Shown in pieces: positions 1 through 64,000 of a stretch of 64,000 nucleotides of DNA. The translations under genes and the position numbers were made by a program. This DNA is from an uncultured Roseobacter sp. (lineage in GTDB: Bacteria; Pseudomonadota; Alphaproteobacteria; Rhodobacterales; Rhodobacteraceae), in contig NZ_CANMNK010000001.1 in assembly GCF_947499265.1 (NCBI RefSeq), positions 85,001-149,000 on the forward strand. The letters run 5' to 3'. Position 1 is the first letter of the stretch. Each line of letters starts with the position of its first letter. The notes below the pieces were generated by a model, which was given only the letters and a program-made list of their open reading frames with translations, had not been told where the DNA came from and did no database searches.

Positions 1-399
1 TTACGAGCTTATCCTTGACGTTCGAACCTCTGCACATCGTTCTACAAGCATTACTGTAACTTGCAGAACAGTCTCTGTTTGTTGTGCTTCAGGTTACCAA
101 AGTAACCGGAAAGCCGTCCAAACAGTGAAGCTGACACTCCATCATCGGCCGAAGCCTAAGAGCGCGATATACAGACGTTGATCCATCGAATGAACCAAAC
201 CGCCCACATATCTCTTCAGATATTCATCAATTTCAAAGAGCGTAGAGACAAAAGTGACAGTGTGCGCCCTAACTTCTTTGGCGCGCCCCGCCTCGTTTAC
301 CTCTGATTTTATTCTTGCGTCTCGTTTCGGTCCGTCCCGTTTCCGGTGTGTCCCGCTCGTCTGGCGCCCCGTTGGTGCATCTCTGCGCCGCCGGTGAGG

Positions 400-441
400 G
401 GGGTTCTACGGTTAGTACGGGGTACCCGCAACCCCTTTTTT
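400..441 (+). terminator. Terminator-like hairpin with T tract
   Basis: A 6-bp GC-rich stem (GGGGTT at 400-405 with AACCCC at 430-435) closes a 24-nt loop that contains its own GGGTACCC palindrome, and six Ts follow at 436-441. This has the form of an intrinsic terminator for plus-strand transcription. No plus-strand gene lies to its left inside the window, so it may end a transcript that begins off the left edge or a short untranslated RNA. Around it, positions 1-800 contain no convincing coding sequence. Confidence 0.4.
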
Positions 442-589
442 CAAGAAACGTCATTTTTTTTACATCTTTCTGCTTTTCACTTTAAAAACAGACCTTTGCT
501 TGTTGAAAATTTCCCTGCAAGACCGCTTTCAGCATGAAAATTTCGTTTATCAGCGGTCAGTGGCGCATCCCATATCCCTATATATAGCG

Positions 590-610
590 TTATCCACAAA
601 GCTATCCCCA
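590..610 (+). promoter_or_regulatory. Two tandem DnaA-box-like 9-mers
   Basis: TTATCCACA at 590-598 matches the DnaA-box consensus TTATNCACA exactly. A second, degenerate copy, CTATCCCCA, follows at 602-610 in the same orientation and 12 bases downstream. Just upstream (about 441-590) the DNA is clearly AT-richer than the genome, with runs of T and A and TATATATA-like stretches. Boxes next to an AT-rich stretch is the arrangement expected of a replication origin or a DnaA-controlled promoter. Which of these it is cannot be settled from sequence reading. Confidence 0.5.
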
Positions 611-611
611 A

Positions 612-760
612 GACTCCTCGATTCATTTGGCAAATCAGGGCCGACTCGCGGCGTGAATCGCCTGAATCACTGGTGATTCATCCGCCCGAAGGCAAAGATT
701 CGTCCAAATGGTCAAAAATGAATCGGCAAATCGCGGTGTTTTAGTCTGAAACCCCGAGTC
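612..760. repeat. Cluster of nine GANTC (CcrM) sites with inverted and direct repeats
   Basis: GANTC occurs at 612, 620, 643, 655, 664, 675, 697, 720 and 756: nine sites in about 150 bases, where chance predicts fewer than one. Two sites form a perfect palindrome with 7-base arms (664-670 and 673-679). GGCAAATC is repeated at 629-636 and 725-732, each copy close to a GANTC site. GANTC is the methylation site of CcrM, the cell-cycle methylase of alphaproteobacteria. The block is intergenic, directly right of the DnaA-box-like 9-mers and left of msrQ. It may be part of an origin or a methylation-sensitive control region. Confidence 0.6.
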
Positions 761-800
761 GGCACCTTCATACCCTGCTGAATTTTCCAGCGGTCGAGGC

Positions 801-1406
801 TCAGACAGCCTGTTTGCTGCGCACTTTGGGCAGGCGCAGCGCCAGAAGACCCAGAATCGCAGCCATATAGAGGAGCGGTTCAGCCGCCCAAGTCTTGGTG
901 AGCATGATATAGTGCGCACCACCCAGCAGCACGGCGAGATAAGAAAGCCGGTGCAACTTGCGCCAGCCAGCACCGAGTTTCCGCACAGACCAGTTGTTGG
1001 AGGTCACCGCGAGGGGCAGCAGCAGGATAAAGCCAACCATGCCTATGGTAATATACGGGCGCTTCAGGATGTCCGCCCAGATCTGGCTGAGGATGCCTAC
1101 ATCCAGCACCAACCAGACCAGCAAGTGAAGCGCGACATATGTAAAGGCCAGCAATCCCAAAGCACGGCGAAACTTCAGCAAGTTGACCCCGAGCAATCGG
1201 CGCAGGGGGGTGATCGTCAGGCCGATGATCAACAGCTGCAAGGCAATCTCGCCCAGCTCGTGTTCAAGCGCCTTGATGGGTTCACGTCCCAAGCCGCCCG
1301 TCTGCGCCAGATAGAGCAACCAGGGCACGGGCAGCAGACACAGTATATAGAGGCCCCAAGTGGGCACCCGGCGCGCAAACGCATTTATGTGATCAACAAC
1401 CGTCAT
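801..1406 (-). CDS. msrQ: MsrQ, haem-binding membrane subunit of methionine sulfoxide reductase
   Basis: This 201-residue membrane protein is the YedZ/MsrQ-type cytochrome that passes electrons from the respiratory chain to periplasmic MsrP, so that oxidised methionines in secreted proteins can be repaired. About six hydrophobic helices are visible, and histidines lie in helices (AYVALHLLVW, KLHRLSYLAV, GGAHYIML) where family members bind haem b. The length matches the family. It lies 23 bases downstream of msrP on the same strand, the usual partner order reversed as in other alphaproteobacteria. The ATG start gives a short cytoplasmic lead before the first helix. Confidence is high from gene pairing and the helix/histidine pattern. 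Confidence 0.93.
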   Translation of the reverse strand: MTVVDHINAFARRVPTWGLYILCLLPVPWLLYLAQTGGLGREPIKALEHELGEIALQLLIIGLTITPLRRLLGVNLLKFRRALGLLAFTYVALHLLVWLVLDVGILSQIWADILKRPYITIGMVGFILLLPLAVTSNNWSVRKLGAGWRKLHRLSYLAVLLGGAHYIMLTKTWAAEPLLYMAAILGLLALRLPKVRSKQAV

Positions 1407-1429
1407 GGGCGTACCCTAGCACAAACTGC

Positions 1430-2335
1430 TTAATAGTACTTTCGCAGGTCCATACCTTCATAAAGGCTGGCAACCTCTTCTGCGTACCCGTTGAACATCA
1501 GCGTCGGCACCCGTTTTGAAAACAGCCCGCCACCCACTTTGCGTTCCGTGGCCTGGCTCCAGCGCGGGTGATCCACCTCCGGGTTCACGTTTGCATAAAA
1601 CCCGTACTCGCTGGCTTGCAGATCCTGCCAGGTGTTCACCGGCTCTTCGTCGGTAACAGTGATCCGCACAATCGACTTGATCGATTTGAAGCCATACTTC
1701 CACGGCACCACCAAACGCATCGGCGCGCCGTTCTGATTGGGGATGGTCTTGCCGTAAATACCCGTCGCCATAATCGTCAGCGGGTGCAGCGCCTCATCCA
1801 TGCGCAGCCCTTCGACATAGGGCCAGTCAATCGTGCGATATTTCTGACCAACCATTTCTTCGGGACGATAGAGCGTTTCAAAACGCACGAATTTGCCTTC
1901 GGGCTGGGCGCCGGCCATTTCCAGCAGGTCCGCCAGTTCAAATCCGTTCCAGGGGATCACCATCGACCACGCCTCGACACAGCGGAAGCGGTAGATGCGC
2001 TCCTCCACCGTCATCTCAGCCATGATGTCCTTGAAGCTGTATTCACCGGGTTTTTCGACCAGACCATCAATGGTCACCGTCCAGGGATCCGTCGTCAACG
2101 CACCGGCATAAGCCGCCGGATCCGTCTTGCCGGTCCCGAATTCATAGAAGTTGTTATATTGCGTGATGTCTTCCCAGGGGTTCGGCTCCAGCGCCTCCTG
2201 CGCGTCAGCCCGCGTACTCAGACCGGCCACAGCGGCACCCGCCGCCGCACCGGCGATCAACTGCCGGCGGTTCATGAAAAGCGGCTCCGGCGTGATCTCC
2301 TCACGGGTCAGGTTATTCGTCCACCGATGTGCCAT
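1430..2335 (-). CDS. msrP: MsrP, periplasmic molybdopterin methionine sulfoxide reductase
   Basis: The catalytic subunit (301 residues) of the MsrPQ repair system reduces methionine sulfoxide in envelope proteins. A twin-arginine signal is present at residues 21-45 (NRRQLIAG, a hydrophobic stretch, then an ADA-type cleavage site). As in the E. coli protein, it is preceded by a roughly 20-residue lead, which supports the upstream ATG. The molybdenum-ligating cysteine is probably C119 in RFRCVEAW, inside the oxidoreductase molybdopterin-binding fold. The protein would fold with cofactor in the cytoplasm and be exported by Tat. It is co-transcribed with msrQ, which follows after 23 bases. Confidence 0.94.
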
Positions 2336-2446
2336 CGTCTACTCCTGCGCAATCGCGTTTTGCATCATGTAGAGAGTGTTAGGTTCAGGACCAAACCATT
2401 TCGAGTCACGAATGAGACAGGAAACTGTAACGTTTGGGGCGGTGTC

Positions 2447-3097
2447 TCACAGGCCCAGCAGATCGGGCAGCGCATCCATCGACGCAAAAAGCCGGTCGCA
2501 GATGGGGTCCAGCCGCGCCGGATCGCTCTGCGCGACATACCCGAATGTGCACATGTTTGCGGCCTTTCCTGCCCGGGCACCACTGGCGCTGTCTTCGACG
2601 ACCACACACCGGTCCGGCGCAACACCAGCTTCCTGCGCGGCCTTCAGGTAAACGTCGGGCGCGGGTTTCGGATTTGCGACGTCTTCACGGGAATAGATGC
2701 GGCCCTGCAAGCGTTCGATGAGACCCGTGCGCGTGAGGGTGATTTCCATTTTCCGGTGCGGGCCGTTTGAGCCGACAGCATAAGGGATACCAGCATCGTC
2801 CAATGCGTCCAGAACGGCCGCAATGCCGGGCACTGGCTCAACCCGGTCGGCAAGCACGTCAAAGATTTCGCTATATATCGTGTCCAGCCATCCCCCCGGC
2901 AGTTTCGCCCCCATGTCACGCGCGGTTTTCATCACGCCCATCATGGTGCCACCGACAAAGAGATCGACAACCTGGTCGATAGAAATCTTCAGCCCGTGCC
3001 GCGCCAGATTGTCCCGAATGATCACATTGGTCAGCGGTTCGCTGTCGACCAGAACACCGTCACAATCAAAGATCACCAAGTCAGGGGGAAGGTTCAT
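2447..3097 (-). CDS. HAD-superfamily phosphatase, beta-phosphoglucomutase-like subgroup
   Basis: This 216-residue soluble hydrolase has the complete HAD motif set: IFDCDGVLVDSE at the N-terminus (nucleophile and acid/base aspartates), VGSNG (motif II), the lysine of NPKPAPDVY (motif III), and VVEDSASG (motif IV). The cap inserted after motif I places it with the beta-phosphoglucomutase/phosphoglycolate-phosphatase-like proteins. The substrate cannot be told. The start ATG is only 8 residues before the catalytic motif, so it is unlikely to be wrong. No Shine-Dalgarno sequence precedes it; the T tract of the upstream clpB terminator ends at the start codon. A 6-codon open frame overlaps the start as TCATGA, so coupled initiation is possible. 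Confidence 0.85.
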   Translation of the reverse strand: MNLPPDLVIFDCDGVLVDSEPLTNVIIRDNLARHGLKISIDQVVDLFVGGTMMGVMKTARDMGAKLPGGWLDTIYSEIFDVLADRVEPVPGIAAVLDALDDAGIPYAVGSNGPHRKMEITLTRTGLIERLQGRIYSREDVANPKPAPDVYLKAAQEAGVAPDRCVVVEDSASGARAGKAANMCTFGYVAQSDPARLDPICDRLFASMDALPDLLGL

Positions 3098-3127
3098 GAA
3101 AAAGGCCGGGTCATATGCCCGGCCTTT
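3097..3127 (-). terminator. Intrinsic terminator after clpB
   Basis: A 10-bp perfect stem (AAAGGCCGGG with CCCGGCCTTT in plus-strand reading, 3101-3110 and 3118-3127) with a 7-nt loop ends in a run of Ts on the minus strand. It lies 24 bases after the clpB stop codon. The T tract runs into the start codon of the HAD gene, so readthrough would decide how much HAD mRNA is made from the clpB promoter. Confidence 0.85.
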
Positions 3128-3150
3128 CTGACGTCATAACGTGTAGCGCC

Positions 3151-5769
3151 TCAATGCACGACTGCATCATCCGGCTTGGGCCGGTTGGTAGCCGCGACCC
3201 TGTCGCCGATGATTAGCCCTTCGGCCCCGGCGGAGATGTTGAGCGTATCGCCGTCCTTCACATCACCCGCCAGCAGCATTTCCGCCAGCGGATCCTGCAA
3301 CGCTCGTTGGATGACGCGCTTCAGGGGCCGCGCGCCAAAGACCGGGTCATAGCCTTCGTCGGCCAGCCACTTGCGTGCACCATCGTCCAGATCCAGCGTG
3401 ATTTTGCGGGCCGCCAGCCGTTTCAGCAGGCGCGCCATCTGGATATCGACGATGCCGTCCATATCGTCACGGCCAAGACGGTCAAAGATGATGGTCTCAT
3501 CCAGACGGTTCAGGAACTCAGGCCGGAAATGCGACCGCACCGCATCCATCACATCGCGTTTGGCATCCGAGGCATCCGCCCCATCGGGCAGACGGCTCAG
3601 GCTTTGCGCCCCAAGGTTCGACGTCAGGATGATCAGCGTTTGCTTGAAATCCACCGTGCGGCCCTGCCCGTCGGTCAGCACCCCGTCATCAAGCACCTGC
3701 AACAGCACATTGAACACATCCGGGTGCGCTTTTTCGACCTCATCGAAAAGCACCACCTGATAGGGTCTGCGCCGCACAGCTTCTGTCAGCACGCCGCCCT
3801 CATCATATCCGACGTAGCCGGGAGGGGCCCCGATCAACCGCGCCACCGCGTGTTTTTCCATGAACTCCGACATATCGATGCGCACCATGGCGCTGTCATC
3901 ATCAAAGAGGAACTCGGCCACGGCTTTGGTCAGCTCGGTCTTGCCTACGCCGGTCGGCCCGAGAAAGAGGAAAGAGCCCAAGGGCCGGTTTTCGTCGTTC
4001 AACCCCGCGCGCGCGCGGCGCACCGCATTCGACAGCGCCCGAACGGCCGTGCCCTGACCGATCACCCGCTTGTGCAGTTGATCTTCCATGCGCAGGAGCT
4101 TGTCGCGTTCCCCTTCCAGCATTTTGCCTGCGGGGATCCCTGTCCAGCGCTCGACAACGCTTGCAATCTGCTCAGGACGCACGGCCTCCTCGACCAGCAT
4201 ATCGCTGTCGTCGCGGCCTTCGGCCTCACCAAGCTGCTTTTCAAGCTGCGGGATCACGCCGTAGGAAAGCTCACCGGCCTTAGCCAGATTGCCTTCGCGT
4301 TTCGCAATCTCCAGCTCGGCGCGGGCCTGATCCAGCTGCTCTTTCAGATCCCGCGCGCTCGACAGCTTGTCCCGCTCGGATTGCCACTGCGCGGTCATCT
4401 CGCCACTGCGCTCCTGCAAGTCGGCCAGGTCCTTTTCCAGCGTCTCCAGACGGTCTTTGCTAGCGGTGTCGTCCTCCAGCCGCAGCGCTTCGGCTTCGAT
4501 CTGCATCTGCAGGATCGACCGATCCAGCGCGTCCAGCTCTTCGGGTTTGCTGTCCACTTCCATACGCAGACGGCTTGCGGCCTCATCAACGAGGTCAATG
4601 GCTTTGTCCGGCAGAAAGCGGTCAGTGATGTAGCGGTGGCTCAACGTCGAGGCGGCGACCAGCGCGCTGTCGGAAATCCGCACCCCGTGGTGCAGCTCAT
4701 ACTTTTCCTTGATGCCGCGCAGGATACTGATGGTGTCTTCAACCGTCGGCTCCAGGATCATCACCGGTTGGAACCGGCGGGCCAGGGCCGCGTCTTTCTC
4801 GACATATTTGCGGTATTCATCAAGCGTGGTGGCCCCAACGCAATGCAATTCGCCGCGTGCCAGGGCCGGTTTGATCAGGTTGGCCGCGTCCATCGCGCCA
4901 TCGGCCTTGCCCGCGCCCACCAGCGTGTGCATTTCATCGATGAAAAGGATGATCTCACCCGCGGCTTCTGTCACCTCGGTCAAGACCGCTTTCAAGCGTT
5001 CCTCGAATTCACCCCGATACTTTGCGCCTGCGATCAGCGCGCCCATGTCGAGCGCCAGCAGCTTCTTGTTTCGCAAACTTTCGGGCACGTCGCCATTCAC
5101 GATCCGCAGCGCCAGACCCTCGGCAATCGCCGTCTTGCCCACGCCGGGTTCACCGATCAGGACCGGGTTGTTCTTGGTCCGGCGGCTCAGCACCTGCATG
5201 GCCCGGCGGATTTCCTCATCGCGACCAATAATCGGGTCGATCTTGCCCGCCTCGGCGCGCTCCGTCAGGTCCATCGCGTATTTCTTCAGCGCGTCATAGC
5301 CTTCCTCGGCGCTCGCGGTATCCGCCGTGCGGCCTTTGCGAATGTCGTTGATCGCACTGTTCAGAGCTTGTGCTGTGACGCCACCGGCATCCAGCGCCGT
5401 TTTTGCCGCCGATTTTACCATGCAGAGCGCCATTAGAATGCGTTCTACGGGTACAAAACTGTCGCCTGCCTTCTTGGCCAGCGCTTCGGCCTCGGTCAGC
5501 ACTTTTTGTGTGGTATTATCAAGATAAATCTGTGCCGCATCGCCACTGACTTTCGGCATCTTGGACAGGGCAATTTCGGTTGATTGCACAACCTGGGCAG
5601 GGGTGCCGCCCGCAGCCGAAATCAGATTGCTTGCCAATCCCTGATCATCGTCCATCAAAGCCTTGAGGATATGCTCGGGTGCCAGGCGCTGGTGGCTGTC
5701 GCGTGTTGCGATCGTCTGCGCCGCTTGGATAAAGCCGCGCGACCGCTCCGTGAACTTGGTCAAGTCCAT
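3151..5769 (-). CDS. clpB: ClpB disaggregase (Hsp100)
   Basis: This is a hexameric AAA+ chaperone of 872 residues that pulls proteins out of aggregates together with DnaK. The domains in order are the Clp_N double repeat (about 1-145), AAA-1 with Walker [10 protein letters not shown] at about 206-214, a long charged coiled-coil middle domain (about 410-520) that separates ClpB from ClpA/C, and AAA-2 with Walker [10 protein letters not shown] at about 610, followed by the C-terminal D2-small domain. The length is normal. The ATG is preceded by AAGGAG at 7-base spacing. A sigma-32-like promoter lies about 80 bases upstream, and an intrinsic terminator follows. The gene appears monocistronic, with possible readthrough into the HAD gene. 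Confidence 0.98.
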
Positions 5770-5847
5770 GGTATTTCTCCTTTTCCAAAGCGTCCCGGGT
5801 GGCTACGCCCGACCAGGCGGCACGTCAGCGGATGGGACCTTGAACTT

Positions 5848-5877
5848 TATCTGGGGCGCACGGGCGCCCGCTTCAAG
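5848..5877 (-). promoter_or_regulatory. Sigma-32 (RpoH) heat-shock promoter of clpB
   Basis: On the minus strand CTTGAA (5877-5872) is separated by 15 bases from CCCCAGATA (5856-5848). The known sigma-32 consensus is CTTGAA, 13-15 bases, CCCCATNT. The -35 is exact and the -10 core is nearly so. Transcription would start near 5842, about 70 bases before the clpB ATG. This fits heat-shock control of clpB as known from other bacteria. Confidence 0.8.
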
Positions 5878-6094
5878 AGGCCCGCACGCTCCAATAGAAC
5901 TATAGTCATACAGCGATGGTCTTGCTGTGACGTAAATCAAATACGCCCTTATGGGAAAGCGCCGCTGCCTTTCCCCGTTACGCGCAGCGCCACCGCCCTT
6001 ATCTATCACTGCAGACAAAGGCCCAATCACGGTTCGCCCCGTGTTCTGCCGGTCTCGTCGTTGCGTAATAAGTTGGCTTGTTCTGCCAGTTCCA

Positions 6095-6268
6095 GTTGGT
6101 TCGCCTGATTTCACAACTCCACTTCATCAGGCGGAGCAACCGGTCTCAAAGGTGAGAGGTTGTGGCCTGGCAGCTACCCCAGATCGGGTAACGCGGCACC
6201 GCCTTTGAGACTGTATCAATCACCTTGGCCCGGAGCGCTTACTTGCGGCGTCTTCCGGGTCTTTTTTT
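6095..6268 (+). ncRNA. Candidate structured RNA (sRNA or pyrF leader) upstream of pyrF
   Basis: Three stems follow one another on the plus strand between divergent clpB and pyrF. The first is CGCCTGAT/ATCAGGCG (6102-6109, 6126-6133) with a 16-nt loop, extended by GGTT/AACC after a small bulge. The second is a perfect 10-bp stem GTCTCAAAGG/CCTTTGAGAC (6143-6152, 6202-6211) enclosing a hairpin TACCC/GGGTA. The third is an intrinsic terminator ending at 6268. No open frame of note is present, and no plus-strand gene lies to the left, so a transcript must begin in this gap. Either it is a free small RNA or a leader that attenuates pyrF, whose start is 72 bases further on. I do not recognise the RNA family; SRP RNA, 6S and tmRNA signatures are absent. 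The 5' end is a guess. Confidence 0.55.
6229..6268 (+). terminator. Intrinsic terminator in the clpB-pyrF gap
   Basis: CCCGGA (6229-6234) pairs with TCCGGG (6254-6259), with further possible GC pairs inside, and seven Ts follow at 6262-6268. It points right, away from clpB and toward pyrF. It must end a transcript that starts within the preceding 460 bases. Confidence 0.8.
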
Positions 6269-6340
6269 GTCTGACCCCCGACCCGATGGACAGCCGCGAT
6301 CCAAGAGCATATGGAAACGCAACAGACAGCGGAGCAGATG

Positions 6341-7057
6341 ATGACGGATGACAGATTGATCGTGGCATTGGATGTGCCCAACGCACTGTCGGGTGCGGAG
6401 CTGGCCACGCAACTGGGCGATGCGGTGAATTTCTACAAGATCGGTCTGGGCATGCTCACCGGGGGCGGTCTGGCCCTGGCCAATGAGCTGAAGCAGGAAC
6501 AGGGGAAACGCATTTTCCTCGACATGAAGCTTTTTGACATCGGCGCCACTATCGAGGCCGCTGTCCGGGGTCTGGCACAGTTTGACCTCGATTTCCTGAC
6601 GGTGCACGGCGATCCGCATGTGGTCGCTGCAGCCAAGGAAGGCGCGGGTGCGTCCGATATGAAGATCCTCGCGGTGACCATTCTGACCTCGCTGGACCGT
6701 GCTGATCTGGACGTCTGCCAGATCAGGGCGGGTGATGTGTCGGAACTGGTCGGAGCCCGCGCCGCACGCGCTTTCGAGGCAGGTGCCGACGGGGTGATCG
6801 CCTCCCCGCAGGAGGCTGCGATGATCCGCGCGCTGCCCCAGGCACAGGACCGGCTGATTGTGACGCCAGGTGTGCGCCCCGCCGGTGCCGATTTGGGGGA
6901 TCAGAAACGCGTCGCAACCCCGGCAAATGCGGTTGCAGATGGCGCAGACCACATCGTTGTGGGCCGTCCGGTGTGGAAATCATCAAATCCGCGCGCTGCC
7001 GCAGAGGCCATTGTGGCGGAGTTGAACAGCCCACAGGCGCACAACCCAAACCACTGA
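6341..7057 (+). CDS. pyrF: Orotidine 5'-phosphate decarboxylase
   Basis: This enzyme converts OMP to UMP, the last step of pyrimidine synthesis. It is a 238-residue TIM barrel carrying the catalytic array D-x-K-x-x-D in FLDMKLFDIG, with an upstream IVALDVPN strand and a C-terminal VTPGVRP phosphate-binding loop. The start was placed at the second of two adjacent ATGs because GGAG lies 6 bases before it. An upstream in-frame ATG at 6311 would add ten residues that the family usually lacks. The gene stands alone; a structured RNA with an intrinsic terminator lies directly upstream and may control it. Confidence 0.95.
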   Translation: MTDDRLIVALDVPNALSGAELATQLGDAVNFYKIGLGMLTGGGLALANELKQEQGKRIFLDMKLFDIGATIEAAVRGLAQFDLDFLTVHGDPHVVAAAKEGAGASDMKILAVTILTSLDRADLDVCQIRAGDVSELVGARAARAFEAGADGVIASPQEAAMIRALPQAQDRLIVTPGVRPAGADLGDQKRVATPANAVADGADHIVVGRPVWKSSNPRAAAEAIVAELNSPQAHNPNH

Positions 7058-7077
7058 TCCCTATTCAGAATTCGCAT

Positions 7078-7086
7078 TTATCCACA
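7078..7086 (+). promoter_or_regulatory. Single DnaA-box 9-mer
   Basis: TTATCCACA occurs 21 bases after the pyrF stop codon. It is an exact DnaA-box match but isolated, without neighbouring boxes or a GANTC cluster. By chance about one such 9-mer would be found in every two windows of this size, so it may mean nothing. Confidence 0.25.
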
Positions 7087-7263
7087 GGTGCAACCCGAAT
7101 GTCGGCCCGGGCTGTAAAAACAACCCACTGTGGCTAATGCACAACAGACCACTGCATCTGGTTCAAACCGGTGATCTGGCGGTAGGTGAATTCGCCTTTA
7201 AGTGGTATCTTAACCCCAGGTGATACTCCCCAACGGACCGCGTCTTCCTGAGGTTCGTTACCT

Positions 7264-7294
7264 CCCCCCGCTTAAAGCAGCGGGGGGGTTTTTT
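7264..7294 (+). terminator. Intrinsic terminator downstream of pyrF
   Basis: A 9-bp GC stem (7264-7272 with 7279-7287), a 6-nt loop and six Ts (7289-7294) form a strong plus-strand terminator. It lies about 205 bases beyond pyrF. The interval between contains further hairpins, such as GAGGT/ACCTC near 7250-7265, so the transcript ending here may be a long pyrF 3' UTR or a separate small RNA. The T tract overlaps the stop codon of the convergent Nudix gene. Confidence 0.85.
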
Positions 7295-7736
7295 AAGAAA
7301 CACCCTCTTCCAGGAAATCTTGCAGCCGCTCCTGAAACCGAGGCACGACCCCCGGATGCTGCAGAAATTCAGCCACCTCCATCATGCGCCAGCACTGTCC
7401 TTCATCGCCAAAAACAATCGCCTGCTCTGCACCCAGGTCCAGCCGCGCGACAAAGAACCAATTGCTCTGATCGCCCGTCTGGTAGAACCGGCGCCAGCAA
7501 ACGGTATCGGGCGGCACGTCCAACCCCAATTCCTCACGCGTTTCACGCAACGCGCAGTCCAGCGGTGTCTCTGCACCCTCGCGGCCACCGCCCGGCAGAT
7601 CCCAATGACCCGGATATGGAATGTCCGTGCGATCATCCCGCAGGATCGTGATGATCCCGCGCCCGATCAACAGCGCCAGCTTCGCCCCGGTGAAGGGCAT
7701 GTTCATTTCATCTGCGCTGGCGTAAGGTTGGACCAT
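7293..7736 (-). CDS. Nudix hydrolase
   Basis: This 147-residue hydrolase acts on nucleoside-diphosphate-linked compounds. The Nudix box is complete: the glycine and acidic residues of GGGREGAE followed by RETREELGLD fit G-x5-E-x7-R-E-U-x-E-E-x-G-U at about residues 49-73. The preceding PYPGHWDLPGG strand is typical of MutT-like members. The substrate is unknown. The gene is divergent from dinB with 28 bases between starts, so the promoters must overlap, and a house-cleaning role beside a translesion polymerase is plausible. An alternative start at the internal MNMPFTG would shorten it by 11 residues. Confidence 0.85.
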   Translation of the reverse strand: MVQPYASADEMNMPFTGAKLALLIGRGIITILRDDRTDIPYPGHWDLPGGGREGAETPLDCALRETREELGLDVPPDTVCWRRFYQTGDQSNWFFVARLDLGAEQAIVFGDEGQCWRMMEVAEFLQHPGVVPRFQERLQDFLEEGVS

Positions 7737-7764
7737 ATCTTCATGATAGACGAACTGCCCGCAA

Positions 7765-9018
7765 ATGCCCGCACTTTGCCGCGATTGCCTGACCGAATTT
7801 GACCAAGGACGCCGCTGTCCCGCCTGCGGCAGCCCCCGTGTCGTGGCGCACCCGGAACTCTTTTCGCTGTCGATTGCGCATATGGATTGCGATGCCTTTT
7901 ATGCGTCGGTCGAAAAGCGCGACGATCCCAGCCTGCAGGACAAGCCGGTGATCATCGGCGGCGGGCGACGCGGCGTTGTCTCAACGGCCTGCTATGTGGC
8001 CCGAATTCGCGGCGTGCGGTCTGCCATGCCGATGTTTCAGGCGCTCAAGCTTTGCCCCGACGCGGTGATCATCAAACCCCGCATGAGCGCCTATGTCGAA
8101 GCCTCGCGCGCGATCCGCGCGATGATGGAGGAGATGACGCCGGACATCGAACCGCTGTCCCTGGATGAGGCGTTCATGGATCTCACCGGCACGACACGCC
8201 TGCATGGGCATCCTCCGGCGGTTATGCTGGCGCGGTTGATCAAACGCATGCGCACCGAGCTTGGGCTGACCGGTTCCATCGGTCTGTCGCATAACAAGTT
8301 TCTGGCCAAGGTTGCCTCTGACCTGAACAAGCCGCACGGTTTTTCGATCATAGGGGAAGCCGAAACAGATGATTTCCTGCGCGACAAGCCGGTGCGCATG
8401 ATCTGGGGCGTGGGGCCCGCAGCACAGGCCTCTTTCGACAAGGCGGGCATCCGTACCTTTTCGGACTTGCTGCGCTGGGAGCGCACGGAGTTGATCGCAC
8501 GCTTCGGATCAATGGGCGACCGGCTCTGGCATCTGGCACGCGGTCAGGACCGGCGCCGCGTCTCGGCCCATGCCCCGATGAAATCAATCTCCAACGAGAC
8601 GACATTCCATGACGACACCAGCGACCCTGACCTGCTGGACGGGCATCTGTGGCGCATGGCGGAAAAGGTCGCAGACCGCGCCAAGGCCAAGGACATCGCG
8701 GGACGCGTCGTAACGCTGAAACTCAAGCGTTCGGATCATTCGCTGTTGTCGCGCCGGGTCAGCCTGCGCGATGCCACACAGATGGCAGACACGATCTACC
8801 GCACCGCGCGCGGGCTTTTTGACCAAGTCGGCGATCAAGGTCCCTATCGGCTGCTGGGCTGCGGCATCTCGGATCTAATCAACGCGGACGGGGCGGATCG
8901 CTCGGGCGATCTGCTGGACCCACAGGCAAAACGGCGCGGTGAGGCCGAACGCGCGACGGATGAAATACGCGCCCGCTTCGGCCCCGATGCCATTTTGAAA
9001 GGCCGCGCCCTGCGGTAG
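7765..9018 (+). CDS. dinB: DNA polymerase IV (Y family) with N-terminal zinc ribbon
   Basis: This is a 417-residue translesion polymerase. The palm carboxylates are in HMDCDAFYASVE and SLDEAFMDLTG. Helix-hairpin-helix (about residues 200-240) and little-finger domains follow. Before the polymerase domain sits a roughly 35-residue extension with two CxxC pairs (CRDC near residue 5 and CPAC near residue 18), expected to bind zinc. To my knowledge this extension is common among Rhodobacterales DinB proteins but absent from E. coli. The C-terminal end is short and has no clear beta-clamp-binding QL-x-LF motif in the last residues. The start is fixed by the cysteines, which would be lost with any later ATG. 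Confidence 0.93.
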   Translation: MPALCRDCLTEFDQGRRCPACGSPRVVAHPELFSLSIAHMDCDAFYASVEKRDDPSLQDKPVIIGGGRRGVVSTACYVARIRGVRSAMPMFQALKLCPDAVIIKPRMSAYVEASRAIRAMMEEMTPDIEPLSLDEAFMDLTGTTRLHGHPPAVMLARLIKRMRTELGLTGSIGLSHNKFLAKVASDLNKPHGFSIIGEAETDDFLRDKPVRMIWGVGPAAQASFDKAGIRTFSDLLRWERTELIARFGSMGDRLWHLARGQDRRRVSAHAPMKSISNETTFHDDTSDPDLLDGHLWRMAEKVADRAKAKDIAGRVVTLKLKRSDHSLLSRRVSLRDATQMADTIYRTARGLFDQVGDQGPYRLLGCGISDLINADGADRSGDLLDPQAKRRGEAERATDEIRARFGPDAILKGRALR

Positions 9019-9021
9019 CGG

Positions 9022-9882
9022 CTATTCGGCAGCCAGCGGCATGCGTTCCTGCCCGATCTGCGCAATCTCTGCGATCACGCCGCGCAACGTGCGCTGAACA
9101 TCAGCAAAATGCGCCGAGGGTTTGATCGACTGCTCATCCATATAGATCGCGCGGTCAATTTCGACCTGCACGGCATGCTGGCCGCGGGTCGGGCGCCCAT
9201 AGGCCTGCGCGACATAGGCCCCGGCAAAAGGTGCGTTGCGCGACACTGCGAAACCAGCGGCGGCAAAGGCCGCCTCAACCCGGTCGACAACGTCCCCCGA
9301 GGCGGCGGCCCCAAAACGGTCGCCGAGCACAATCTCGGGGCGTTTCGCACCGCGCCGGACGATCCCCTGCACCGCCTCATGCGGCATCGAATGGCAATCA
9401 ATCAGCACCGCCTGCCCATGATGGCGTATGGCGTCATCCAGCAGGGATTGCAGCATGTTGTGATAGGGGTGCCAGTAGTCGTTCAGGCGCTGCCGGGCCT
9501 CCAGCATGCTCAGTTTGCCGCGATAGATGGCACGCCCGTTGGCGACCACCCGGGGGATCACCCCAAGGCCCGATGCCACCCGTGGGTTATGGCTTTGCCG
9601 CCGCACGCCCTCTATCAGCGCCGGGTCCAACTCATCACTGCTGCGGTTCAAATCCACAAAGGCCCGCGGGGCACCCGCTTTGAGAAAAGTCGCGCCGAAT
9701 TGGATCGCAGAATCAAAGAGCTGATCCACAAATGCATCTTCGGAGGACCTAATGGCGTGATCGTCCAGCACGGTGGAACGCAAAAGCGACCATGGATACT
9801 CGCGCCCGCTATGGGGCGAGGCAAAAACCACGCAAGATTGGTTCTGCTCGGGGTAAAAGACTTCAAACGCTGACTTTGACAT
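9022..9882 (-). CDS. N-formylglutamate amidohydrolase family protein
   Basis: This 286-residue zinc-dependent amidohydrolase-type protein belongs to the FGase/HutG-like family. Telling segments are FASPHSGREYP near the N-terminus (family metal-binding histidine), SSEDAFVD, a PRAFVDLNR strand and VLIDCHSMPHE with a second metal-binding histidine. In histidine degradation the enzyme would release formate and glutamate, but no hut genes are near, so the substrate is open. The start was moved to an internal ATG because AGAGGA precedes it at 7-8 bases; the longer frame has no ribosome-binding site. It is convergent with dinB, with stop codons 4 bases apart. Confidence 0.8.
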   Translation of the reverse strand: MSKSAFEVFYPEQNQSCVVFASPHSGREYPWSLLRSTVLDDHAIRSSEDAFVDQLFDSAIQFGATFLKAGAPRAFVDLNRSSDELDPALIEGVRRQSHNPRVASGLGVIPRVVANGRAIYRGKLSMLEARQRLNDYWHPYHNMLQSLLDDAIRHHGQAVLIDCHSMPHEAVQGIVRRGAKRPEIVLGDRFGAAASGDVVDRVEAAFAAAGFAVSRNAPFAGAYVAQAYGRPTRGQHAVQVEIDRAIYMDEQSIKPSAHFADVQRTLRGVIAEIAQIGQERMPLAAE

Positions 9883-10031
9883 GTACCATCCTCTTGAAAC
9901 GACCATAGCGCAGAAAAAGCAAAAACCAAAAGCCCTTGATCTTAGCTGCGACTCCTTTTAAAGACCCCGCTACCGGCGCGTCTTTTCGCGCCCCATTTTT
10001 GTTTGGGGTTAAGAAAATCGCGTTATATAGG

Positions 10032-10106
10032 GGGTGATTAGCTCAGCGGTAGAGCACTTCGTTGACATCGAAGGGGTCACTGGTTCGATCCCAGTATCGC
10101 CCACCA
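10032..10106 (+). tRNA. tRNA-Val(GAC)
   Basis: A full cloverleaf can be drawn. The acceptor stem GGGTGAT pairs with ATCGCCC. The D arm contains AGCTCAGCGGTAGAGC. The anticodon stem CTTCG/CGAAG encloses the loop TTGACAT, giving anticodon GAC (valine codons GUC and GUU). The T arm contains GGTTCGATCC. CCA is encoded at the 3' end. Its length is 75 bases including CCA. Confidence 0.97.
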
Positions 10107-10182
10107 CCTGTTTCACCCGTTCGCTTGTGCGGACGACCCGTAACCCGGCGCTGGCCCGCGCCACAACATGAGGAGAACGACC

Positions 10183-10308
10183 ATGAAGGTTCGCAATTCG
10201 CTCCGCTCGCTCAAGAATCGGCACCGCGACTGCCGTGTTGTGCGCAGGAAAGGCCGCGTTTACGTGATCAACAAAACGCAACGCCGGTTCAAAGCCCGCC
10301 AGGGCTGA
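10183..10308 (+). CDS. rpmJ: 50S ribosomal protein L36
   Basis: This 41-residue, very basic protein of the large ribosomal subunit begins [14 protein letters not shown] and ends with the typical QRRFKARQG. It is the zinc-free-type form: only one cysteine (HRDCRVV) remains in place of the CxxC...CxxxxH ligands of the other form. AGGAG lies 7 bases before the ATG. It follows tRNA-Val by 77 bases and is closed by an intrinsic terminator. Recognition is by near-identity to the alphaproteobacterial consensus. Confidence 0.97.
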
Positions 10309-10334
10309 GCCGCCGCAACATCATCTTTCAAAAG

Positions 10335-10359
10335 AGCCGCCTGTCCGGGCGGCTTTTTT
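10335..10359 (+). terminator. Intrinsic terminator of rpmJ
   Basis: AGCCGCC pairs with GGCGGCT around a 6-nt loop and merges into a run of six Ts. It ends 51 bases after the rpmJ stop and lies just before the 3' end of the opposing secreted-protein gene. Confidence 0.92.
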
Positions 10360-10377
10360 ATTGGTCGACGCGCAGCG

Positions 10378-11187
10378 CTAGCACAGGCTGCCCTCGACCT
10401 CATATTCAGGAAAAGAGAAATGGGGTGCTTGCCGGTCGGGGAAAACCGCGTCCTTACCGGTGGCCCGAAAACCCTCCTTGGCGAAACGCGGCAAGCGCAC
10501 CAGATCATCATTTTCCGGGAATCGCAGCTCATGGGCCAGAATGTCGTCGGATGACGGTCGCAAGCGCGGGAAGTCCTTCAGCCTGACAGTCTGACAGATG
10601 AATTGGGGCTTCACCGAAATCCGGGCCATTTGGTCCGGTCCGGCTGTGGATACATCGATGAGATGACCTGCCTTCGTACTGAAATCGCGCACCGCGAAGG
10701 TCAGCGGGTCCGCCAGCGTGATGACCGTCGACTGCTTGCCCGGACCAAACAGCTTTTCTTCCCCTTGCCACGTCTCGCCACGCACCAACCGCAGATCATA
10801 TGTCCCCGGCGGCACCAGCACTTTGAAAAATGTGCCGCCCTGAATAAAGGCCGCCAGCGCGGCGGCACCGGTTTCGGCATCCAGCAGCGTCAGATAATAG
10901 TTCTGACCTGACGGCGTCTTGACCTGCAGCGGGAAGACCGCGGGCAACCCGGTGCGGTTCCACATCAGCCCGTGGGCCTGGGTCACCGCATTTGGAGCGT
11001 CGGTTTCGGCGGGCAAGGGTGACGCCTGCAAGCACAAATAAGTGATCATAGCCACAGATATGAAAAACCGGGCAGCGCCCGATCCCCACGCATAACGCCG
11101 TATTTTGGTTGTTCCGCCCACGCATAGGCCCTGCAAACGGGAATTGCGCCCCGCGCCGCCTGCCTGTTCCATCCTGTGTGGCACCAT
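10378..11187 (-). CDS. Secreted or membrane-anchored protein of unknown function
   Basis: This 269-residue protein matches no family I recognise. A hydrophobic segment at about residues 38-58 (FFISVAMITYLCLQAS) followed by PLPAE looks like a signal peptide. The roughly 37 residues before it, basic at the end, may mean that translation really starts further in. The mature part is rich in beta-type sequence, with FKVLVPPGTYDLRLVRGETW and several short hydrophobic strands. It has a cysteine in the C-terminal third (FICQTV) and another as the last residue. It is convergent with rpmJ. Upstream, the yghU gene is divergent, with 93 bases between starts. Confidence 0.6.
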   Translation of the reverse strand: MVPHRMEQAGGAGRNSRLQGLCVGGTTKIRRYAWGSGAARFFISVAMITYLCLQASPLPAETDAPNAVTQAHGLMWNRTGLPAVFPLQVKTPSGQNYYLTLLDAETGAAALAAFIQGGTFFKVLVPPGTYDLRLVRGETWQGEEKLFGPGKQSTVITLADPLTFAVRDFSTKAGHLIDVSTAGPDQMARISVKPQFICQTVRLKDFPRLRPSSDDILAHELRFPENDDLVRLPRFAKEGFRATGKDAVFPDRQAPHFSFPEYEVEGSLC

Positions 11188-11280
11188 GTTTGATGTCCCG
11201 ATGCTGACCGAACCAGCCCTTGTTCTGGAGTCTGCTCAACATAAGTGCTTAGTCTGTCAAATACCAAGATTGAGGGGCCA

Positions 11281-12156
11281 ATGACCGACAAGACCGAATA
11301 CATTCCGCCAGCTGTCTGGACGTGGGATGCCGAAAATGGCGGAAAATTCGCCAACATCAATCGCCCCATCGCGGGGCCAACCCATGACAAGGAATTGCCG
11401 GTCGGCAAGCATCCTTTTCAACTCTATTCGCTGGCCACACCCAACGGCGTGAAGGTGACGGTGATGCTGGAAGAGCTCCTCGCCCTTGGCATCAAAGACG
11501 CCGAATACGATGCCTGGCTGATCAAGATCGGCGATGGCGATCAATTCGGCAGCGGCTTCGTCGAGGTGAACCCGAATTCCAAGATCCCGGCATTGCTCGA
11601 CCGTTCCGGCGACACACCCACGCGCGTTTTCGAATCCGGTGCGATCCTGCTGCATCTGGCGGAGAAATTCGGGAAGTTCATGCCAAGGGATCCCGCCGCG
11701 CGGGCCGAAGCCCTCTCCTGGCTTTTTTGGCAGATGGGGTCAGCGCCCTATCTGGGCGGCGGGTTTGGTCATTTCTATGCCTACGCCCCGGAGAAGTTCG
11801 AATACCCGATCAATCGTTTCACGATGGAGACAAAGCGCCAGTTGGACGTGCTGGACCGGCAACTCGCCGAGCATGAGTTTATCGCAGGCGCCGAGTACAC
11901 CATCGCGGATATCGCCATCTGGTCCTGGTATGGTCAGCTGGTGCTGGGCCGTCTCTATAGCGCTGCGGAGTTCCTGGATGTCGAGAGCTATCCCCATGTG
12001 ATGCGGTGGGCCAAGGCGATTGATGCCCGCCCCGCTGTCCAGCGCGGGCGCATGGTCAACCGCACCTTTGGCGAGCCGGAAATGCAGTTGCACGAACGCC
12101 ATGACGCCAGTGATTTCGACACGCAAACGCAGGATAAGATCGGCGAAGACGCATAA
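11281..12156 (+). CDS. yghU: YghU-type glutathione transferase / disulfide-bond reductase
   Basis: This 291-residue protein has the GST fold with the extended N-terminus of the YghU subfamily (nu class), which binds two glutathiones and shows disulfide-bond reductase and peroxidase activity. Visible markers are the lead TEYIPPAVWTWD, a thioredoxin-like strand HPFQLYSLATPNGVKVTVMLEE (threonine and asparagine in place of a catalytic cysteine), NPNSKIPALLD (cis-proline loop) and FESGAILLHLAEK (glutathione-binding E-S). The all-helical C-domain follows. The ATG at this position gives the usual N-terminus; the longer frame uses a non-ATG start. Confidence 0.92.
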   Translation: MTDKTEYIPPAVWTWDAENGGKFANINRPIAGPTHDKELPVGKHPFQLYSLATPNGVKVTVMLEELLALGIKDAEYDAWLIKIGDGDQFGSGFVEVNPNSKIPALLDRSGDTPTRVFESGAILLHLAEKFGKFMPRDPAARAEALSWLFWQMGSAPYLGGGFGHFYAYAPEKFEYPINRFTMETKRQLDVLDRQLAEHEFIAGAEYTIADIAIWSWYGQLVLGRLYSAAEFLDVESYPHVMRWAKAIDARPAVQRGRMVNRTFGEPEMQLHERHDASDFDTQTQDKIGEDA

Positions 12157-12185
12157 ATTGCGGGGGCGGTGGCCCAGGGCCCACC

Positions 12186-13862
12186 TTACCGGCTGCGCCG
12201 CCCCACTTGCCGACAGATCAGAATGACCGGCAGCAAGCCGATGGCCACGATCACAAGGCTCGGCACAGCCGCCCCCTCCAACCGCTCGTCGGAGGCAAGG
12301 CGGTAGGCCTGCACCGCGAGTGTGTCGTAATTGAAGGGCCGCATGATCAGCGTTGCGGGCAGTTCCTTCATCACGTCGACAAAGACGATCAGCAAGGCGG
12401 TCAATAGGCTGGGCGCAAGGATCGGCAGGTGCACACGTCGCAAGGTACCGGTGGGTGTTTGGCCCAGCGACCGGGCTGCGGCATCCATATTCGCAGGGAC
12501 CATCGCCTGACCGCCCTCATAGGCGCCCAAAGCGGCTGCCAGAAAGCGCACCATATAAGCGGCCACCAGCAGCCAGATCGACCCGGTGATCAGCAGGCCG
12601 GTGGAGATGTCGAACTGGGCGCGCATGAAGGCATCAAGCGCATTGTCGAACCCCGCAAAGGGCACCAGCAGGCCAACCGCGATCACGCCCCCCGGCACCG
12701 CGTATCCCAGACGGGCCACATAAACCGCCCCTTGGGACATCCGCCCGGGCCGCACCCGTTGGAAGAATCCCACGATGATTGCCGCGGCGACCGTGCAGAG
12801 CGCGGCGACCGAGGCAAGCGTCAGGGAGTTCTGGATGAACCCCAGATACCGCGTGCTGAGCAGGTTCTGCTCCGACCCCAATCCCATGGAAAACAGCACG
12901 ACGATGGGCAGTACCGCACCGAAAAGCACCGGCACAGCGCACAATCCAATAGCCAGTACTGACCGCAGCCCGGTCAGGCGCGCGGGCTCCATGCGTTGCT
13001 GGCGTCGTGATGGATCGTGGTATTTTGCCCCGCCCCGCTGTGCCCGTTCCAGCATCGCCAGCAAGAGGGCAAAACTCAGCAGACACAGTGCCAGTTGTGC
13101 CGCCCCCGCCCGGTCGGCCAGCGAAAACCAACTGGTGTAGATGCCCGTGGCAAAGGTCTGGACCCCGAAATAGGCGACGGTGCCAAAATCCGCGATGGTC
13201 TCCATCACCGCCAGCAGAACACCTCCCGCAATGGCGGGACGGGCCAGCGGCAGGCTAATTTTGAAGAATGCGGACCAGGCGCTCGCCCCGAGAGCGCGCG
13301 CGGCCAGAAAGGTCGTGGCACTTTGCTGCAAAAACGCCGCGCGGGCGAGCAGGTAGACATAGGGATAGAGCACCAGAATCAGCATGGTCGCCGCGCCGCC
13401 GACAGAGCGGATCTCTGGGAACCAATAGTCGCGTGGCCCCCAACCGGTCAGCGCGCGCAGGCTCGCCTGAACAATACCGGGGTGATCCAGAATATGGGTA
13501 TAGGCATAGGCCAACACATAGGCCGGAAAGGCCAGGGGCAACACCAATGCAATCTCGAAAAACCGGACACCCGGAAAGCGGGTCATGGTGACCAGCCAGG
13601 CGGCCCCGACCCCCAGCGCAAAGGTCCCTATTGAGACCAGCAGCACCAACACCAGCGTTGTTCCGGCATAGCGCGGCAGCACGGTTTGCATCAAATGCGC
13701 AACCGTGTCCGTGCCGCCGCTGAGGGCCGCGATGGCGACCGCCAGCATCGGCAGCGCACAAATGCAGGCCACCAGAATGGACAGGCCAGCCAACACGCGC
13801 TGCCCGTCCCGCGCACGGTTTTGCGATATCTTTCCAGATTTCAGGATCGGTGCGTCTGACAT
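12186..13862 (-). CDS. Iron(III)-type ABC transporter permease (fused double permease)
   Basis: This 558-residue inner-membrane protein with about 12 transmembrane helices carries two copies of the binding-protein-dependent permease domain. EAA loops can be seen in both halves (RALGASAWSAFFKISLPLARPAIAGG near residue 200 and RSLGQTPTGTLRRVHLPIL near residue 480, quoted in part). This two-in-one layout is that of FbpB/SfuB ferric-iron permeases and, less often, thiamine or spermidine uptake. Neither binding protein nor ATPase is adjacent, so it must work with subunits encoded elsewhere. It is the last gene of the minus-strand group beginning with the acyl-CoA synthetase, but a 20-base gap to the hydrolase gene does not prove co-transcription. 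Confidence 0.8.
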   Translation of the reverse strand: MSDAPILKSGKISQNRARDGQRVLAGLSILVACICALPMLAVAIAALSGGTDTVAHLMQTVLPRYAGTTLVLVLLVSIGTFALGVGAAWLVTMTRFPGVRFFEIALVLPLAFPAYVLAYAYTHILDHPGIVQASLRALTGWGPRDYWFPEIRSVGGAATMLILVLYPYVYLLARAAFLQQSATTFLAARALGASAWSAFFKISLPLARPAIAGGVLLAVMETIADFGTVAYFGVQTFATGIYTSWFSLADRAGAAQLALCLLSFALLLAMLERAQRGGAKYHDPSRRQQRMEPARLTGLRSVLAIGLCAVPVLFGAVLPIVVLFSMGLGSEQNLLSTRYLGFIQNSLTLASVAALCTVAAAIIVGFFQRVRPGRMSQGAVYVARLGYAVPGGVIAVGLLVPFAGFDNALDAFMRAQFDISTGLLITGSIWLLVAAYMVRFLAAALGAYEGGQAMVPANMDAAARSLGQTPTGTLRRVHLPILAPSLLTALLIVFVDVMKELPATLIMRPFNYDTLAVQAYRLASDERLEGAAVPSLVIVAIGLLPVILICRQVGRRSR

Positions 13863-13882
13863 GATCGCCGTTTTCGACGCTT

Positions 13883-14755
13883 TTAGTCAGAATTACCAGT
13901 CGGAACATCATCATGGGGCACGGGTGCTTCAAAAAACGCACGGATGTCATCAAAGACTTGCGCCGCAGAAAGGAATAGCAAATGCCCGTGCCCTGCGTAT
14001 TCTGAGATCCCGGTCACGCCAATTAGGTCCGCAAATTCCGCCGTTTGTGCGGGAGAAAACACCGGGTCCTCAGATCCCGTGAAAAACCGGACATTTCGGG
14101 GGTTGGGCAGAGGGTCCACAGGACCCTTCCAGCGTTTCAAATCCTGCGTGTGGGCCCGCAGGATCGCGCGGTCGGGGAACACCATGTTTGGCAGACGCGC
14201 GCTTGTGATCTTATCGCTTCGCCGCGCCGTATCCGCATATCGATGGACGCTGTGCCCAAAAAGCAAGACGCGATAATACTCCAACCAGACTTGTTTGACC
14301 GCAAACGACCGCGCCCTTATCGCCGCGCCCGATAGCGCGCGGGCAATGCTCAGCCCGGTGCGCCATCCGCCCGCCTTGGGCAAGGCGGGCGCCATGCCTG
14401 CCACCTTCACCGAAGGCGGCAACCCCCTTGCAGCCGTCAGCGCAATCGCCCCGCCCGTCGAGAACCCAATCACGCAGATCCGTTTGGACGGGTATCGCCG
14501 GGCAAAAGCCACAACTTCTGCCGCCGCGTCCTCGATGTTCAAAGGTGGGTCCAGCGCCCGGCCATCCAAGCCGGGGAATGGATAGTAGACCGGTTCCCAC
14601 CCGTCCACGCGCCAACCCGCCACCGCGTTAAACATGCTGATGCGCGTCAGGGCACCCGGGATGCAGATCACCAGAGCCTCCGCGGCCGCAACCGCCTCCT
14701 CGTCGGAGATCAGAAATTCAGAGGTCGCCGTTTCAGCACTGGCTACCATGCGCAT
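13883..14755 (-). CDS. Alpha/beta hydrolase
   Basis: This is a 290-residue soluble serine hydrolase. The nucleophile elbow is GFSTGG (about residues 97-102), the acid lies probably in TGSEDPVF, and the histidine in YAGHGHLLF. A VICIPG strand supplies the oxyanion region. A cap of about 100 residues lies between elbow and acid. The substrate is unknown; its position 28 bases downstream of a PaaK-like ligase in a liv-type uptake locus suggests an ester or thioester hydrolase in the same catabolic route. The ATG start has a second ATG two codons on. Confidence 0.8.
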   Translation of the reverse strand: MRMVASAETATSEFLISDEEAVAAAEALVICIPGALTRISMFNAVAGWRVDGWEPVYYPFPGLDGRALDPPLNIEDAAAEVVAFARRYPSKRICVIGFSTGGAIALTAARGLPPSVKVAGMAPALPKAGGWRTGLSIARALSGAAIRARSFAVKQVWLEYYRVLLFGHSVHRYADTARRSDKITSARLPNMVFPDRAILRAHTQDLKRWKGPVDPLPNPRNVRFFTGSEDPVFSPAQTAEFADLIGVTGISEYAGHGHLLFLSAAQVFDDIRAFFEAPVPHDDVPTGNSD

Positions 14756-14783
14756 TCCTTCACCAACGGCCGCAAGACAGGCG

Positions 14784-15983
14784 TCAGTCGTAGCTGCGTT
14801 GGTCCTCGATCACCAGCCCGTCCTTGGGCAGGCTGCCAGGGGCCACCACCTCGACCGTTCCCTTCATCTTCAGCGTTGCCACGACGGATTGCGCAACGGC
14901 TTCAGGCGCGACCCCGGTGGCCTCCACCTGAACCGTCATGGCATCCTGTGCGCCGTCACGGCTGGCGATGACCCGGGCCTTTACGATGGCATCGTGATGC
15001 GCGACCAGCGCGGCCACCTGTTCCGGACGGACAAACATGCCCTTGATCTTTGTGGTCTGATCGGCGCGGCCCATCCAACCCTTGATCCGCGTGTTGGTGC
15101 GTCCGCAGGGGCTTTCGCCGGGCATCACCGCGCTGAGATCCCCGGTGGCGAAACGGATCAGGGGGTAGTCGGGGTTCAAAGCTGTCACCACAACCTCGCC
15201 AACCTCTCCGGGCGCGACGGGGTCACCTGTGCCAGGCGTTACAATCTCAACGATCACTTTTTCATCGAGGATCATCCCTTCCATGGCCGGGCTTTCATAG
15301 GCGATGTTGCCCAGATCCGCGGTCGCGTAGCATTGCAGGCAGGTGATGCCGCGATCCGCATATTCCTGACGCAGCGCCGGGAAAAGCGCGCCACCGCCGA
15401 CAGCGGCCTTGGTGATCGTCAACGCCACGCCCATCTCTGCGGCCTTGTCCAGGATCACCTTCAGATAATCCGGCGTGCCAGCATAGGCGGTTGACCCGAC
15501 GGCCTGGGCGGCCTGCACCTGCAACTCGGTCTGCCCGGTCCCGGCAGGCAACACTGTGGCCCCAACCGCGCGCGCACCGGATTCGAAAATCATGCCCGCC
15601 GGCGTCAGATGGTAGCCGAAACAGTTTTGCACAACGTCCCCAGCGCCAATGCCCACCGCGTGCAGAAACCGGCCCATGCGCCACCAGTCGTGGGTGATAC
15701 CACCGGGTTCATAGATCGGTCCGGGGGATTGAAACACATGCGCCAGATTGCTTACCGGGATGCCGCCAAAGGGGGGGCTCTCCGATTGCCATTGCGCCAG
15801 ATCGGATTTGCGCAGGACCGGCAGTTTCTGCAAATCGCTTAGGGACTGCACTGAACCAGCGGCGATCCGGCACGCCCCCGGCGCCGCCGCCACGCGTTCG
15901 ATGTTCGCCTTGAGTGCGGCCAGCTGCGCCGCTTCACGCGCATCCGCACTGCGGGTTTCCAGATCGTCAAAATAGGTGGACAT
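14784..15983 (-). CDS. PaaK-like phenylacetate-CoA ligase family AMP-forming ligase
   Basis: This 399-residue adenylate-forming ligase would activate an aryl or organic acid to its CoA thioester. Family traits are the short length, the segment LPVLRKSDLAQWQSE, an AGGITHDWWRMG-like region, CLQCYATADLG (A5 motif), RFATGDLS with IKGWMGRADQTTKIKGM (A7-A8 and hinge), and a C-terminal lid. The classical P-loop SSGTTG is not conserved here, unlike in PaaK proper, so the precise substrate is uncertain. The start follows the cupin stop by one base, which suggests translational coupling. Context with liv transport genes points to an imported carboxylic acid as substrate. Confidence 0.82.
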   Translation of the reverse strand: MSTYFDDLETRSADAREAAQLAALKANIERVAAAPGACRIAAGSVQSLSDLQKLPVLRKSDLAQWQSESPPFGGIPVSNLAHVFQSPGPIYEPGGITHDWWRMGRFLHAVGIGAGDVVQNCFGYHLTPAGMIFESGARAVGATVLPAGTGQTELQVQAAQAVGSTAYAGTPDYLKVILDKAAEMGVALTITKAAVGGGALFPALRQEYADRGITCLQCYATADLGNIAYESPAMEGMILDEKVIVEIVTPGTGDPVAPGEVGEVVVTALNPDYPLIRFATGDLSAVMPGESPCGRTNTRIKGWMGRADQTTKIKGMFVRPEQVAALVAHHDAIVKARVIASRDGAQDAMTVQVEATGVAPEAVAQSVVATLKMKGTVEVVAPGSLPKDGLVIEDQRSYD

Positions 15984-15984
15984 T

Positions 15985-16368
15985 TTACTCAGCCGCCGTT
16001 TGGAAAGGTTGACCTGCCTTGACAATATGAGTGGTCACAATCTCGATATCCGCATCGCCCTGATTGGTCACGCCGCCATGCAACTGACCTTCGGGAAAGA
16101 AGATCGGCGTACCATCGGCAAAGGCGACCTCCTTGCCATTCGGCATCAGCGCGGTACCACCGACAACGATCACCGCATGCTCATCGCCGGGATGCGTGTG
16201 CAGCGGGATGCGCCCGCCGGGTTTGACCGTCAGCGTGGAGACGATCACAACCATGCCGTCGGATCCGCTCAGGGGCTGCTCGTTCAGAATGGTTCGCACC
16301 ACCAGATCTTCGGCCGCGACCGGTGCCGCGACCAGTGTCAAGGCGATGGCAAAGGCAAACTTACGCAT
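15985..16368 (-). CDS. Small secreted cupin-domain protein
   Basis: This 127-residue protein has a clear signal peptide (MRKFAFAIALTLVAAPVAAE), cleaved near residue 19. The remainder is a single cupin barrel: IPLHTHPGDEHAVIVVGG has the HxHx(4)E-type first metal motif, and FFPEGQLHGGVTNQ the second with its histidine. It is expected to bind a divalent metal or a small ligand in the periplasm. It is embedded between livF and the PaaK-like ligase with a 1-base gap to the latter, so it belongs to that operon. The function is not known; a substrate-scavenging or isomerising role in the periplasm is speculation. Confidence 0.8.
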   Translation of the reverse strand: MRKFAFAIALTLVAAPVAAEDLVVRTILNEQPLSGSDGMVVIVSTLTVKPGGRIPLHTHPGDEHAVIVVGGTALMPNGKEVAFADGTPIFFPEGQLHGGVTNQGDADIEIVTTHIVKAGQPFQTAAE

Positions 16369-16391
16369 GGCAATTCTCCGCATCTTGAAGG

Positions 16392-17228
16392 TTATGAAAG
16401 CCACCGCTTGCGGCGGCGATAGCTGCGCACGTCCCGGAAGGATTTGCGCCCTTCCTCCGACATGCCCAGATAGAATTCCTTGACGTCCGGATTTTCGCGC
16501 AGTTCAGCGGCGGGGCCGTCCATCACCACGCGGCCTGATTCCAGAATGTAGCCGTAATGCGCAAAACGCAGCGCCACATTGGTGTTCTGTTCCGCGAGCA
16601 GGAAGGTCACACCTTCGTTCTCGTTAACTGATTTCACGATCTCGAAAATCTGCTCCACCAGCTGTGGGGCGAGCCCCATGGAGGGTTCATCCAGCAGGAT
16701 CGTCTCTGGCCGCGACATCAGCGCGCGCCCGATGGCACACATCTGCTGTTCACCGCCCGAGGTATAGCCCGCCTGGCTTTTGCGGCGCTCTTTCAATCGG
16801 GGGAAATAACTATAGACAAGCTCCAGATCAGACTGGATCGCGGCATTGCCGTCGCGGCGCGTATAGGCGCCGGTCAGCAGATTTTCCTCAACCGTCAGAT
16901 GCTCAAAACAATGACGGCCTTCCATCACCTGCACGACACCGCGCTTCACGGTTTCCGCGGGATCCTGATGTTGGATGATCTCGCCACGGTAGCGGATCGA
17001 TCCTTTGGTTACCTCGCCGCGCTCGCTTGCCAGCAGGCCGGAAATCGCTTTGAGCGTCGTTGTCTTGCCCGCGCCATTCCCGCCCAGCAGGGCGGTGATC
17101 CCGCCTTTTGGCACATTCAGGCTCACACCTTTCAACACGAGGATCACATGATTGTAGATGACCTCGATATTGTTGACTTCCAGCACCGTGTCGGCGCTTG
17201 TGTCCTGTTCCTTGGCGGCGTCCAGCAT
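16392..17228 (-). CDS. livF: LivF-type ABC transporter ATP-binding protein
   Basis: This is the cytoplasmic ATPase (278 residues) of a branched-chain-amino-acid-type (HAAT) importer. Walker A is LLGGNGAGKTTT (about residues 48-57), the signature is YTSGGEQQM in place of the usual LSGGQQQ, Walker B is ILLDEPSMGLAP, and the switch histidine position is occupied by glutamine in LLAEQN, as usual for LivF. The C-terminus is extended by roughly 30 residues including a basic tail RRRKRW. The gene follows the binding-protein gene after a strong hairpin. In paa-type loci such transporters carry aromatic acids rather than leucine. Confidence 0.9.
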   Translation of the reverse strand: MLDAAKEQDTSADTVLEVNNIEVIYNHVILVLKGVSLNVPKGGITALLGGNGAGKTTTLKAISGLLASERGEVTKGSIRYRGEIIQHQDPAETVKRGVVQVMEGRHCFEHLTVEENLLTGAYTRRDGNAAIQSDLELVYSYFPRLKERRKSQAGYTSGGEQQMCAIGRALMSRPETILLDEPSMGLAPQLVEQIFEIVKSVNENEGVTFLLAEQNTNVALRFAHYGYILESGRVVMDGPAAELRENPDVKEFYLGMSEEGRKSFRDVRSYRRRKRWLS

Positions 17229-17259
17229 GGCGCGGTGACCTCAGTTTAGCGGAATGGAT

Positions 17260-17284
17260 GTCCCGGCGGCGATACCGCCGGGAC
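17260..17284 (-). other. Intercistronic hairpin after the binding-protein gene
   Basis: GTCCCGGCGG (17260-17269) and CCGCCGGGAC (17275-17284) form a perfect 10-bp stem with a 5-nt loop, 9 bases beyond the stop codon of the binding-protein gene. No T tract follows, so it is more likely to protect the upstream mRNA from 3' exonucleases or slow readthrough than to terminate. That would give the binding protein the higher level it usually needs. Confidence 0.65.
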
Positions 17285-17293
17285 CGTGTGGTT

Positions 17294-18577
17294 TTAGTTG
17301 CAGTTGGAGTCGATGTTGTTTTCCGCCTTATAGGCTGCGGAATCCTCATCGATCAGCGGCTGGATGACGCTCATATCGGTCGGCGCAAAATCCGAGATTT
17401 TCACGAATTTGCCCGCGCCCGCGTCCCATTGAGTCACGGCCACCATGCCTTCGCCCCCGTGGTTCTCACAGGACACGGAGAACGACGGGCCAAAGCCTGG
17501 CAGACCCGCGGCCGCCATCACCTCTTCGGTGATTTCCAGCGCTTCCATGCCATCGCGCATCTGACCCGAGGTGATATCAGCCACCCCATGGATCTCCTGC
17601 GCTTTTTTCACCGCTTCCGCCGCCAGCATGGCCGCATAGATCCCGCGGTTGTAGGGTACCGTCCCCAGTTGATCGCCTGCACCGGCGGTTTTGCCGGTCT
17701 CGACCACATATTTCTGCAGATCATCGTACAGCGGGAAATCACTGCCCACCGCCGTCAGCGCCAGCGCCTTGAAGCCATTGGCCTTGTCGCCCGCAGGCTG
17801 CACGTCGATCTCAGCGCCCGACCACCAGATGCCGATGAAATTCTCCATCGGGAAGCGGATGTTCGCGGCTTCCTGCACCGCCACCTGGTTCATCACGCCC
17901 CAGCCGTACATGATCACATTGTCCGGCTTTTCCCGGCGGATCTGCAGCCACTGTGACTTCTGCTCCTGACCGGGATGGTCTACCGCCAGCAGGCTCAGTT
18001 CAAACCCATGCTTTTCGGAAAGCTTCTCCAGCGTCCGGATGGGCTCCTTGCCATAGGCGGAGTTGTGATAGACCAGCGCGATTTTCTTGCCGGAAATGTC
18101 GCCGCCGTTCACCTCGAGAATGTGATTGATCGCGGCGGACGCACCGTTCCAGTAGTTGGCCGGATAGTTGAAAACATGGCTGAACACGTCGCCGTTGGCC
18201 GCTGATGTCCGGCCATAGCCCATGGAGTGGATCGGGATGTCATCTGCCGTGGCTTTGGGGATCAGCTGATAGGTGATGCCGGTGGAAAGCGGCTGGTACA
18301 CCAAAGCGCCTTCACCTTTGGTGCTTTCGTAGCATTCCACACCTTTTTCAGTGTTGTAACCGGTTTCGCACTCCAGCACGCGGGCAGCCACGCCACCGAT
18401 GCCGCCATCGCGCTCATTGAGCAGCGTGAAATAGTCCGCGTAGCCATCCGCAAACGGAATACCACCCGCAGCGTAGGGCCCGGTGCGGTAGCTCAGCGAT
18501 GGGAAAACAAGATCCGCCATCACGGGGCTTGCTGCCATCAGGCCGGCCACGGCCATTGTTCCTAGTCTATACTTCAT
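17294..18577 (-). CDS. Periplasmic binding protein of the liv-type transporter
   Basis: This 427-residue solute receptor has a signal peptide at about residues 1-21 (AVAGLMAASPVMA) and the Peripla_BP_6 (leucine/aromatic-acid-binding) fold. Typical stretches are YRTGPYAAGG, NERDGGIGG, ALVYHNSAYGKEPI and NRGIYAAMLAAEAV. There are four cysteines, likely two disulfides in the mature protein. GGGAGG stands about 8 bases before the ATG. It is the usual companion of a LivF with PaaK-like and long-chain acyl-CoA ligases, which suggests a hydrophobic or aromatic acid as ligand instead of amino acids. Confidence 0.88.
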   Translation of the reverse strand: MKYRLGTMAVAGLMAASPVMADLVFPSLSYRTGPYAAGGIPFADGYADYFTLLNERDGGIGGVAARVLECETGYNTEKGVECYESTKGEGALVYQPLSTGITYQLIPKATADDIPIHSMGYGRTSAANGDVFSHVFNYPANYWNGASAAINHILEVNGGDISGKKIALVYHNSAYGKEPIRTLEKLSEKHGFELSLLAVDHPGQEQKSQWLQIRREKPDNVIMYGWGVMNQVAVQEAANIRFPMENFIGIWWSGAEIDVQPAGDKANGFKALALTAVGSDFPLYDDLQKYVVETGKTAGAGDQLGTVPYNRGIYAAMLAAEAVKKAQEIHGVADITSGQMRDGMEALEITEEVMAAAGLPGFGPSFSVSCENHGGEGMVAVTQWDAGAGKFVKISDFAPTDMSVIQPLIDEDSAAYKAENNIDSNCN

Positions 18578-18664
18578 CGGTGTTACCTCCCTTGGTGTTT
18601 GTCCGATGTCCCGGTTGCCCGGGGTCTTGTCGCGGGTTTGCCCGCCGTTATTCTGTGGCCCGCC

Positions 18665-19741
18665 CTAATGCGGGAAGGGCCACAATCTCAGTTTCTCCTT
18701 GGCAACGCGCCAAAGCTGCGCCAGCCCATGCGGTTCCGCGATCAGAAAGACCACAATCAGACCGCCCACGATCACGAGGTTGAGATGCGCCACGATGTCC
18801 GTGGGCCAGCCCAGCCAGTCCACGCCGATGATTTTCAACAGCACCGGCAAGAGCACCAGAAAGGCCGCCCCGGCAAAGGAACCAAAGATCGACCCCAGCC
18901 CGCCGATGATGATCATGAATAGGACGAGGAAAGACTTAGTAATGCCAAAGACTTCACCCACTTCCACAGCTCCCAGATAGACCGCGAAAAAGAGCGCGCC
19001 GCTGATCCCGACAAAGAAGGACGACACGGCAAAGGCCGTCAGCTTGGCTTTGAGCGGGTTCACCCCGATGATTTCGGCAGCGATGTCCATATCCCGGATC
19101 GCCATCCACTGCCGCCCGACCGACCCACGCGTCAGGTTGCGCGCAACCACAGCCGACAGCACCGTAAAGATCAGACAGAATAGATAGGTGGCCCAGGCTT
19201 CGGTATTCGGACCGGTGATCAGAATGCCGAAAGTGTCACGTTCAGGCGCGTTGATCTGACCTGACGCGGAGTAGTTGTAAAACCAGGAAACCCTGTTGAA
19301 CAACCACACAAGGAAAAACTGCGCGGCCAGCGTCGCCACCGCCAGATAAAAGCCCTTGATCCGCAAAGACGGCAGGCCAAAGAGCACACCCACCATGGCC
19401 GTGATCCCGCCCGCCAGCAGCACGTGGATGAACATGCTGACCTCGGGAAAGCTGGTCATCAGCTTGTAGCAGGCATAGGCGCCCACAGCCATGAACCCGC
19501 CGGTGCCAAGCGAGACCTGCCCGCAATAGCCCACCAGAATATTCAACCCAATCGCCGCAATCGCGTAGATCAGAAACGGCATGAAGATCGAATTCACCCA
19601 GTAGTCATTGACCATGAACGGGATGACAAAGATCGCCACAAACAGCACCGCATAATACCGCCACCGGTCGAATTTAATCGGAAACGTCTGACTGTCCTGC
19701 GGATAGGTCGTGCTGAAATCCCCGGCTTCACGATAGAACAT
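18665..19741 (-). CDS. livM: LivM-type ABC transporter permease
   Basis: This 358-residue inner-membrane permease has about ten hydrophobic segments. The family landmarks LNILVGYCGQVSLGTGGFMAVGAY (near residue 65, quoted in part), FGLPSLRIKGFYLAVATLA and RNLTRGSVGRQWMAIRDMDIAAEIIGVN (the cytoplasmic coupling loop) are all present. GAGGAG precedes the ATG. In contrast to most liv operons, it is separated from livH by 566 bases that contain a gene on the opposite strand. Confidence 0.92.
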   Translation of the reverse strand: MFYREAGDFSTTYPQDSQTFPIKFDRWRYYAVLFVAIFVIPFMVNDYWVNSIFMPFLIYAIAAIGLNILVGYCGQVSLGTGGFMAVGAYACYKLMTSFPEVSMFIHVLLAGGITAMVGVLFGLPSLRIKGFYLAVATLAAQFFLVWLFNRVSWFYNYSASGQINAPERDTFGILITGPNTEAWATYLFCLIFTVLSAVVARNLTRGSVGRQWMAIRDMDIAAEIIGVNPLKAKLTAFAVSSFFVGISGALFFAVYLGAVEVGEVFGITKSFLVLFMIIIGGLGSIFGSFAGAAFLVLLPVLLKIIGVDWLGWPTDIVAHLNLVIVGGLIVVFLIAEPHGLAQLWRVAKEKLRLWPFPH

Positions 19742-19947
19742 CTAACGTCTCCTCATTCGAAACCTGAACCATGTGACGCACACCAGCGCATCCGACCCCG
19801 ATGTTTCTCTTGGCTAAAAATATCCCGGGGTCTGGGGCAGCGCCCCAGCCGCAAGCCGCATTAACCACTTCACAATCTTTCACGCTTTTTCCCAATTCTG
19901 CCCCATTTGCACGTGCAAAACCGCTCCGGTGGGAAGGAGTGGACGAC

Positions 19948-20286
19948 ATGACGGCGATCCTCAAGGAATTGCGCGACCTCGATGCGCAGTTGGCGCGCGG
20001 CGATATCACCGACGCGGCATATATGGCGCAACGCGCAGCCTTGATCGACAGTGTCGACGTCGTGGAACCCGAATTTGTTACGACAGGCGCAGCTGTATCC
20101 GAACCCGTTCCGCAAAAGTCGGGCGCGACGCTCTGGGGTCTTGGCCTCATCATCTGTCTGGCCGTACTGGGGACCTGCCTGTGTCTGGCCATGCTGACCT
20201 TCGCAGATTTCAATCTCGCGCTGACCCTCGGCGTGACAGTGCTGGCCGCACTGACCGTCGCGCTCTTCCGCAATCTGGAAGAATAA
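19948..20286 (+). CDS. Small membrane protein with SHOCT-like N-terminus, antisense inside the liv operon
   Basis: This 112-residue protein begins with a short amphipathic helix whose pattern (LKELRDLDAQLARGDITDAAYMAQR) resembles the SHOCT/CcmI-type oligomerisation motif. A variable linker and two hydrophobic helices (about residues 59-81 and 86-104) follow. AAGGAG lies 8 bases before the ATG, which supports real translation. The gene is on the plus strand between livM and livH, both on the minus strand, so the liv transcript would cross it in antisense. The function is unknown. The high quality of the ribosome site and coherent topology argue against a chance frame. Confidence 0.65.
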   Translation: MTAILKELRDLDAQLARGDITDAAYMAQRAALIDSVDVVEPEFVTTGAAVSEPVPQKSGATLWGLGLIICLAVLGTCLCLAMLTFADFNLALTLGVTVLAALTVALFRNLEE

Positions 20287-20307
20287 ACGCCGCACACCAT
20301 GGACGTG

Positions 20308-21297
20308 TCACACGCGTTCAATGATCTTCTCCCCAAAAAGCCCCTGCGGTCGGAACACCAGAAACAAAAGCGCCAGCATATAGGCAAACCAATTCTCTGT
20401 CGCACCGCCCAGATAGGGGGCACCGATCAGGAACTCGAAAAGCTTCTCGCCCACCCCAATGATCAACCCGCCGATGATCGCGCCGGGAATGGACGTGAAC
20501 CCGCCCAGCATCAGCACCGGCAGCGCCTTCAAGGCAATCAGCGACAGTGAGAACTGAACGCCGGATTTTGCGCCCCACATGATCCCCGCGACCAGGGCCA
20601 CAAACCCCGCGAGCGACCAGACCAGGATCCAGATGAAGTTCAGCGACACGCCCACCGACAGCGCCGCCTGATGGTCATCGGCCACCGCACGCATCGCGCG
20701 GCCCTGCTTGGTGTATTGTGCAAACATCACCAAGGCGGCAACCAGAATGATCGCTACAACACTTGCCACGATATCCAGATTGTCGATGAAAAAGCCGTAG
20801 CCAAACCAACCATAGGTCGTCTCATCAATCGCGATATTGATCCCTTGTGGCAGACCGACATCGAGCGTCTTGATGTCGGAGCCCCACATCAGATCGCCCA
20901 CCCCTTCGAGGAAATAGGCCAGACCAATGGTCGCCATGAAGAGGATGATCGGTTCCTGCCCCACGAGGTACCTGAAGATGAACCGCTGCACCATCCAGGC
21001 CAGCAGCACCATCACCCCGATGGTCAGAAGGATCGCGGCAAAGGCCGGAATGTTCCAGCCAAAGTAATGGATGTCGGTGCCGAAGATTGCATTGATCAGA
21101 TGCGCAAACGGTACCTGACCGTTCATGATCCCATACAACGTCATGGCGGCAAAAAGCGCCATGACCCCCTGGGCAAAGTTGAAAATGCCGCTGGCCTTGT
21201 AGATCAGTACAAAGCCAAGCGCCACCAACGCGTAGAGTACCCCCGCCATCAACCCGTTGAGGAAAACTTCAATGGTAAAGGCGAGTTGCTCAGGCAT
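20308..21297 (-). CDS. livH: LivH-type ABC transporter permease
   Basis: This 329-residue permease with about eight membrane helices is the partner of LivM. Characteristic segments are NGLMAGVLYALVALGFVLIYKASGIFNFAQG at the N-terminus (quoted in part), RAMRAVADDHQAALSVGV (coupling loop) and a glycine-rich GGFTSIPGAIIGG. The ATG overlaps the stop codon of the preceding secreted-protein gene as TGATG, indicating translational coupling. Its 3' end faces the small antisense membrane gene with 21 bases between stops. Confidence 0.93.
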   Translation of the reverse strand: MPEQLAFTIEVFLNGLMAGVLYALVALGFVLIYKASGIFNFAQGVMALFAAMTLYGIMNGQVPFAHLINAIFGTDIHYFGWNIPAFAAILLTIGVMVLLAWMVQRFIFRYLVGQEPIILFMATIGLAYFLEGVGDLMWGSDIKTLDVGLPQGINIAIDETTYGWFGYGFFIDNLDIVASVVAIILVAALVMFAQYTKQGRAMRAVADDHQAALSVGVSLNFIWILVWSLAGFVALVAGIMWGAKSGVQFSLSLIALKALPVLMLGGFTSIPGAIIGGLIIGVGEKLFEFLIGAPYLGGATENWFAYMLALLFLVFRPQGLFGEKIIERV

Positions 21298-21902
21298 CAG
21301 TCGGTCTTTCTTTCAAACAGTGCACGGGTGTGTTCGCGTTCCGGCTGGTAGGAGACCTTGAGCCGCGTCAAGCCCGCCGCACTGAGGTTCCAGTTCAGCG
21401 TAATCTCCGTGACCCGCCCGTCTTCGCGGGGCGCGGCCAGAAACACGGCGGCGTAGGCGCGTGGCATATCCCGCTGGGAAAGGGGCTCAAACGGTGCGGT
21501 TGCCACGAAGTCCGCCCCTTCGGTCGCGCGCCAGCTTTTATAGGCTGTCACCAGGTCCGAAAAAGTCAGGTCGGTCAGCAACAATTCACACGACGGGAAT
21601 TGATCGCCATAAACCACCGCGATGTTGGGTGTCGGGGTGGTGCGGTAGCCCAGCGTCACCTGCGTCAACTCACTCGCCGCAAACCGCGAGCTGACCGATG
21701 CTGGAATGGCGCTTAACGTCTCCGGGTCGAGCGTATTGGGATCGTTCAGATAGCCCGTGCAGTAGTCCTGGAAAATAGCGCAGGTCTGTTCCAACGCCGG
21801 TATTGGGGTGGCGCAGAATTCGGCACTCGCCGCCTCCGCCTCGTTGCCGCTGAGCATCGCTCCGCCCATCACAAAAAGGCCAGTCATCCAATATTTCATC
21901 AT
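21297..21902 (-). CDS. Small secreted protein of unknown function in the liv operon
   Basis: This 201-residue protein has a signal peptide (MTGLFVMGGAMLSGNEAEA) probably cut near residue 25. The mature part has four cysteines (EFCAT, QTCAIF, DYCTG, PSCELL), likely paired in disulfides. No family is recognised. GGAG at 7 bases precedes the first of two ATGs. The stop codon overlaps the livH start as TGATG, so it is certainly part of the operon and translated in step with the permease. A second small secreted protein lies upstream. Both may be accessory periplasmic components of uptake. Confidence 0.72.
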   Translation of the reverse strand: MMKYWMTGLFVMGGAMLSGNEAEAASAEFCATPIPALEQTCAIFQDYCTGYLNDPNTLDPETLSAIPASVSSRFAASELTQVTLGYRTTPTPNIAVVYGDQFPSCELLLTDLTFSDLVTAYKSWRATEGADFVATAPFEPLSQRDMPRAYAAVFLAAPREDGRVTEITLNWNLSAAGLTRLKVSYQPEREHTRALFERKTD

Positions 21903-22081
21903 GTCGTATCTCCAAACTGGTTAAAGGCACCAGCCGAATCCACACGCGAAAGGAGCATTTCAGACCAAGCGGTACCGCACACCGTGCATCGATGTGATGC
22001 CATAGTTATATCGGCAAAAAACCGCCGGGTCACTGAAAGACCGACATGCGTCATACAAAGACCCGCGATATGCACGTGAAA

Positions 22082-22582
22082 TTAGCTTTCAAGGTATGTC
22101 TCCAGCACGGAATAGGTGCCCGCATGCACCCCTTCCAGCACCAGCGTGACCCGCAAACGCGGCTCAATCCATTCAAGACTTGACAAAACTGTGGCGGTCC
22201 TCTCCCGCGCCATCTCGTACCGTTCCGTCCGCACCTGTGCTGCGATCCAACCGGCAATCTCGCCCCGATCCACAATGTCACCGGACACGGAACACAGGCG
22301 GTCCCCATCAAAAAGCGGTGCAGGGTCGAGGATAACGACATCTCCCTCAGCCGTCGGCCCATAGGCCCTGGCGTCCTTTGAAAACATGTCAGGCAGTTGC
22401 GCGTATTTGATCCAGTTCAGATCGGTCAGAACCGCCGGCGAAAATGCCTCAAAAGCATCGAGGCATCGCGACTGGAAAGTCTCCCATGCGTCCGCGCGAA
22501 CGCCACCTTGAGGCGCCGATGCCATTAGAAACGCGGCGGATGTTGCAAAAACCATTCCGCATCGTCGCGCAAGCGACGTCAT
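22082..22582 (-). CDS. Second small secreted protein of unknown function in the liv operon
   Basis: This protein has about 166 residues. The start chosen gives a classical signal peptide (LARRCGMVFATSAAFLMASA, cleaved after RADA). Two earlier in-frame starts exist, an ATG at 22627 that overlaps the livG stop and a GTG at 22636, so translation may be coupled to livG with a longer N-terminus. The mature protein holds two cysteines (SRCLDAF and DRLCSVSG). Its aromatic and acidic composition gives no known family. It is followed by a 179-base gap before the other secreted protein. The two resemble each other in size and export but not obviously in sequence. Confidence 0.62.
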   Translation of the reverse strand: MTSLARRCGMVFATSAAFLMASAPQGGVRADAWETFQSRCLDAFEAFSPAVLTDLNWIKYAQLPDMFSKDARAYGPTAEGDVVILDPAPLFDGDRLCSVSGDIVDRGEIAGWIAAQVRTERYEMARERTATVLSSLEWIEPRLRVTLVLEGVHAGTYSVLETYLES

Positions 22583-22619
22583 GCCGGTGCCGGGTCGAGG
22601 CACATTTGGCCGTGCGACA

Positions 22620-23438
22620 TCAATCATGGCTGACACCCAGATAAGCGTCGATCACATCCTGATTGTTGCGCACCTCATCAGGTGTGCCGTCGCCGATCTT
22701 CTTGCCATAATCCATCACAACCACACGGTCGCTCAGGTCCATGACAACCCCCATGTCGTGCTCGATCAGCGCAATCGTCGTGCCGAACTCATCGTTCACG
22801 TCAAGAATAAAGCGGCTCATGTCCTCTTTTTCCTCGACATTCATGCCCGCCATCGGCTCATCTAGCAGCAGAAGAGACGGTTCGGCGGCCAAGGCCCGTG
22901 CCAGTTCCACGCGCTTTTTCAAACCATAGGGCAGACGGGCGACAGGGGTCTTGCGGATCGCCTGAATTTCCAGAAAATCAATGATCTTTTCGGCGAATTC
23001 CCGGTTTTCGGTTTCTTCCTGTTCCGCCTTGCCGAACCAAAGAGACTGCGCCCAAAGCCCGGTTTTCATCTTGGTCAGCCGCCCGGTCATCACATTATCG
23101 AGCACCGACATCCCTTCAAAAAGCGCGATGTTCTGGAAGGTGCGGGCAATGCCTTGCTGCGCCACCTGATAGGGCTTCATCTGTGGCCGCGGGCTGCCCT
23201 TGTAGAACACCTGCCCCTCCTGCGGGACATAGAAGCCGGAAATCACGTTGAGCATAGAGGATTTGCCCGCCCCGTTCGGACCGATGATCGCGCGGATCTC
23301 CCCTTCGCGAATATCAAAGGAAATGTCCTTGATCGCCTCCACCCCGCCAAACCGCAGCGTGATATTCTTCATCTCCATCACCACGCCACCAATCTTGCGA
23401 CCGTCTTCGGTGGTGTATCCTTCGGTCTGATCAAGCAT
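22620..23438 (-). CDS. livG: LivG-type ABC transporter ATP-binding protein
   Basis: This is the second ATPase (272 residues) of the importer. Walker A is IIGPNGAGKSSM, the Q loop lies in RTFQNIALFEGMSV, the signature is degenerate (LPYGLKKRVELARAL), Walker B is LLLLDEPMAGMN and the switch histidine is in LIEHDMGVVM. The alternating LivG/LivF style, with histidine here and glutamine in LivF, supports the pairing. The ATG start is preferred to a TTG five codons earlier; neither has a strong ribosome site. It lies 72 bases after the acyl-CoA synthetase and probably shares its transcript. Confidence 0.92.
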   Translation of the reverse strand: MLDQTEGYTTEDGRKIGGVVMEMKNITLRFGGVEAIKDISFDIREGEIRAIIGPNGAGKSSMLNVISGFYVPQEGQVFYKGSPRPQMKPYQVAQQGIARTFQNIALFEGMSVLDNVMTGRLTKMKTGLWAQSLWFGKAEQEETENREFAEKIIDFLEIQAIRKTPVARLPYGLKKRVELARALAAEPSLLLLDEPMAGMNVEEKEDMSRFILDVNDEFGTTIALIEHDMGVVMDLSDRVVVMDYGKKIGDGTPDEVRNNQDVIDAYLGVSHD

Positions 23439-23510
23439 GATGAACTCTCGCAATAGTTGCGGCCAAACGGGATGGTGGGCGGGGCGATGGCGCAGCCGAG
23501 CGTCGTTCCA

Positions 23511-25481
23511 TCATTCCGCCGCCATCTTCTGCGCAATCGCCTCTACTGCTGCCGACCGCACTTCCAGCGTCGCCGATATCGACCCTTTGCGCCCATCCTC
23601 ATAGGTCACCTCAGTGACCGTGCTCACGGATGTCGATCCATCATAAAGTGCTGCGATGATATCCGCGTATTTCTCCTCGATGATCCGACGGCGTACCTTG
23701 CGGGTTCGGGTCAGCTCACCATCATCCGCATCTAACTCCTTGTGCAGCACGACAAACCGGTGGATCTGACACCCTGACAGCATATCATCCTGCGCCACCG
23801 AACGGTTCACCTCCTCAACATGGCCCTGGATCGTATCCATAACTTGGCTGTGCCGCGCCAACTCCTGATAAGAGGCATAGCCAATGTTGTTGCGTTCTGC
23901 CCAATTGCCCACGGCTGTGAGGTCGATGTTGATGAAGGCGGTACACTCATCCCGCCCATTGCCAAAAACCACGGCCTCGAGAATGTTGGGGAAAAACTTG
24001 AGCTTGTTCTCCACGTATTTCGGCGCAAAAAGCGCCCCGCTGGCCATCTGCCCCACATCCTTGGCGCGATCAATAATCCGCAGATGCCCGGTCTTTTCCT
24101 CGATAAACCCGGCGTCACCTGTCGCGACCCATCCTTCCGCGTCCTTGGTATCTGCCGTGCTTTCGGCGTTTTTGTAATACTCCACAAACACACCCGGGCT
24201 GCGGTAGAAGACTTCCCCATTCTCGGCGATTTTCAATTCCACACCCGGACAGCAGACGCCCACGGTATCGCTGCGCACTTCGCCATCGGGCTGTGCCGTG
24301 ATGAAAACCGTGGCCTCTGTCTGGCCATATAGCTGTTTCAGGTTGATCCCCAGGGATCGGTAGAAATCAAATATCTCCGGTCCGATCGCTTCCCCCGCCG
24401 TATACCCCACACGCACGCGGCTGAACCCAAGCGTGTTTTTCAACGGTCCATAGATAAATAGCTCGCCGAGGTTATACTTGAACCTGTCCCATTGGCTGAC
24501 CGGCTCCCCATCCAGAATGGCGGGACCCACCTTGCGCGCATGCGCCATGCAGATGTCGAAAAGCCATTTCTTGAAACGGCCCGCGTCTTCCATGCGGATC
24601 ATCACATTGGTCAGCTGTGTCTCGAACACCCTCGGCGGCGCAAAATAATAGGTTGGCCCGATCTCCCGCAGATCGGTGTGCATCGTATCCGCGCTTTCCG
24701 GGCAATTGGTGCAGAATCCGGTCCACATCGCCTGACCGACCGAAAAAATAAAATCCCCAACCCAGGCCATCGGCAGATAGGCCAGAATATCATCCGTCTG
24801 CCGCAGATCATCGAACTCCGAGGACGACTTCGAGGTCTCGATCACATTGCGGTTGCTCAGGACCACGCCTTTGGGCTTGCCCGTCGTGCCCGACGTATAG
24901 AGCATCACGCAGGTGCTGTCGTAGGTCAGTTTCTCCTGGCGGGCGGTCAACTCCCCCAAAAGCTCATCCCGCTTGGCGCGTCCGGCATCCTGCACATGGG
25001 AATACTGGTGCAGCTTGGCATGGTCGTATTTCCGCAATCCGCGCGGATCAAGATAGATCATCTGCTCGAATGTCGGCAACTGATCCTGGATCTCAATAAC
25101 CTTATCCACCTGCTCCTGATCGCCCACGATCACGAACCGTGCGCCGCAGTGGCCCAGCACGTAGGCCATCTCTTCCGCAACCGCATCCTGATAGAGCGGT
25201 ACCGGGATTGCACCCACCATTTCCGCCGCCACCATGGACCAGTAAAGCTTGGGCCGGTTCCGCCCGATGATCGCAACGAAATCACCTTCCCTGGCGCCCA
25301 GATCGATCAACCCCAGCGCCAGCGCCTCAATCTCTTCGAGCGTTTCGCGCCAGGTCCACGACTGCCAAATGCCGTATTCCTTTTCGCGATACGCCGGGGC
25401 ATTCGCGAATTCCGTGGCATTGCGGTGCAAAAGCGCCGGGACGGACTGCGGTCCGCTGGCGCCCTCTGTGCGATTATTCAA
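23511..25481 (-). CDS. Long-chain-type acyl-CoA synthetase (AMP-forming)
   Basis: This 656-residue adenylate-forming enzyme activates a carboxylic acid, probably the compound brought in by the transporter it leads. The P-loop is YTSGTTGKPKGVV (about residue 195), the A5 region is QLYGQTEATVF, followed by ATGDAGFIEE (A7) and IIDRAKDVGQMASG in the A8 region. Length and insertions match the FACS/Faa-like group found with liv genes. The start is most likely a TTG: GGGAGG stands exactly 7 bases before it, while the longer frame has no ribosome site. It is the first gene of the minus-strand liv operon; the promoter must lie in the AT-rich 239-base gap shared with the divergent kinase gene. Confidence 0.88.
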   Translation of the reverse strand: MNNRTEGASGPQSVPALLHRNATEFANAPAYREKEYGIWQSWTWRETLEEIEALALGLIDLGAREGDFVAIIGRNRPKLYWSMVAAEMVGAIPVPLYQDAVAEEMAYVLGHCGARFVIVGDQEQVDKVIEIQDQLPTFEQMIYLDPRGLRKYDHAKLHQYSHVQDAGRAKRDELLGELTARQEKLTYDSTCVMLYTSGTTGKPKGVVLSNRNVIETSKSSSEFDDLRQTDDILAYLPMAWVGDFIFSVGQAMWTGFCTNCPESADTMHTDLREIGPTYYFAPPRVFETQLTNVMIRMEDAGRFKKWLFDICMAHARKVGPAILDGEPVSQWDRFKYNLGELFIYGPLKNTLGFSRVRVGYTAGEAIGPEIFDFYRSLGINLKQLYGQTEATVFITAQPDGEVRSDTVGVCCPGVELKIAENGEVFYRSPGVFVEYYKNAESTADTKDAEGWVATGDAGFIEEKTGHLRIIDRAKDVGQMASGALFAPKYVENKLKFFPNILEAVVFGNGRDECTAFINIDLTAVGNWAERNNIGYASYQELARHSQVMDTIQGHVEEVNRSVAQDDMLSGCQIHRFVVLHKELDADDGELTRTRKVRRRIIEEKYADIIAALYDGSTSVSTVTEVTYEDGRKGSISATLEVRSAAVEAIAQKMAAE

Positions 25482-25720
25482 TTGTTGTCCTCCCAGACCT
25501 TGCCCTTTTTCCAGACAAGCGCAGCCCTTTTGGCTGTCGTACAAATAACAATGTTCCTTTTACCCTTGAGGTCAACTTTTTCGTCATGTTTTCTCAATCC
25601 TAACGAATTGTTACAGGCGCATCTCGTCACGGCACCCACGACAAAGCTGATTTTCCTTCCCACTTTCCATGATAGGATTGGCGTGTGCTGGTCAGCACAG
25701 GACATCGTTTGGAGCAGCCT

Positions 25721-27634
25721 TTGACCATTTCCCAAAACCGGACACAGGAGCTGACAGCGGCGGGCCTCAATCTGATTGCGCAATCGCTGACGATCTACGA
25801 TTCAGATCTGCGGCTTGTGGTGTGCAACGTCCCCTTTCAGCGGATGTTCGATCTGCCGGATGCGCTGGTCACGCCGGGGGCCACGTTTGAGGACACGATC
25901 CGACATCTGGCACTGCGCGGCGAATACGGCGATGTCACGGACGTGGAAACCTTTGTCGCGGAACGGGTGGAACAGGCGCGCGCCTTTGAAGTGCATTACA
26001 TGGAACGCACCCGGTCAAACGGGCGGATCATCAGTGTCGAAGGCGCACCGCTGCCGCAGGGCGGATGGGTCACCGTCTACACCGATATTACCCGCACCAA
26101 ACAGCAAGAGGCGCTGTTACAAGGCCGCTCCGAAGAACTCTCTGATCAATTGAACAGCTACGCCGAAGAGCTTTCCACCACCAACCGGGCGCTCTCTGCG
26201 ATGAATGCAGCGCTGGAAGAGGCCAAGCGCGAATTGACCGAGATCGAAGCGCGCACCCGTCTGACCACCGAGATGATGCCCGCCCATATCGCGCATGTGG
26301 ATGCTAGCGGCAGGTACACCTATTCGAACCGGCAGCTCAGCACGGTGATCCCGGGCCGCCCCTCGGATATCCACGGGATGCACATCCGCGATGCTTTGGG
26401 ATCCTCCGCCTATGACCGGATCGCCAGCCACCTTGAGACGGCATACAGCGGCCAGGCGTCAGTCTTTGAGTTTACCGATGATGCGAGCGCCCGGCGCATT
26501 CGGGCGGCTTTCACGCCTGACACGCGCGGCGGCGTCTATATTCTTTCCATGGACGTCACAACCGAAATGCAGGCCCGCGTGGCACTGCAACAAACCCGCA
26601 GGCGCGCGCTGGCGGCGCAGATGACCTCCGGTCTGACCCATGATTTTTCCAACCTGCTCACGATTATTCTGGGCCTGCAATCCAAACTTCTGCGGTTGCA
26701 GGACCTGCCCGCCCAGGCCACCGACCTTGCCGAGGGAACGCTGGCGGCGGCGCGGCGCGGTGGCACCTTGCTGAGCAGCATCGCCGGGATGACCGCACAG
26801 CGAGCGCTCAGGCCAGAGGTCACCGATTTGCACACGCTGATGCAGGATCTCTATACGCTGGCCGCCCCCACCCTGCCGAAGGACGTGCGGCTCAACATAG
26901 AAAACGCCGCACCGGTGACGCCCATCCTGCTCGACGCAGGCATGGCGACCGACAGTCTGCTCAACCTGATCCTGAACGCCCGCGACGCCTGCGGCGCGTC
27001 GGGCGACATCTCCGTCACGGTCGGCCTTGTGCATGACACATGGATCGAATGGCAGATCTCCGATACCGGGCCGGGGTTTTCCGAGGCCGCCCTGACACGC
27101 GGGTTTGATCCGTTTTTCACGACCAAAGGGGCCGAAGGATCGGGTTTGGGCCTGCCGATGGTCTACGATATGACAAAACTGGCAGGCGGTGATCTGCGAC
27201 TGGAAAACAGGGGGGATGGCGCACGGGTTGTCCTGCGATTGCCCTACCGGCCAGCGGTAAAAGCCGTCAAAGGCCTGGTGCTGCTGGTTGAGGACCGCGA
27301 CGACCTGCGCGCCCTTTATCGCGGTATGCTGACCGACCTGGGGCAGGCGGTGATCGAAGCGGTGGGCGCGGATGAGGCCAGCGCGCTGATGGCAGATATT
27401 CCGGACATCACTTTCGTTCTCTCTGACGTGCAGTTGACCGGTGAGGCCACCGGGATCGATCTGGCGCACAGGGTGGACGGTGCCGTGCCGATTGTGCTGA
27501 TGACCTCGCTGCCCGTCGATAACCCGCTTTATCAGGCCGCCCAAAAGGCGGCGCCCGTCTTGCGCAAACCCTTCACACCGGACGACATTGCAGCACTGTT
27601 TGCCGAGACCCCCGCACAGGTATCCGCCGAATGA
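25721..27634 (+). CDS. PAS-containing hybrid histidine kinase
   Basis: This protein of about 637 residues has no membrane segment and is a cytoplasmic sensor. In order: a PAS-7 type domain (about 12-120), a coiled coil (125-180), a second PAS (180-290), a HisKA-like helix with the phospho-acceptor histidine about residue 307 in LTHDFSNLL, an ATPase domain with N box NLILNARDA and G boxes DTGPGF and GSGLGL, and a C-terminal receiver with D about 569 in LSDVQL. TTG is chosen as start because GGAG lies 6 bases before it; a GTG 36 bases upstream is the alternative. The response-regulator gene overlaps its stop as ATGA. It is divergent from the acyl-CoA synthetase operon and a likely regulator of it. 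Confidence 0.85.
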   Translation: MTISQNRTQELTAAGLNLIAQSLTIYDSDLRLVVCNVPFQRMFDLPDALVTPGATFEDTIRHLALRGEYGDVTDVETFVAERVEQARAFEVHYMERTRSNGRIISVEGAPLPQGGWVTVYTDITRTKQQEALLQGRSEELSDQLNSYAEELSTTNRALSAMNAALEEAKRELTEIEARTRLTTEMMPAHIAHVDASGRYTYSNRQLSTVIPGRPSDIHGMHIRDALGSSAYDRIASHLETAYSGQASVFEFTDDASARRIRAAFTPDTRGGVYILSMDVTTEMQARVALQQTRRRALAAQMTSGLTHDFSNLLTIILGLQSKLLRLQDLPAQATDLAEGTLAAARRGGTLLSSIAGMTAQRALRPEVTDLHTLMQDLYTLAAPTLPKDVRLNIENAAPVTPILLDAGMATDSLLNLILNARDACGASGDISVTVGLVHDTWIEWQISDTGPGFSEAALTRGFDPFFTTKGAEGSGLGLPMVYDMTKLAGGDLRLENRGDGARVVLRLPYRPAVKAVKGLVLLVEDRDDLRALYRGMLTDLGQAVIEAVGADEASALMADIPDITFVLSDVQLTGEATGIDLAHRVDGAVPIVLMTSLPVDNPLYQAAQKAAPVLRKPFTPDDIAALFAETPAQVSAE

Positions 27635-28332
27635 CCGCCCCCTTGGTGACAATCCTTGATGACGAACCGGCCATCCGCACGATGCTGGAGGATGCCCTAC
27701 AGGATGCGGGTTTTCGCACAATGAGTTTTGGCCGCGCGCAGGCCTTTACCGCCGCGCTGGCGCAACAGACACCGGATGTCTGTCTGGTGGATCTGTCGCT
27801 GCCGGATACGGATGGTTTGACGCTGGTACACAAGCTGGCGCTGGAGCAAGGGGCGATCGTGATCATCATCTCCGGGCGGGCGCTGGTGCAGGACAAGGTC
27901 ACCGGGCTGGAGTTGGGTGCCGATGACTACATCATCAAACCGTTTGACCCCGCAGAGGTGGTCGCCCGCGTCCGCGCACGGTTGCGCACCTCCAAGCCCA
28001 CTCAGACAACAGGTCTGGTCGCGGATTTCGCCGGATGGACAGTGCGCTTTGATCAATATGTCCTGGAAGATGAAGCAGGTCAGCAGATCCCCTTCTCCCA
28101 CGCAGAAGGCGAAGTCCTGCGCCTTTTTCTGGAAAACCCCAAGCGGCTGATCAGCCGGGCCCAGATGCAGGATCATCTGGGCGGGGCAGCCAGTGAGAGC
28201 TTTGACCGTGCCATGGACGTGCGCATTTCGCGGCTGCGCACCAAGCTGCGCGAGGATCCGAAAAACCCGCAGCTGATCAAGACAATCTATGGTGCTGGTT
28301 ACATTTTTCTGGGGGATGTCGTCTGGCAATGA
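27631..28332 (+). CDS. OmpR/PhoB-type response regulator
   Basis: This 233-residue two-domain regulator has a receiver with acidic pocket DDE at residues 10-12, phospho-acceptor D54 (CLVDLSLPD) and lysine 103 (IIKPFDP). A winged-helix output domain (about 130-230) ends with the recognition helix in SFDRAMDVRISRLRTKLRED and the wing KTIYGAGYIF. Its ATG overlaps the kinase stop codon, so the two are co-translated. Since the kinase already has its own receiver, phosphate may pass through a relay or the two receivers may compete. The target genes are not visible, but the divergent CoA-ligase/liv operon is the obvious candidate. Confidence 0.93.
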   Translation: MTAPLVTILDDEPAIRTMLEDALQDAGFRTMSFGRAQAFTAALAQQTPDVCLVDLSLPDTDGLTLVHKLALEQGAIVIIISGRALVQDKVTGLELGADDYIIKPFDPAEVVARVRARLRTSKPTQTTGLVADFAGWTVRFDQYVLEDEAGQQIPFSHAEGEVLRLFLENPKRLISRAQMQDHLGGAASESFDRAMDVRISRLRTKLREDPKNPQLIKTIYGAGYIFLGDVVWQ

Positions 28333-28347
28333 GGCCTGCGGCGCGCC

Positions 28348-29556
28348 TTATGACAGATCGGCCACCGCCTGCGCCAGCACCCTCAGGCCACAGACCAAAT
28401 CGGCCTCGTCAGTGTCTTCCTCAAACGCATGGCTGATCCCGTTGATGGACGGCACAAAGAGCATTGCAACGGGCATCAGCGCCGCCACATTTGTCGCGTC
28501 ATGCAAGGCACCCGATGGCATCTGCCGCCACTGGCTTGGCACAATCTGCTCTGATGCAGCACATAATGCGCCCTGAAGGCGCGCATCCATCGCGACCGGC
28601 TCCAACCCGAGCAGAGGGCCATAGGACAAGGTCATCCCCCGTGCCTCGGCAATTTCTTCCGCGGTTGTCCTGATCACGGTTTCGATCCGCTCAAGCCGCG
28701 CCGCATCGGCATCGCGCCATTGCATCGAAAACACCGCCCGGCCCGGCACGATAGAGGATGCGTTCGGGTGCAAACCGACATGGCCAATGGTCCAGACGGT
28801 CTGCGGCGTGACCACGTTCCGCAGCCGGTCATTCAGCAGCGTATTGAACGCCGACACCGCCTGAAACGCATCGCGGCGCAAGTGCATTGGCGTGGTCCCC
28901 GCGTGGTTTTGCTGGCCATCAAAGGTGATCTTCATGTCGCGGATGCCGACGATATCGGTCACGACACCAATCTTTCCCCCCGTTGCATCCAGGGTCGGGC
29001 CCTGCTCGATGTGCATTTCGATAAATCCTGTAAACTGCGCGGGATCCACGGGCCCTGTCACCATATCCGCCATGCGGGACCGCGCCGTCGTCAGCGCAAC
29101 ACCGGCGTGATCGGTCAGCCCATCCGCGTCCTTTTGGCTGAGGTGGCCAGACCAGACCGCGCTGCCCGTGGTGACGCCGAACCGCCCTTCTTCATCCTGA
29201 AAAGAGACCACCGATAGGGGTGGCCCACCGGTTTCCTGTGCGGCGCGCGCAACCTCCAGCGCCGCAATGACGCCAAGCGCGCCATCAAGCCATCCCCCCT
29301 CGGGCTGGCTGTCGCTGTGTGATCCCAGCAGTAGCGACTTGCCCTCGGCCAAACCAAAAAGATTGCCCATGGGATCGATCTCAACACGCAATCCGGCATC
29401 TGCCATTTGCTGCGCCAGCCATTTGCGCGCCGCGATATCCGCCTCACCATAGGCAGGCCGCACCACGCCTTTGCTGACACCCGACGCGCCAAAGCTGCGC
29501 AGCTTGTGCAAATTCGCCAGAAAGCGGTCAGGATCAACCACGCATTTCACCTCCAT
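28348..29556 (-). CDS. M20-family amidohydrolase (N-carbamoyl-L-amino-acid hydrolase / allantoate amidohydrolase type)
   Basis: This 402-residue dinuclear-metal hydrolase has the M20 metal-ligand pattern: [20 protein letters not shown] (His and bridging Asp), FQDEEGRFG (Glu pair), [11 protein letters not shown] (His) and [10 protein letters not shown] near the C-terminus (His). The dimerisation insert contains the family sequence [13 protein letters not shown]. Within the family, N-carbamoylases, allantoate amidohydrolases and ureidoglycolate-type enzymes cannot be told apart by eye. The ATG used is the one beginning [12 protein letters not shown]; an upstream frame adds 16 residues without a ribosome site. 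It is convergent with the response regulator, 15 bases apart. Confidence 0.82.
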
Positions 29557-29604
29557 CGACCCGTCAAAGCCTAAGCTTTGACCTCTCGAAAGAGAAGGCG
29601 GCAA

Positions 29605-32370
29605 TTATTCTGCGGCGACAGCCCCTTCGGCTTTTTCGACACGTACTGCGGAGAACTTGAACTCGGGGATCTTGCCGTAAGGGTCGATGGCCGGGTTGGT
29701 CAAAATGTTCGCCGCCGCTTCGACATAGGCGAAAGGCACAAACACCATATCCGGCGCGACGGCACGGTCTTCGCGCGCCATGATCGAAATGCTGCCGCGT
29801 TTGGTGGTCAGCTGCACATGCTCTCCGGGCACCACGCCCAGTTTGCGCAGGGTAGAGGGATGCAGCGAACAATTCGCCTCCGGCTCCAGCCCGTCCAGCA
29901 CCGTGGACCGCCGGGTCATCGACCCGGTGTGCCAGTGCTCCAGCTGTCGACCCGTTGTCAGGATCATCGGGAAATCTTCGTCCGGCACATCATCGGGTGC
30001 AATCACACTGGCAGGGGTAAACCGCGCACGACCTTCTGGGCGCGGGAAACCCTCGCCAAAGACAATCGCCTGCCCCGGATCTTCGGGGCTGAGCGAGGGG
30101 TAGGTGACCGCATTCTGTTCGGCCAACCGATCCCAGGTGATATTTTCAAGGCTGCGCATGTTCTGCTTCATCTCGGCAAAGACATCTGCGGGGCTCTCGT
30201 AGGTCCACCCAAGGCCCAGCCGCTTGGCCAGTTCGACCTCGATCCACCAATCCTCGCGCGCATCGCCGGGGGGCGGGACAGCGGGGCGGCCCATCTGCAC
30301 CTGCCGATTGGTGTTGGTCACCGTCCCGGATTTCTCGGCAAAGGCACTCGCGGGCAGGATCACGTCAGCATAGTTCGCCGTCTCGGTGATGAAGATGTCC
30401 TGCACCACGAGATGATCGAGCTTGGCCAATGCCGCGCGCGCGTGCTCCACATCCGGGTCGGACATGGCCGGGTTCTCGCCCAGCACATACATGCCCTTGA
30501 TCTTGTCTTCATGCACGGCGTCCATGATCTCCGTCACGGTCAACCCGCGCTCGTTGGAGAAATCGGCGGAGCCCCAGACCTTGGTGAAGGCCGAGCGCAC
30601 ACCGTCATCGGTGACCGGCTGATAGTCCGGCAGGAACATCGGAATGAGCCCCGCATCCGACGCGCCCTGCACGTTGTTTTGCCCCCGCAGCGGGTGCAGG
30701 CCGGAGCCCGGACGCCCAACCTGTCCCGTCATCAAGGCCAGGGAGATCAGGCAGCGCGAGTTATCCGTCCCATGAATGTGCTGGCTGACGCCCATACCCC
30801 AGAAAATCATCGCAGCCTGGGCGCCCGCAAAGGTGCGTGCGACATCGCGCAGCACCTCAGGCTCAATCCCACAAATCGGGGCCATGGCTTCGGGCGAGAA
30901 GTCCGCCAGATGCGCCTTTTCCGCCTCCCAGTTCTCGGTGTAGGCGTCGATATACTGCTGATCGTAAAGGCCCTCCTCGACAATCGTGTGCATGATGGCG
31001 TTCAGCATGGACACATCGGCGCCGGGGCGGAATTGCAGCATGTGGCTGGCGAAGCGTTTCAGCGCCTGACCGCGCGGGTCCATCACAATCAACTTGCCGC
31101 CGCGCTTGGTGAACTGCTTGAAGAAAGTCGCGGCCACGGGATGGTTCTCGATCGGATTGCAACCAATGGCGATCGCGACATCCGCATTTTCGATCTCGTT
31201 AAAGGTCGCCGTCACCGCGCCCGACCCCACATTCTCCATCAGCGCCGCCACAGAGGACGCGTGGCAGAGCCGCGTGCAGTGATCGACGTTGTTGTGGCCA
31301 AAGCCCTGTCGGATCATCTTCTGGAACAGATAAGCTTCTTCGTTGGTGCACTTGGCGGAGCCGAACCCCGCGATCTCGCGCCCGCGGCCCTTCATGCCCG
31401 CGGCGGCAAAATCCAGCGCCTCGTCCCATGTGGCTTCGCGGAAATGCGTCTGCCAATTGCCGGGATCGACGTTCAACCCCTTGGCTGGCGCATCTTCACG
31501 GCGGATCAGCGGTTTGGTCAGCCGGTGCGGGTGGTGAATGTAGTCAAACCCGAAGCGTCCCTTGACGCAGAGCCGCCCCTCATTCGCCGGACCGTTGATC
31601 CCGTCAACATATTTCACCTTGCCGTCTTTGACTTTGAGCGAGACCTGACAGCCGACGCCGCAGAACGGGCAGATACTTTCGACGGCCTCGTCAAAATCGG
31701 CGCTGTCACCGACCTGATGTTCATCCACGACCGTGGCAGGCATCAAGGCTCCCGTCGGACAGGCCTGCACGCATTCGCCGCAGGCCACACAGGTGCTGTC
31801 GCCCATCGGGTCGGCCATATCGAAGGTTGGATAGCTGTCATGCCCGCGCCCCGACATGCCGATCACATCATTGACCTGCACCTCGCGGCAGGCCCGCACA
31901 CAGAGCCCGCACTGAATGCAGGCATCCAGATTGACCGACATCGCCACATGGCTGTCATCCAGGAGCGGAATGCGTCCGTCTTCCAGTTTGGGAAAGCGGC
32001 TCTCCTCTACACCATTCAGCGCTGCCATCTCCCAGAGATGGCTTGATTTGTCATGCGACACATCCTGCTCCGGCTGATCGGCCAGCAGCATCTCCACCAC
32101 CATCTTCCGCGCGCCTTCCGCCCGGGCGGAATTAGTTGTGACCACCATGCCTTCACTGGGTTCGCGGATGCAGGAGGCGGCAAGCGTCCGCTCGCCCCCG
32201 ATCTCCACCATGCAGGCACGGCAATTTCCGTCAGGCCGATAGCCGGGGGCCGGTTTGTGACACAGATGCGGGATCACCAGCCCACGGCCATTGGCCACTT
32301 CCCAAATGGTCATACCGGCATCGGCCTGAACTTCCTGACCGTCCATTGTGAAGGTAATTTTGTCAGACAT
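29605..32370 (-). CDS. Molybdenum formate dehydrogenase, alpha subunit (multi-FeS, cytoplasmic)
   Basis: This 921-residue enzyme oxidises formate to CO2. From the N-terminus: a 2Fe-2S ferredoxin domain (cysteines in HLCHKPAPGYRPDGNCRACM), a NuoG-like region with the His-Cys cluster, two 4Fe-4S ferredoxin motifs (CIQCGLCVRAC and CVACGECVQACPTGA), then the molybdopterin domain with its own cluster (CPFCGVGC) and the active-site cysteine region DHCTRLCHASS, and a C-terminal MGD-binding domain. No Tat signal is present, so it stays inside the cell. Unlike NAD-linked FdsABGCD enzymes, no flavin/NAD subunit, FdhD or Moco gene is adjacent; its electron acceptor is unclear. The length is that of FdsA/FdhF-like alpha subunits. 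Confidence 0.9.
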   Translation of the reverse strand: MSDKITFTMDGQEVQADAGMTIWEVANGRGLVIPHLCHKPAPGYRPDGNCRACMVEIGGERTLAASCIREPSEGMVVTTNSARAEGARKMVVEMLLADQPEQDVSHDKSSHLWEMAALNGVEESRFPKLEDGRIPLLDDSHVAMSVNLDACIQCGLCVRACREVQVNDVIGMSGRGHDSYPTFDMADPMGDSTCVACGECVQACPTGALMPATVVDEHQVGDSADFDEAVESICPFCGVGCQVSLKVKDGKVKYVDGINGPANEGRLCVKGRFGFDYIHHPHRLTKPLIRREDAPAKGLNVDPGNWQTHFREATWDEALDFAAAGMKGRGREIAGFGSAKCTNEEAYLFQKMIRQGFGHNNVDHCTRLCHASSVAALMENVGSGAVTATFNEIENADVAIAIGCNPIENHPVAATFFKQFTKRGGKLIVMDPRGQALKRFASHMLQFRPGADVSMLNAIMHTIVEEGLYDQQYIDAYTENWEAEKAHLADFSPEAMAPICGIEPEVLRDVARTFAGAQAAMIFWGMGVSQHIHGTDNSRCLISLALMTGQVGRPGSGLHPLRGQNNVQGASDAGLIPMFLPDYQPVTDDGVRSAFTKVWGSADFSNERGLTVTEIMDAVHEDKIKGMYVLGENPAMSDPDVEHARAALAKLDHLVVQDIFITETANYADVILPASAFAEKSGTVTNTNRQVQMGRPAVPPPGDAREDWWIEVELAKRLGLGWTYESPADVFAEMKQNMRSLENITWDRLAEQNAVTYPSLSPEDPGQAIVFGEGFPRPEGRARFTPASVIAPDDVPDEDFPMILTTGRQLEHWHTGSMTRRSTVLDGLEPEANCSLHPSTLRKLGVVPGEHVQLTTKRGSISIMAREDRAVAPDMVFVPFAYVEAAANILTNPAIDPYGKIPEFKFSAVRVEKAEGAVAAE

Positions 32371-32592
32371 GCCGGTGCGCCTCCTCAGATTCTCGCGTTA
32401 CTATAGGCCGCGCCGGGGGCTCTCAGGACCCTAATCCCGACACATCGCGCCGGATTTCCGCCAGATATGTTTCCCATTGGAAAGCAGCGTCGCGCATCTA
32501 CTGCCACGACAAATACCGATGATCCGACATGCGCCGCCCTTTCCTCCGCCACGGTGCTCGCCTACTAAGGGGCAAAGCAATCGAAAGCAGCC

Positions 32593-33246
32593 ATGTCTCA
32601 CATCACTCTCATCCGTCACGGTCAGGCCAATTCCGGTGCTCAGGACGAAGCCAGCTATGACAAGCTGAGCGCGCTTGGCCATCAGCAATCGGCCTGGCTG
32701 GGTGCCCATTTACGCACGCAAAACCAACACCATACACGTCTCTATACCGGCACGCTGAAACGGCACATTGAGACCGCGCATGCGATGGAAACGGAGCTGG
32801 AACCGGTCAGAGACGCGCGCCTGAACGAGCTGGAATATCTGACGCTGGCCCGCGCGTTGGAGCAGGAACATGGCGTGCCCTTCCCGCATGATCAGGCGGC
32901 CTTCACCAGCCATCTGCCGCAGGTTTTTGCGGCATGGCAAAGGGATGAGATCGCAGGCGCGCCAGAACGTTTCGCCGATTTCGAGGCGCGCGTCTGGGAT
33001 GCCCTGACGGAGATTGCAGCAGGCGATGGCCCCGCCCTCGTGGTGACATCGGGCGGGTTGATCTCGATGGCGATGCGTCACGTGCTGCGGCTTGATATTC
33101 AGGCCATGGCGCAGATGGCGCTGGCGATTTACAACACGTCGCAACACCGGCTCTTTCCCATCGGCGGCACGCTCTCGCCCACGATGTTCAACGCCATTCC
33201 CCATCTAGAAGATCCGGACCGGCACTACGCCCAGACCCACGTTTGA
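32593..33246 (+). CDS. Histidine phosphatase (phosphoglycerate-mutase-like) family protein
   Basis: This 217-residue phosphatase carries the LIRHGQANSG motif with the phospho-accepting histidine at about residue 8, an arginine in LKRHIETA and the second catalytic histidine apparently replaced: the expected H-G/H motif is VVTSGGLISMAMRH, where serine and glycine occupy the usual histidine site. It is therefore either a divergent member or has altered activity. It heads a small plus-strand operon with a glutathione transferase (13-base gap) and saccharopine dehydrogenase. The 222-base upstream gap to the formate dehydrogenase gene shows nothing else coding. Confidence 0.78.
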   Translation: MSHITLIRHGQANSGAQDEASYDKLSALGHQQSAWLGAHLRTQNQHHTRLYTGTLKRHIETAHAMETELEPVRDARLNELEYLTLARALEQEHGVPFPHDQAAFTSHLPQVFAAWQRDEIAGAPERFADFEARVWDALTEIAAGDGPALVVTSGGLISMAMRHVLRLDIQAMAQMALAIYNTSQHRLFPIGGTLSPTMFNAIPHLEDPDRHYAQTHV

Positions 33247-33259
33247 AAGGACCCGAGAC

Positions 33260-33877
33260 ATGCGCCTCTACTATGCCCCGCGCACGATTTCCATCGCCGT
33301 TGTGATCGCGCTCGAGGAGGCTGGCTTGCCCTACGACCCGGTCCGGGTTGATTTCCAATCCGGCGAGCAAACCAGCGAAACCTATCTGGCCATCAACCCC
33401 AAGGGACGCGTCCCCGCATTGCAGGTGTTGGACGGAACCGTGCTGACAGAAACCGGCGCCCTGTTGGAGTACATCGCGACCCAAGCGCCAGAGGCCGGGC
33501 TGGTGCCTGAAGATCCGATCAAGGCGGCGCAGATGCGCAGCGTGATGTATTACCTTGCGGCCACGATGCATGTGAACCATGCGCATAAAATGCGGGGGCA
33601 CCGCTGGGCGGATCAGCAGTCGAGCTTTGACGACATGACTGCCAAGGTGCCACAGACCATGACCGCCAGCGCGCAGTATTTCACCGAAAACTGTCTGCAG
33701 GGGGATTATGTGCTGGGCGATGTGTTCTCAATGGCCGATCCGCATGCTTACATGATCTGCTCCTGGTTGGCTGGTGATGGCGTCGACCTTGGCGACTTCC
33801 CTGAAATTCAGGCGTATCTGGCGCGCATGAACGAACGCACCTCTGTCAAATCAGCCATCGCCCAGGGGATGCTTTAG
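33260..33877 (+). CDS. Glutathione S-transferase family protein
   Basis: This 205-residue protein has a thioredoxin-like N-domain (MRLYYAPRTISIAVVIALEEAG) and the signature NPKGRVPALQ with cis-proline, then LTETGALLEYIA with the glutathione-binding E-T. The C-terminal helical domain includes GDVFSMADPHAYMICSW, the usual N-capping-box region with aspartate. The beta-class style suits proteobacteria. The substrate is unknown. It lies between the phosphatase and saccharopine dehydrogenase genes with gaps of 13 and 2 bases, so all three are one transcript. Confidence 0.85.
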   Translation: MRLYYAPRTISIAVVIALEEAGLPYDPVRVDFQSGEQTSETYLAINPKGRVPALQVLDGTVLTETGALLEYIATQAPEAGLVPEDPIKAAQMRSVMYYLAATMHVNHAHKMRGHRWADQQSSFDDMTAKVPQTMTASAQYFTENCLQGDYVLGDVFSMADPHAYMICSWLAGDGVDLGDFPEIQAYLARMNERTSVKSAIAQGML

Positions 33878-33879
33878 GC

Positions 33880-34935
33880 ATGGTCCATATTTGGTTACGG
33901 GCAGAGCAGCGAGACAATGAAACCCGCGTTGGGTTGACCCCCAAAGGCGCCGTGGAATTGATGGCGGCGGGCATGCGCGTCAGCGTCGAAGCGTCACCAA
34001 CCCGCGTGATCCCTGATGCAGGGTACCAGCAGGCGGGATGCACGATGGTGCCAAGCCACTCCTGGCCCGATGCCCCAAAGGACGCCATCATCTTTGGCCT
34101 AAAGGAGTTGCCGGAGGACGGCACGCTCCTGCCGCACCGCCACATCATGTTTGGTCACGCGTTCAAGGGCCAGCCCGCGGGGTTGCGCCTGTTGCAGCGG
34201 TTCAAGGCCGGGGGTGGCACCTTGCTGGACCTTGAATATCTGACCGATGACAATGGTCGCAGGCTAGCCGCATTCGGCTATTGGGCCGGGTATGCCGGAG
34301 CCGCCGTGGCCCTGAAATGCTGGGCAGCGCAGCAACTTGGCGGGATCGCAAGGCCGATAGGCGCGTATGAGAGCTCCACCCATCTGCTGGCGGACCTGCA
34401 ATCCGATCTGGTCGCCACAGGCAGCCACCGGCCTGATGCCTTGATCATCGGCGCATTGGGTCGTGTGGGCTCAGGCGTTGCGGATCTGTGCACCGCGATG
34501 GGGGTCGCAACCACCAAATGGGACATGGCCGAAACCGCCGGTGGCGGCCCTTTTCCGGAAGTTCTGGCGCATGCGCTTTTCTTCAACTGCGTGCTGGCGC
34601 GTCCGGGGACACCGGTCTTTGTGCCCGGCGATACAGGCACACGAGATCGCAGGCTCAGCGTGATCGCCGACATCGCCTGCGACCCGGACAGCGACTTTTC
34701 CCCCATCAAGGTCTATGACCAGACCACAACCTGGGAAACACCTGCCCTGCGTGTGCATGAAACCCCCGCTCTGGACGTCACAGCCATCGACAATCTGCCG
34801 TCCATGCTGCCGTTGGAAAGCAGCGAGGACTATGCGGAACAGCTCTTGCCGGTGCTGGCGTCGCTGTCTAAACTGGACGCAAGCGTATGGTCCCGTGCGA
34901 CCGCCATCTATGCGCAGCACATCGCGCGGCTTTAG
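33880..34935 (+). CDS. Saccharopine dehydrogenase (NAD+, L-lysine-forming type)
   Basis: This 351-residue protein has the alanine-dehydrogenase/PNT-like N-terminus (LRAEQRDNETRVGLTPKGA), common to LYS1-type enzymes that interconvert saccharopine with lysine and 2-oxoglutarate. The Rossmann strand is LIIGALGRVGSGVADLC, later GVATTKWDMAET. The catalytic lysine and histidine region is in FGLKELP and HRHIMFGHAFKGQ. In bacteria it may serve lysine breakdown or cell balance of lysine and glutamate rather than fungal-type synthesis. It is the third gene of the operon. Its stop codon overlaps the stop of the opposite SDR gene by four bases. Confidence 0.87.
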   Translation: MVHIWLRAEQRDNETRVGLTPKGAVELMAAGMRVSVEASPTRVIPDAGYQQAGCTMVPSHSWPDAPKDAIIFGLKELPEDGTLLPHRHIMFGHAFKGQPAGLRLLQRFKAGGGTLLDLEYLTDDNGRRLAAFGYWAGYAGAAVALKCWAAQQLGGIARPIGAYESSTHLLADLQSDLVATGSHRPDALIIGALGRVGSGVADLCTAMGVATTKWDMAETAGGGPFPEVLAHALFFNCVLARPGTPVFVPGDTGTRDRRLSVIADIACDPDSDFSPIKVYDQTTTWETPALRVHETPALDVTAIDNLPSMLPLESSEDYAEQLLPVLASLSKLDASVWSRATAIYAQHIARL

Positions 34936-35663
34936 GAGAAGATGCGGTAATAGAACCAATCGGGCAAGAACTGGCTGCCACGGAAGACCCAGGAAAACAC
35001 CTGAGGAAAGCTAACCTTGAACTTGTTGGTGTTCATCTGCTTGAACATCTCTTCGGCAGCCTCTTCGGGGGTCATGATAAAGGGCATCTTGAAGTCATTC
35101 TTTTCCGTCAACTGGGTCTTGATGAACCCCGGATTGGAAACCTGAACCTGCACGCCGGAGCCGCGCAAATCGGCATACATGCATTCTGCCAGTGACATGG
35201 TTCCCGCCTTGGACGCGGTATATCCGATCGAGCCCGGCAACCCGCGAAACCCGCTGAGGCTGCCGGTGATCACGATATGGCCCGCATCGCGCCCCACCAT
35301 GCCCGGCACAACAGCGCCCATGACCCGCACAAGCCCGGTGAAATTGATGTCCGCCATGGCCGTCGCGTGCTCCGCATGCCATTCCTGCGCCCCGAAGGGC
35401 CAATAAACACCCGCCAGGAACACCACACCGTCCAAAGGGCCAATCGCCTCAACGGCGTCCTTGACGCTTTGATCGTCTGACACATCGACGGTTTGGTAGG
35501 ATCCCTCATGCGGCAGGCTCTCCACAAGCGCCTTCAGCTTATCCTCGGACCGGGCGGATACGATCACATGCGCGCCTGCCTGGCTCAGCCTTTTGGCCAG
35601 AGCGGCGCCCAGACCGTCACCCGCCCCGACCAGCCAATAGCGCTTTGCCGTCCAGTCTTTCAT
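34932..35663 (-). CDS. Short-chain dehydrogenase/reductase, last gene of the RpoE-ChrR-linked operon
   Basis: This 243-residue NAD(P)-dependent oxidoreductase has the cofactor motif VGAGDGLGAALAKR (a variant of TGxxxGxG), catalytic serine in ITGSLSGF and YxxxK in GYTASKAGT. The C-terminus carries an extra amphipathic or hydrophobic end (FSWVFRGSQFLPDWFYYRIF) that could touch the membrane. By gene order it corresponds to RSP_1087 of Rhodobacter sphaeroides, in an operon driven by RpoE during singlet-oxygen stress. The start overlaps the DUF3833 stop as ATGA. The substrate is unknown; lipid modification is a reasonable guess from the neighbours. Confidence 0.88.
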   Translation of the reverse strand: MKDWTAKRYWLVGAGDGLGAALAKRLSQAGAHVIVSARSEDKLKALVESLPHEGSYQTVDVSDDQSVKDAVEAIGPLDGVVFLAGVYWPFGAQEWHAEHATAMADINFTGLVRVMGAVVPGMVGRDAGHIVITGSLSGFRGLPGSIGYTASKAGTMSLAECMYADLRGSGVQVQVSNPGFIKTQLTEKNDFKMPFIMTPEEAAEEMFKQMNTNKFKVSFPQVFSWVFRGSQFLPDWFYYRIFS

Positions 35664-36223
35664 GTCCCGTCCTTCGGTCGCATCGTCGCCACCAGTTCAG
35701 CGACCTTGATCCCGAATTTGCGGAATTGAGAGCGGTTCATGATCGTGCCGTTGGGTGCCAGGTACATCCAGTCCACCGTGTTGAGCACATGCCCCCCTGA
35801 TGCCTCCGGCAGTTTGATCCGGTATTTCAATTGCACTGTTGGCCCGGTCTGTTGTCCTATCCCTGCGCCAATGACATCCCCTGCGGTCGCCCGAATGCGG
35901 CCATTCTCGGAGAGCGTCAGGTGCCACTCGCGGTCTTGCGTACTGCCATCGTCATAGACGAACCGTTCCTTCAACGACCCTTTGGTACCATCCCATTTCC
36001 CTTCGAAATCGGCAACAAACCGGCTGCTGACCCGCCCGAATGGCCCGTAAATGACCCCTTCGCATAGGAGCGGTCCATTCAGATGATGACGGACGTCAAA
36101 TTCCGGTGTCGCATCTTCATAATCCTCGGGTTTCTGCGCAACGAAACCCATCGACTGCCTCAACACCCACACCACAAGAAGCCCGAGCGCTGCGCCAAGA
36201 AAGATGTATATCCAAGCACTCAT
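35660..36223 (-). CDS. DUF3833 family protein
   Basis: This 187-residue protein has an N-terminal membrane anchor (IYIFLGAALGLLVVWVL). A beta-rich domain follows with the family motifs NGPLLCEGVIYGPFGRVSSRF and DDGSTQDREWHL, and a C-terminal MYLAPNGTIMNRSQFRKFGIKVAEL. The fold is lipocalin-like in appearance. It is known as a conserved member of the RpoE-ChrR-associated gene group. Overlap with the SDR gene (ATGA) and a 4-base gap from the MFS gene show co-translation. The function is not known. Confidence 0.9.
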   Translation of the reverse strand: MSAWIYIFLGAALGLLVVWVLRQSMGFVAQKPEDYEDATPEFDVRHHLNGPLLCEGVIYGPFGRVSSRFVADFEGKWDGTKGSLKERFVYDDGSTQDREWHLTLSENGRIRATAGDVIGAGIGQQTGPTVQLKYRIKLPEASGGHVLNTVDWMYLAPNGTIMNRSQFRKFGIKVAELVATMRPKDGT

Positions 36224-36227
36224 TCGT

Positions 36228-37463
36228 TCAGACCTCCCTCAGGTTGGTCATCGCCAAAAGGGCGATGGCCATCAGTTTCAGACCGCAAGGCACCGCGGCA
36301 TAGAGAAACGCGAGCAAACCCAGCGCCTCCGCGGAGTTGTTGGCCGCGGCACCGCTTTCAAACCCCGCACGCTCGAGCAATGGCAGCAAGCTGACCGCCG
36401 CAAAGGCGAGCGTCAGCTTCGACACAAATGACCACAGGCCAAACCCTTCCGCCGCCGATGGCGAGATGCGCGCCATGCGATTGGCAAAGATGGCGGGCAG
36501 CAAGGTCAGGTCCGCCCCCAGCGTCGCACCCGAGGCCACGCATATGATAGCAAAGAGCACCCAATCCCCCGGACCAAGGGTTAACGTAAGCCCAAAGGCG
36601 CAAATGGCCAAGATCATTGCAAGGATCAGCACATCCTTGGGTCCGATCCGCTCCGCCAGCTTGCTCCAGAAAGGTGCCGCAACGGCCGCCGACAGAAAGA
36701 AGAGCAAAAGCAATGGACCCTCAAAGCCGGGCATGGCCAACCGGCTTTCGACAAAGAACAGGAACAGGGTCGAACTGACAGCAACGGGGGCGGCATTGAT
36801 CAATGCAATCAGCAGCAAGCGCCGGGCGAGCGGGTCTTTGAGCACCACGCCAAACCCGCTTGCGGGTGCCAGCCCCACCGTGCTCCATTCGCTGCGCATT
36901 GCAACGGCGGCGGCGACCGCCAGTATGCAAAACCCAAACGCAAAACCGGCGAAAGGCGCAGAAAACAAAGCCGCAAGTGCCACGGGGGCAACAGCCGCCG
37001 CACAGACCCCCAGCAGTGCGCCACTTTCACGCCAACGCGCGAGCCGCAAGTGACCCTGGCCCGCCATTTGCGTGCCTTTCATGACCCCCTGCGCGTAGAA
37101 GTTTATGGTCAGAAAGCTGAAGGCGGAAAACACCAGCGTGAGGGTCACTCCGAACCAGATCAGGGGCGGCAGAAGTGGCGGGATGGCAAAGAGACCGAAC
37201 ATGGCCACCGCGATCACCGCACAGCCGACTGCCACCGCGGTGCTGCGATGGTCCCGCAGGCGTTCAGACAGTTTGCCCAAAAGCGGGTCCTGCACGACAT
37301 CCAGCAAGCGCAGCCCAAAAAGCACGGCCCCTAGTGCGGCCAGCGAGACGCCATATTCGTCGACGTAGAATTTCGGCGCGTGAATGTAGATCGGCAGCCC
37401 GGCAGCAGCTAGGAGTGCCGCAAACAGAGAATAGGCCGGAAGACGCTCCGTATTTTGCGTCAC
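36228..37463 (-). CDS. MFS transporter of the glycoside-pentoside-hexuronide/cation symporter type
   Basis: This 411-residue inner-membrane protein with about 12 helices has the GPH-type motif in GLRLLDVVQDPLLGKLSERLRD. The GTG start overlaps the DUF1365 stop (GTGA) and follows GAGGTC; the longer frame would run deep into the neighbouring gene. Related proteins sit in the same place in the R. sphaeroides RpoE-ChrR locus (RSP_1089 by order). Sugar transport is the family's known role, but in this operon, beside DUF1365 and a flavin oxidoreductase, a lipid or other stress-related cargo is as likely. Confidence 0.87.
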   Translation of the reverse strand: MTQNTERLPAYSLFAALLAAAGLPIYIHAPKFYVDEYGVSLAALGAVLFGLRLLDVVQDPLLGKLSERLRDHRSTAVAVGCAVIAVAMFGLFAIPPLLPPLIWFGVTLTLVFSAFSFLTINFYAQGVMKGTQMAGQGHLRLARWRESGALLGVCAAAVAPVALAALFSAPFAGFAFGFCILAVAAAVAMRSEWSTVGLAPASGFGVVLKDPLARRLLLIALINAAPVAVSSTLFLFFVESRLAMPGFEGPLLLLFFLSAAVAAPFWSKLAERIGPKDVLILAMILAICAFGLTLTLGPGDWVLFAIICVASGATLGADLTLLPAIFANRMARISPSAAEGFGLWSFVSKLTLAFAAVSLLPLLERAGFESGAAANNSAEALGLLAFLYAAVPCGLKLMAIALLAMTNLREV

Positions 37464-38218
37464 CGCGAGACCTCTTTTTTCGGCGGATTGGGGCGTGCGC
37501 GGTAGCTGGCACCTTTGAACCACAGCTTAAGGGCCTGCCAGTGGATCAAGGCCAAAACGCGGCGTGCACCAAGGGGCCGGCGCACTGCAAAATTCAGGAT
37601 GGCCCGGTTTGTCAGCGGTTGACGTTTGCCCGTCAGGGTCGCGATCAGTCCGCCGTCGCCGCGCGCATAGTCGATCCAGATGCCGATGCGCGTGTCCGAG
37701 ATGTCAAAGCGAAAGGTGTATCCGCCTTCGACGGGCTGGAACGGCGAAACATGGAAAATCTTGGTCGCCTTCAACGTGTCGGTGGGCGCAATCGGACGCA
37801 GGTCGGGATGGTGGCACAGATAGCTGTGGCGGTCGCCAAATGTGTTGCTCACCTCGGCGATGACGGTGATCAACGCGCCATTCGCGCGCAGACAGAGCCA
37901 GAAACTGACCGGATTGAAGACATGCCCAAGCATGCGTGGCTGTGCCAGCAGTTCAACCTGATCGACACCGGTGATCTGATGGTGTTCGAGCACTTCGCGC
38001 ACCCAGGGCGCGCCGCGCCCCGCCCCCGGGGCACCGCCGTGATCAGCGTCGTGCAGCGAGGTCAGCCCGCGCCTGTTGCGGCCAAACAACGCGGGGGTTT
38101 GCACATCCGCTTCCGCGTCCAGCAGAACGTAGTCGACCGAATAGCGAAACGTATTCTCAACAGACCCCTTGCGACCGTGATAGGTTTGTCCGGCGATATG
38201 ATCGACGCGGGGGCTCAT
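37460..38218 (-). CDS. DUF1365 family protein
   Basis: This 252-residue protein has the family blocks YHGRKGSVENTFRYSVDYVLLD at the N-terminus, GHVFNPVSFWLCLR in the centre and FHVSPFQPVEGGYTFRFD. Across bacteria it is found together with the FAD-dependent oxidoreductase upstream of it and often a cyclopropane-fatty-acid-synthase-like methyltransferase, which suggests a role in fatty-acid modification. It is fused by ATGA and GTGA overlaps to both neighbours. In R. sphaeroides the corresponding gene belongs to the RpoE regulon. The biochemical activity is not established as far as I know. Confidence 0.92.
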   Translation of the reverse strand: MSPRVDHIAGQTYHGRKGSVENTFRYSVDYVLLDAEADVQTPALFGRNRRGLTSLHDADHGGAPGAGRGAPWVREVLEHHQITGVDQVELLAQPRMLGHVFNPVSFWLCLRANGALITVIAEVSNTFGDRHSYLCHHPDLRPIAPTDTLKATKIFHVSPFQPVEGGYTFRFDISDTRIGIWIDYARGDGGLIATLTGKRQPLTNRAILNFAVRRPLGARRVLALIHWQALKLWFKGASYRARPNPPKKEVSR

Positions 38219-39558
38219 TCGGCTGCGACTCTCTCCTGCTCGACACTGCGAAGGTCGCGCACCACATCAACCGCGCTGCTCAACCCGTCCTCATGAAATC
38301 CATTTTTCATCCACGCACCGCAGAACCAGGTGTTTTGCGCGCCGTTGAACGATTGGACGTCCTTTTGCGCCTCCAGCGCTGCCAGATCGTAGACCGGATG
38401 CCGGAAGGTCACACTGTCATAGATCAACTCTTCCCGGATCCTACGCTTTGTGTTCAGGGTGACGAAGTGCAGGTCATCCTCGGGGATCGGTTGCAACGAG
38501 TTCATCCAATAGGTCAGATCGATGCGATCTGATTTTGCGTCCTTGTCTTCGGTGTAGACCCAGCTGGCCCAGGTCTTGCGCCGTTTGGGCATGAGGGACG
38601 TATCGCAGTGCAAGACGATGTCGTTGGATTGATAGGCAATGGCACCCAATGCTTTTTCTTCCTGCTCGGATGGGTCGGTCAGCAAGCGCAGGGAGTCGTC
38701 CGAGTGTGTGGCAAAGACCACGTGGTCAAAGACTTCCGGTTCGCCGCCCCAGGTGCGTACCTTGACCTGGCCCGGACCCCGCGTCACGGAGTGTACCGCA
38801 GCACCCGTTCTCAGCTCCGTGCCAGCGGCCCGCAACGCTGTCTCAAGCCGGTCCACATATTGTCGCGACCCACCCTGCACCGTGTGCCACTGATGCTGCC
38901 CGTGCACGCCCAGCAGCGCGTGGTTTTTGAAAAACTGCACCATCGCGTGGGCCGGAAAATCCATGATTTTCTGTGTTGGCGTCGACCAGATCGCCCCGGA
39001 GAGCGGCAGCATGTAATAGTCGCGAAACCAATCACCCGTACCCAGCCGCTCCAGAAAAGCACCCAAACTCAGGCTCCGGTCCTCCGCAACCTTCACCGCA
39101 TTTTTGTTGAACCGCAAAATGTCCCGTACCATGCCCAGAAATGCCGGGGTCACGGCATTGCGCCGCTGTGCAAAAAGCGCATCAAGAGAGGTCAGCGCAT
39201 ATTCCAGGCGCCCCCCATCAATGGATGCCCCAAAGCTCATATTCGATTTGACGGTCGGCACATTCAACTGATCGAACAGCGCAGACATGTAGGGGTAGTT
39301 TTCGTGATTGAAGACGATGAAGCCGGTGTCCACCGGCTGATCACCGTTCTTGCCCGCCATCACCGTGCGCGCGTGACCGCCCAGCTTGGGTTCGGATTCA
39401 AAAAGCGTCACCTGATGGGTTTTGCCCAGCATATAAGCCGCACCCATGCCCGAAATTCCCCCGCCAATCACAGCGATTTTTTGAGTATTTCTGGGAAGCG
39501 GGTAGGATGAGAAGGTGCCTGTTGTCAGAGCGTCGAAGGGCATAAAATGCGGATCCAT
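38215..39558 (-). CDS. FAD-dependent amine-oxidase-like oxidoreductase of the RpoE-ChrR locus
   Basis: This 447-residue flavoprotein has the dinucleotide-binding motif IAVIGGGISGMGAAYML near the N-terminus, FESEPKLGGHARTV as the second FAD contact and a closing segment GAWMKNGFHEDGLSSAVDV. Family members are annotated as amine oxidase or protoporphyrinogen-oxidase-like. In R. sphaeroides the divergent neighbour of rpoE (RSP_1091) is of this type, and the locus has been linked to fatty-acid modification under singlet oxygen. The ATG beginning MDPHFMPF was chosen because a further upstream frame would overlap the promoter. It is the first gene of a five-gene, tightly coupled operon. Confidence 0.87.
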   Translation of the reverse strand: MDPHFMPFDALTTGTFSSYPLPRNTQKIAVIGGGISGMGAAYMLGKTHQVTLFESEPKLGGHARTVMAGKNGDQPVDTGFIVFNHENYPYMSALFDQLNVPTVKSNMSFGASIDGGRLEYALTSLDALFAQRRNAVTPAFLGMVRDILRFNKNAVKVAEDRSLSLGAFLERLGTGDWFRDYYMLPLSGAIWSTPTQKIMDFPAHAMVQFFKNHALLGVHGQHQWHTVQGGSRQYVDRLETALRAAGTELRTGAAVHSVTRGPGQVKVRTWGGEPEVFDHVVFATHSDDSLRLLTDPSEQEEKALGAIAYQSNDIVLHCDTSLMPKRRKTWASWVYTEDKDAKSDRIDLTYWMNSLQPIPEDDLHFVTLNTKRRIREELIYDSVTFRHPVYDLAALEAQKDVQSFNGAQNTWFCGAWMKNGFHEDGLSSAVDVVRDLRSVEQERVAAE

Positions 39559-39578
39559 TCTTGGGCGTCGTGATGCGG

Positions 39579-39608
39579 TGTATACGCTGCGTGCCATAAA
39601 ATGGATGC
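39579..39608 (-). promoter_or_regulatory. Candidate RpoE-dependent promoter of the FAD-oxidoreductase operon
   Basis: On the minus strand GCATCC (39608-39603) and TATACA (39584-39579) are separated by exactly 18 bases, the same spacing as in the rpoE promoter read on the other strand. The -35 matches the TGATCC element in four of six positions. Transcription would begin around 39573, leaving a leader of about 15 bases before the proposed ATG. Confidence 0.5.
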
Positions 39609-39632
39609 ATTAGAGCAGAAACAAAGTTTTTT

Positions 39633-39662
39633 TGATCCGCCTGTGCAGCTGCAGCGTAACTT
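39633..39662 (+). promoter_or_regulatory. RpoE-type autoregulatory promoter of rpoE-chrR
   Basis: TGATCC (39633-39638) is followed after 18 bases by TAACTT (39657-39662). TGATCC is the -35 element known for RpoE-dependent promoters in R. sphaeroides, where rpoE activates its own operon. Transcription would start near 39669, about 80 bases before the chosen rpoE start. Confidence 0.7.
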
Positions 39663-39750
39663 ATTCATGTTAGCGGGTGTTGAAAGCGAGATACAAACGA
39701 CAAACGTGATGAAGGTCACGTGCGCAGTTCCTGCGCGCCCGCAACGGACG

Positions 39751-40323
39751 ATGAAGGCTAGGCAAGAGCAAGTGAGCGTGAATACCAGTCCTGCAAGGCT
39801 GCTTTGGGTGGAGCATGTGAACCGTATCAGGGATCACAAGGACACTCAGGCATTCGCTGAGCTTTTCGATCACTTCGCCCCGCGCGTGAAGGGTTTTTTG
39901 ATCAAGTCGGGTGCGGATCCGTCGCTTGCCGAAGAATGCTCGCAGGATGTGATGGCTGCTTTGTGGCACAAGGCACATCAGTTCGATCCGACGCGGGCCT
40001 CCGTTGCAACGTGGATTTTCACGATTGCCCGGAACCGAAAAATTGATCTGCTGCGCCGACAGCGCAGACCAGAGCCAGAGGACCTCACCTGGGGTCCGGA
40101 AGAAGAACCAGATCAGACGGATGTTCTGACGCTGCAACAAGAAACGGAAATTCTGGGTGCGGCGCTTGCCAAATTGCCGCCCGCCCAAAGGGAGTTGATC
40201 GAAAAGGCGTATTTCGGGGATCTGACCCACAGCGAAATCGCAGCGGAAACCGGTCTGCCACTTGGCACGATCAAGTCTAGAATACGATTGGCGCTGGAAC
40301 GCTTGCGCCACGCAATGAAGTGA
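39751..40323 (+). CDS. rpoE: ECF sigma factor RpoE (ChrR-controlled, singlet-oxygen response)
   Basis: This sigma factor of about 190 residues belongs to the ECF group paired with ChrR. Region 2 runs from LFDHFAPRVKGFL through AEECSQDVMAALWHKAHQFDP to WIFTIARNRKIDLLRR. Region 4 is KLPPAQRELIEKAYFGDLTHSEIA followed by the helix-turn-helix LPLGTIKSRIRLALERLR. It directs transcription of genes against singlet oxygen and related oxidants. The start is uncertain: this ATG has no good ribosome site, and GTG codons at 39772 and 39778 are alternatives. The stop overlaps a GTGA just before chrR, typical for sigma/anti-sigma pairs. Confidence 0.93.
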   Translation: MKARQEQVSVNTSPARLLWVEHVNRIRDHKDTQAFAELFDHFAPRVKGFLIKSGADPSLAEECSQDVMAALWHKAHQFDPTRASVATWIFTIARNRKIDLLRRQRRPEPEDLTWGPEEEPDQTDVLTLQQETEILGAALAKLPPAQRELIEKAYFGDLTHSEIAAETGLPLGTIKSRIRLALERLRHAMK

Positions 40324-40331
40324 ACATTGAG

Positions 40332-40991
40332 ATGACCGAGACAATCAAACACCACCTGAATGACGCCGTGCTGATGGCCTATTCTGCCGGTACGCTGCCG
40401 GAGGCTTTCAACCTGATGGTTGCATCCCACCTGTCGCTTTGCGACACCTGCCGCGCGCAGGCCGAAAGCTTTGACGCACTTGGGGGCGAAGTCCTTGAGC
40501 AGATGCACGAGGCCGATGCGGTTGCCCTGCGTCCGGAATGCCTTGAGGCGACGCTTGCATTGATCGCGGGCGGCCCGGTTACGACGCCGAAAGAGGAAGC
40601 TTCGCAATGCGCCGTCTTGCCGAAACCGTTGCGTGACTATGTTGGCGGCGATCTGGAAGCGATCCGTTGGAAGCCCATCGGAATGGGCGTCAAACAAGCG
40701 ATCCTGCCAACATCAAAGGATGCCTCTGCCCGCCTGTTGTTTATTCCCGCTGGCACCGCGATGCCGGATCACGGCCACGAAGGCACGGAAATGACCATGG
40801 TGCTGAAGGGCGCATTTCAGGATGAGGACGATTATTTCGCACGGGGTGACGTGGAGATTGCGGACAGCGACATGCACCACACACCTGTTGCGGACATCCA
40901 CGAGGATTGCATTTGCCTGGCCGTGGCGGACGCGCCGCTGCGCTTTGACAGCCTGATCCCGAAGATCGCCCAGCGCTTTCTGCGCATCTGA
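40332..40991 (+). CDS. chrR: ChrR zinc-binding anti-sigma factor
   Basis: This 219-residue protein holds RpoE inactive until singlet oxygen or organic peroxide appears. The N-terminal anti-sigma domain has the zinc ligands of the family: an N-terminal histidine (IKHHLNDA), H33 and C37/C40 in ASHLSLCDTC. The C-terminal cupin domain has MPDHGHEGTEMTMVL, HHTPVADIHEDCICLAV and ends APLRFDSLIPKIAQRFLRI, very close to R. sphaeroides ChrR. The ATG gives an N-terminus aligned with that protein. All residues I can recall as needed for zinc and sensing are present, so the switch should work. Confidence 0.95.
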   Translation: MTETIKHHLNDAVLMAYSAGTLPEAFNLMVASHLSLCDTCRAQAESFDALGGEVLEQMHEADAVALRPECLEATLALIAGGPVTTPKEEASQCAVLPKPLRDYVGGDLEAIRWKPIGMGVKQAILPTSKDASARLLFIPAGTAMPDHGHEGTEMTMVLKGAFQDEDDYFARGDVEIADSDMHHTPVADIHEDCICLAVADAPLRFDSLIPKIAQRFLRI

Positions 40992-41099
40992 GCGCCGATA
41001 GCGCTTCGCGACTTGTCTGAAAAAAGGGCGTTTGACTTAACGCATTGAACCCGGTGATTTCAGGCGTTTTGACTAGGCTCGGATTTTCAGGAAAACGCC

Positions 41100-42194
41100 T
41101 TAGAGACTTACCTCAAAAGGCGTGAGGCTGGGCCAATCAAAGGTCACGCCAATTCCGGGATCGTCAGGTGCGACTGCATGATGATCCCGGATGACCAAGG
41201 GGCGTGCGGTGTAACGGTCAATCGGGAAACTGTGCACCTCCAGCCATCCACCATGTGGTTGCGCAGAGACCAAACTGACGTGCAGCTCCTGCATCCCATG
41301 ACTGCAGACCGGCACCGCCGTGCCGCGGGTGAGGTCAGCGACCTGCAACCAGCCGGTGATGCCACCACAATTGGAGGCGTCCGGCTGGACAAAGCCCAGG
41401 TCGCATTGCGCCATCGCCATCTCGAATTCGTGGATCGTATGCAGGTTCTCACCCTGCGCGACCGCCATGCCCGTTGCCCGCGTGATCTCGGCATATCCCG
41501 CGTAGTGATCGGGCAGGATCGGCTCCTCGAACCACATGATATCCTGGTCCTTCACCGCCTTTGCCAGCGATATCGCCTGCGCCACGGTCATCGAATAATT
41601 CGCATCGATCATGAAACCGGCGTCCGGGCCGATCTGCTTGCGGACGGCCCGAATGCGCGCGATGTCCTCTTCTTGCGTCGGTTGGCCGATCTTGATCTTC
41701 ACCGCGTTCAGACCAGCATCCAGATAGCCTTGGACATGCGCCAAGAGTTTCGGCAACGGGTAGGCCAGATCGATTCCACCGCCATAGGCCTTGCAGCTCT
41801 TTCCCGCGCCGCCCGCCATCTGCCACAGCGGCTGGCCCGCCGTCTTGCAGCGCAGATCCCACAAGGCGATGTCCACCGCCGAGATGGCAAAACTGACGAT
41901 CCCGCCGCGCCCGACGTAATGCATATGCCATTGCATCGCGTCATAGAGCGCTTCGATGTCCTCGCAGTCCCGCCCCACCAGAAAGGGGGCGAGATCATGA
42001 TTGATCATTGCCGCCGTTGCATGGCCCCCGCGACCACCATTGTAGGTGTAGCCGGTTGCCTCACGGCCATCTTCCAGCGTCACCGTCGCGGTGATCAGAT
42101 GAAAATGGCTGTGCTGCCCGTGTTTTGCATCCACCAGCACTTCGTCCAGGGGCACATTGAACAGGCGCGCATGGACGGCGGCAATCCTGGTCAT
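41100..42194 (-). CDS. Mandelate-racemase-subgroup enolase-superfamily acid-sugar dehydratase
   Basis: This 364-residue barrel enzyme removes water from an aldonate by abstracting the proton next to the carboxylate. It has the K-x-K base in NAVKIKIG (about residue 165), metal ligands in [15 protein letters not shown] and AQGENLH, and the C-terminal His in [10 protein letters not shown] typical of the mandelate racemase group. The substrate could be an L-fuconate-, galactarate- or pentonate-like acid; sequence reading cannot decide. It is the last gene of the minus-strand operon, which also has a dehydratase of another family. The ATG chosen lies 4 bases after the preceding stop. Confidence 0.87.
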
Positions 42195-42198
42195 CGCC

Positions 42199-43149
42199 TC
42201 ACATGTCTGCGCATTCAGGCACCGGGCTGATGACCGTGCCATTCTCCAGATGCTGCAACAGGTTATCGACGGTCAAAGCGCCCATTGCCGCCCGCGTTTC
42301 ATGTGTCCCGCTGCCGACATGCGGCAATAGCACGACATTGCTCAACTGACGCAATGCTTCCGGTACTTTTGGTTCCGCCTCGAAGACATCCAGACCGGCC
42401 CAGCCCAGACGCCCGTCCTGCAGCGCTGAGATCATCGCTGCTTCATCCACAACCGACCCGCGGCTGACGTTGATCAGCGTCCCTTGGGGGCCCAGGGCGT
42501 CCATGACCTCGCGGTTCACGATCTTGTTGGTCGAGGGTCCTCCGGGCGTGATGCAAATCAGGGTGTCCACGTCCCGCGCCATATCCGTCAGATTGTCATA
42601 GTATTTGTAATCGACATCTTTCTTGCTGCGCGAATGATAAACAATGGTCGTACCGAAGGGGGCCAGTTTGTCCGCGATGGCCTGGCCGATGCGGCCCAGA
42701 CCCAAAATGCCCACGGTTTGCCCATCCGCCGAGCGCGTGAGCGGCGCGTTGCCTTCGGCTTCCCAGCGCCCGGAGCGCACATAGGCATCGTCCCGCAGCA
42801 CTTCGCGGTAACAGGCCAGCATGAGCAACACCGCCGTTGTCGCAACCTCGGCGTTCAGAACATTAGGCGTGTGGGTCACAACCACCCCTTTGGCCTTCGC
42901 CGCAGTGGTGTCGATGGCGTCATAGCCAACCCCATAACAGCTGATCGCCTTGAGGTTCGGCATCGCCTCCATGAAGGCGGGTTTTACACCGTCATGACCG
43001 TTGGTTGCGACATGCGTGATGCTCGCGCCATGCTCCGCCAGCCAAGCTTGCGGGTCTTCCATGTCCTTGGCTTTGTGGATGGTGAATTTGGCGCCCAGCC
43101 GCTCCAGCATGATGTCCGTCGCGCCACCGATTAGAAAAAGTTCAGCCAT
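42199..43149 (-). CDS. D-2-hydroxyacid dehydrogenase
   Basis: This 316-residue NAD(P)-dependent enzyme resembles glyoxylate/hydroxypyruvate reductases. The cofactor motif is [16 protein letters not shown]; the active-site triad is R in [10 protein letters not shown] in FEAEPKVPE and H in [11 protein letters not shown]. In this operon it could reduce or oxidise the two- or three-carbon acid (glycolate, lactate or glycerate) released by the FAH-family hydrolase next door. Its start codon abuts the hydrolase stop with no gap. Confidence 0.9.
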
Positions 43150-43998
43150 TTATGCGTCCTCCGTGACGGTTTGGCGCTGATGTCCCAGGCCATCGATGGT
43201 CAATTCGATCACATCGCCTTTATTCAGGTAAATCGGGTGCGGTTTCATGCCCATACCCACGCCCGGTGGGGTGCCGGTGCTGATCACATCACCGGGCTGC
43301 AACGTCATCAGAGACGACAGATGCTCGATGATTTCGGCTACGGTGAAAATCATGGTTTCGGTGTTGCCGGTCTGCATGCGCTTGCCGTTCACATCGAGGC
43401 TCATCGACAGGTTTTGCGGATCCCCGACCTCATCCCGCGTCACCAGCCAGGGACCGGTCGGCCCAAAAGTGTCGCAGGACTTCCCCTTGGTCCAATTGCC
43501 CGACAGATGGTTCTGGAAATGCCGTTCCGACACGTCGTTGATCACACAATATCCGGCCACATGATCCAGCGCGTTTTCCTTGCTGACGTATTTGGCGGGC
43601 TTGCCGATCACCACGCCCAGTTCGACCTCCCAATCGGTATTGGTCGAGCCGCGCGGCATCGAGACGTCATCGTTCGGGCCAACCACGGCCGAGGTGGCCT
43701 TCATGAACAGAACCGGGTGATCCGGGAACGGGTTGCCGGTTTCAATCGCGTGATCCTTGTAGTTCAAACCGATGCACATGAACTTGCCGATGTTCCCGAC
43801 GCAAGCGCCGATGCGCGGGCTTCCCTCCACCGCTGGCAGGCTCGCAGGATCGATGGCACGCAGCTTTTCCAACCCTGCGTCCGACAGAACATCGCCCGCA
43901 ATATCCGTGACATGCGCCGATAAATCGCGCAGCGTACCACCTGCATCCAGCATTCCGGGTTTTTCAGCGCCCGCAGCACCGTATCGTACCAGTTTCAT
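43150..43998 (-). CDS. Fumarylacetoacetate-hydrolase-family C-C hydrolase, probably acting on 2,4-diketo-3-deoxy acids
   Basis: This 282-residue protein has the FAH fold. Metal ligands are in DWEVELGVVIG (two glutamates) and YCVINDVSER (aspartate), with IGLNYKDHA and PGDVISTGTPPGVG as family landmarks. Members such as 2,4-diketo-3-deoxy-L-fuconate hydrolase split diketo acids into pyruvate and a hydroxyacid. The SDR at the head of the operon would make exactly such a substrate. The Shine-Dalgarno AAGGA lies just upstream, right after a tandem repeat that copies the end of the IlvD gene. Confidence 0.85.
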   Translation of the reverse strand: MKLVRYGAAGAEKPGMLDAGGTLRDLSAHVTDIAGDVLSDAGLEKLRAIDPASLPAVEGSPRIGACVGNIGKFMCIGLNYKDHAIETGNPFPDHPVLFMKATSAVVGPNDDVSMPRGSTNTDWEVELGVVIGKPAKYVSKENALDHVAGYCVINDVSERHFQNHLSGNWTKGKSCDTFGPTGPWLVTRDEVGDPQNLSMSLDVNGKRMQTGNTETMIFTVAEIIEHLSSLMTLQPGDVISTGTPPGVGMGMKPHPIYLNKGDVIELTIDGLGHQRQTVTEDA

Positions 43999-44015
43999 AG
44001 ATCTTCCTTCAGTAA

Positions 44016-44097
44016 TTGTCGCGCCAAAGGCGCGCAGTCAGTTGGTATCGCGCCACAGGCGCGTCGTCAGTGGTTGTCGCGCGGCATGAAGCGACGC
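44016..44097. repeat. 29-bp tandem repeat duplicating the 3' end of the IlvD-type gene
   Basis: Three imperfect units with a 29-base period (marked by TCGCG at 44019, 44048 and 44077) lie across the stop codon of the IlvD-type gene. In minus-strand reading each unit starts with CGCGAY and ends in a stop: the true end reads R-D-N-H-stop, the next copy R-D-T-N-stop, the third R-D-N-Y-stop. The two downstream copies contain short GC palindromes (CGCGCC-N3-GGCGCG) that can form hairpins between the two genes. It looks like a slipped-strand duplication of the gene end that now serves as an intercistronic element. Confidence 0.7.
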
Positions 44098-45866
44098 GCG
44101 ATGTCTTGGTACTTGTCGGCATCTTCAAGAATCATGCCTTGATCAAAGCGGCCAACTTTCTCGCGGAAATACTGTTGCCAGGGCGATTGGCTTTCGGGCG
44201 CGTCATAGCCGCCATTGGCCTCAAAGGCGCGGGCGCGTTCGGCCAAAGTGTCCAATGGCACCAACATATCCGCGGTGCATTTGTTCAGATCGATGCGCAC
44301 CCTGTCGCCGTTTTGCAGCAACGCAAGGCCACCGCCTGCCGCCGCTTCGGGCGAGGCGTTCAGGATCGACGGGCTGCCCGACGTGCCGGATTGACGACCG
44401 TCGCCGATGCAAGGCAGTGCCTCTACGCCCTTCTTCAGCAGGTATGACGGCGGTCGCATGTTCACCACTTCCGCCCCACCGGGATAGCCCTTGGGCCCGG
44501 CCCCGCGCATGAAGAGCACGCAGTCTTCATCAATGTTCTCTGCCGGGTCGTCGATCCGGTGGTGAAAATCTTCCGGCCCGTCAAAGACAACGGCACGCCC
44601 CTCAAAGGCATTCATATCCTCCGGGTTGGACAGGTATTTGGCGCGAAAGGCTTTGCTGATCACACTGGTTTTCATGATCGCGCTGTCAAAGAGATTACCA
44701 GTCAGATTGATGAAACCGGCCTGCGCTTTGAGCGGATCGGACACAGGTCGGATCACCTTTGAGTCCTCGCTGCGCAGATGACCACAATTCTCGGCCATGG
44801 TTTTGCCGTTCGCAGTGATCACATCCGGATGCGGCAACAGACCCGCCGCGATCAGCTCGCCCACAACCGCCGGCACACCGCCCGCACGCTGATAATCCTC
44901 ACCCAGATATTCGCCCGCCGGTTGCAGGTTCACCAACAGCGGCACATGATGGCCAACCTTCTGCCAGTCGTCATTGTCCAGCGGCACATTCAGATGCCGG
45001 GCAACGCCGTTGAGGTGAATTGGCGCATTGGTCGATCCACCAATCGCTGAATTGATCACGATGGCATTTTCAAAGGCCTCGCGCGTCATGATGTCCGAGG
45101 GCCGCAGATCCTCCCAGACCATATCCACAATGCGGCGACCGGTTTCATAGCTGATCTGCCCGCGCTCGCGATAGGGTGCGGGGATCGCCGCTGCGCCCGG
45201 CAGTTGCATGCCCAGCGCTTCGGCCAGCGAATTCATCGTCGTCGCCGTGCCCATCGTGTTGCAATACCCAACGGAGGGCGCAGACGAGGCCACCAGTTCC
45301 ATGAACCCGTCGTCATCGATTTCACCCGCCGCCAGCATCTCGCGCGCTTTCCAGACAATGGTGCCGGACCCGGTACGCTCCCCGCGGAACCAGCCGTTCA
45401 GCATCGGACCGACCGATAGCGCCACCGCCGGAATGTTCACGGTCGCCGCCGCCATCAAGAGGGCAGGTGTGGTCTTGTCACAGCCAATGTTCAGGACAAT
45501 GCCATCCAGCGGATAGCCAAAGAGCGTCTCGACCAGCGACAGATAGGCAAGGTTGCGGTCGAGCATCGCCGTGGGGCGTTTGCCGGTCTCCTGAATGGGG
45601 TGCACAGGCACCTCGATACAGGTCCCGCCAGCCGCGATTATGCCGTCGCGCACCCGTTTGGTCAGTTCCAGATGGTGCCGGTTGCAAGGCGACAGGTCAC
45701 TGCCCGTTTGCGCGATCCCGATGATGGGCTTGCCGGACTGCAGCTCTTCGCGCGTGAGCCCGTAGTTCAGATAGCGCTCCAGATAGAGCGCCGTCATCTC
45801 CGGATTATCCGGGTTCATGAACCATTTGCGTGATCGCAGATCGCTAATGTCGATTTTCTTGGTCAT
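44067..45866 (-). CDS. IlvD/Edd-family sugar-acid dehydratase
   Basis: This 599-residue iron-sulfur dehydratase resembles L-arabinonate and D-xylonate dehydratases more than the branched-chain enzyme IlvD. The three cluster cysteines are visible in [23 protein letters not shown] and [10 protein letters not shown]. Metal/substrate stretches are [15 protein letters not shown] and [13 protein letters not shown]. It would convert an aldonate into a 2-keto-3-deoxy acid. The ATG overlaps the SDR stop as ATGA; the track-length frame begins four codons earlier. A tandem duplication of its last codons follows. Presence of a second, unrelated dehydratase in the same operon suggests two stereochemically different substrates. 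Confidence 0.9.
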
Positions 45867-46624
45867 TGGCCTGACCACCCCCCGTCAATGATATGTGGAT
45901 GCCCGGTGGTGAAACCGCTTTCGTCGCTTGCGAGATACACCACAAGCGCTGCGATCTCCTCTGCCGATGCCACGCGCCCCATCGGCTGGCGTGACACGAA
46001 TTGCTTCATCGCTTCGTCTTTGCTGCCGAGCTGTTCGCCAAGCGCATCGACACGGTCGTGCCAGCTGGGGCTTTCCACGGTGCCCGGGCAAATGGCGTTG
46101 CATCTGATGCCTTTGGCCACGTAATCCACCGCAACAGATTTGGTCAGACCAATCACCGCGGCCTTGGTTGTGCCGTAGATAAACCGATTGGGCGCGCCTA
46201 TCACCGACGAGCACGCAGACGACATGTTGATGATCGATCCGCCGCCGCGTTCCAGCATACCCGGCAGCGCGGCGCGGATGGTGCGCACCATCGATCGGAC
46301 GTTCAGGTTCACCGCGAAATCCCATTCCTCATCGGTCGCATCAAGCACAGACCCATGGTGCACGAAGCCCGCGCAATTGAACAAAACGTCCGGTTGGGCC
46401 GCTGCAACACCCGCTTTGACGCTATCATCGTCCAACGCATTTAACTCGAAAATTTCGATATTTTCGTGATTCGCATCCCGAATCGTGGAAAGCGCATCCA
46501 TGTTAATGTCGGTCGCGAAGACCTCAGCGCCCTCTTTTGCCAGGGCGAGCGCACTCGCACGACCAATCCCCTGACCGGCGGCCGTGACCAACGCCCGCTT
46601 ACCCTTAAGTCTTTGCCCTGACAT
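45863..46624 (-). CDS. SDR, probable 2-keto-3-deoxy-sugar-acid dehydrogenase
   Basis: This 253-residue short-chain dehydrogenase has the cofactor motif [15 protein letters not shown], with ATDIN after strand 2 that selects NAD, catalytic Ser in MSSACSSV and YxxxK in FIYGTTKAA. The segment [18 protein letters not shown] and overall style match the DHRS6/2-keto-3-deoxy-L-fuconate dehydrogenase group, which oxidises C4 of 2-keto-3-deoxy acids. GGGGAG stands 7-8 bases before the chosen ATG. It is the first enzyme gene of the operon and is joined to the IlvD-type gene by an ATGA overlap. Confidence 0.88.
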
Positions 46625-46638
46625 AATATTCTCCCCAC

Positions 46639-46806
46639 TCACCAGCGTCCGCTTTCACCGTTGGCCGCAAGCTGAACCAACCAAGGAAGTGCATCAAAAT
46701 CGCTGACTTCATCAAAAAACCACCGGACGGGCTGGTCCAATGGCTCGTTTTCGTTAGCGTATGACAGGAGCCAGGCTTTGGCTACTGCTTTGAAAACAGA
46801 AATCAT
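46639..46806 (-). CDS. Possible 55-residue small protein
   Basis: This open frame, ATG to TGA, reads as plausible protein (aromatic-rich C-terminus with RWFFDEVSDFDALPWLVQL) and ends just before the SDR ribosome site, as a first gene of the operon would. Against it: no ribosome-binding site precedes the ATG, which is only 16 bases from the start of the divergent dehydrogenase gene. It may instead be 5' untranslated leader or a remnant of a longer gene. Confidence 0.3.
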   Translation of the reverse strand: MISVFKAVAKAWLLSYANENEPLDQPVRWFFDEVSDFDALPWLVQLAANGESGRW

Positions 46807-46821
46807 GGGGCACTGCTGACA

Positions 46822-47709
46822 ATGACACAATCGCGCAAGGTTACGCTGATCGGGACCGGATTGATGGGGGTTCCCATGTCTCGAAATTTGCTGAAGGCTG
46901 GCCACCAGCTGACCGTCTGGAACAGGACCATCGCGCGGGCCGAACCCCTGGCCGAGGATGGCGCGCGGATTGCCACCGGCGAAGTGGATGCTGTAAGCGG
47001 CGCCGAGTTCGTGATCACCATGCTGTCGGATGGCTTCGCGTCGGGCGCGTTGATTGAAAACCCCGACATTCAGGCGGCACTTTCACCGGGCGCCGTCTGG
47101 ATCGATATGTCGAGCGCCAAACCTGAACACGCGCGCCAACAGTCGGAGCTGCTGAAGGGTCTGGGGTTTGGGCATCTTGATGCGCCGGTCTCGGGCGGCA
47201 CCAAGGGGGCGGAGGCCGCATCCCTGGCGATCATGGTGGGCGGCGATGCCGCTGTCTTCGATGCGGCGCGCTCTGTTTTTGAGGCGATGGGACGACCGGT
47301 ACATGTCGGGCCCTCTGGTGCCGGGCAGCTCTCCAAGCTCGCCAATCAAACTATCGTTGCGGTGACCATCTCGGCTGTTGCCGAGGCGATGCTGCTGGCA
47401 GAACAAGGCGGCGCAAATCCGGCGGCCGTGCGCGCGGCGCTGAAGGGTGGCTTCGCGGATAGCGTGATTTTGCAACAGCACGGCGAACGTATGACCACGG
47501 GTAATTTTGAACCCGGCGGATTGACCAAGTTCCAGGTCAAGGACCTCAACAACACGCTGGATGAAGCGGCGGCATTGGGATTGACACTGCCCGCGACCGA
47601 AAGCGTCCGGGACCGGTTTCAGCATTTCATTGATGCAATGGATGGCGGCGAGAAAGACCATTCCGGGCTCTATCTGGAACTCAAGGCACGAAACGGATTG
47701 CCGGTATGA
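46822..47709 (+). CDS. Beta-hydroxyacid dehydrogenase (3-hydroxyisobutyrate dehydrogenase family)
   Basis: This 295-residue NAD(P)-linked enzyme has the N-terminal Rossmann motif LIGTGLMGVPMSRNLL, the substrate loop LDAPVSGGTKGAEAASL, catalytic lysine in GAGQLSKLANQ and a C-terminal helical domain with KDLNNTLDEAAALGL. In acid-sugar clusters this family includes L-threonate dehydrogenase (LtnD), 2-hydroxy-3-oxopropionate (tartronate semialdehyde) reductase and others. No clear Shine-Dalgarno sequence precedes the ATG. The stop overlaps the next gene as ATGA, so it works together with the DenD-like dehydrogenase. Confidence 0.87.
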   Translation: MTQSRKVTLIGTGLMGVPMSRNLLKAGHQLTVWNRTIARAEPLAEDGARIATGEVDAVSGAEFVITMLSDGFASGALIENPDIQAALSPGAVWIDMSSAKPEHARQQSELLKGLGFGHLDAPVSGGTKGAEAASLAIMVGGDAAVFDAARSVFEAMGRPVHVGPSGAGQLSKLANQTIVAVTISAVAEAMLLAEQGGANPAAVRAALKGGFADSVILQQHGERMTTGNFEPGGLTKFQVKDLNNTLDEAAALGLTLPATESVRDRFQHFIDAMDGGEKDHSGLYLELKARNGLPV

Positions 47710-48689
47710 CCAAAATTCTCATCATCGGTGGCGGGGGCATGGTTGGCCAAAAGCTGGCCGCCCGTCTGATCGAAAAGGGCCTGCCGGGCCATACAGATCT
47801 GGACATCACCCTTTTTGACGTAGCCTTCCCGCCAAAGGGCCTCAGTGGCCCGAAACAGAAAACCGGCAACCTGTCGACAGTTGGTGTTGCGCAAGACCTC
47901 GTGGCCTACAAACCGGACATCGTTTTCCACCTTGCGGCCATCGTGTCCGGCGAGGCGGAAACGGATTTTTCCAAGGGCTGGGATGTCAACATGATGTCGA
48001 TGTGGCACCTCCTCGAGGCATTTCGTAATGCATACGATGCATCGGGCGGCGCATATGTCCCGCGTCTGGTTTTCACCTCCTCCATCGCTGTTTTTGGCGG
48101 CCCTTTTCCAGAAAAGATCGACGATGAGTTCCTCTCGGCGCCGCAAACCAGCTACGGCGCGCAGAAAGCGATCAGCGAATTGATGCTCTCCGACTTCAGC
48201 CGCAAAGGTTTCCTCGACGGGGTATCGTTGCGGTTGCCCACGATCTGCGTCCGGCCCGGGAAAGCAAACCTGGCGGCATCCTCCTTCTTTTCCGGCATCA
48301 TCCGCGAACCGCTCAACGGCCAGGAAGCGATCCTGCCGGTCGCGGACAGCGTGCGACATTGGCACGCCTCCCCCCGCGCCGCAGCCGGATTTTTGGTGCA
48401 TGCGGCCACATTAGATACCAAGTTGCTAGAAGGTCGTCGTGCGCTCAATCTCCCCGGGCTGAGCTGTACAGTCGCAGAACAGATTGAAGCATTGCGGCGT
48501 ATTGCCGGTCAGGATGCAGTGGATCTGATCAAGGTCGCGCCCGATCCAGCAGTCATCAAGATCGTCGAGGGATGGCCCCGCAATTTCAACCCGAGCCGCG
48601 CCATCGCCTTGGGGTTCAAAGCTGAATCCACGTTTGATGAGATCATCCAGACCTATATTGCCGAGGATTTACCCAAGGCGTCCGTGTGA
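47706..48689 (+). CDS. denD: DenD-like D-erythronate dehydrogenase (extended SDR)
   Basis: This 327-residue NAD-dependent epimerase/dehydratase-fold enzyme has Rossmann motif IIGGGGMVGQKLAARL, Ser in FTSSIAVFGG and YxxxK in SYGAQKAIS. The N-terminal and PFPEKIDDEF regions agree with D-erythronate dehydrogenase DenD, which oxidises the C4 acid before phosphorylation by OtnK. OtnK, OtnC and OtnI are absent from this window, so another substrate is possible. Its last 37 bases overlap the end of the GntR gene, which runs the other way. Confidence 0.75.
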   Translation: MTKILIIGGGGMVGQKLAARLIEKGLPGHTDLDITLFDVAFPPKGLSGPKQKTGNLSTVGVAQDLVAYKPDIVFHLAAIVSGEAETDFSKGWDVNMMSMWHLLEAFRNAYDASGGAYVPRLVFTSSIAVFGGPFPEKIDDEFLSAPQTSYGAQKAISELMLSDFSRKGFLDGVSLRLPTICVRPGKANLAASSFFSGIIREPLNGQEAILPVADSVRHWHASPRAAAGFLVHAATLDTKLLEGRRALNLPGLSCTVAEQIEALRRIAGQDAVDLIKVAPDPAVIKIVEGWPRNFNPSRAIALGFKAESTFDEIIQTYIAEDLPKASV

Positions 48690-49342
48690 TGTTTTTGCGG
48701 TAAGGGCCGTATCAAATTGCGCGCCAGATGATCATTCACGGTGACCCGCATGAGGTCTTCATTTCGCTCAAGCGCGGCATCCAGAATCGCCTGATGCTCG
48801 CGAATATTTTCAGGGAAATAGCCATAATTTGTCTCCGCCGAGACGAGTTGCTGCCTGAATTGCTCGTAAATTACTTTATGCGTGCGCTTCAACAGACCGG
48901 AACCGCAGGCGTCGATGAGGGTCTCATGAAATTCCTGCTCCGCCCGGCTCCATAGACCCAGAAGTGGAATCACATCGCCGGATGATCGCACGCGGGTTTC
49001 GATATGAGAGAGCTTATGATGCGCGGCGGACAGGCGCGATTCCCACTCGACACCACCCAATCGAATGGACAGGCAAGCGCCCTCGGTTTCGAGCAATATC
49101 CGCATATGCGTCAGCTCGTGCTGACGCTCAACCGATTGAAAAGGTGACCTAAATCCGCGCTGCTCCTGAAAGTCGACAAGTCCGACCGTGGACAGGCGGA
49201 ACAGCACTTCCCGCACTGTGCTGGCGGAACAATTATAATCTTGGCGTAGCTTTTCCGCCCGCAGCTTGCTACCATATCCAAACTCGCCGGTAATCAGGCG
49301 GTGCCGCATGTCATCAAAGATGTCGGCGTCTTGAGCAGCCAT
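48653..49342 (-). CDS. GntR-family (FadR/FCD subfamily) transcriptional regulator
   Basis: This 229-residue repressor has a winged helix-turn-helix at the N-terminus (YGSKLRAEKLRQDYNCSASTVREVLFRL, quoted in part) followed by VGLVDFQEQRGF, and an all-helical FCD effector domain with acidic and histidine metal sites (HETLIDACGS, NIREHQAILDA). Such regulators bind sugar acids and release DNA. It is divergent from the TRAP operon with 190 bases between, where a candidate operator is seen. It probably controls the TRAP operon and itself. Its 3' end overlaps the opposite DenD-like gene by 37 bases. Confidence 0.9.
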   Translation of the reverse strand: MAAQDADIFDDMRHRLITGEFGYGSKLRAEKLRQDYNCSASTVREVLFRLSTVGLVDFQEQRGFRSPFQSVERQHELTHMRILLETEGACLSIRLGGVEWESRLSAAHHKLSHIETRVRSSGDVIPLLGLWSRAEQEFHETLIDACGSGLLKRTHKVIYEQFRQQLVSAETNYGYFPENIREHQAILDAALERNEDLMRVTVNDHLARNLIRPLPQKHHTDALGKSSAI

Positions 49343-49379
49343 TTCAGATCTCCCACAGTGTTTCTAGCGATACGCGCAT

Positions 49380-49410
49380 AATTTCGAAAATCAAACAAAA
49401 TATCGAAATT
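49380..49410. promoter_or_regulatory. Candidate GntR operator
   Basis: AATTTCGA (49380-49387) and its exact inverse TCGAAATT (49403-49410) flank 15 bases of AT-rich DNA in the gap between the GntR gene and dctP. A further AT-rich stretch (AAAATAAAATATTTT) follows and would suit a promoter. Symmetry and position fit a dimeric repressor that covers both divergent promoters, although FadR-type operators are usually more compact. Confidence 0.5.
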
Positions 49411-49532
49411 TGGGAAAAATAAAATATTTTCTTGCTTGAGCAGTCACCCTCGGCCTAACGTTTCGGCAGCGTAATCACGAACGGGATATTTCAACCCGAC
49501 CCATTTGTGCGCTCAACGTCTGGGAGGACAAA

Positions 49533-50555
49533 ATGAAAATCATCAAAAAGGCGGCTTCGGTCGCCGCAGTTGCAGCCCTCGCGGCATCGACGGCGTTCAC
49601 CGCCGCGGCCGAGACAAGCAATCTGCGCATTCAAACGCACTACGCACCTGAAACGGTGTCTGGCAAGCTCGCCGCACAATATATGCAAGACATTCAGGAT
49701 ATGTCCAACGGCGAGATCGTCGTTGAAATGTTCTATTCGTCGTCGGTTGTGAAATCGGTCGAGACGTTTGACGCCGCATCCACCGGCATTCTGGATTGCG
49801 ACATGACAGGCGGCGGCTACCAGACCGGTAAGAACTCAGCGTTCCAATTCGTAGGCGACATCATGGGCGGCTATGACACGCCGTACCAGCAGCTGAGCTG
49901 GCTCTACTTCGGTGGCGGTCGCGAAGCGGCCGCACCGCTCTACAACAAATACGGCATGGAGCTGATCGGTTGGTGGGTCTACGGTCAGGAGAGCTTCGCC
50001 TCTTCCAAGCCCATCGCCAAGGTCGAAGACTTCAAGGACTGGAAATTCCGGTCGCCCCCCGGCATGGAAACCAAGATCTTTGAAAAACTGGGCGCCTCGC
50101 CCATCGTGATGGATTTCACCGAGATCTTTACCGCGCTGGAAACCGGTATCATCGATGGGGCGGATGCCTCGGGCCTAGCCAACAACGTGGGCCTGGGTCT
50201 CTATGACATCGTGAAATATGCCAACTTCCCCGGCTTCCACTCGATGCCATCGGACCACCTGGCCTGCAATAAGGCCGTGTTTGACGCGATGCCTGCGCAC
50301 CACCAGAAGATCATGAAGGTGGCGATGGAAGCGCTGGCGCTGCGCACGGCTCTGACGTTCGAGAAAAAGAACGCCGAAGCGGCTGCACAGCTGCGCGAGC
50401 AGGGCGTAACCCTGTCGCAGTGGGCACCAGAAGAGCTCGCCAAGTTCCGCGCCGCGGCCCAGGCCACATGGCCTGAGTTCGCTGACACGCCGGAAGCCAA
50501 GGCGCTGGTTGAGAGCCACCTGGCCTACCTGGAGCAGCTTGGTCTCAAGCAATAA
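49533..50555 (+). CDS. dctP: TRAP transporter substrate-binding protein (DctP family)
   Basis: This 340-residue periplasmic receptor of a sodium-driven TRAP importer has a signal peptide of about 26 residues (AALAASTAFTAAAE). The TAXI-free DctP pattern is present: the ligand-carboxylate arginine lies in DWKFRSPPGME, with EIFTALETGIIDGAD downstream. GGGAGG stands before the ATG. Related receptors bind C4 acids or uronates; with UxaA, UxaC and KDG kinase downstream, a hexuronate-like acid is the likely cargo. A terminator-like hairpin follows it, allowing more receptor than permease. Confidence 0.92.
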   Translation: MKIIKKAASVAAVAALAASTAFTAAAETSNLRIQTHYAPETVSGKLAAQYMQDIQDMSNGEIVVEMFYSSSVVKSVETFDAASTGILDCDMTGGGYQTGKNSAFQFVGDIMGGYDTPYQQLSWLYFGGGREAAAPLYNKYGMELIGWWVYGQESFASSKPIAKVEDFKDWKFRSPPGMETKIFEKLGASPIVMDFTEIFTALETGIIDGADASGLANNVGLGLYDIVKYANFPGFHSMPSDHLACNKAVFDAMPAHHQKIMKVAMEALALRTALTFEKKNAEAAAQLREQGVTLSQWAPEELAKFRAAAQATWPEFADTPEAKALVESHLAYLEQLGLKQ

Positions 50556-50570
50556 GCTGACCTGAAAACT

Positions 50571-50600
50571 GACCCCGCCGACACCCGGCGGGGTCTTTTT
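50571..50600 (+). terminator. Intercistronic terminator/attenuator after dctP
   Basis: GACCCCGCCG (50571-50580) pairs perfectly with CGGCGGGGTC (50586-50595) around a 5-nt loop, and five Ts follow. It lies between dctP and dctQ, so it should be leaky: partial termination would keep receptor mRNA in excess over permease and catabolic mRNA. Confidence 0.88.
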
Positions 50601-50653
50601 GTCTCGGGCCGGGGCAATCCATAACAATCGGCCACCGTGGTTGGGGAGAGATC

Positions 50654-51559
50654 ATGCAGGAAAAATCCGGAAGCCCTATCGAATGGCTCATACCGCTTGC
50701 TTTCATCGTCTGCGCGGCTTGGTTGACCTGGCATCTGCCCGCCTTCACGCTCTCATGGTTCCCGCCCGAAGACCCCTCACAATATGACAAGCTCAGCGCG
50801 CTCTTTGGGCGCATCGACGTGACGCCCGGGATGGGTGGATTGTTCGGCGGATATGCTGACATGGTCGACTGGGGCGCTCTGCTTTTGCTGCCGATCTTTG
50901 GCTACATCGGTGTGCGCACGGTCCGCCGCGCACCCATGGAATTCGAAAGCTGGAAACCGCTGGACCGGCTGGCCGTCTTCATCGGTCGGCTGACCATGAT
51001 GCTGATTGTCCTGCTCTGCTGCGTGATGATCTACGAGGTGATCCTGCGCTATGTCTTTGAAGCGCCAACGCTCTGGGCCAATGAACTCTCGCTCTGGCTG
51101 GCGGGCTTTGTGTTCCTATGCGCCGGGCTTTACGCCATGCAGCAACGCAGCCACATCCGCATTTTCCTGCTCTACGACATGCTGCCCCGCGTGCTGCAGC
51201 GCACCTGCGACTGTATATCGACAGCATTGATCGTAACGTTCGCTTTCTTTCTGGTCTATGGCGGATATGGCGAGGCCTTCGACAAGTTTTACCGCTGGGA
51301 AACCTTCGGCACAGCTTTCGACCCACCGATTCCGGCGACGCTCAAGCCCATGGTGTTACTGGTGATCGTGCTGGTGGCCTTTCAGGCGGTGGTCAATCTG
51401 GTGTCAGACTGGCACGCCGAACCGGTCATTCATTCCGCTGCCGATGACATCGACCCCGATGAGCTGGAGCGGATCAAGGCCGCCGTAGGATCCGACGGGA
51501 CCGGCGACCTCGACGTCACACGCGGCAGCATTCAATCCAACACCCCGAGGAACAGCTGA
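50654..51559 (+). CDS. dctQ: TRAP transporter small permease (DctQ) with extra N-terminal helices
   Basis: This 301-residue membrane protein is considerably longer than the usual DctQ (about 160-200). The canonical four-helix DctQ domain occupies about residues 108-260 and contains YEVILRYVFEAPTLWANELSLWL, the family hallmark (quoted in part). In front of it lie about 100 residues with two more hydrophobic helices (near residues 10-32 and 72-88) separated by a soluble loop. A charged C-terminal tail follows. Such longer forms occur in some marine TRAP systems. The stop overlaps the dctM start as TGATG. Confidence 0.88.
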   Translation: MQEKSGSPIEWLIPLAFIVCAAWLTWHLPAFTLSWFPPEDPSQYDKLSALFGRIDVTPGMGGLFGGYADMVDWGALLLLPIFGYIGVRTVRRAPMEFESWKPLDRLAVFIGRLTMMLIVLLCCVMIYEVILRYVFEAPTLWANELSLWLAGFVFLCAGLYAMQQRSHIRIFLLYDMLPRVLQRTCDCISTALIVTFAFFLVYGGYGEAFDKFYRWETFGTAFDPPIPATLKPMVLLVIVLVAFQAVVNLVSDWHAEPVIHSAADDIDPDELERIKAAVGSDGTGDLDVTRGSIQSNTPRNS

Positions 51560-53184
51560 TGGATATCGGTACAATTTCGCTGGTCCTGATGCTGGGCCTG
51601 ATCCTGCTGCTGGCCATCGGCATGCCGCTGGGGTTTGCCTCGGCCATCCTCGCGGTGCTGGTGCTGGTGATGAAGTTCGAGCCGACGCTGCTGATGAACC
51701 CGCTCACATTCGGCGATGGCATCCTGACCGGCAGGCCGGGATCGGGACCGCTGAACATCCTGGCGCAAAAGATATACGGGCTCTTAACGGATTATGTCCT
51801 CATATCCATCCCGCTCTTCATTTTCATGGCGGCCCTGCTGGAACGGTCCGGCATCGCCAAGGATATGTATTCCTCGCTGAACGTCTGGCTCAATCGCACC
51901 CGCGGCGGCATCGCCATTGTCACCTCGATCATGGCCGTCATCATGGCGGCGATGTCCGGCATCATTGGCGGTGAGGTCGTGTTGCTGGGCTTGATCGCGC
52001 TGCCGCAGATGCTGCGGCTGGGCTACAGCCAGAACCTCGCCATCGGTACGATCTGCGCCTCCGGCTCGCTGGGCACCATGATCCCGCCCTCGATCGTGCT
52101 GATCATCTACGGGCTGATCACCGAAACCTCGATCAAGGCACTCTTCACCGCCTCCTTCCTGCCGGGCTTCATGCTGGCGAGCTTCATCATCCTCTACATC
52201 ATCATCCGCACACAACTGCGCCCGCAGGATGCACCGCTGCCCGATCCGGTTGAAGGTGAACCCTACGGCATGGAAAAGGCCAAACTCTTTCTCGCCTTTC
52301 TCTGCGTCCTGATCGCAGGCTTTGGCACCGCACTGTTCCTGCGCGCGCTGTTTTTCGAACTGTCCGGCCAGAATGCGTCGAACACCGGGGCGGCCATCGC
52401 CTATGGCACTGCCGACTGGCTGCCATGGTTCGGCGGCGCGGTGCTGCTGTCCTTCGGCATGATGTTCGGCGTCCTGGGCCGTGAGCGGACGGCAACGGGC
52501 TGGTCCATGGGCAAGGGCCTCGTCCCGCCCATCGTCGTGATCGGCGTCGTGATGGGGTCGATCTATGGCGGCATCACCGGCATCACCGAGGCCGCAGGCA
52601 TGGGCGCGCTCGCCGTGCTCGTCATCGCCATCTGCCGTGGCGAGGCCTCTTTCGATCTGGTCTGGGACAGCCTGATGCGCACCCTGAAATCCACCGGCAC
52701 GATCATCTGGGTGACCATCGGGGCCGCAGCCCTTGCGGGTGCCTACACCATCGCGGGTGGCCCGGTTTACGTCGCCGATTTCATCGTCGGCTCCGACCTG
52801 CCGACCATGGGGATCATCCTTGCGATGATGCTGATCCTGCTCTTCATGGGTGCCTTCATGGATTGGGTGGGCATCGTTTTGCTGATCATCCCGGTGTTCC
52901 TACCGATCGTGCAGCGCCTGCCGATTGAGGAAATTGGTGTGTTTGGCGAACTCAATCCGCGCCACGTGGCGATCTGGTTCGGGGTGGTCTTCTGTATGAA
53001 CATGCAGGTGAGTTTCCTCAGCCCGCCCTTTGGACCGGCCGCGTTTTATCTGAAGTCCGTGGCACCGCCGCACATCAGCCTGACCGACATTTTCAAAGGG
53101 TTCCTGCCCTTCATCGGCATCCAGCTTTGTGCCCTGTCGGTCTTGCTGATCTGGCCACCCATCGTTTCATTGCTCCTGCCCTAA
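51559..53184 (+). CDS. dctM: TRAP transporter large permease (DctM)
   Basis: This 541-residue membrane subunit, with more than 12 hydrophobic segments, carries the sodium-coupled transport path. Family landmarks include GSGPLNILAQKIYGL, SGIAKDMYSSLNVWLNRTRGG, CASGSLGTMIPPSIVLIIYG and GAFMDWVGIVLLIIPVFLP. It is larger than average DctM (about 430) owing to an insert with two extra helices at about residues 230-310, consistent with the long DctQ. It is coupled to dctQ by a TGATG overlap and followed 16 bases later by the first oxygenase gene. Confidence 0.93.
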   Translation: MDIGTISLVLMLGLILLLAIGMPLGFASAILAVLVLVMKFEPTLLMNPLTFGDGILTGRPGSGPLNILAQKIYGLLTDYVLISIPLFIFMAALLERSGIAKDMYSSLNVWLNRTRGGIAIVTSIMAVIMAAMSGIIGGEVVLLGLIALPQMLRLGYSQNLAIGTICASGSLGTMIPPSIVLIIYGLITETSIKALFTASFLPGFMLASFIILYIIIRTQLRPQDAPLPDPVEGEPYGMEKAKLFLAFLCVLIAGFGTALFLRALFFELSGQNASNTGAAIAYGTADWLPWFGGAVLLSFGMMFGVLGRERTATGWSMGKGLVPPIVVIGVVMGSIYGGITGITEAAGMGALAVLVIAICRGEASFDLVWDSLMRTLKSTGTIIWVTIGAAALAGAYTIAGGPVYVADFIVGSDLPTMGIILAMMLILLFMGAFMDWVGIVLLIIPVFLPIVQRLPIEEIGVFGELNPRHVAIWFGVVFCMNMQVSFLSPPFGPAAFYLKSVAPPHISLTDIFKGFLPFIGIQLCALSVLLIWPPIVSLLLP

Positions 53185-53200
53185 CCACTGGGAATGACCC

Positions 53201-54148
53201 ATGCTCAGCGCTGCGCAAACCGCCTCTTTCGAACGCCAGGGTTTCCTTGTCGTCGAAGACGTGGTGCCGTCTGAGCTGCGCGCGCGTATCGCGGAGGAAT
53301 ACGAAGCGCTGTTGAACAGTCTCTATGCGGCATGGGCCAAACAGGGGCTGTTGCCCGCGCCTGATGACACCATGGATTTCTGGCAAAAACTGCGATGCGC
53401 CTATGAGGCCGGTTGCGACTGGTTTCAGCCGATGGATATTTCGCTGCCGGGCGATACGATCCACACGGATACGCCGATGCACTTCGGCCCAGCGGTTTTT
53501 GATCTGGTCACCTGTCCGCAGATATTGGATGTGGTGCAAAGCCTGATTGGCCCCGAGATCACCTCGAACCCGATCCAGCATCTTCGGATCAAACCACCCG
53601 CACCCGCATTGAAAAACGATGAGGTCCGCGCTCACATCACCCAGACGGATTGGCATCAGGATCGCGGCGTTGGCCATGAAGATGCCGACAGAACCGATAT
53701 GATCACCGTCTGGATCGCGATGACCGACGCAACCCCTGAAAACGGCTGTTTGCAAGTGATCCCCAAAGCGCATGATCAGATGCTGCCGCATTGTCCCAAA
53801 ACACAAACAGCCATCGCCGACGATTTCATTGACGCAGCGCGGGCGAGGCCGCTGCCCGTTCGCGCCGGTGGCATTTTACTGTTGCACCCGCTGACGCCGC
53901 ATGCCTCGTTGCCCAATGGCACAGATAATTTCCGCTGGTCTTTCGATCTGCGCTACAACGTGACGGGCCAGCCTACCGGGCGGGCGCATTTCCCTGAATT
54001 CGTGGCGCGCAGCACGGATGATCCCGGCGCGGTCTTGACCGACTGGCGTCTTTGGCGGCAGATGTGGCATGACGCGCGCAACACGCTTGCGCGGCAACCC
54101 CATATTCCCATTCATCGCTGGCAAAGCGATGCGCCGTTCTGCGCCTGA
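53201..54148 (+). CDS. Phytanoyl-CoA dioxygenase (PhyH) family Fe(II)/2-oxoglutarate oxygenase, first copy
   Basis: This 315-residue mononuclear iron oxygenase has the iron triad H152-x-D154 in DWHQDRG with the distal histidine H234 in LTPHASL, and the 2-oxoglutarate arginine R245 eleven residues later, all as in active PhyH enzymes. EDVVPSELRARI is the usual N-terminal family start. PhyH enzymes hydroxylate carbon next to carboxyl, ether or phosphonate groups. Position between the TRAP transporter and altronate dehydratase suggests that it acts on the imported sugar acid itself. A second PhyH gene follows two genes on. The ribosome site is weak. Confidence 0.87.
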   Translation: MLSAAQTASFERQGFLVVEDVVPSELRARIAEEYEALLNSLYAAWAKQGLLPAPDDTMDFWQKLRCAYEAGCDWFQPMDISLPGDTIHTDTPMHFGPAVFDLVTCPQILDVVQSLIGPEITSNPIQHLRIKPPAPALKNDEVRAHITQTDWHQDRGVGHEDADRTDMITVWIAMTDATPENGCLQVIPKAHDQMLPHCPKTQTAIADDFIDAARARPLPVRAGGILLLHPLTPHASLPNGTDNFRWSFDLRYNVTGQPTGRAHFPEFVARSTDDPGAVLTDWRLWRQMWHDARNTLARQPHIPIHRWQSDAPFCA

Positions 54149-54157
54149 GGAGAGACC

Positions 54158-55666
54158 ATGGACACCGTGCGCCTAGACCCCGTCGACAATGTCGTCACCG
54201 CCACCCGTGCGCTTGAGGTTGGTGTCGAGATCGAAGAAACCGCCACCCGCGCGCTGATCCCGTCCGGTCACAAGATCGCAACCTGCGCCATCGCGCGCGG
54301 CCAACCGATCCGTAAATACGCGCAGATCATTGGATATGCGGCCCAAGACATTGCGGCGGGTGACCATGTGCACACGCAAAACGTTGAATTCCGCAATACA
54401 CAAGCCGACTACGAATTCTCCACCGACTTGCGCCCTGTGGCACCCGTGCCGGAGGCGGCACGTGATACCTTTATGGGATACCGCCGCGAGAATGGGCAGG
54501 TTGGTACCCGTAACTACATTGCCATCGTCACCTCGGTGAACTGTTCGGCCACGGCGGCACGGATGATCGCCAGCCACTTCACACCTGAAGTGCTCGCCGA
54601 CTATCCGAATGTGGATGGTGTCGCGGCCTTTGTGCATGGCACCGGCTGCGGCATGGCCGACAGCGGCGACGGGTTTGAGGCCTTGCAACGGGTCATGTGG
54701 GGCTACGCGCGCCATCCCAACCACGCGGGCGTCCTGATGGTGGGTTTGGGCTGCGAAATGAACCAGATCGACTGGCTGCTGGAGGCCTATGGGCTCAGCC
54801 AGGGCCCTACGTTTCAGGTGATGAACATCCAGTCCGTCGCCGGTCTGCGCAAAACCGTTGCATTGGGGATCAAGAAGATCGAGGCCATGTTGCCCATCGC
54901 CAATGCCGCAACGCGCACGCCCTGCCCGGCCTCGGAATTGAAGGTTGCGCTGCAGTGTGGGGGCTCTGACGCGTGGTCCGGCATCACCGCCAACCCGGCC
55001 CTTGGATATGCCTGTGACCTGCTCGCGGCCCAGGGCGGCACCGGTGTTCTGGCCGAAACGCCCGAGATTTATGGCGCGGAACATCTGCTGACACGGCGCG
55101 CGACCGATCAGGTCACAGGCGAAAAGCTGGTGGGTCTGATCAGGTGGTGGGAGGATTACACCGCCCGCAACAAGGGATCGATGGACAACAATCCCTCCCC
55201 CGGAAACAAGACGGGTGGCCTGACCACCATTCTGGAAAAATCGCTGGGGGCCGCGGCCAAGGGCGGCACCAGCCCGTTGATGGGTGTCTACAAATACGCC
55301 GAGCCTGTGACGGCCCGCGGATTCACCTTCATGGACAGCCCCGGCTATGACCCCGCCAGCGTAACGGGGCAGATCGCGGGCGGCTGCAATCTGGTCTGTT
55401 TTACCACCGGGCGCGGCTCGGCTTTTGGGTCAAAACCAAGCCCCACGATCAAAGTGGCCACCAATTCGGCCATGGCCAAACGCATGCATGAGGATATGGA
55501 CGTCGACGCGGGCACGATCCTGACCGAAGGCGTGAGTGTCGAAGAGAAAGGGCGCGAAATCTACGACATGTTCCTGCGCGTCGCCAGCGGTGCCGCCACC
55601 AAATCCGAGGCGCAGGGCTTGGGCGATTATGAATTCGTGCCCTGGCAAATCGGGGCGGTGATGTGA
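54158..55666 (+). CDS. uxaA: Altronate dehydratase (UxaA family)
   Basis: This 502-residue enzyme has the two-part layout of E. coli UxaA: an N-terminal SAF domain (about 1-90) and a large catalytic domain starting near GYRRENGQVGTRNYIAIV. Cysteines that could hold iron are in HGTGCGMA and GLGCEMNQIDWLL. The expected reaction is D-altronate to 2-keto-3-deoxygluconate (KDG), the substrate of the kinase encoded downstream. Related GarD acts on galactarate, but length, SAF domain and the uxaC neighbour favour altronate. GGAGAG precedes the ATG. The stop overlaps the GTG of the next gene. Confidence 0.87.
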   Translation: MDTVRLDPVDNVVTATRALEVGVEIEETATRALIPSGHKIATCAIARGQPIRKYAQIIGYAAQDIAAGDHVHTQNVEFRNTQADYEFSTDLRPVAPVPEAARDTFMGYRRENGQVGTRNYIAIVTSVNCSATAARMIASHFTPEVLADYPNVDGVAAFVHGTGCGMADSGDGFEALQRVMWGYARHPNHAGVLMVGLGCEMNQIDWLLEAYGLSQGPTFQVMNIQSVAGLRKTVALGIKKIEAMLPIANAATRTPCPASELKVALQCGGSDAWSGITANPALGYACDLLAAQGGTGVLAETPEIYGAEHLLTRRATDQVTGEKLVGLIRWWEDYTARNKGSMDNNPSPGNKTGGLTTILEKSLGAAAKGGTSPLMGVYKYAEPVTARGFTFMDSPGYDPASVTGQIAGGCNLVCFTTGRGSAFGSKPSPTIKVATNSAMAKRMHEDMDVDAGTILTEGVSVEEKGREIYDMFLRVASGAATKSEAQGLGDYEFVPWQIGAVM

Positions 55667-56664
55667 AACGCATTCTGGTTGTCGGCGGCGGGCTGATCGG
55701 CATCCGCCATGTTGCAGCTATCCAGTCCCATCCGGACTGCGAGTTCGCTGGCCTGGTCGATCCCGATATGTCGATTGCGCCCGATCTGACCCGCTATCGG
55801 GACATGTCGGAGGTCGCAGGTGACGTGGATGGGGTGATCATCGCCACGCCGACCGCGCTGCACGCGCAACATGGAATTTATGCGGCGGAACGCGGGTGGC
55901 ACATGCTGGTTGAAAAGCCTGTCGCAACTGATCTCGCTGGTGCCCGCGCACTAGGGGCCGCGATTGCCAAATCAGGGGTCGGCTCGCTGGTCGGCCATCA
56001 CCGGCGATATCACCGCCCGGTCCAGCAGTTGAAAAAACTGATCTCTGACGGCAGCATCGGCACGCCCATCTGCGCCACTCTGATCTGGGCCATGCGCAAG
56101 CCGGATACCTATTTCGAGGGCAATTGGCGCACCGCGGGTGGCAGCCCGGTGATGATCAATCTGGTGCATGACATCGATCTCTTGCGCTTTGTAATCGGCG
56201 AGATTGTCACGACAACAGCGCTGCGTGGCAGTGGTCTGCGTGGCACCGCGCGGATCGAAAGTGGTGCGATCGCGCTGGCCTTCGCCAATGGGGCCACCGG
56301 AACCATCAGTTTTGCTGACACCTCCCCCAGCCCCTGGGGGTTTGAAGCAGGCACCGGGGAGAACCCCAACATCGGGACCACGCATCAGGACATGATGTGG
56401 ATCATGGGCACCAGGGGCGCGATCAGCTTTCCCTCGATGACGCTGTGGCAGGGTGAGGATTGGGCCCGGCCCGCCATGCCGGTGCCGCTCGACATCCTCG
56501 AAAACGGCAAGGCACCGCTGGACGCGCAGCTGGATCATTTTATCGACGTGATGGACGGGGCCGCCCCACTGATCGACGTCGCCGATGCGACCCGGACCCT
56601 TGCCACGGCTCTGGCGATCGAAGCGCAGCTGACCCCGCAATTGGAAGGCGTGGCCAATGCCTGA
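55663..56664 (+). CDS. Gfo/Idh/MocA-family sugar oxidoreductase, first copy
   Basis: This 333-residue NAD(P)-dependent oxidoreductase begins with VVGGGLIGIRHVAAIQ (Rossmann) and has the catalytic lysine motif MLVEKPVATD and VGHHRRYHRPV. The C-domain contains PVMINLVHDIDLLRFVIGE. It starts with GTG overlapping the uxaA stop (GTGA) and ends eight bases inside the next gene, so translation is coupled on both sides. It could oxidise or reduce the sugar ring of the imported compound. Two more members of this family occur near the window's right end. Confidence 0.87.
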   Translation: MKRILVVGGGLIGIRHVAAIQSHPDCEFAGLVDPDMSIAPDLTRYRDMSEVAGDVDGVIIATPTALHAQHGIYAAERGWHMLVEKPVATDLAGARALGAAIAKSGVGSLVGHHRRYHRPVQQLKKLISDGSIGTPICATLIWAMRKPDTYFEGNWRTAGGSPVMINLVHDIDLLRFVIGEIVTTTALRGSGLRGTARIESGAIALAFANGATGTISFADTSPSPWGFEAGTGENPNIGTTHQDMMWIMGTRGAISFPSMTLWQGEDWARPAMPVPLDILENGKAPLDAQLDHFIDVMDGAAPLIDVADATRTLATALAIEAQLTPQLEGVANA

Positions 56665-57544
56665 AACGCTCTCAACAGACCAGATCGCGCGCTATCAGGA
56701 ACAGGGTTACCTGGTGCTGGAAAACCAGGTTCCTGCGGAATGGCTGTCGCGTATCCACGCGGAAATCGCCCGGTTCGAGCAGGAAGCACGCGGCATGACC
56801 GAAAGCAATGACCGCCTCGACCTCGAAGACAGCCACACGCCTGATGCGCCCCGCCTGCGGCGGATCAAACTGCCGCACACCACGTCGGATGTCATGCGGG
56901 AGCTGATGTATTCAGATCACATCCTGGCGCCCGCGCGCGATCTGATCGGGCCGGATTTGCGCCTGCACACAACCAAACTCAACATGAAATCAGCAGGCTA
57001 CGGCGCTGCCGTCGAATGGCATCAGGACTACGCGTTTTACCCACATACCAACGACGACATCCTCGCCATCGGTGTTTTGATTGACGATATGGCGCCGGAG
57101 AATGGTCCGCTGATGGTCTATCCCGGCTCGCACAAGGGCCCGGTGTTCGATCACCACGTGGATGGCGTGTTTGCCGGTGCCATGCTGCCGGAAGAAAACG
57201 GGCTGAACCCGGCGGATGCGGTGCAACTGACCGGACCGGCGGGATCGATCAGCATCCACCACGGGCGCATCGTGCACGGCTCCGCGCTCAACACTTCCGA
57301 CCGGTCACGGCGCATTCTGTTTTACGAGATGATGGCGGCGGATGCTTTCCCGATCATGGGGTCGATGACCAAATGGGACGGGATCAAAGACTATGACACG
57401 CGGATGCTCTGCGGAAACAGTACCCTGAACCCGCGCCTCAAAGATATCCCGGTGCGCATTCCGCAGCCGCAACCGGATGTGCCGATCTCCATCTATGAAA
57501 TTCAAAAAGGCCTGAAGAAACGGGCCTTCGATACCATCACATAA
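56657..57544 (+). CDS. Phytanoyl-CoA dioxygenase (PhyH) family oxygenase, second copy
   Basis: This 295-residue Fe(II)/2-oxoglutarate oxygenase has iron ligands H122-x-D124 in EWHQDYAFYPH and H207 in RIVHGSA, with R218 in SDRSRRILFY placed for 2-oxoglutarate. It is not a close duplicate of the first copy: the first copy lacks YPHTNDDILAIGV and PLMVYPGSHKGPV, which here follow the EctD/PhyH mainstream. The two oxygenases probably act on different positions or successive intermediates. It overlaps the upstream oxidoreductase gene by 8 bases and precedes a beta-hydroxyacid dehydrogenase by 24. Confidence 0.88.
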   Translation: MPETLSTDQIARYQEQGYLVLENQVPAEWLSRIHAEIARFEQEARGMTESNDRLDLEDSHTPDAPRLRRIKLPHTTSDVMRELMYSDHILAPARDLIGPDLRLHTTKLNMKSAGYGAAVEWHQDYAFYPHTNDDILAIGVLIDDMAPENGPLMVYPGSHKGPVFDHHVDGVFAGAMLPEENGLNPADAVQLTGPAGSISIHHGRIVHGSALNTSDRSRRILFYEMMAADAFPIMGSMTKWDGIKDYDTRMLCGNSTLNPRLKDIPVRIPQPQPDVPISIYEIQKGLKKRAFDTIT

Positions 57545-57568
57545 CCGCGCAGGCGAAAAGGACAGCAA

Positions 57569-58456
57569 ATGACACACCCCACAATCGGATTTATTGGCCT
57601 CGGCCTGATGGGCGCAGCCATGGTTGGGCGCCTGCAGGACAAGGGTTACGCGCTGACGGTCACGGCGAACCGCTCGCGCCCGAACGTTGACGCGGCGGTG
57701 GCGCGCGGCGCCGTCGAGGTGGCCACCGCCCGTGATGTGGCCGCCGCCAGCGATATCGTCATGCTGTGCATGGACACCAGTGACAGCGTCGAGGGGCGGA
57801 TGCGCGGCCCCGACGGCGTCATTGCCGGGCTGCGCGACGGGGCCACGGTCATTGATTTCGGCACCTCCCTGCCCGGCAGCACCCGCAGCCTGAGCGAAGA
57901 GGTTGCCGCAGCGGGCGGCAGCTATCTGGATGCGCCACTGGGCCGCACGCCCTCACACGCCAAGGACGGGCTGCTCAACATCATGGCGGCGGGGGACAAA
58001 GCCGCCTTTGACGCGGTTGAGCCGGTGCTTAAGGACCTGGGCGAAAACGTCTTTCACCTCGGGGCCTCCGGGTCCGGGCATACGATCAAGCTGATCAACA
58101 ACTTCTTCGGCATGACCGTTGCAAATGCCATGGCCGAGGCCTTTGCCATGGCGGATGTCGCCGGCATCGACCGCAAACAGCTTTACGATGTGATGTCCGC
58201 AGGTCCCCTGCATTCGGGCATGATGGATTTCGTCAAGGGCTACGGTCTGGACGGCGATCCCAACCAATTGGCTTTTGCCATCCGAAACGCGGCAAAGGAC
58301 GTCGGATACTATGCCCGCATGGCAGATGAGGCAGGCGTTGAAAGCATCATGTCCAAATGTGCGCTCTCTGCCCTGCGCGAAGCAACAGATACCGGGTTCG
58401 GCGATCACATGGTCAGCCAGATGATCGATTTCTACGTCCAGAAAATGGGCAAGTAG
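57569..58456 (+). CDS. Beta-hydroxyacid dehydrogenase (3-hydroxyisobutyrate dehydrogenase family), second copy
   Basis: This 295-residue enzyme has Rossmann motif FIGLGLMGAAMVGRLQ, substrate loop LDAPLGRTPSHAKDGLL (note LGRTP in place of the usual VSGG), and catalytic lysine in GSGHTIKLINNFFG. The family includes tartronate-semialdehyde reductase, threonate dehydrogenase and gamma-hydroxybutyrate dehydrogenase. The changed substrate loop suggests a different substrate from the copy at 46.8-47.7 kb. AAGGA lies before the ATG. It forms part of the oxygenase/uronate operon, one base before the transporter gene. Confidence 0.87.
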   Translation: MTHPTIGFIGLGLMGAAMVGRLQDKGYALTVTANRSRPNVDAAVARGAVEVATARDVAAASDIVMLCMDTSDSVEGRMRGPDGVIAGLRDGATVIDFGTSLPGSTRSLSEEVAAAGGSYLDAPLGRTPSHAKDGLLNIMAAGDKAAFDAVEPVLKDLGENVFHLGASGSGHTIKLINNFFGMTVANAMAEAFAMADVAGIDRKQLYDVMSAGPLHSGMMDFVKGYGLDGDPNQLAFAIRNAAKDVGYYARMADEAGVESIMSKCALSALREATDTGFGDHMVSQMIDFYVQKMGK

Positions 58457-58457
58457 C

Positions 58458-59339
58458 ATGGCCGTCAGCGCGGGCCTGCTCGAGGACCGCCCTCATTTTG
58501 GCATCATGCTCATGCTGGGGGCGTGGCTGCTCTTTGCCTTCGTTGACACCAGTGCCAAATGGCTGGTGATCCTGGGGTTTCCGGCCTTTCAATTGGCCTT
58601 CATGCGCTATGCCGGGCACTTCGTGATCTCGGTCGCCGTGATCGCCAAGGGGGGTATTGCGCGGGATCGTTTTCAGACCGGGCACATGTGGCAGGTGCTG
58701 AGCCGTGCGATGCTGCTGGTGATGGCCACACTGTCGAATTTCTATGCGCTGAACTTCCTGCCGCTGACGGTCACCGCCGCCATCATGTTTTCCAGCCCCG
58801 TGATCGTCTGCGCGCTGTCCGGGCCGCTGCTGGGCGAGCATGTCGGCCCTTGGCGCTGGTTTGCCATTCTGTTGGGGTTTGCCGGTGTGCTCGTCGTGAT
58901 CCGTCCTTTTGGCGAAGCCTTTCATATCGCGATGATCCTGCCGCTTCTCAACTCGCTGAGCCTCGCGCTCTATTCGATCATGACGCGCAGGCTGGCCGGT
59001 GTCGTCGCCACCGAGACGATGCAGTTTTACATGGGCGCGCTGGGGACAGCCGTAATGTTGCCGCTGGCTCTTTGGGCCTGGAAATGGCCGGATAATCCGA
59101 TGGATTGGATGATCCTGATCGGGCTTGGCGTCTTTGGCTGGGCCGGTCACCAACTGCTGACGAATGCGCACCGGTTCGGCTCGGCCAACACCCTGATGCC
59201 CTACACCTATTCATTCATGATTTACCTGTCTGTCCTGAGCTATCTGGTCTTTCAACACCTGCCGGATCAGTGGACGGTCATTGGGGCAATGATCATCGTC
59301 ATCTCGGGCCTGATCATCTGGAAAAGGGAGCAACGATAA
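58458..59339 (+). CDS. EamA/DMT-family transporter
   Basis: This 293-residue membrane protein with ten hydrophobic helices contains two EamA repeats. Markers are LLFAFVDTSAKWLVILGFPAFQLAFMRYAGH at the N-terminus (quoted in part) and LGEHVGPWRWFAILLGFAGVLVVIRP. The family exports or imports small metabolites, including amino acids, sugars and nucleotide precursors. In this operon it might export an aldehyde or acid intermediate. Its stop overlaps the KDG kinase ATG as TAATG, so both are translated together. Confidence 0.88.
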   Translation: MAVSAGLLEDRPHFGIMLMLGAWLLFAFVDTSAKWLVILGFPAFQLAFMRYAGHFVISVAVIAKGGIARDRFQTGHMWQVLSRAMLLVMATLSNFYALNFLPLTVTAAIMFSSPVIVCALSGPLLGEHVGPWRWFAILLGFAGVLVVIRPFGEAFHIAMILPLLNSLSLALYSIMTRRLAGVVATETMQFYMGALGTAVMLPLALWAWKWPDNPMDWMILIGLGVFGWAGHQLLTNAHRFGSANTLMPYTYSFMIYLSVLSYLVFQHLPDQWTVIGAMIIVISGLIIWKREQR

Positions 59340-60208
59340 TGCGTGTGGCCTGTGTTGGCGAAGCGATGATAGAGCTGTCCATGCAAGGGACAGCGGCGCA
59401 AATTGGCGTGGCGGGCGATACGCTCAATACCGCGATTTATCTCAAGCGTGCTGCCCCGAACTTGGCGGTCGACTATGTTACCTGCGTCGGCGATGATCCC
59501 TTCTCCGCGCGGATCACGGAGTTCATCGCGGCGCAGAATATTGGCTGCCGGAACATCAAAGCCATCACCGGGAAATCGCCGGGCCTTTATGCGATCACGA
59601 CAAATGACACAGGTGAGCGCGCCTTTACCTATTGGCGGAGCGCTTCGGCGGCACGTCAGATGTTTCAGGTGGATGGCACATTCGATTTCTCCCCTCTGGC
59701 AGATTACGACGTGGTTTACCTCTCCGGCATCACCATGGCGATCCTGCCGCAGGCGGTGCGGCTGGCGCTGATCGACTGGTTGGCACAGAATAAGGCGCAG
59801 GTGGCCTACGATAGCAACTATCGCCCGCGGCTTTGGGAAGACGTGCAAGTGGCGCAGGAGGTGACCCGCACGCTTTGGGCACAGGCGGATATTGCCCTGC
59901 CGTCCATCGACGACGAAATGGATCTCTTTGGGGAAACCGAGGATCAGGTTGCAGCCCGTTTTCTGGCACTTTCCACGCAAGGCGCGTTGAAACGCGGTGC
60001 GCAGGGGCCATTGTCGCTTGGCGAAGCCGTCGATCAGGCCTACGCCCCTGCCGCAAAAGTCGTCGACACAACGGCGGCAGGCGACAGTTTCAACGGCGGG
60101 TATCTCGGCGCGCTACTGTCTGGCCAATCGCAAGCTGATGCACTGCGCGCGGGTCACAATTGTGCGGCCAGAGTTGTACAGCATCGCGGTGCGATTATTC
60201 CAGAATAG
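59339..60208 (+). CDS. kdgK: 2-keto-3-deoxygluconate kinase (PfkB family)
   Basis: This 289-residue sugar kinase converts KDG to KDPG. The PfkB pattern is present: VACVGEAMIELS and the GGD-like VAGDTLNTAIYL at the substrate end, YDSNYRPRLW, then the ATP/anion-hole motif DTTAAGDSFNGGYLGAL with the base aspartate (the first glycine of the usual GAGD is alanine). The start overlaps the previous stop by one base. Together with UxaC, the reductase and UxaA it closes the route from hexuronate to KDPG. KDPG aldolase is not in the window. The 3' end overlaps the convergent reductase gene by 14 bases. Confidence 0.88.
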   Translation: MRVACVGEAMIELSMQGTAAQIGVAGDTLNTAIYLKRAAPNLAVDYVTCVGDDPFSARITEFIAAQNIGCRNIKAITGKSPGLYAITTNDTGERAFTYWRSASAARQMFQVDGTFDFSPLADYDVVYLSGITMAILPQAVRLALIDWLAQNKAQVAYDSNYRPRLWEDVQVAQEVTRTLWAQADIALPSIDDEMDLFGETEDQVAARFLALSTQGALKRGAQGPLSLGEAVDQAYAPAAKVVDTTAAGDSFNGGYLGALLSGQSQADALRAGHNCAARVVQHRGAIIPE

Positions 60209-61415
60209 GCGTCGCGAGATCCCGCGCGCCCATCAAAGCCAACAGCGCGTCGTCCGCGGCACCTGCGCCGATGATACGGGCAACCTTGTCCCCCATCGGG
60301 TCTTGCAACAGACGGCCTGCGCCCACCTCATGCCGACAAAACCGGATCCAGGACCGCACGCCGTCCGATAAAACGGGCGCAGGCTGGCCCATGGATTTCA
60401 GGGCGCGAATACTGTCCAGCATCCGGTAGGGCAGCTTTTGCGTCCCATCCATCGCGATCTGCCGCAGGCTGTGGTTGATGTGCGGGTTGTCGAACCGCGC
60501 AATCAGCGCATCCGCATAATCGGGCGCAATCTCCTGCATTTCCGGTGTCAGCGTTTGCGCCGCTTCCATCATCAGCGCCCGCGCATTTTCGCGCAAATCG
60601 GGATCACAAACAGCCTCATGCACATAGGTATGCCCGGCCAAAGAACCCGCATAGGCCAGCATCGAATGCGCCGCATTCAGCATCCTGAGCTTGCGCGTCT
60701 CATGGGGGGCGACATCCTGTGCGAACTGCACATCCGGCCAATCCGGGCGCGGCGCGGCAAAGCGATCCTCGATCACCCACTCGCGAAAGGGCTCCGAGGG
60801 CACCGCCATGGCGTCACCTGTCAGCGCGCGCAAATCCTGCGTTGTCGCGGGTGTGATACGGTCCACCATGCTGTTGGGAAAGGTGATCTGGGACAGATCC
60901 AACGGCAGCCCTGCAGCCTGAGCAAACGCCACGACCGCGGCCTCCAGCACATCGCCGTTCGAAACGCGATTGTCGCAGCTCAGGACAGTCACTGGCTTCG
61001 ACCGTGCCGCCAACCCATAGGCCAGAAAACCGATGACAGTGCGCAGTGTCTTTCCCGCCAAGTCGCTCGCAATCAACGGGTCCGCAACGTCAAGTTGGTT
61101 GTCTGCCGTGAGATGGTAGCCTTTTTCGGTCACCGTGATCGAAACGATATGAACATCCGGTGAAGCAATCTGCTTCAAAACCGCCTGCGGGTCTTCGGGA
61201 GCCACCAGAACTTCATCAAAGACGGTGATCGGCTTGACGCCCTGGCCCTGGATCGCAAGACCGTAATCATAGTGCTGCGCCCGCAACCCATTGCGCACAC
61301 CTGCCGACCGCAAGCTGACCCCGGTCACAGACCAGCCGCCCGCGTCCTGCGTGTAGTCCGCCAGATGGGCGCGGCAGAAGTTGCCAACACCGATGTGCAA
61401 AATACGATGATTCAT
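60195..61415 (-). CDS. Mannitol-dehydrogenase-family hexuronate reductase (tagaturonate or fructuronate reductase)
   Basis: This 406-residue NAD-dependent enzyme is shorter than E. coli UxaB/UxuB (about 480). The N-terminal LHIGVGNFCRAHLADY and VTVLSCDNRVSNGD are family sequences; FPNSMVDRITPAT carries the NxxxDRITP signature, and the lysine-bearing RKLRMLNAAHSMLAYAG is the catalytic helix. Since UxaA, not UxuA, is in the cluster, reduction of tagaturonate to altronate is the better fit, but the sequence looks as close to fructuronate reductase. It overlaps the uxaC start by four bases and is the second gene of a two-gene minus-strand unit. Confidence 0.8.
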   Translation of the reverse strand: MNHRILHIGVGNFCRAHLADYTQDAGGWSVTGVSLRSAGVRNGLRAQHYDYGLAIQGQGVKPITVFDEVLVAPEDPQAVLKQIASPDVHIVSITVTEKGYHLTADNQLDVADPLIASDLAGKTLRTVIGFLAYGLAARSKPVTVLSCDNRVSNGDVLEAAVVAFAQAAGLPLDLSQITFPNSMVDRITPATTQDLRALTGDAMAVPSEPFREWVIEDRFAAPRPDWPDVQFAQDVAPHETRKLRMLNAAHSMLAYAGSLAGHTYVHEAVCDPDLRENARALMMEAAQTLTPEMQEIAPDYADALIARFDNPHINHSLRQIAMDGTQKLPYRMLDSIRALKSMGQPAPVLSDGVRSWIRFCRHEVGAGRLLQDPMGDKVARIIGAGAADDALLALMGARDLATPILE

Positions 61416-62773
61416 GATCCCAACCTATAGGCTTTGCGTGCAAGGTCCGTGGCCAACAAAGGGGCGAGCGTCCGCGCATCCGACAGATCGAAAACGCCGC
61501 GCCTGACCTGCTGTTCCAGGTGCAGCGCGACCCCACGGCGCCACATATCATGTCGCGCCGGGATAGACAAAAACGCCCGCGTGTCATCGTTGAAACCGGC
61601 AAGATTGTGATACCCCGCCGTTTCTACGACCTGATCGAAATAGCGCGCAATGCCTGCGGCGCTGTCATGGAACCACCAGGGCGGTCCGATGCGCAGACAC
61701 GGCCAGTGCCCGGCCATCGGGGCCAGTTCACGCGCATAGGTCGTCTCGTCCAGCGTAAACAGCAAAAGCGTGAAGTCCGGTGTGTTCCCGACCCGGTTCA
61801 GCAGCGCTTCCAGCCCGCGCACCCAATCCACCGCAATCGGAATATCGGCCCCTTTGTCGCGGCCGAACGCCTCCAGCACCGCGTGATTTGTGTTGCGCCT
61901 GCTGCCGCCGTGGATCTGCATGACCAGCCCGTCCTCGACGGACATCTGCGCCATTTCAATCAACATGTGTCCGTAAAACGCCTGTACATCCGCCGGTGAG
62001 GCCGTGCCCCGGTGCAACCGCTGGAACATCATGTCGGGATCGTCCAGCCATTCGGTATGGATCTCTTCGATGGCGTGATCTGTCGCCGTCGCCCCCATGG
62101 CTTTAAAAAACGCGCGGCGCTGGCGCAGGGCGCTCAGGTACCCCGGAAAGCTGCCGGTATCCGTCCCGGTCAGGACACCGAGTGTCTCGACATTGCGCAG
62201 AAAAGCGGGATCGGCAGGGTCAAGCACACCATCAGGCCGGAAGGTTGGAATGATCCGCCCGGACCACTCGCCATCAGCAATGGCTTGATGATGCGATAGA
62301 TCGTCCAGCGCACCATCTGTTGTTGCCAGAACCTCGATGCCAAAGCGGTCAAACAGGGCACGCGGTCGAAACGCGGGCTGCGCCAGCTTTTCCGCGATCT
62401 GGTCATAGACCTGATCCGCTGTCGCTTCGGACAATTTCGTGTTGATCCCCAATGTCCGTGTGAGCACATAGCGCATCCAGAAATGCGACGGCGTGCCCAG
62501 AAACAGATGCCAATGCCGCGCGAAAAGTCGAAAAATGCTGCGCGGCTCGGCAGTCTGTCCCGGGACCCCAATGCCCAGATCCGCAAGGGATACGCCCTGC
62601 GAGTAGAGCATGCGAAAGACGTAGTGATCGGGCACAACCAACAACGCCGCGGGATCCGGAAAAGCGGCATCGGTTGCGAACCACGCCGGATCACAATGAC
62701 CATGTGGCGATACCATGGGCAAATCGCGGATGTCGTCGTAAAGCGACCCCGCCGCTCCGGTTAATTCATGCAC
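61412..62773 (-). CDS. uxaC: Glucuronate/galacturonate isomerase
   Basis: This 453-residue amidohydrolase-fold isomerase turns galacturonate into tagaturonate (or glucuronate into fructuronate). It has the metal-binding H-x-H in VSPHGHCDP near residue 24, VLATTDGALDDLSHH, MQIHGGSRRNTNH and GFNDDTRAFLSIPARHDMWRR, all strongly typical. A GTG start with AGGAG 8 bases before it was chosen over a GTG three codons earlier. The gene is divergent from a Gfo/Idh/MocA gene with 118 bases between and coupled to the reductase gene by a four-base overlap. Confidence 0.93.
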   Translation of the reverse strand: MHELTGAAGSLYDDIRDLPMVSPHGHCDPAWFATDAAFPDPAALLVVPDHYVFRMLYSQGVSLADLGIGVPGQTAEPRSIFRLFARHWHLFLGTPSHFWMRYVLTRTLGINTKLSEATADQVYDQIAEKLAQPAFRPRALFDRFGIEVLATTDGALDDLSHHQAIADGEWSGRIIPTFRPDGVLDPADPAFLRNVETLGVLTGTDTGSFPGYLSALRQRRAFFKAMGATATDHAIEEIHTEWLDDPDMMFQRLHRGTASPADVQAFYGHMLIEMAQMSVEDGLVMQIHGGSRRNTNHAVLEAFGRDKGADIPIAVDWVRGLEALLNRVGNTPDFTLLLFTLDETTYARELAPMAGHWPCLRIGPPWWFHDSAAGIARYFDQVVETAGYHNLAGFNDDTRAFLSIPARHDMWRRGVALHLEQQVRRGVFDLSDARTLAPLLATDLARKAYRLGS

Positions 62774-62891
62774 GGCGACCACTCCTGAATGCCCCTGTTT
62801 TGCGGGACGATATCATGATTTTCAAGGCGCGCATCTTTTGCTTGGCCTGACGCGCGTTTCCTGTAAATCTCCGCCCAAATTGGGGGTGGAT

Positions 62892-63929
62892 ATGAAAATT
62901 GCGTTGATCGGCTTGGGCATGGTTGCGGATACGCATCTTGCGGCGATCAAACACTCCGAAATGGCTCTGCAACTGGCCGGTGTGATGGGCCGGGATCGGC
63001 ATCGTACCGCCGAATTCGCCGCCAAAGCAACGGATATGATGGGGCATCGCGTACCCGTTTTCGCCTCAGTCGAAGAGATCACCGCAGAGGATGATATTGA
63101 TTTCGCCCTCATCGCGACGCCGCCCGATGCGCGGAAATCGCTGGTGGACATTCTGACGGCAGCAAAGAAGCCGATCCTGATGGAAAAACCCATCGAACGG
63201 ACCCTGCCCGCCGCCCGCGCAATTGTCGAACAATGCGCAGCCCGGCATGTTACCCTGGGCATCGTTTTCCAGCACCGCGCCCGGGAAGCCTCCCGCGCGC
63301 TGAAAAAGGTGCTGAATGCCGAAGCGCTCGGGCAAATCGCAACGGTGGACATTCGCGTGCCGTGGTGGCGCGACCAGTCCTACTACGCGGCACCCGGACG
63401 CGGCACCTATGCGCGGGACGGCGGTGGGGTGATGATCAATCAGGCCATACATACCCTTGATCTTGCCCTCTGGCTGTTGGGACCGATCCGAACGGTTCAG
63501 GCGATGATGCGCACGACCCCCCTGCATCAGCTGGAAGCCGAAGACTGGACCGGTGCGGTGTTTGAAATGGAAAACGGTGCGGTGGGGACGTTGATGGCAA
63601 CCACCGCGGCCTTTCCCGGTGACGCTGAAAGCATCAGCATCCAAGGCAGCAAAGCCGCCGCCCATCTGGCGTCCGGTGTTTTGACACTCACCCATCTGGA
63701 CGGGCAGGTTGAGACCTTTGGCGCGGCGGCCAGCACCGGCGGCGGAGCTGACCCGATGGCTTTCACCCACGAATGGCATCAGTCGGTGATCGAAGATTTC
63801 GCACAAGCGCTCACAACCAATCGCCCGCCCCTCGCAACCGGTGCCAGCGCGCTGATGGCGCATTGCGTGATCGATGCCATGGAACGCGCCAATAGATCCG
63901 GTTCCGCAACACAGGTAGCCTCCGCATGA
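62892..63929 (+). CDS. Gfo/Idh/MocA-family oxidoreductase, second copy
   Basis: This 345-residue protein has Rossmann motif ALIGLGMVADTHLAAI, catalytic lysine in ILMEKPIERTL and GIVFQHRAREASRAL, then a C-domain with GGGVMINQAIHTLDLALWLLG typical of the family. GGGGGTGGA lies before the ATG chosen; a longer frame adds 18 residues without support. The stop overlaps the start of the next gene as ATGA. It is divergent from uxaC. A role on a sugar derivative entering the hexuronate route is inferred from position only. Confidence 0.87.
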   Translation: MKIALIGLGMVADTHLAAIKHSEMALQLAGVMGRDRHRTAEFAAKATDMMGHRVPVFASVEEITAEDDIDFALIATPPDARKSLVDILTAAKKPILMEKPIERTLPAARAIVEQCAARHVTLGIVFQHRAREASRALKKVLNAEALGQIATVDIRVPWWRDQSYYAAPGRGTYARDGGGVMINQAIHTLDLALWLLGPIRTVQAMMRTTPLHQLEAEDWTGAVFEMENGAVGTLMATTAAFPGDAESISIQGSKAAAHLASGVLTLTHLDGQVETFGAAASTGGGADPMAFTHEWHQSVIEDFAQALTTNRPPLATGASALMAHCVIDAMERANRSGSATQVASA

Positions 63930-64000
63930 CCCTCTCTTTTGTCGCCCTCGGCCTCGATCACCGACACATCTATGGCATGACGCAGAACATGCTGGACATC
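63926..64000 (+). CDS. N-terminus of a further Gfo/Idh/MocA-like oxidoreductase (cut by the window end)
   Basis: Only 25 codons are visible, beginning MTLSFVALGLDHRHIYGMT, a Rossmann-type start as seen in some Gfo/Idh/MocA proteins that lack the strict GxGxxG. The ATG overlaps the preceding stop as ATGA, so the two oxidoreductases are co-translated and may form a hetero-oligomer or act in sequence. Family assignment from so short a piece is tentative. Confidence 0.5.
   Translation, partial: MTLSFVALGLDHRHIYGMTQNMLDI

Follow-up and report, generated by a model that had tools for sequence, protein, structure and literature searches.

Oxidative removal of an alkyl ether from a sugar and TRAP-dependent use of a sugar acid have been described in separate systems. 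Several enzymes of the PhyH family, including FJS and PHYHD1, demethylate 2'-O-methyl nucleosides with 2-oxoglutarate, as reported in 2025; according to the same account, formaldehyde was demonstrated for FJS, and human PHYH and some other members did not demethylate (PMC12709175). The TRAP pathway for L-gulonate of Haemophilus influenzae is made up of GulPQM, GulD, UxuB, UxuA, KdgK and KdgA (PMC5788505), and in porphyran degraders, 6-O-methyl-D-galactose is demethylated by a cytochrome P450 (PMC10033563).

The window, i.e., the whole stretch of 64,000 nucleotides that was analysed, holds two PhyH genes that abut or overlap a dehydratase gene and gfo1 in one tight operon after a TRAP transporter. 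The following features were assigned:

46822-47709, + strand: HIBADH-like dehydrogenase
47706-48689, + strand: DenD-like D-erythronate dehydrogenase (DenD model 357.5 bits, over the cut-off of 325)
48653-49342, - strand: GntR/FCD regulator, divergent from dctP (Pfam GntR and FCD)
49533-50555, + strand: DctP, TRAP solute receptor (Pfam DctP, 161 bits)
50654-51559, + strand: DctQ, TRAP small membrane subunit (ORF)
51559-53184, + strand: DctM, TRAP large membrane subunit (ORF)
53201-54148, + strand: PhyH1, Fe(II)/2-oxoglutarate oxygenase, 315 aa (ORF; Pfam PhyH, 92.8 bits)
54158-55666, + strand: UxaA/GarD-family sugar-acid dehydratase (SAF, GD_AH_second and GD_AH_C)
55663-56664, + strand: Gfo1, Gfo/Idh/MocA oxidoreductase (Pfam)
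56657-57544, + strand: PhyH2, second Fe(II)/2-oxoglutarate oxygenase, 295 aa (ORF; Pfam PhyH, 126.7 bits)
57569-58456, + strand: HAD2, beta-hydroxyacid dehydrogenase (NAD_binding_2 and NAD_binding_11; nearest model tartronate semialdehyde reductase, 156.7 bits, under the cut-off of 340.75)
58458-59339, + strand: EamA-type membrane protein (ORF)
59339-60208, + strand: PfkB sugar kinase, probably KDG kinase (Pfam PfkB; best model KdgK, 277.8 bits, under the cut-off of 400)
60195-61415, - strand: UxuB-like reductase, hexuronate module (nearest fructuronate reductase, 244 bits, under the cut-off of 603)
61412-62782, - strand: UxaC, uronate isomerase, hexuronate module (NF002794, 487.3 bits, over the cut-off of 387)
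G000:C1:150979-152154, about 2 kb past the window end: UxuA (model match over the cut-off)

The names DctQ and DctM are presumptive, given from position and size, as is EamA, assigned by reading the protein. Gaps of 16 bp separate DctM from PhyH1, 9 bp PhyH1 from the dehydratase and 24 bp PhyH2 from HAD2; the dehydratase gene overlaps gfo1 by 4 bp and gfo1 overlaps phyH2 by 8 bp.

Both oxygenases exceeded the Pfam PhyH (PF05721) cut-off of 22 bits and were 25% identical to each other across 249 aa. Profile comparison paired H152, D154, H234 and R245 of PhyH1 with H122, D124, H207 and R218 of PhyH2, all being invariant in 40/40 aligned rows for PhyH1 (the window plus 39 of 81 listed sequences) and in 24/24 for PhyH2 (the window plus 23 of 33). 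We take the H-x-D...H residues to be the iron ligands and the arginine to be the 2-oxoglutarate ligand, as is usual for PhyH enzymes; judged by these alignments, both proteins keep their catalytic residues intact. In SyrB2-like 2-oxoglutarate halogenases, the Asp of H-x-D is replaced by Ala or Gly; a halogenase reading was rejected, since this Asp is invariant in every aligned row. AlphaFold2 models (mean pLDDT 88.3 for PhyH1 and 87.6 for PhyH2) matched solved PhyH-type oxygenases in Foldseek with best E values of 6.0e-15 and 2.7e-19 and maximum query TM scores of 0.57 and 0.71, respectively, the matches of PhyH1 being modest (query TM 0.47-0.57, rmsd 5-12 Å). As modelled, both proteins have the double-stranded beta-helix fold and belong to the PhyH class. 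PHYHD1 was the second match of PhyH1 and ranked 9 and 21 for PhyH2, at 18-21% identity. By sequence and fold, the nearest solved relatives of PhyH2 were the free amino-acid hydroxylases GriE and H11, with EctD also among the closest. Pfam scores, identity, invariant residues and spacing thus bear out the description in an earlier note on this DNA of two dissimilar oxygenases with full iron and co-substrate residues that abut or overlap their neighbours.

The dehydratase was 36.6% identical to both E. coli UxaA (altronate) and GarD (galactarate), with 293 and 291 bits, and scored 372 bits against the GarD model TIGR03248, under its curated cut-off of 730.85 bits. It was named neither altronate dehydratase, being no closer to UxaA than to GarD, nor galactarate dehydratase, given the TIGR03248 score; the protein labelled UxaA earlier is not clearly an altronate dehydratase. 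Known substrates of this family are sugar acids, as with UxaA and GarD, and sulfolactate.

UxaC, which was 28% identical to E. coli UxaC, was the sole copy found in the genome. Among the components of the Ashwell route, UxaC and UxuA lay over their model cut-offs and the UxuB-like and KdgK-like proteins under theirs. UxaC, the UxuB-like reductase and UxuA look like a glucuronate/mannonate-type branch that is complete at the family level; such a branch needs no UxaA. The classical galacturonate route proposed earlier was weakened, as the dehydratase is equidistant from UxaA and GarD and the hexuronate genes are those of UxaC, UxuB-like and UxuA. The reductase in that route has fructuronate reductase as its nearest model, the score being below that model's cut-off. 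UxaC and the reductase, which had been placed in the same operon, are encoded on the opposite strand past a convergent junction at 60.2 kb and are thus not part of the PhyH operon.

The best solved relatives of DctP were 4pe3 (171 bits), 2zzv (126), 7ug8 "Ketoacid-binding protein" (114) and 7e9y "Lactate-binding periplasmic protein TTHA0766" (101), so that besides 4pe3, the ligand of which is absent from the listing, they include lactate and keto-acid receptors. The genome contains 18 DctP genes, the window's own included. When a separate hexuronate receptor was sought by comparing two DctP genes with solved structures, the first was nearest to C4-dicarboxylate receptors and the second gave no match at 1e-60.

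For neighbourhood analysis, 116 loci were gathered by PhyH1 similarity, of which 105 remained after removal of 11 duplicates with the same PhyH1 core DNA; 16 of the 105 fell short of 6 kb of upstream or 8 kb of downstream sequence, leaving a full-flank set of 89. ORFs were called by codon-usage scripts, identity thresholds were chosen by us, and any gene in the retrieved stretch, which reached at most about 10 kb to each side, was counted as a neighbour, so that the counts for more distant genes, uxaC among them, are too low. In the full-flank set, dctP was found in 80/89 loci, a DctQ homologue in 79/89 and dctM in 81/89; a TRAP gene was undetected near some PhyH1 copies, e.g., L090, L091, L159 and L163. 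The dehydratase was present in 72/89, at 3-125 bp downstream of PhyH1 in 68 of these, and absent from 17/89. Among all 105 loci, 92 had a same-strand DctM upstream of PhyH1, 83 of these within 250 bp, and in 76 the first labelled gene to follow PhyH1 was the dehydratase. PhyH2 was present in 37 full-flank loci and absent from 52; in 31/41 PhyH2 copies, the first labelled gene to follow was HAD2.

Further full-flank neighbours were HAD2 (72/89), an EamA homologue (75/89), Gfo1 (47/89), the PfkB kinase (37/89), the GntR/FCD regulator (44/89), another GntR, GntR2 (27/89), HIBADH-like (38/89) and DenD (45/89). Sugar-acid enzymes recurred around PhyH1 as IlvD-type (58/89), FAH (45/89) and enolase-superfamily MR2 (18/89) proteins. 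UxaC was counted in at least 23/89 and UxuB-like in at least 22/89 loci, the UxaC count being a lower bound because the window has UxaC at least 7 kb downstream of PhyH1 and the flanks stop after 8-10 kb. Other oxidoreductases occurred near the same place, namely AroE-like (12/89) and FAD DAO-type (4/89) proteins, and a cluster of similar ORFs was seen in six loci, one examined member of which matches DRL_cat and lies directly after PhyH1; aminotransferase and DAO-type neighbours were limited to few loci. Formaldehyde genes, which may lie elsewhere in the genomes, were sought in the 105 loci, giving a match to E. coli FrmB in 1/105 and weak FrmA matches (at most 27% identity) in 3/105. A scan of named contigs, kept to the best 80 among 294 confirmed relatives, placed the operon by contig title in Roseobacter, Ruegeria, Tateyamaria and many further Rhodobacteraceae. 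By sequence, many marine Roseobacter-group bacteria seem to carry an operon for importing and dehydrating a sugar-type acid.

Loci selected by PhyH1 cannot give the frequency of an operon that has no PhyH1, which was addressed with 198 family genomes and 20 PhyH1-less loci from 26 such genomes. Orthologue cut-offs were placed at visible identity drops (PhyH1, 45 to 36%; dehydratase, 69 to 62%; PhyH2, 65 to 51%). PhyH1 orthologues were present in 37/198 genomes, and the dehydratase clade in 31/37 of these versus 26/161 others (Fisher p 6.5e-15, genomes being treated as independent). By coordinates, PhyH1 and the dehydratase lay within 1 kb on one contig in 28/31 genomes holding both. For PhyH2, the dehydratase clade was found in 22/22 genomes versus 35/176 others. 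As many as 141/198 genomes have a PhyH gene of one kind or another, and the case for linkage therefore rests on orthologues and adjacency. The earlier note had staked its proposal on PhyH and UxaA-type genes being conserved neighbours; with 72/89 loci and the 31/37 versus 26/161 genomes, the proposal survived on this point.

In 9/20 loci without PhyH1, DctM was directly followed by the dehydratase (gap 46-229 bp), accompanied by HAD2 in eight and EamA in seven. On a quick tree of 103 dehydratases, PhyH1 presence changed at least 18 times and PhyH2 at least 11 times, counts that stand without shuffle comparison; an independent-pair test of PhyH1 versus PhyH2 on this tree had four supported pairs and hence no power. 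Both oxygenases give the impression of modular additions, next to which further variable oxidoreductases occur. The core route is unlikely to depend on PhyH1, as the same operon exists without it. Gene order, conservation, optionality and intact catalytic residues are established at the sequence level.

We tentatively favour an explanation, falling somewhat short of probable, in which a TRAP-dehydratase core is joined by optional oxygenases handling decorated acids. In the GntR-flanked operon of marine Rhodobacteraceae, the TRAP transporter would import an organic acid of the sugar-acid type, which the UxaA/GarD-family dehydratase would convert to a 2-keto-3-deoxy acid; either a kinase and an aldolase or a dehydrogenase and a hydrolase would then take this product further. 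PhyH1 and PhyH2 would form an optional front end that opens the same core to a decorated acid, each hydroxylating a C-H bond of the decoration using Fe(II), O2 and 2-oxoglutarate. The hydroxylated carbon would most likely be part of an O-alkyl or O-carboxyalkyl ether, the unstable hemiacetal yielding the free acid and an aldehyde or oxo acid; HAD2, adjoining PhyH2, may reduce any carboxy-aldehyde released. We infer the substrate class, the step order and, above all, the dealkylation chemistry. Glycerate or lactate ethers, Kdo, rhamnonate and apiose-type compounds also came into consideration as substrates, and we claim none of them.

The oxygenases are likely to work in the pathway of this operon, a role for which the DctM-PhyH1-dehydratase adjacency, the genome co-occurrence and the optionality counts speak; the lactate and keto-acid relatives of DctP, the loci without dehydratase and the PhyH1 copies without TRAP genes speak against the explanation as a whole. 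That they would O-dealkylate decorated sugar acids is a more guarded proposal, possible and a little less than probable. The precedent of demethylation in the PhyH family, the likeness of HAD2 to tartronate semialdehyde reductase and its position after PhyH2 are in favour of dealkylation. On the other side are the lack of a formaldehyde route linked to the loci, the relatives of PhyH2 (GriE, H11), which point to plain C-H hydroxylation, the modest fold matches of PhyH1 and the non-demethylating members in the precedent. Because the core is shared and the oxygenases are optional additions to it, they may reasonably be given a part in broadening the range of substrates, and to this extent the earlier suggestion, in which an O-methylated or ether-linked uronic acid of algal origin is stripped oxidatively, is partly supported; nothing found pointed to a substrate that is algal or O-methylated, and formaldehyde genes were not neighbours.

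Plain C-H hydroxylation or oxidation is the somewhat doubtful reading that comes next: PhyH1 and PhyH2 would add a hydroxyl or oxo group to an acid of the same pathway that is unfit as it stands, e.g., for being deoxy or branched, with no alkyl release, after which HAD2, Gfo1, the AroE-like protein and the dehydratase would act. GriE, H11 and EctD, nearest to PhyH2, hydroxylate unactivated carbons, and this reading would also suit the AroE-like, DAO-type and DRL_cat-matching proteins near the same place in other genomes and the lack of formaldehyde genes near PhyH1 loci; however, related genomes have the operon without PhyH1, which makes an obligatory core hydroxylation unlikely. We regard it as improbable that the operon mainly serves something other than uronates, with the TRAP transporter importing another carboxylate (e.g., amino-acid-derived or osmolyte-type), PhyH1 and PhyH2 being its hydroxylases, and UxaC, UxuB, UxuA and the kinase forming an independent glucuronate module next door. 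Such an arrangement would agree with the partial occurrence of UxaC and UxuB, the convergent orientation at 60.2 kb, the lactate and keto-acid receptors among DctP relatives and the few DAO-type and aminotransferase neighbours, but not with the sugar-acid or sulfolactate substrates of the dehydratase family or the recurrence of IlvD-type, DenD, FAH and MR2 enzymes around PhyH1. Accidental co-transcription of the oxygenases as unrelated passengers could be argued from the related operons without PhyH1 and the loci without PhyH2, but the tight, repeated adjacency in most of the 105 loci and the family-wide co-occurrence leave this reading nearly refuted by neighbourhood counts and extremely improbable.

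Returning to dealkylation by optional oxygenases, a route would be given for modified, otherwise refractory uronic and aldonic acids back into metabolism without P450s if the enzymes strip ethers from sugar acids. The Roseobacter group and Rhodobacteraceae are known for the turnover of dissolved algal carbon. Presence or absence of the oxygenases between otherwise similar operons makes their role directly testable by strain comparison. More speculatively, and on balance unlikely, the operon could be a widespread modular adapter, in which different lineages have equipped one sugar-acid TRAP-dehydratase core with interchangeable enzymes of oxidation (PhyH1, PhyH2, AroE-like, DAO-type, DRL-like, Gfo), a different decoration being removed or converted by each, with PhyH as non-P450 ether cleavage in marine bacteria.

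No description of the operon was found in the literature, as judged by titles and abstract openings. In agreement with the earlier statement, no account of dealkylation by this gene set was found in these searches; the chemistry itself had already been shown for the PhyH family in 2025 (PMC12709175). PHYHD1 and FJS resemble PhyH1 and PhyH2 in the PF05721 fold and the H-x-D...H residues, and their chemistry is the one proposed here, an alkyl ether being taken off a sugar carbon via 2-oxoglutarate-dependent hydroxylation; they differ in their nucleoside substrates and in that their account has no TRAP/dehydratase operon (PMC12709175). GriE (leucine hydroxylase), H11 (proline hydroxylase) and EctD (ectoine hydroxylase) are among the closest solved sequences or folds of PhyH2, with Foldseek identities of 24-29% to GriE and H11 and 19-25% to EctD; PhyH2 instead lies in a sugar-acid operon. 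In the L-gulonate pathway, TRAP import of a hexonate leads to UxuB, UxuA and KDG kinase, and the neighbourhood of the window has UxuB-like, UxuA and PfkB proteins; its account includes neither an oxygenase nor a UxaA/GarD-type dehydratase, and here, unlike there, UxuB and UxaC belong to a module of their own that only some of the loci have (PMC5788505). The P450 system is alike in that a marine bacterium oxidatively removes a methyl ether from an algal sugar, and differs in its redox partners, adjacent ADH genes, organisms and sugar (PMC10033563).

The two Fe(II)/2-oxoglutarate oxygenases, PhyH1 and PhyH2, were found in an operon whose genes are spaced by −8 to +98 bp throughout; the genome comprises 5.23 Mb on 28 contigs (window at G000:C1:85001-149000). 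The names DctQ, DctM and EamA-type were given by reading and are presumed here. The locus is laid out as follows.

41100-46642, − strand: divergent set of enolase-superfamily, 2-hydroxyacid dehydrogenase, FAH-family, IlvD-type dehydratase and SDR genes
Upstream of the operon: HIBADH-like dehydrogenase and DenD-like erythronate dehydrogenase (DenD above its NCBIfam cut-off)
48653-49342, divergent from the operon: GntR/FCD regulator (Pfam)
49533-60208, + strand: operon dctP-dctQ-dctM-PhyH1-dehydratase (UxaA/GarD family)-Gfo/Idh/MocA-PhyH2-HAD2 (beta-hydroxyacid dehydrogenase)-EamA-type-PfkB kinase (ORFs, Pfam)
60195-62782, − strand: UxuB-like and UxaC genes, convergent with the kinase gene
From 62886, + strand, crossing the window end: three Gfo-type genes (the first at 62886-63929, the other two by reading at L174:927-4161, in the stretch running from window coordinate 63926 past the window), then UxuA, the sole PF03786 match in the genome, 3' of this run

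Among 198 genomes of the family, PhyH1 orthologues (45-66% identity) were present in 37, with weaker matches at 36% or below, and PhyH2 orthologues (≥65%) in 22; the dehydratase clade (≥69%) was present in 57, and any dehydratase match at E 1e-40 in 126. The dehydratase clade accompanied PhyH1 in 31 genomes (Fisher p 6.5e-15) and PhyH2 in all 22 of its genomes (p 3.9e-14); both p-values assume independent genomes, an assumption that does not hold. Fetching of 36 + 80 loci, the latter being the best 80 of 294 confirmed relatives, yielded 105 distinct loci, 89 of them with full flanks (≥6 kb on the upstream side of PhyH1, ≥8 kb on the downstream side). In this full-flank set, the TRAP genes were the most frequent (DctP 80, DctQ 79, DctM 81), followed by EamA (75), the dehydratase and HAD2 (72 each), Gfo1, the operon's Gfo/Idh/MocA gene (47), DenD and FAH (45 each), PhyH2 and the kinase (37 each), UxuB (22), AroE-like (12) and DAO-type genes (4). 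The dehydratase started 3-125 bp after PhyH1 in 68 of its 72 loci; two others lay about 1.5 kb after PhyH1 and two about 10.9 kb upstream. TRAP-PhyH1-HAD2-EamA was also seen in loci labelled Rhizobiaceae (L135, L140, L142), with the dehydratase in L140 only. The five nearest PhyH1 relatives on named contigs, among the matches listed, all carried the name Roseobacter (73-76% identity). We conclude that this is a real, conserved operon with two genuine, optional oxygenases.

Relatives of the 41100-46642 set, which looks like a non-phosphorylating sugar-acid route, returned near PhyH1 (SDR in 64, IlvD-type in 58 of the 89 loci). Its enolase-superfamily gene was nearest to the talarate/galactarate dehydratase model, and its FAH-family gene resembled 2,4-didehydro-3-deoxy-L-rhamnonate hydrolase at 440 bits, below the cut-off of 500. 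PhyH1 homologues (42-62%) at L090, L091, L159 and L163 had no TRAP gene detected nearby and lay next to either a solitary gene of the enolase superfamily or genes of other kinds.

Both oxygenases matched PF05721 with a mutual identity of only 25% over 249 aa. Profile comparison aligned them with 99.2% probability, pairing H152/H122, D154/D124, H234/H207 and R245/R218, residues that were invariant in 40/40 PhyH1 and 24/24 PhyH2 rows (the window plus 39 of 81 and 23 of 33 available sequences, respectively). AlphaFold2 models were confident (mean pLDDT 88.3 and 87.6). Among the Foldseek matches listed, the best for PhyH1 were ThoJ, PHYHD1, SyrB2 and EvdO2 (query TM of only 0.47-0.57 across its 50 listed matches); for PhyH2 they were the H11 proline hydroxylase, the GriE leucine hydroxylase and PHYHD1. 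The Asp retained in both proteins argues against halogenases.

Twenty loci were fetched of the 26 genomes that carry the dehydratase clade without PhyH1. In nine, DctM was followed directly by the dehydratase (gap 46-229 bp), with HAD2 in 8/9 and EamA in 7/9; one further locus had an enolase-superfamily gene in between, and the other ten had no such TRAP directly upstream. A quick tree was built from 103 dehydratases, a sample whose design favours PhyH1 loci; on it, the presence of PhyH1 (83/103) required at least 18 changes and that of PhyH2 (40/103) at least 11. The common core is therefore TRAP-dehydratase-HAD2-EamA, and PhyH1, PhyH2, Gfo1, AroE-like, DAO-type and DRL-like genes are variable parts.

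Other variation was observed. An extra enolase-superfamily gene lay between DctP and DctQ in L059, L062, L082, L083, L100 and others, the tested member being nearest to an arabinonate dehydratase model, below cut-off; MR2, an enolase-superfamily gene, occurred in 18/89 full-flank loci and in the window does not lie between DctP and DctQ. A second operon type carried another regulator, GntR2 (L064, L067, L077, L138, L150 and similar); transketolase-like genes plus an Azf-like dehydrogenase accompany it at some of these loci. PhyH2 (≥55%) was present at 0/29 GntR2 loci versus 30/47 GntR loci. At some GntR2-type loci there was an oxygenase more distantly related to PhyH2 (44-47%): in L116 (13642-14499) and L133 (17625-18506) it immediately precedes IlvD, in L134 it is close to IlvD, and in L060 it is next to SDRc20; in some, a HAD-type dehydrogenase adjoined it.

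The earlier note had described a hexuronate operon in which UxaA, UxaC, a reductase and KDG kinase supply the classical galacturonate route. The operon and its oxygenases are real, but the window dehydratase is equidistant from E. coli UxaA and GarD (36.6% identity to each), so that altronate is not established as its substrate. UxaC and UxuA were each found once in the genome, both in this cluster. By textbook biochemistry, UxaC, a UxuB-like reductase, UxuA and the kinase would suffice to convert glucuronate via mannonate to KDPG without a UxaA-type enzyme. UxaC was present with PhyH1 in at least 23 of the 89 full-flank loci, a lower bound because flanks were limited. It is more apt to regard the oxygenase operon and the glucuronate module as neighbours, which may share KDG as endpoint. 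Among dehydratase relatives at 32-35% identity in the 198 genomes, several have a reading frame that spans a single in-frame stop (TAA in most cases); these may be two-gene members (small and large subunit) rather than broken genes.

Because the core is found without PhyH1 in related genomes, PhyH1 and PhyH2 would most plausibly turn variants of the imported acid into a form that the core accepts. The oxidative dealkylation proposed earlier is plausible though unproven, its framing around the dehydratase and a galacturonate route being wrong in part. It is tentatively favoured here: hydroxylation at an ether carbon would be followed by collapse and loss of the substituent, and optional occurrence suits such removal of a decoration. 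Several enzymes of the PhyH family are reported to remove the methyl group from 2'-O-methyl nucleosides; formaldehyde was demonstrated for FJS, and human PHYH lacked the activity (PMC12709175). HAD2 is the first labelled gene behind PhyH2 in 31 of 41 copies. It was closest to the tartronate semialdehyde reductase model, below its cut-off, and might act as the reductase for a carboxy-aldehyde released by the oxygenase. Counting against dealkylation, formaldehyde genes were not neighbours at the sampled loci, PhyH2 resembles free amino-acid hydroxylases, and receptors for lactate and keto acids are among the relatives of DctP. The alternative chemistry, plain C-H hydroxylation or oxidation of acid variants for the core, also fits and is considered somewhat less likely than dealkylation.

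Searching of open-licence PubMed Central full text did not find, among the papers listed, this gene set described by title or abstract start, and to that extent the operon is undescribed. The known marine route for sugar ethers is P450 demethylation of 6-O-methyl-D-galactose (PMC10033563). In H. influenzae, the TRAP pathway for L-gulonate has TRAP, UxuB, UxuA and KdgK in common with this gene cluster; in the passages of its description that were consulted (PMC5788505), neither an oxygenase nor a UxaA-type enzyme appears.
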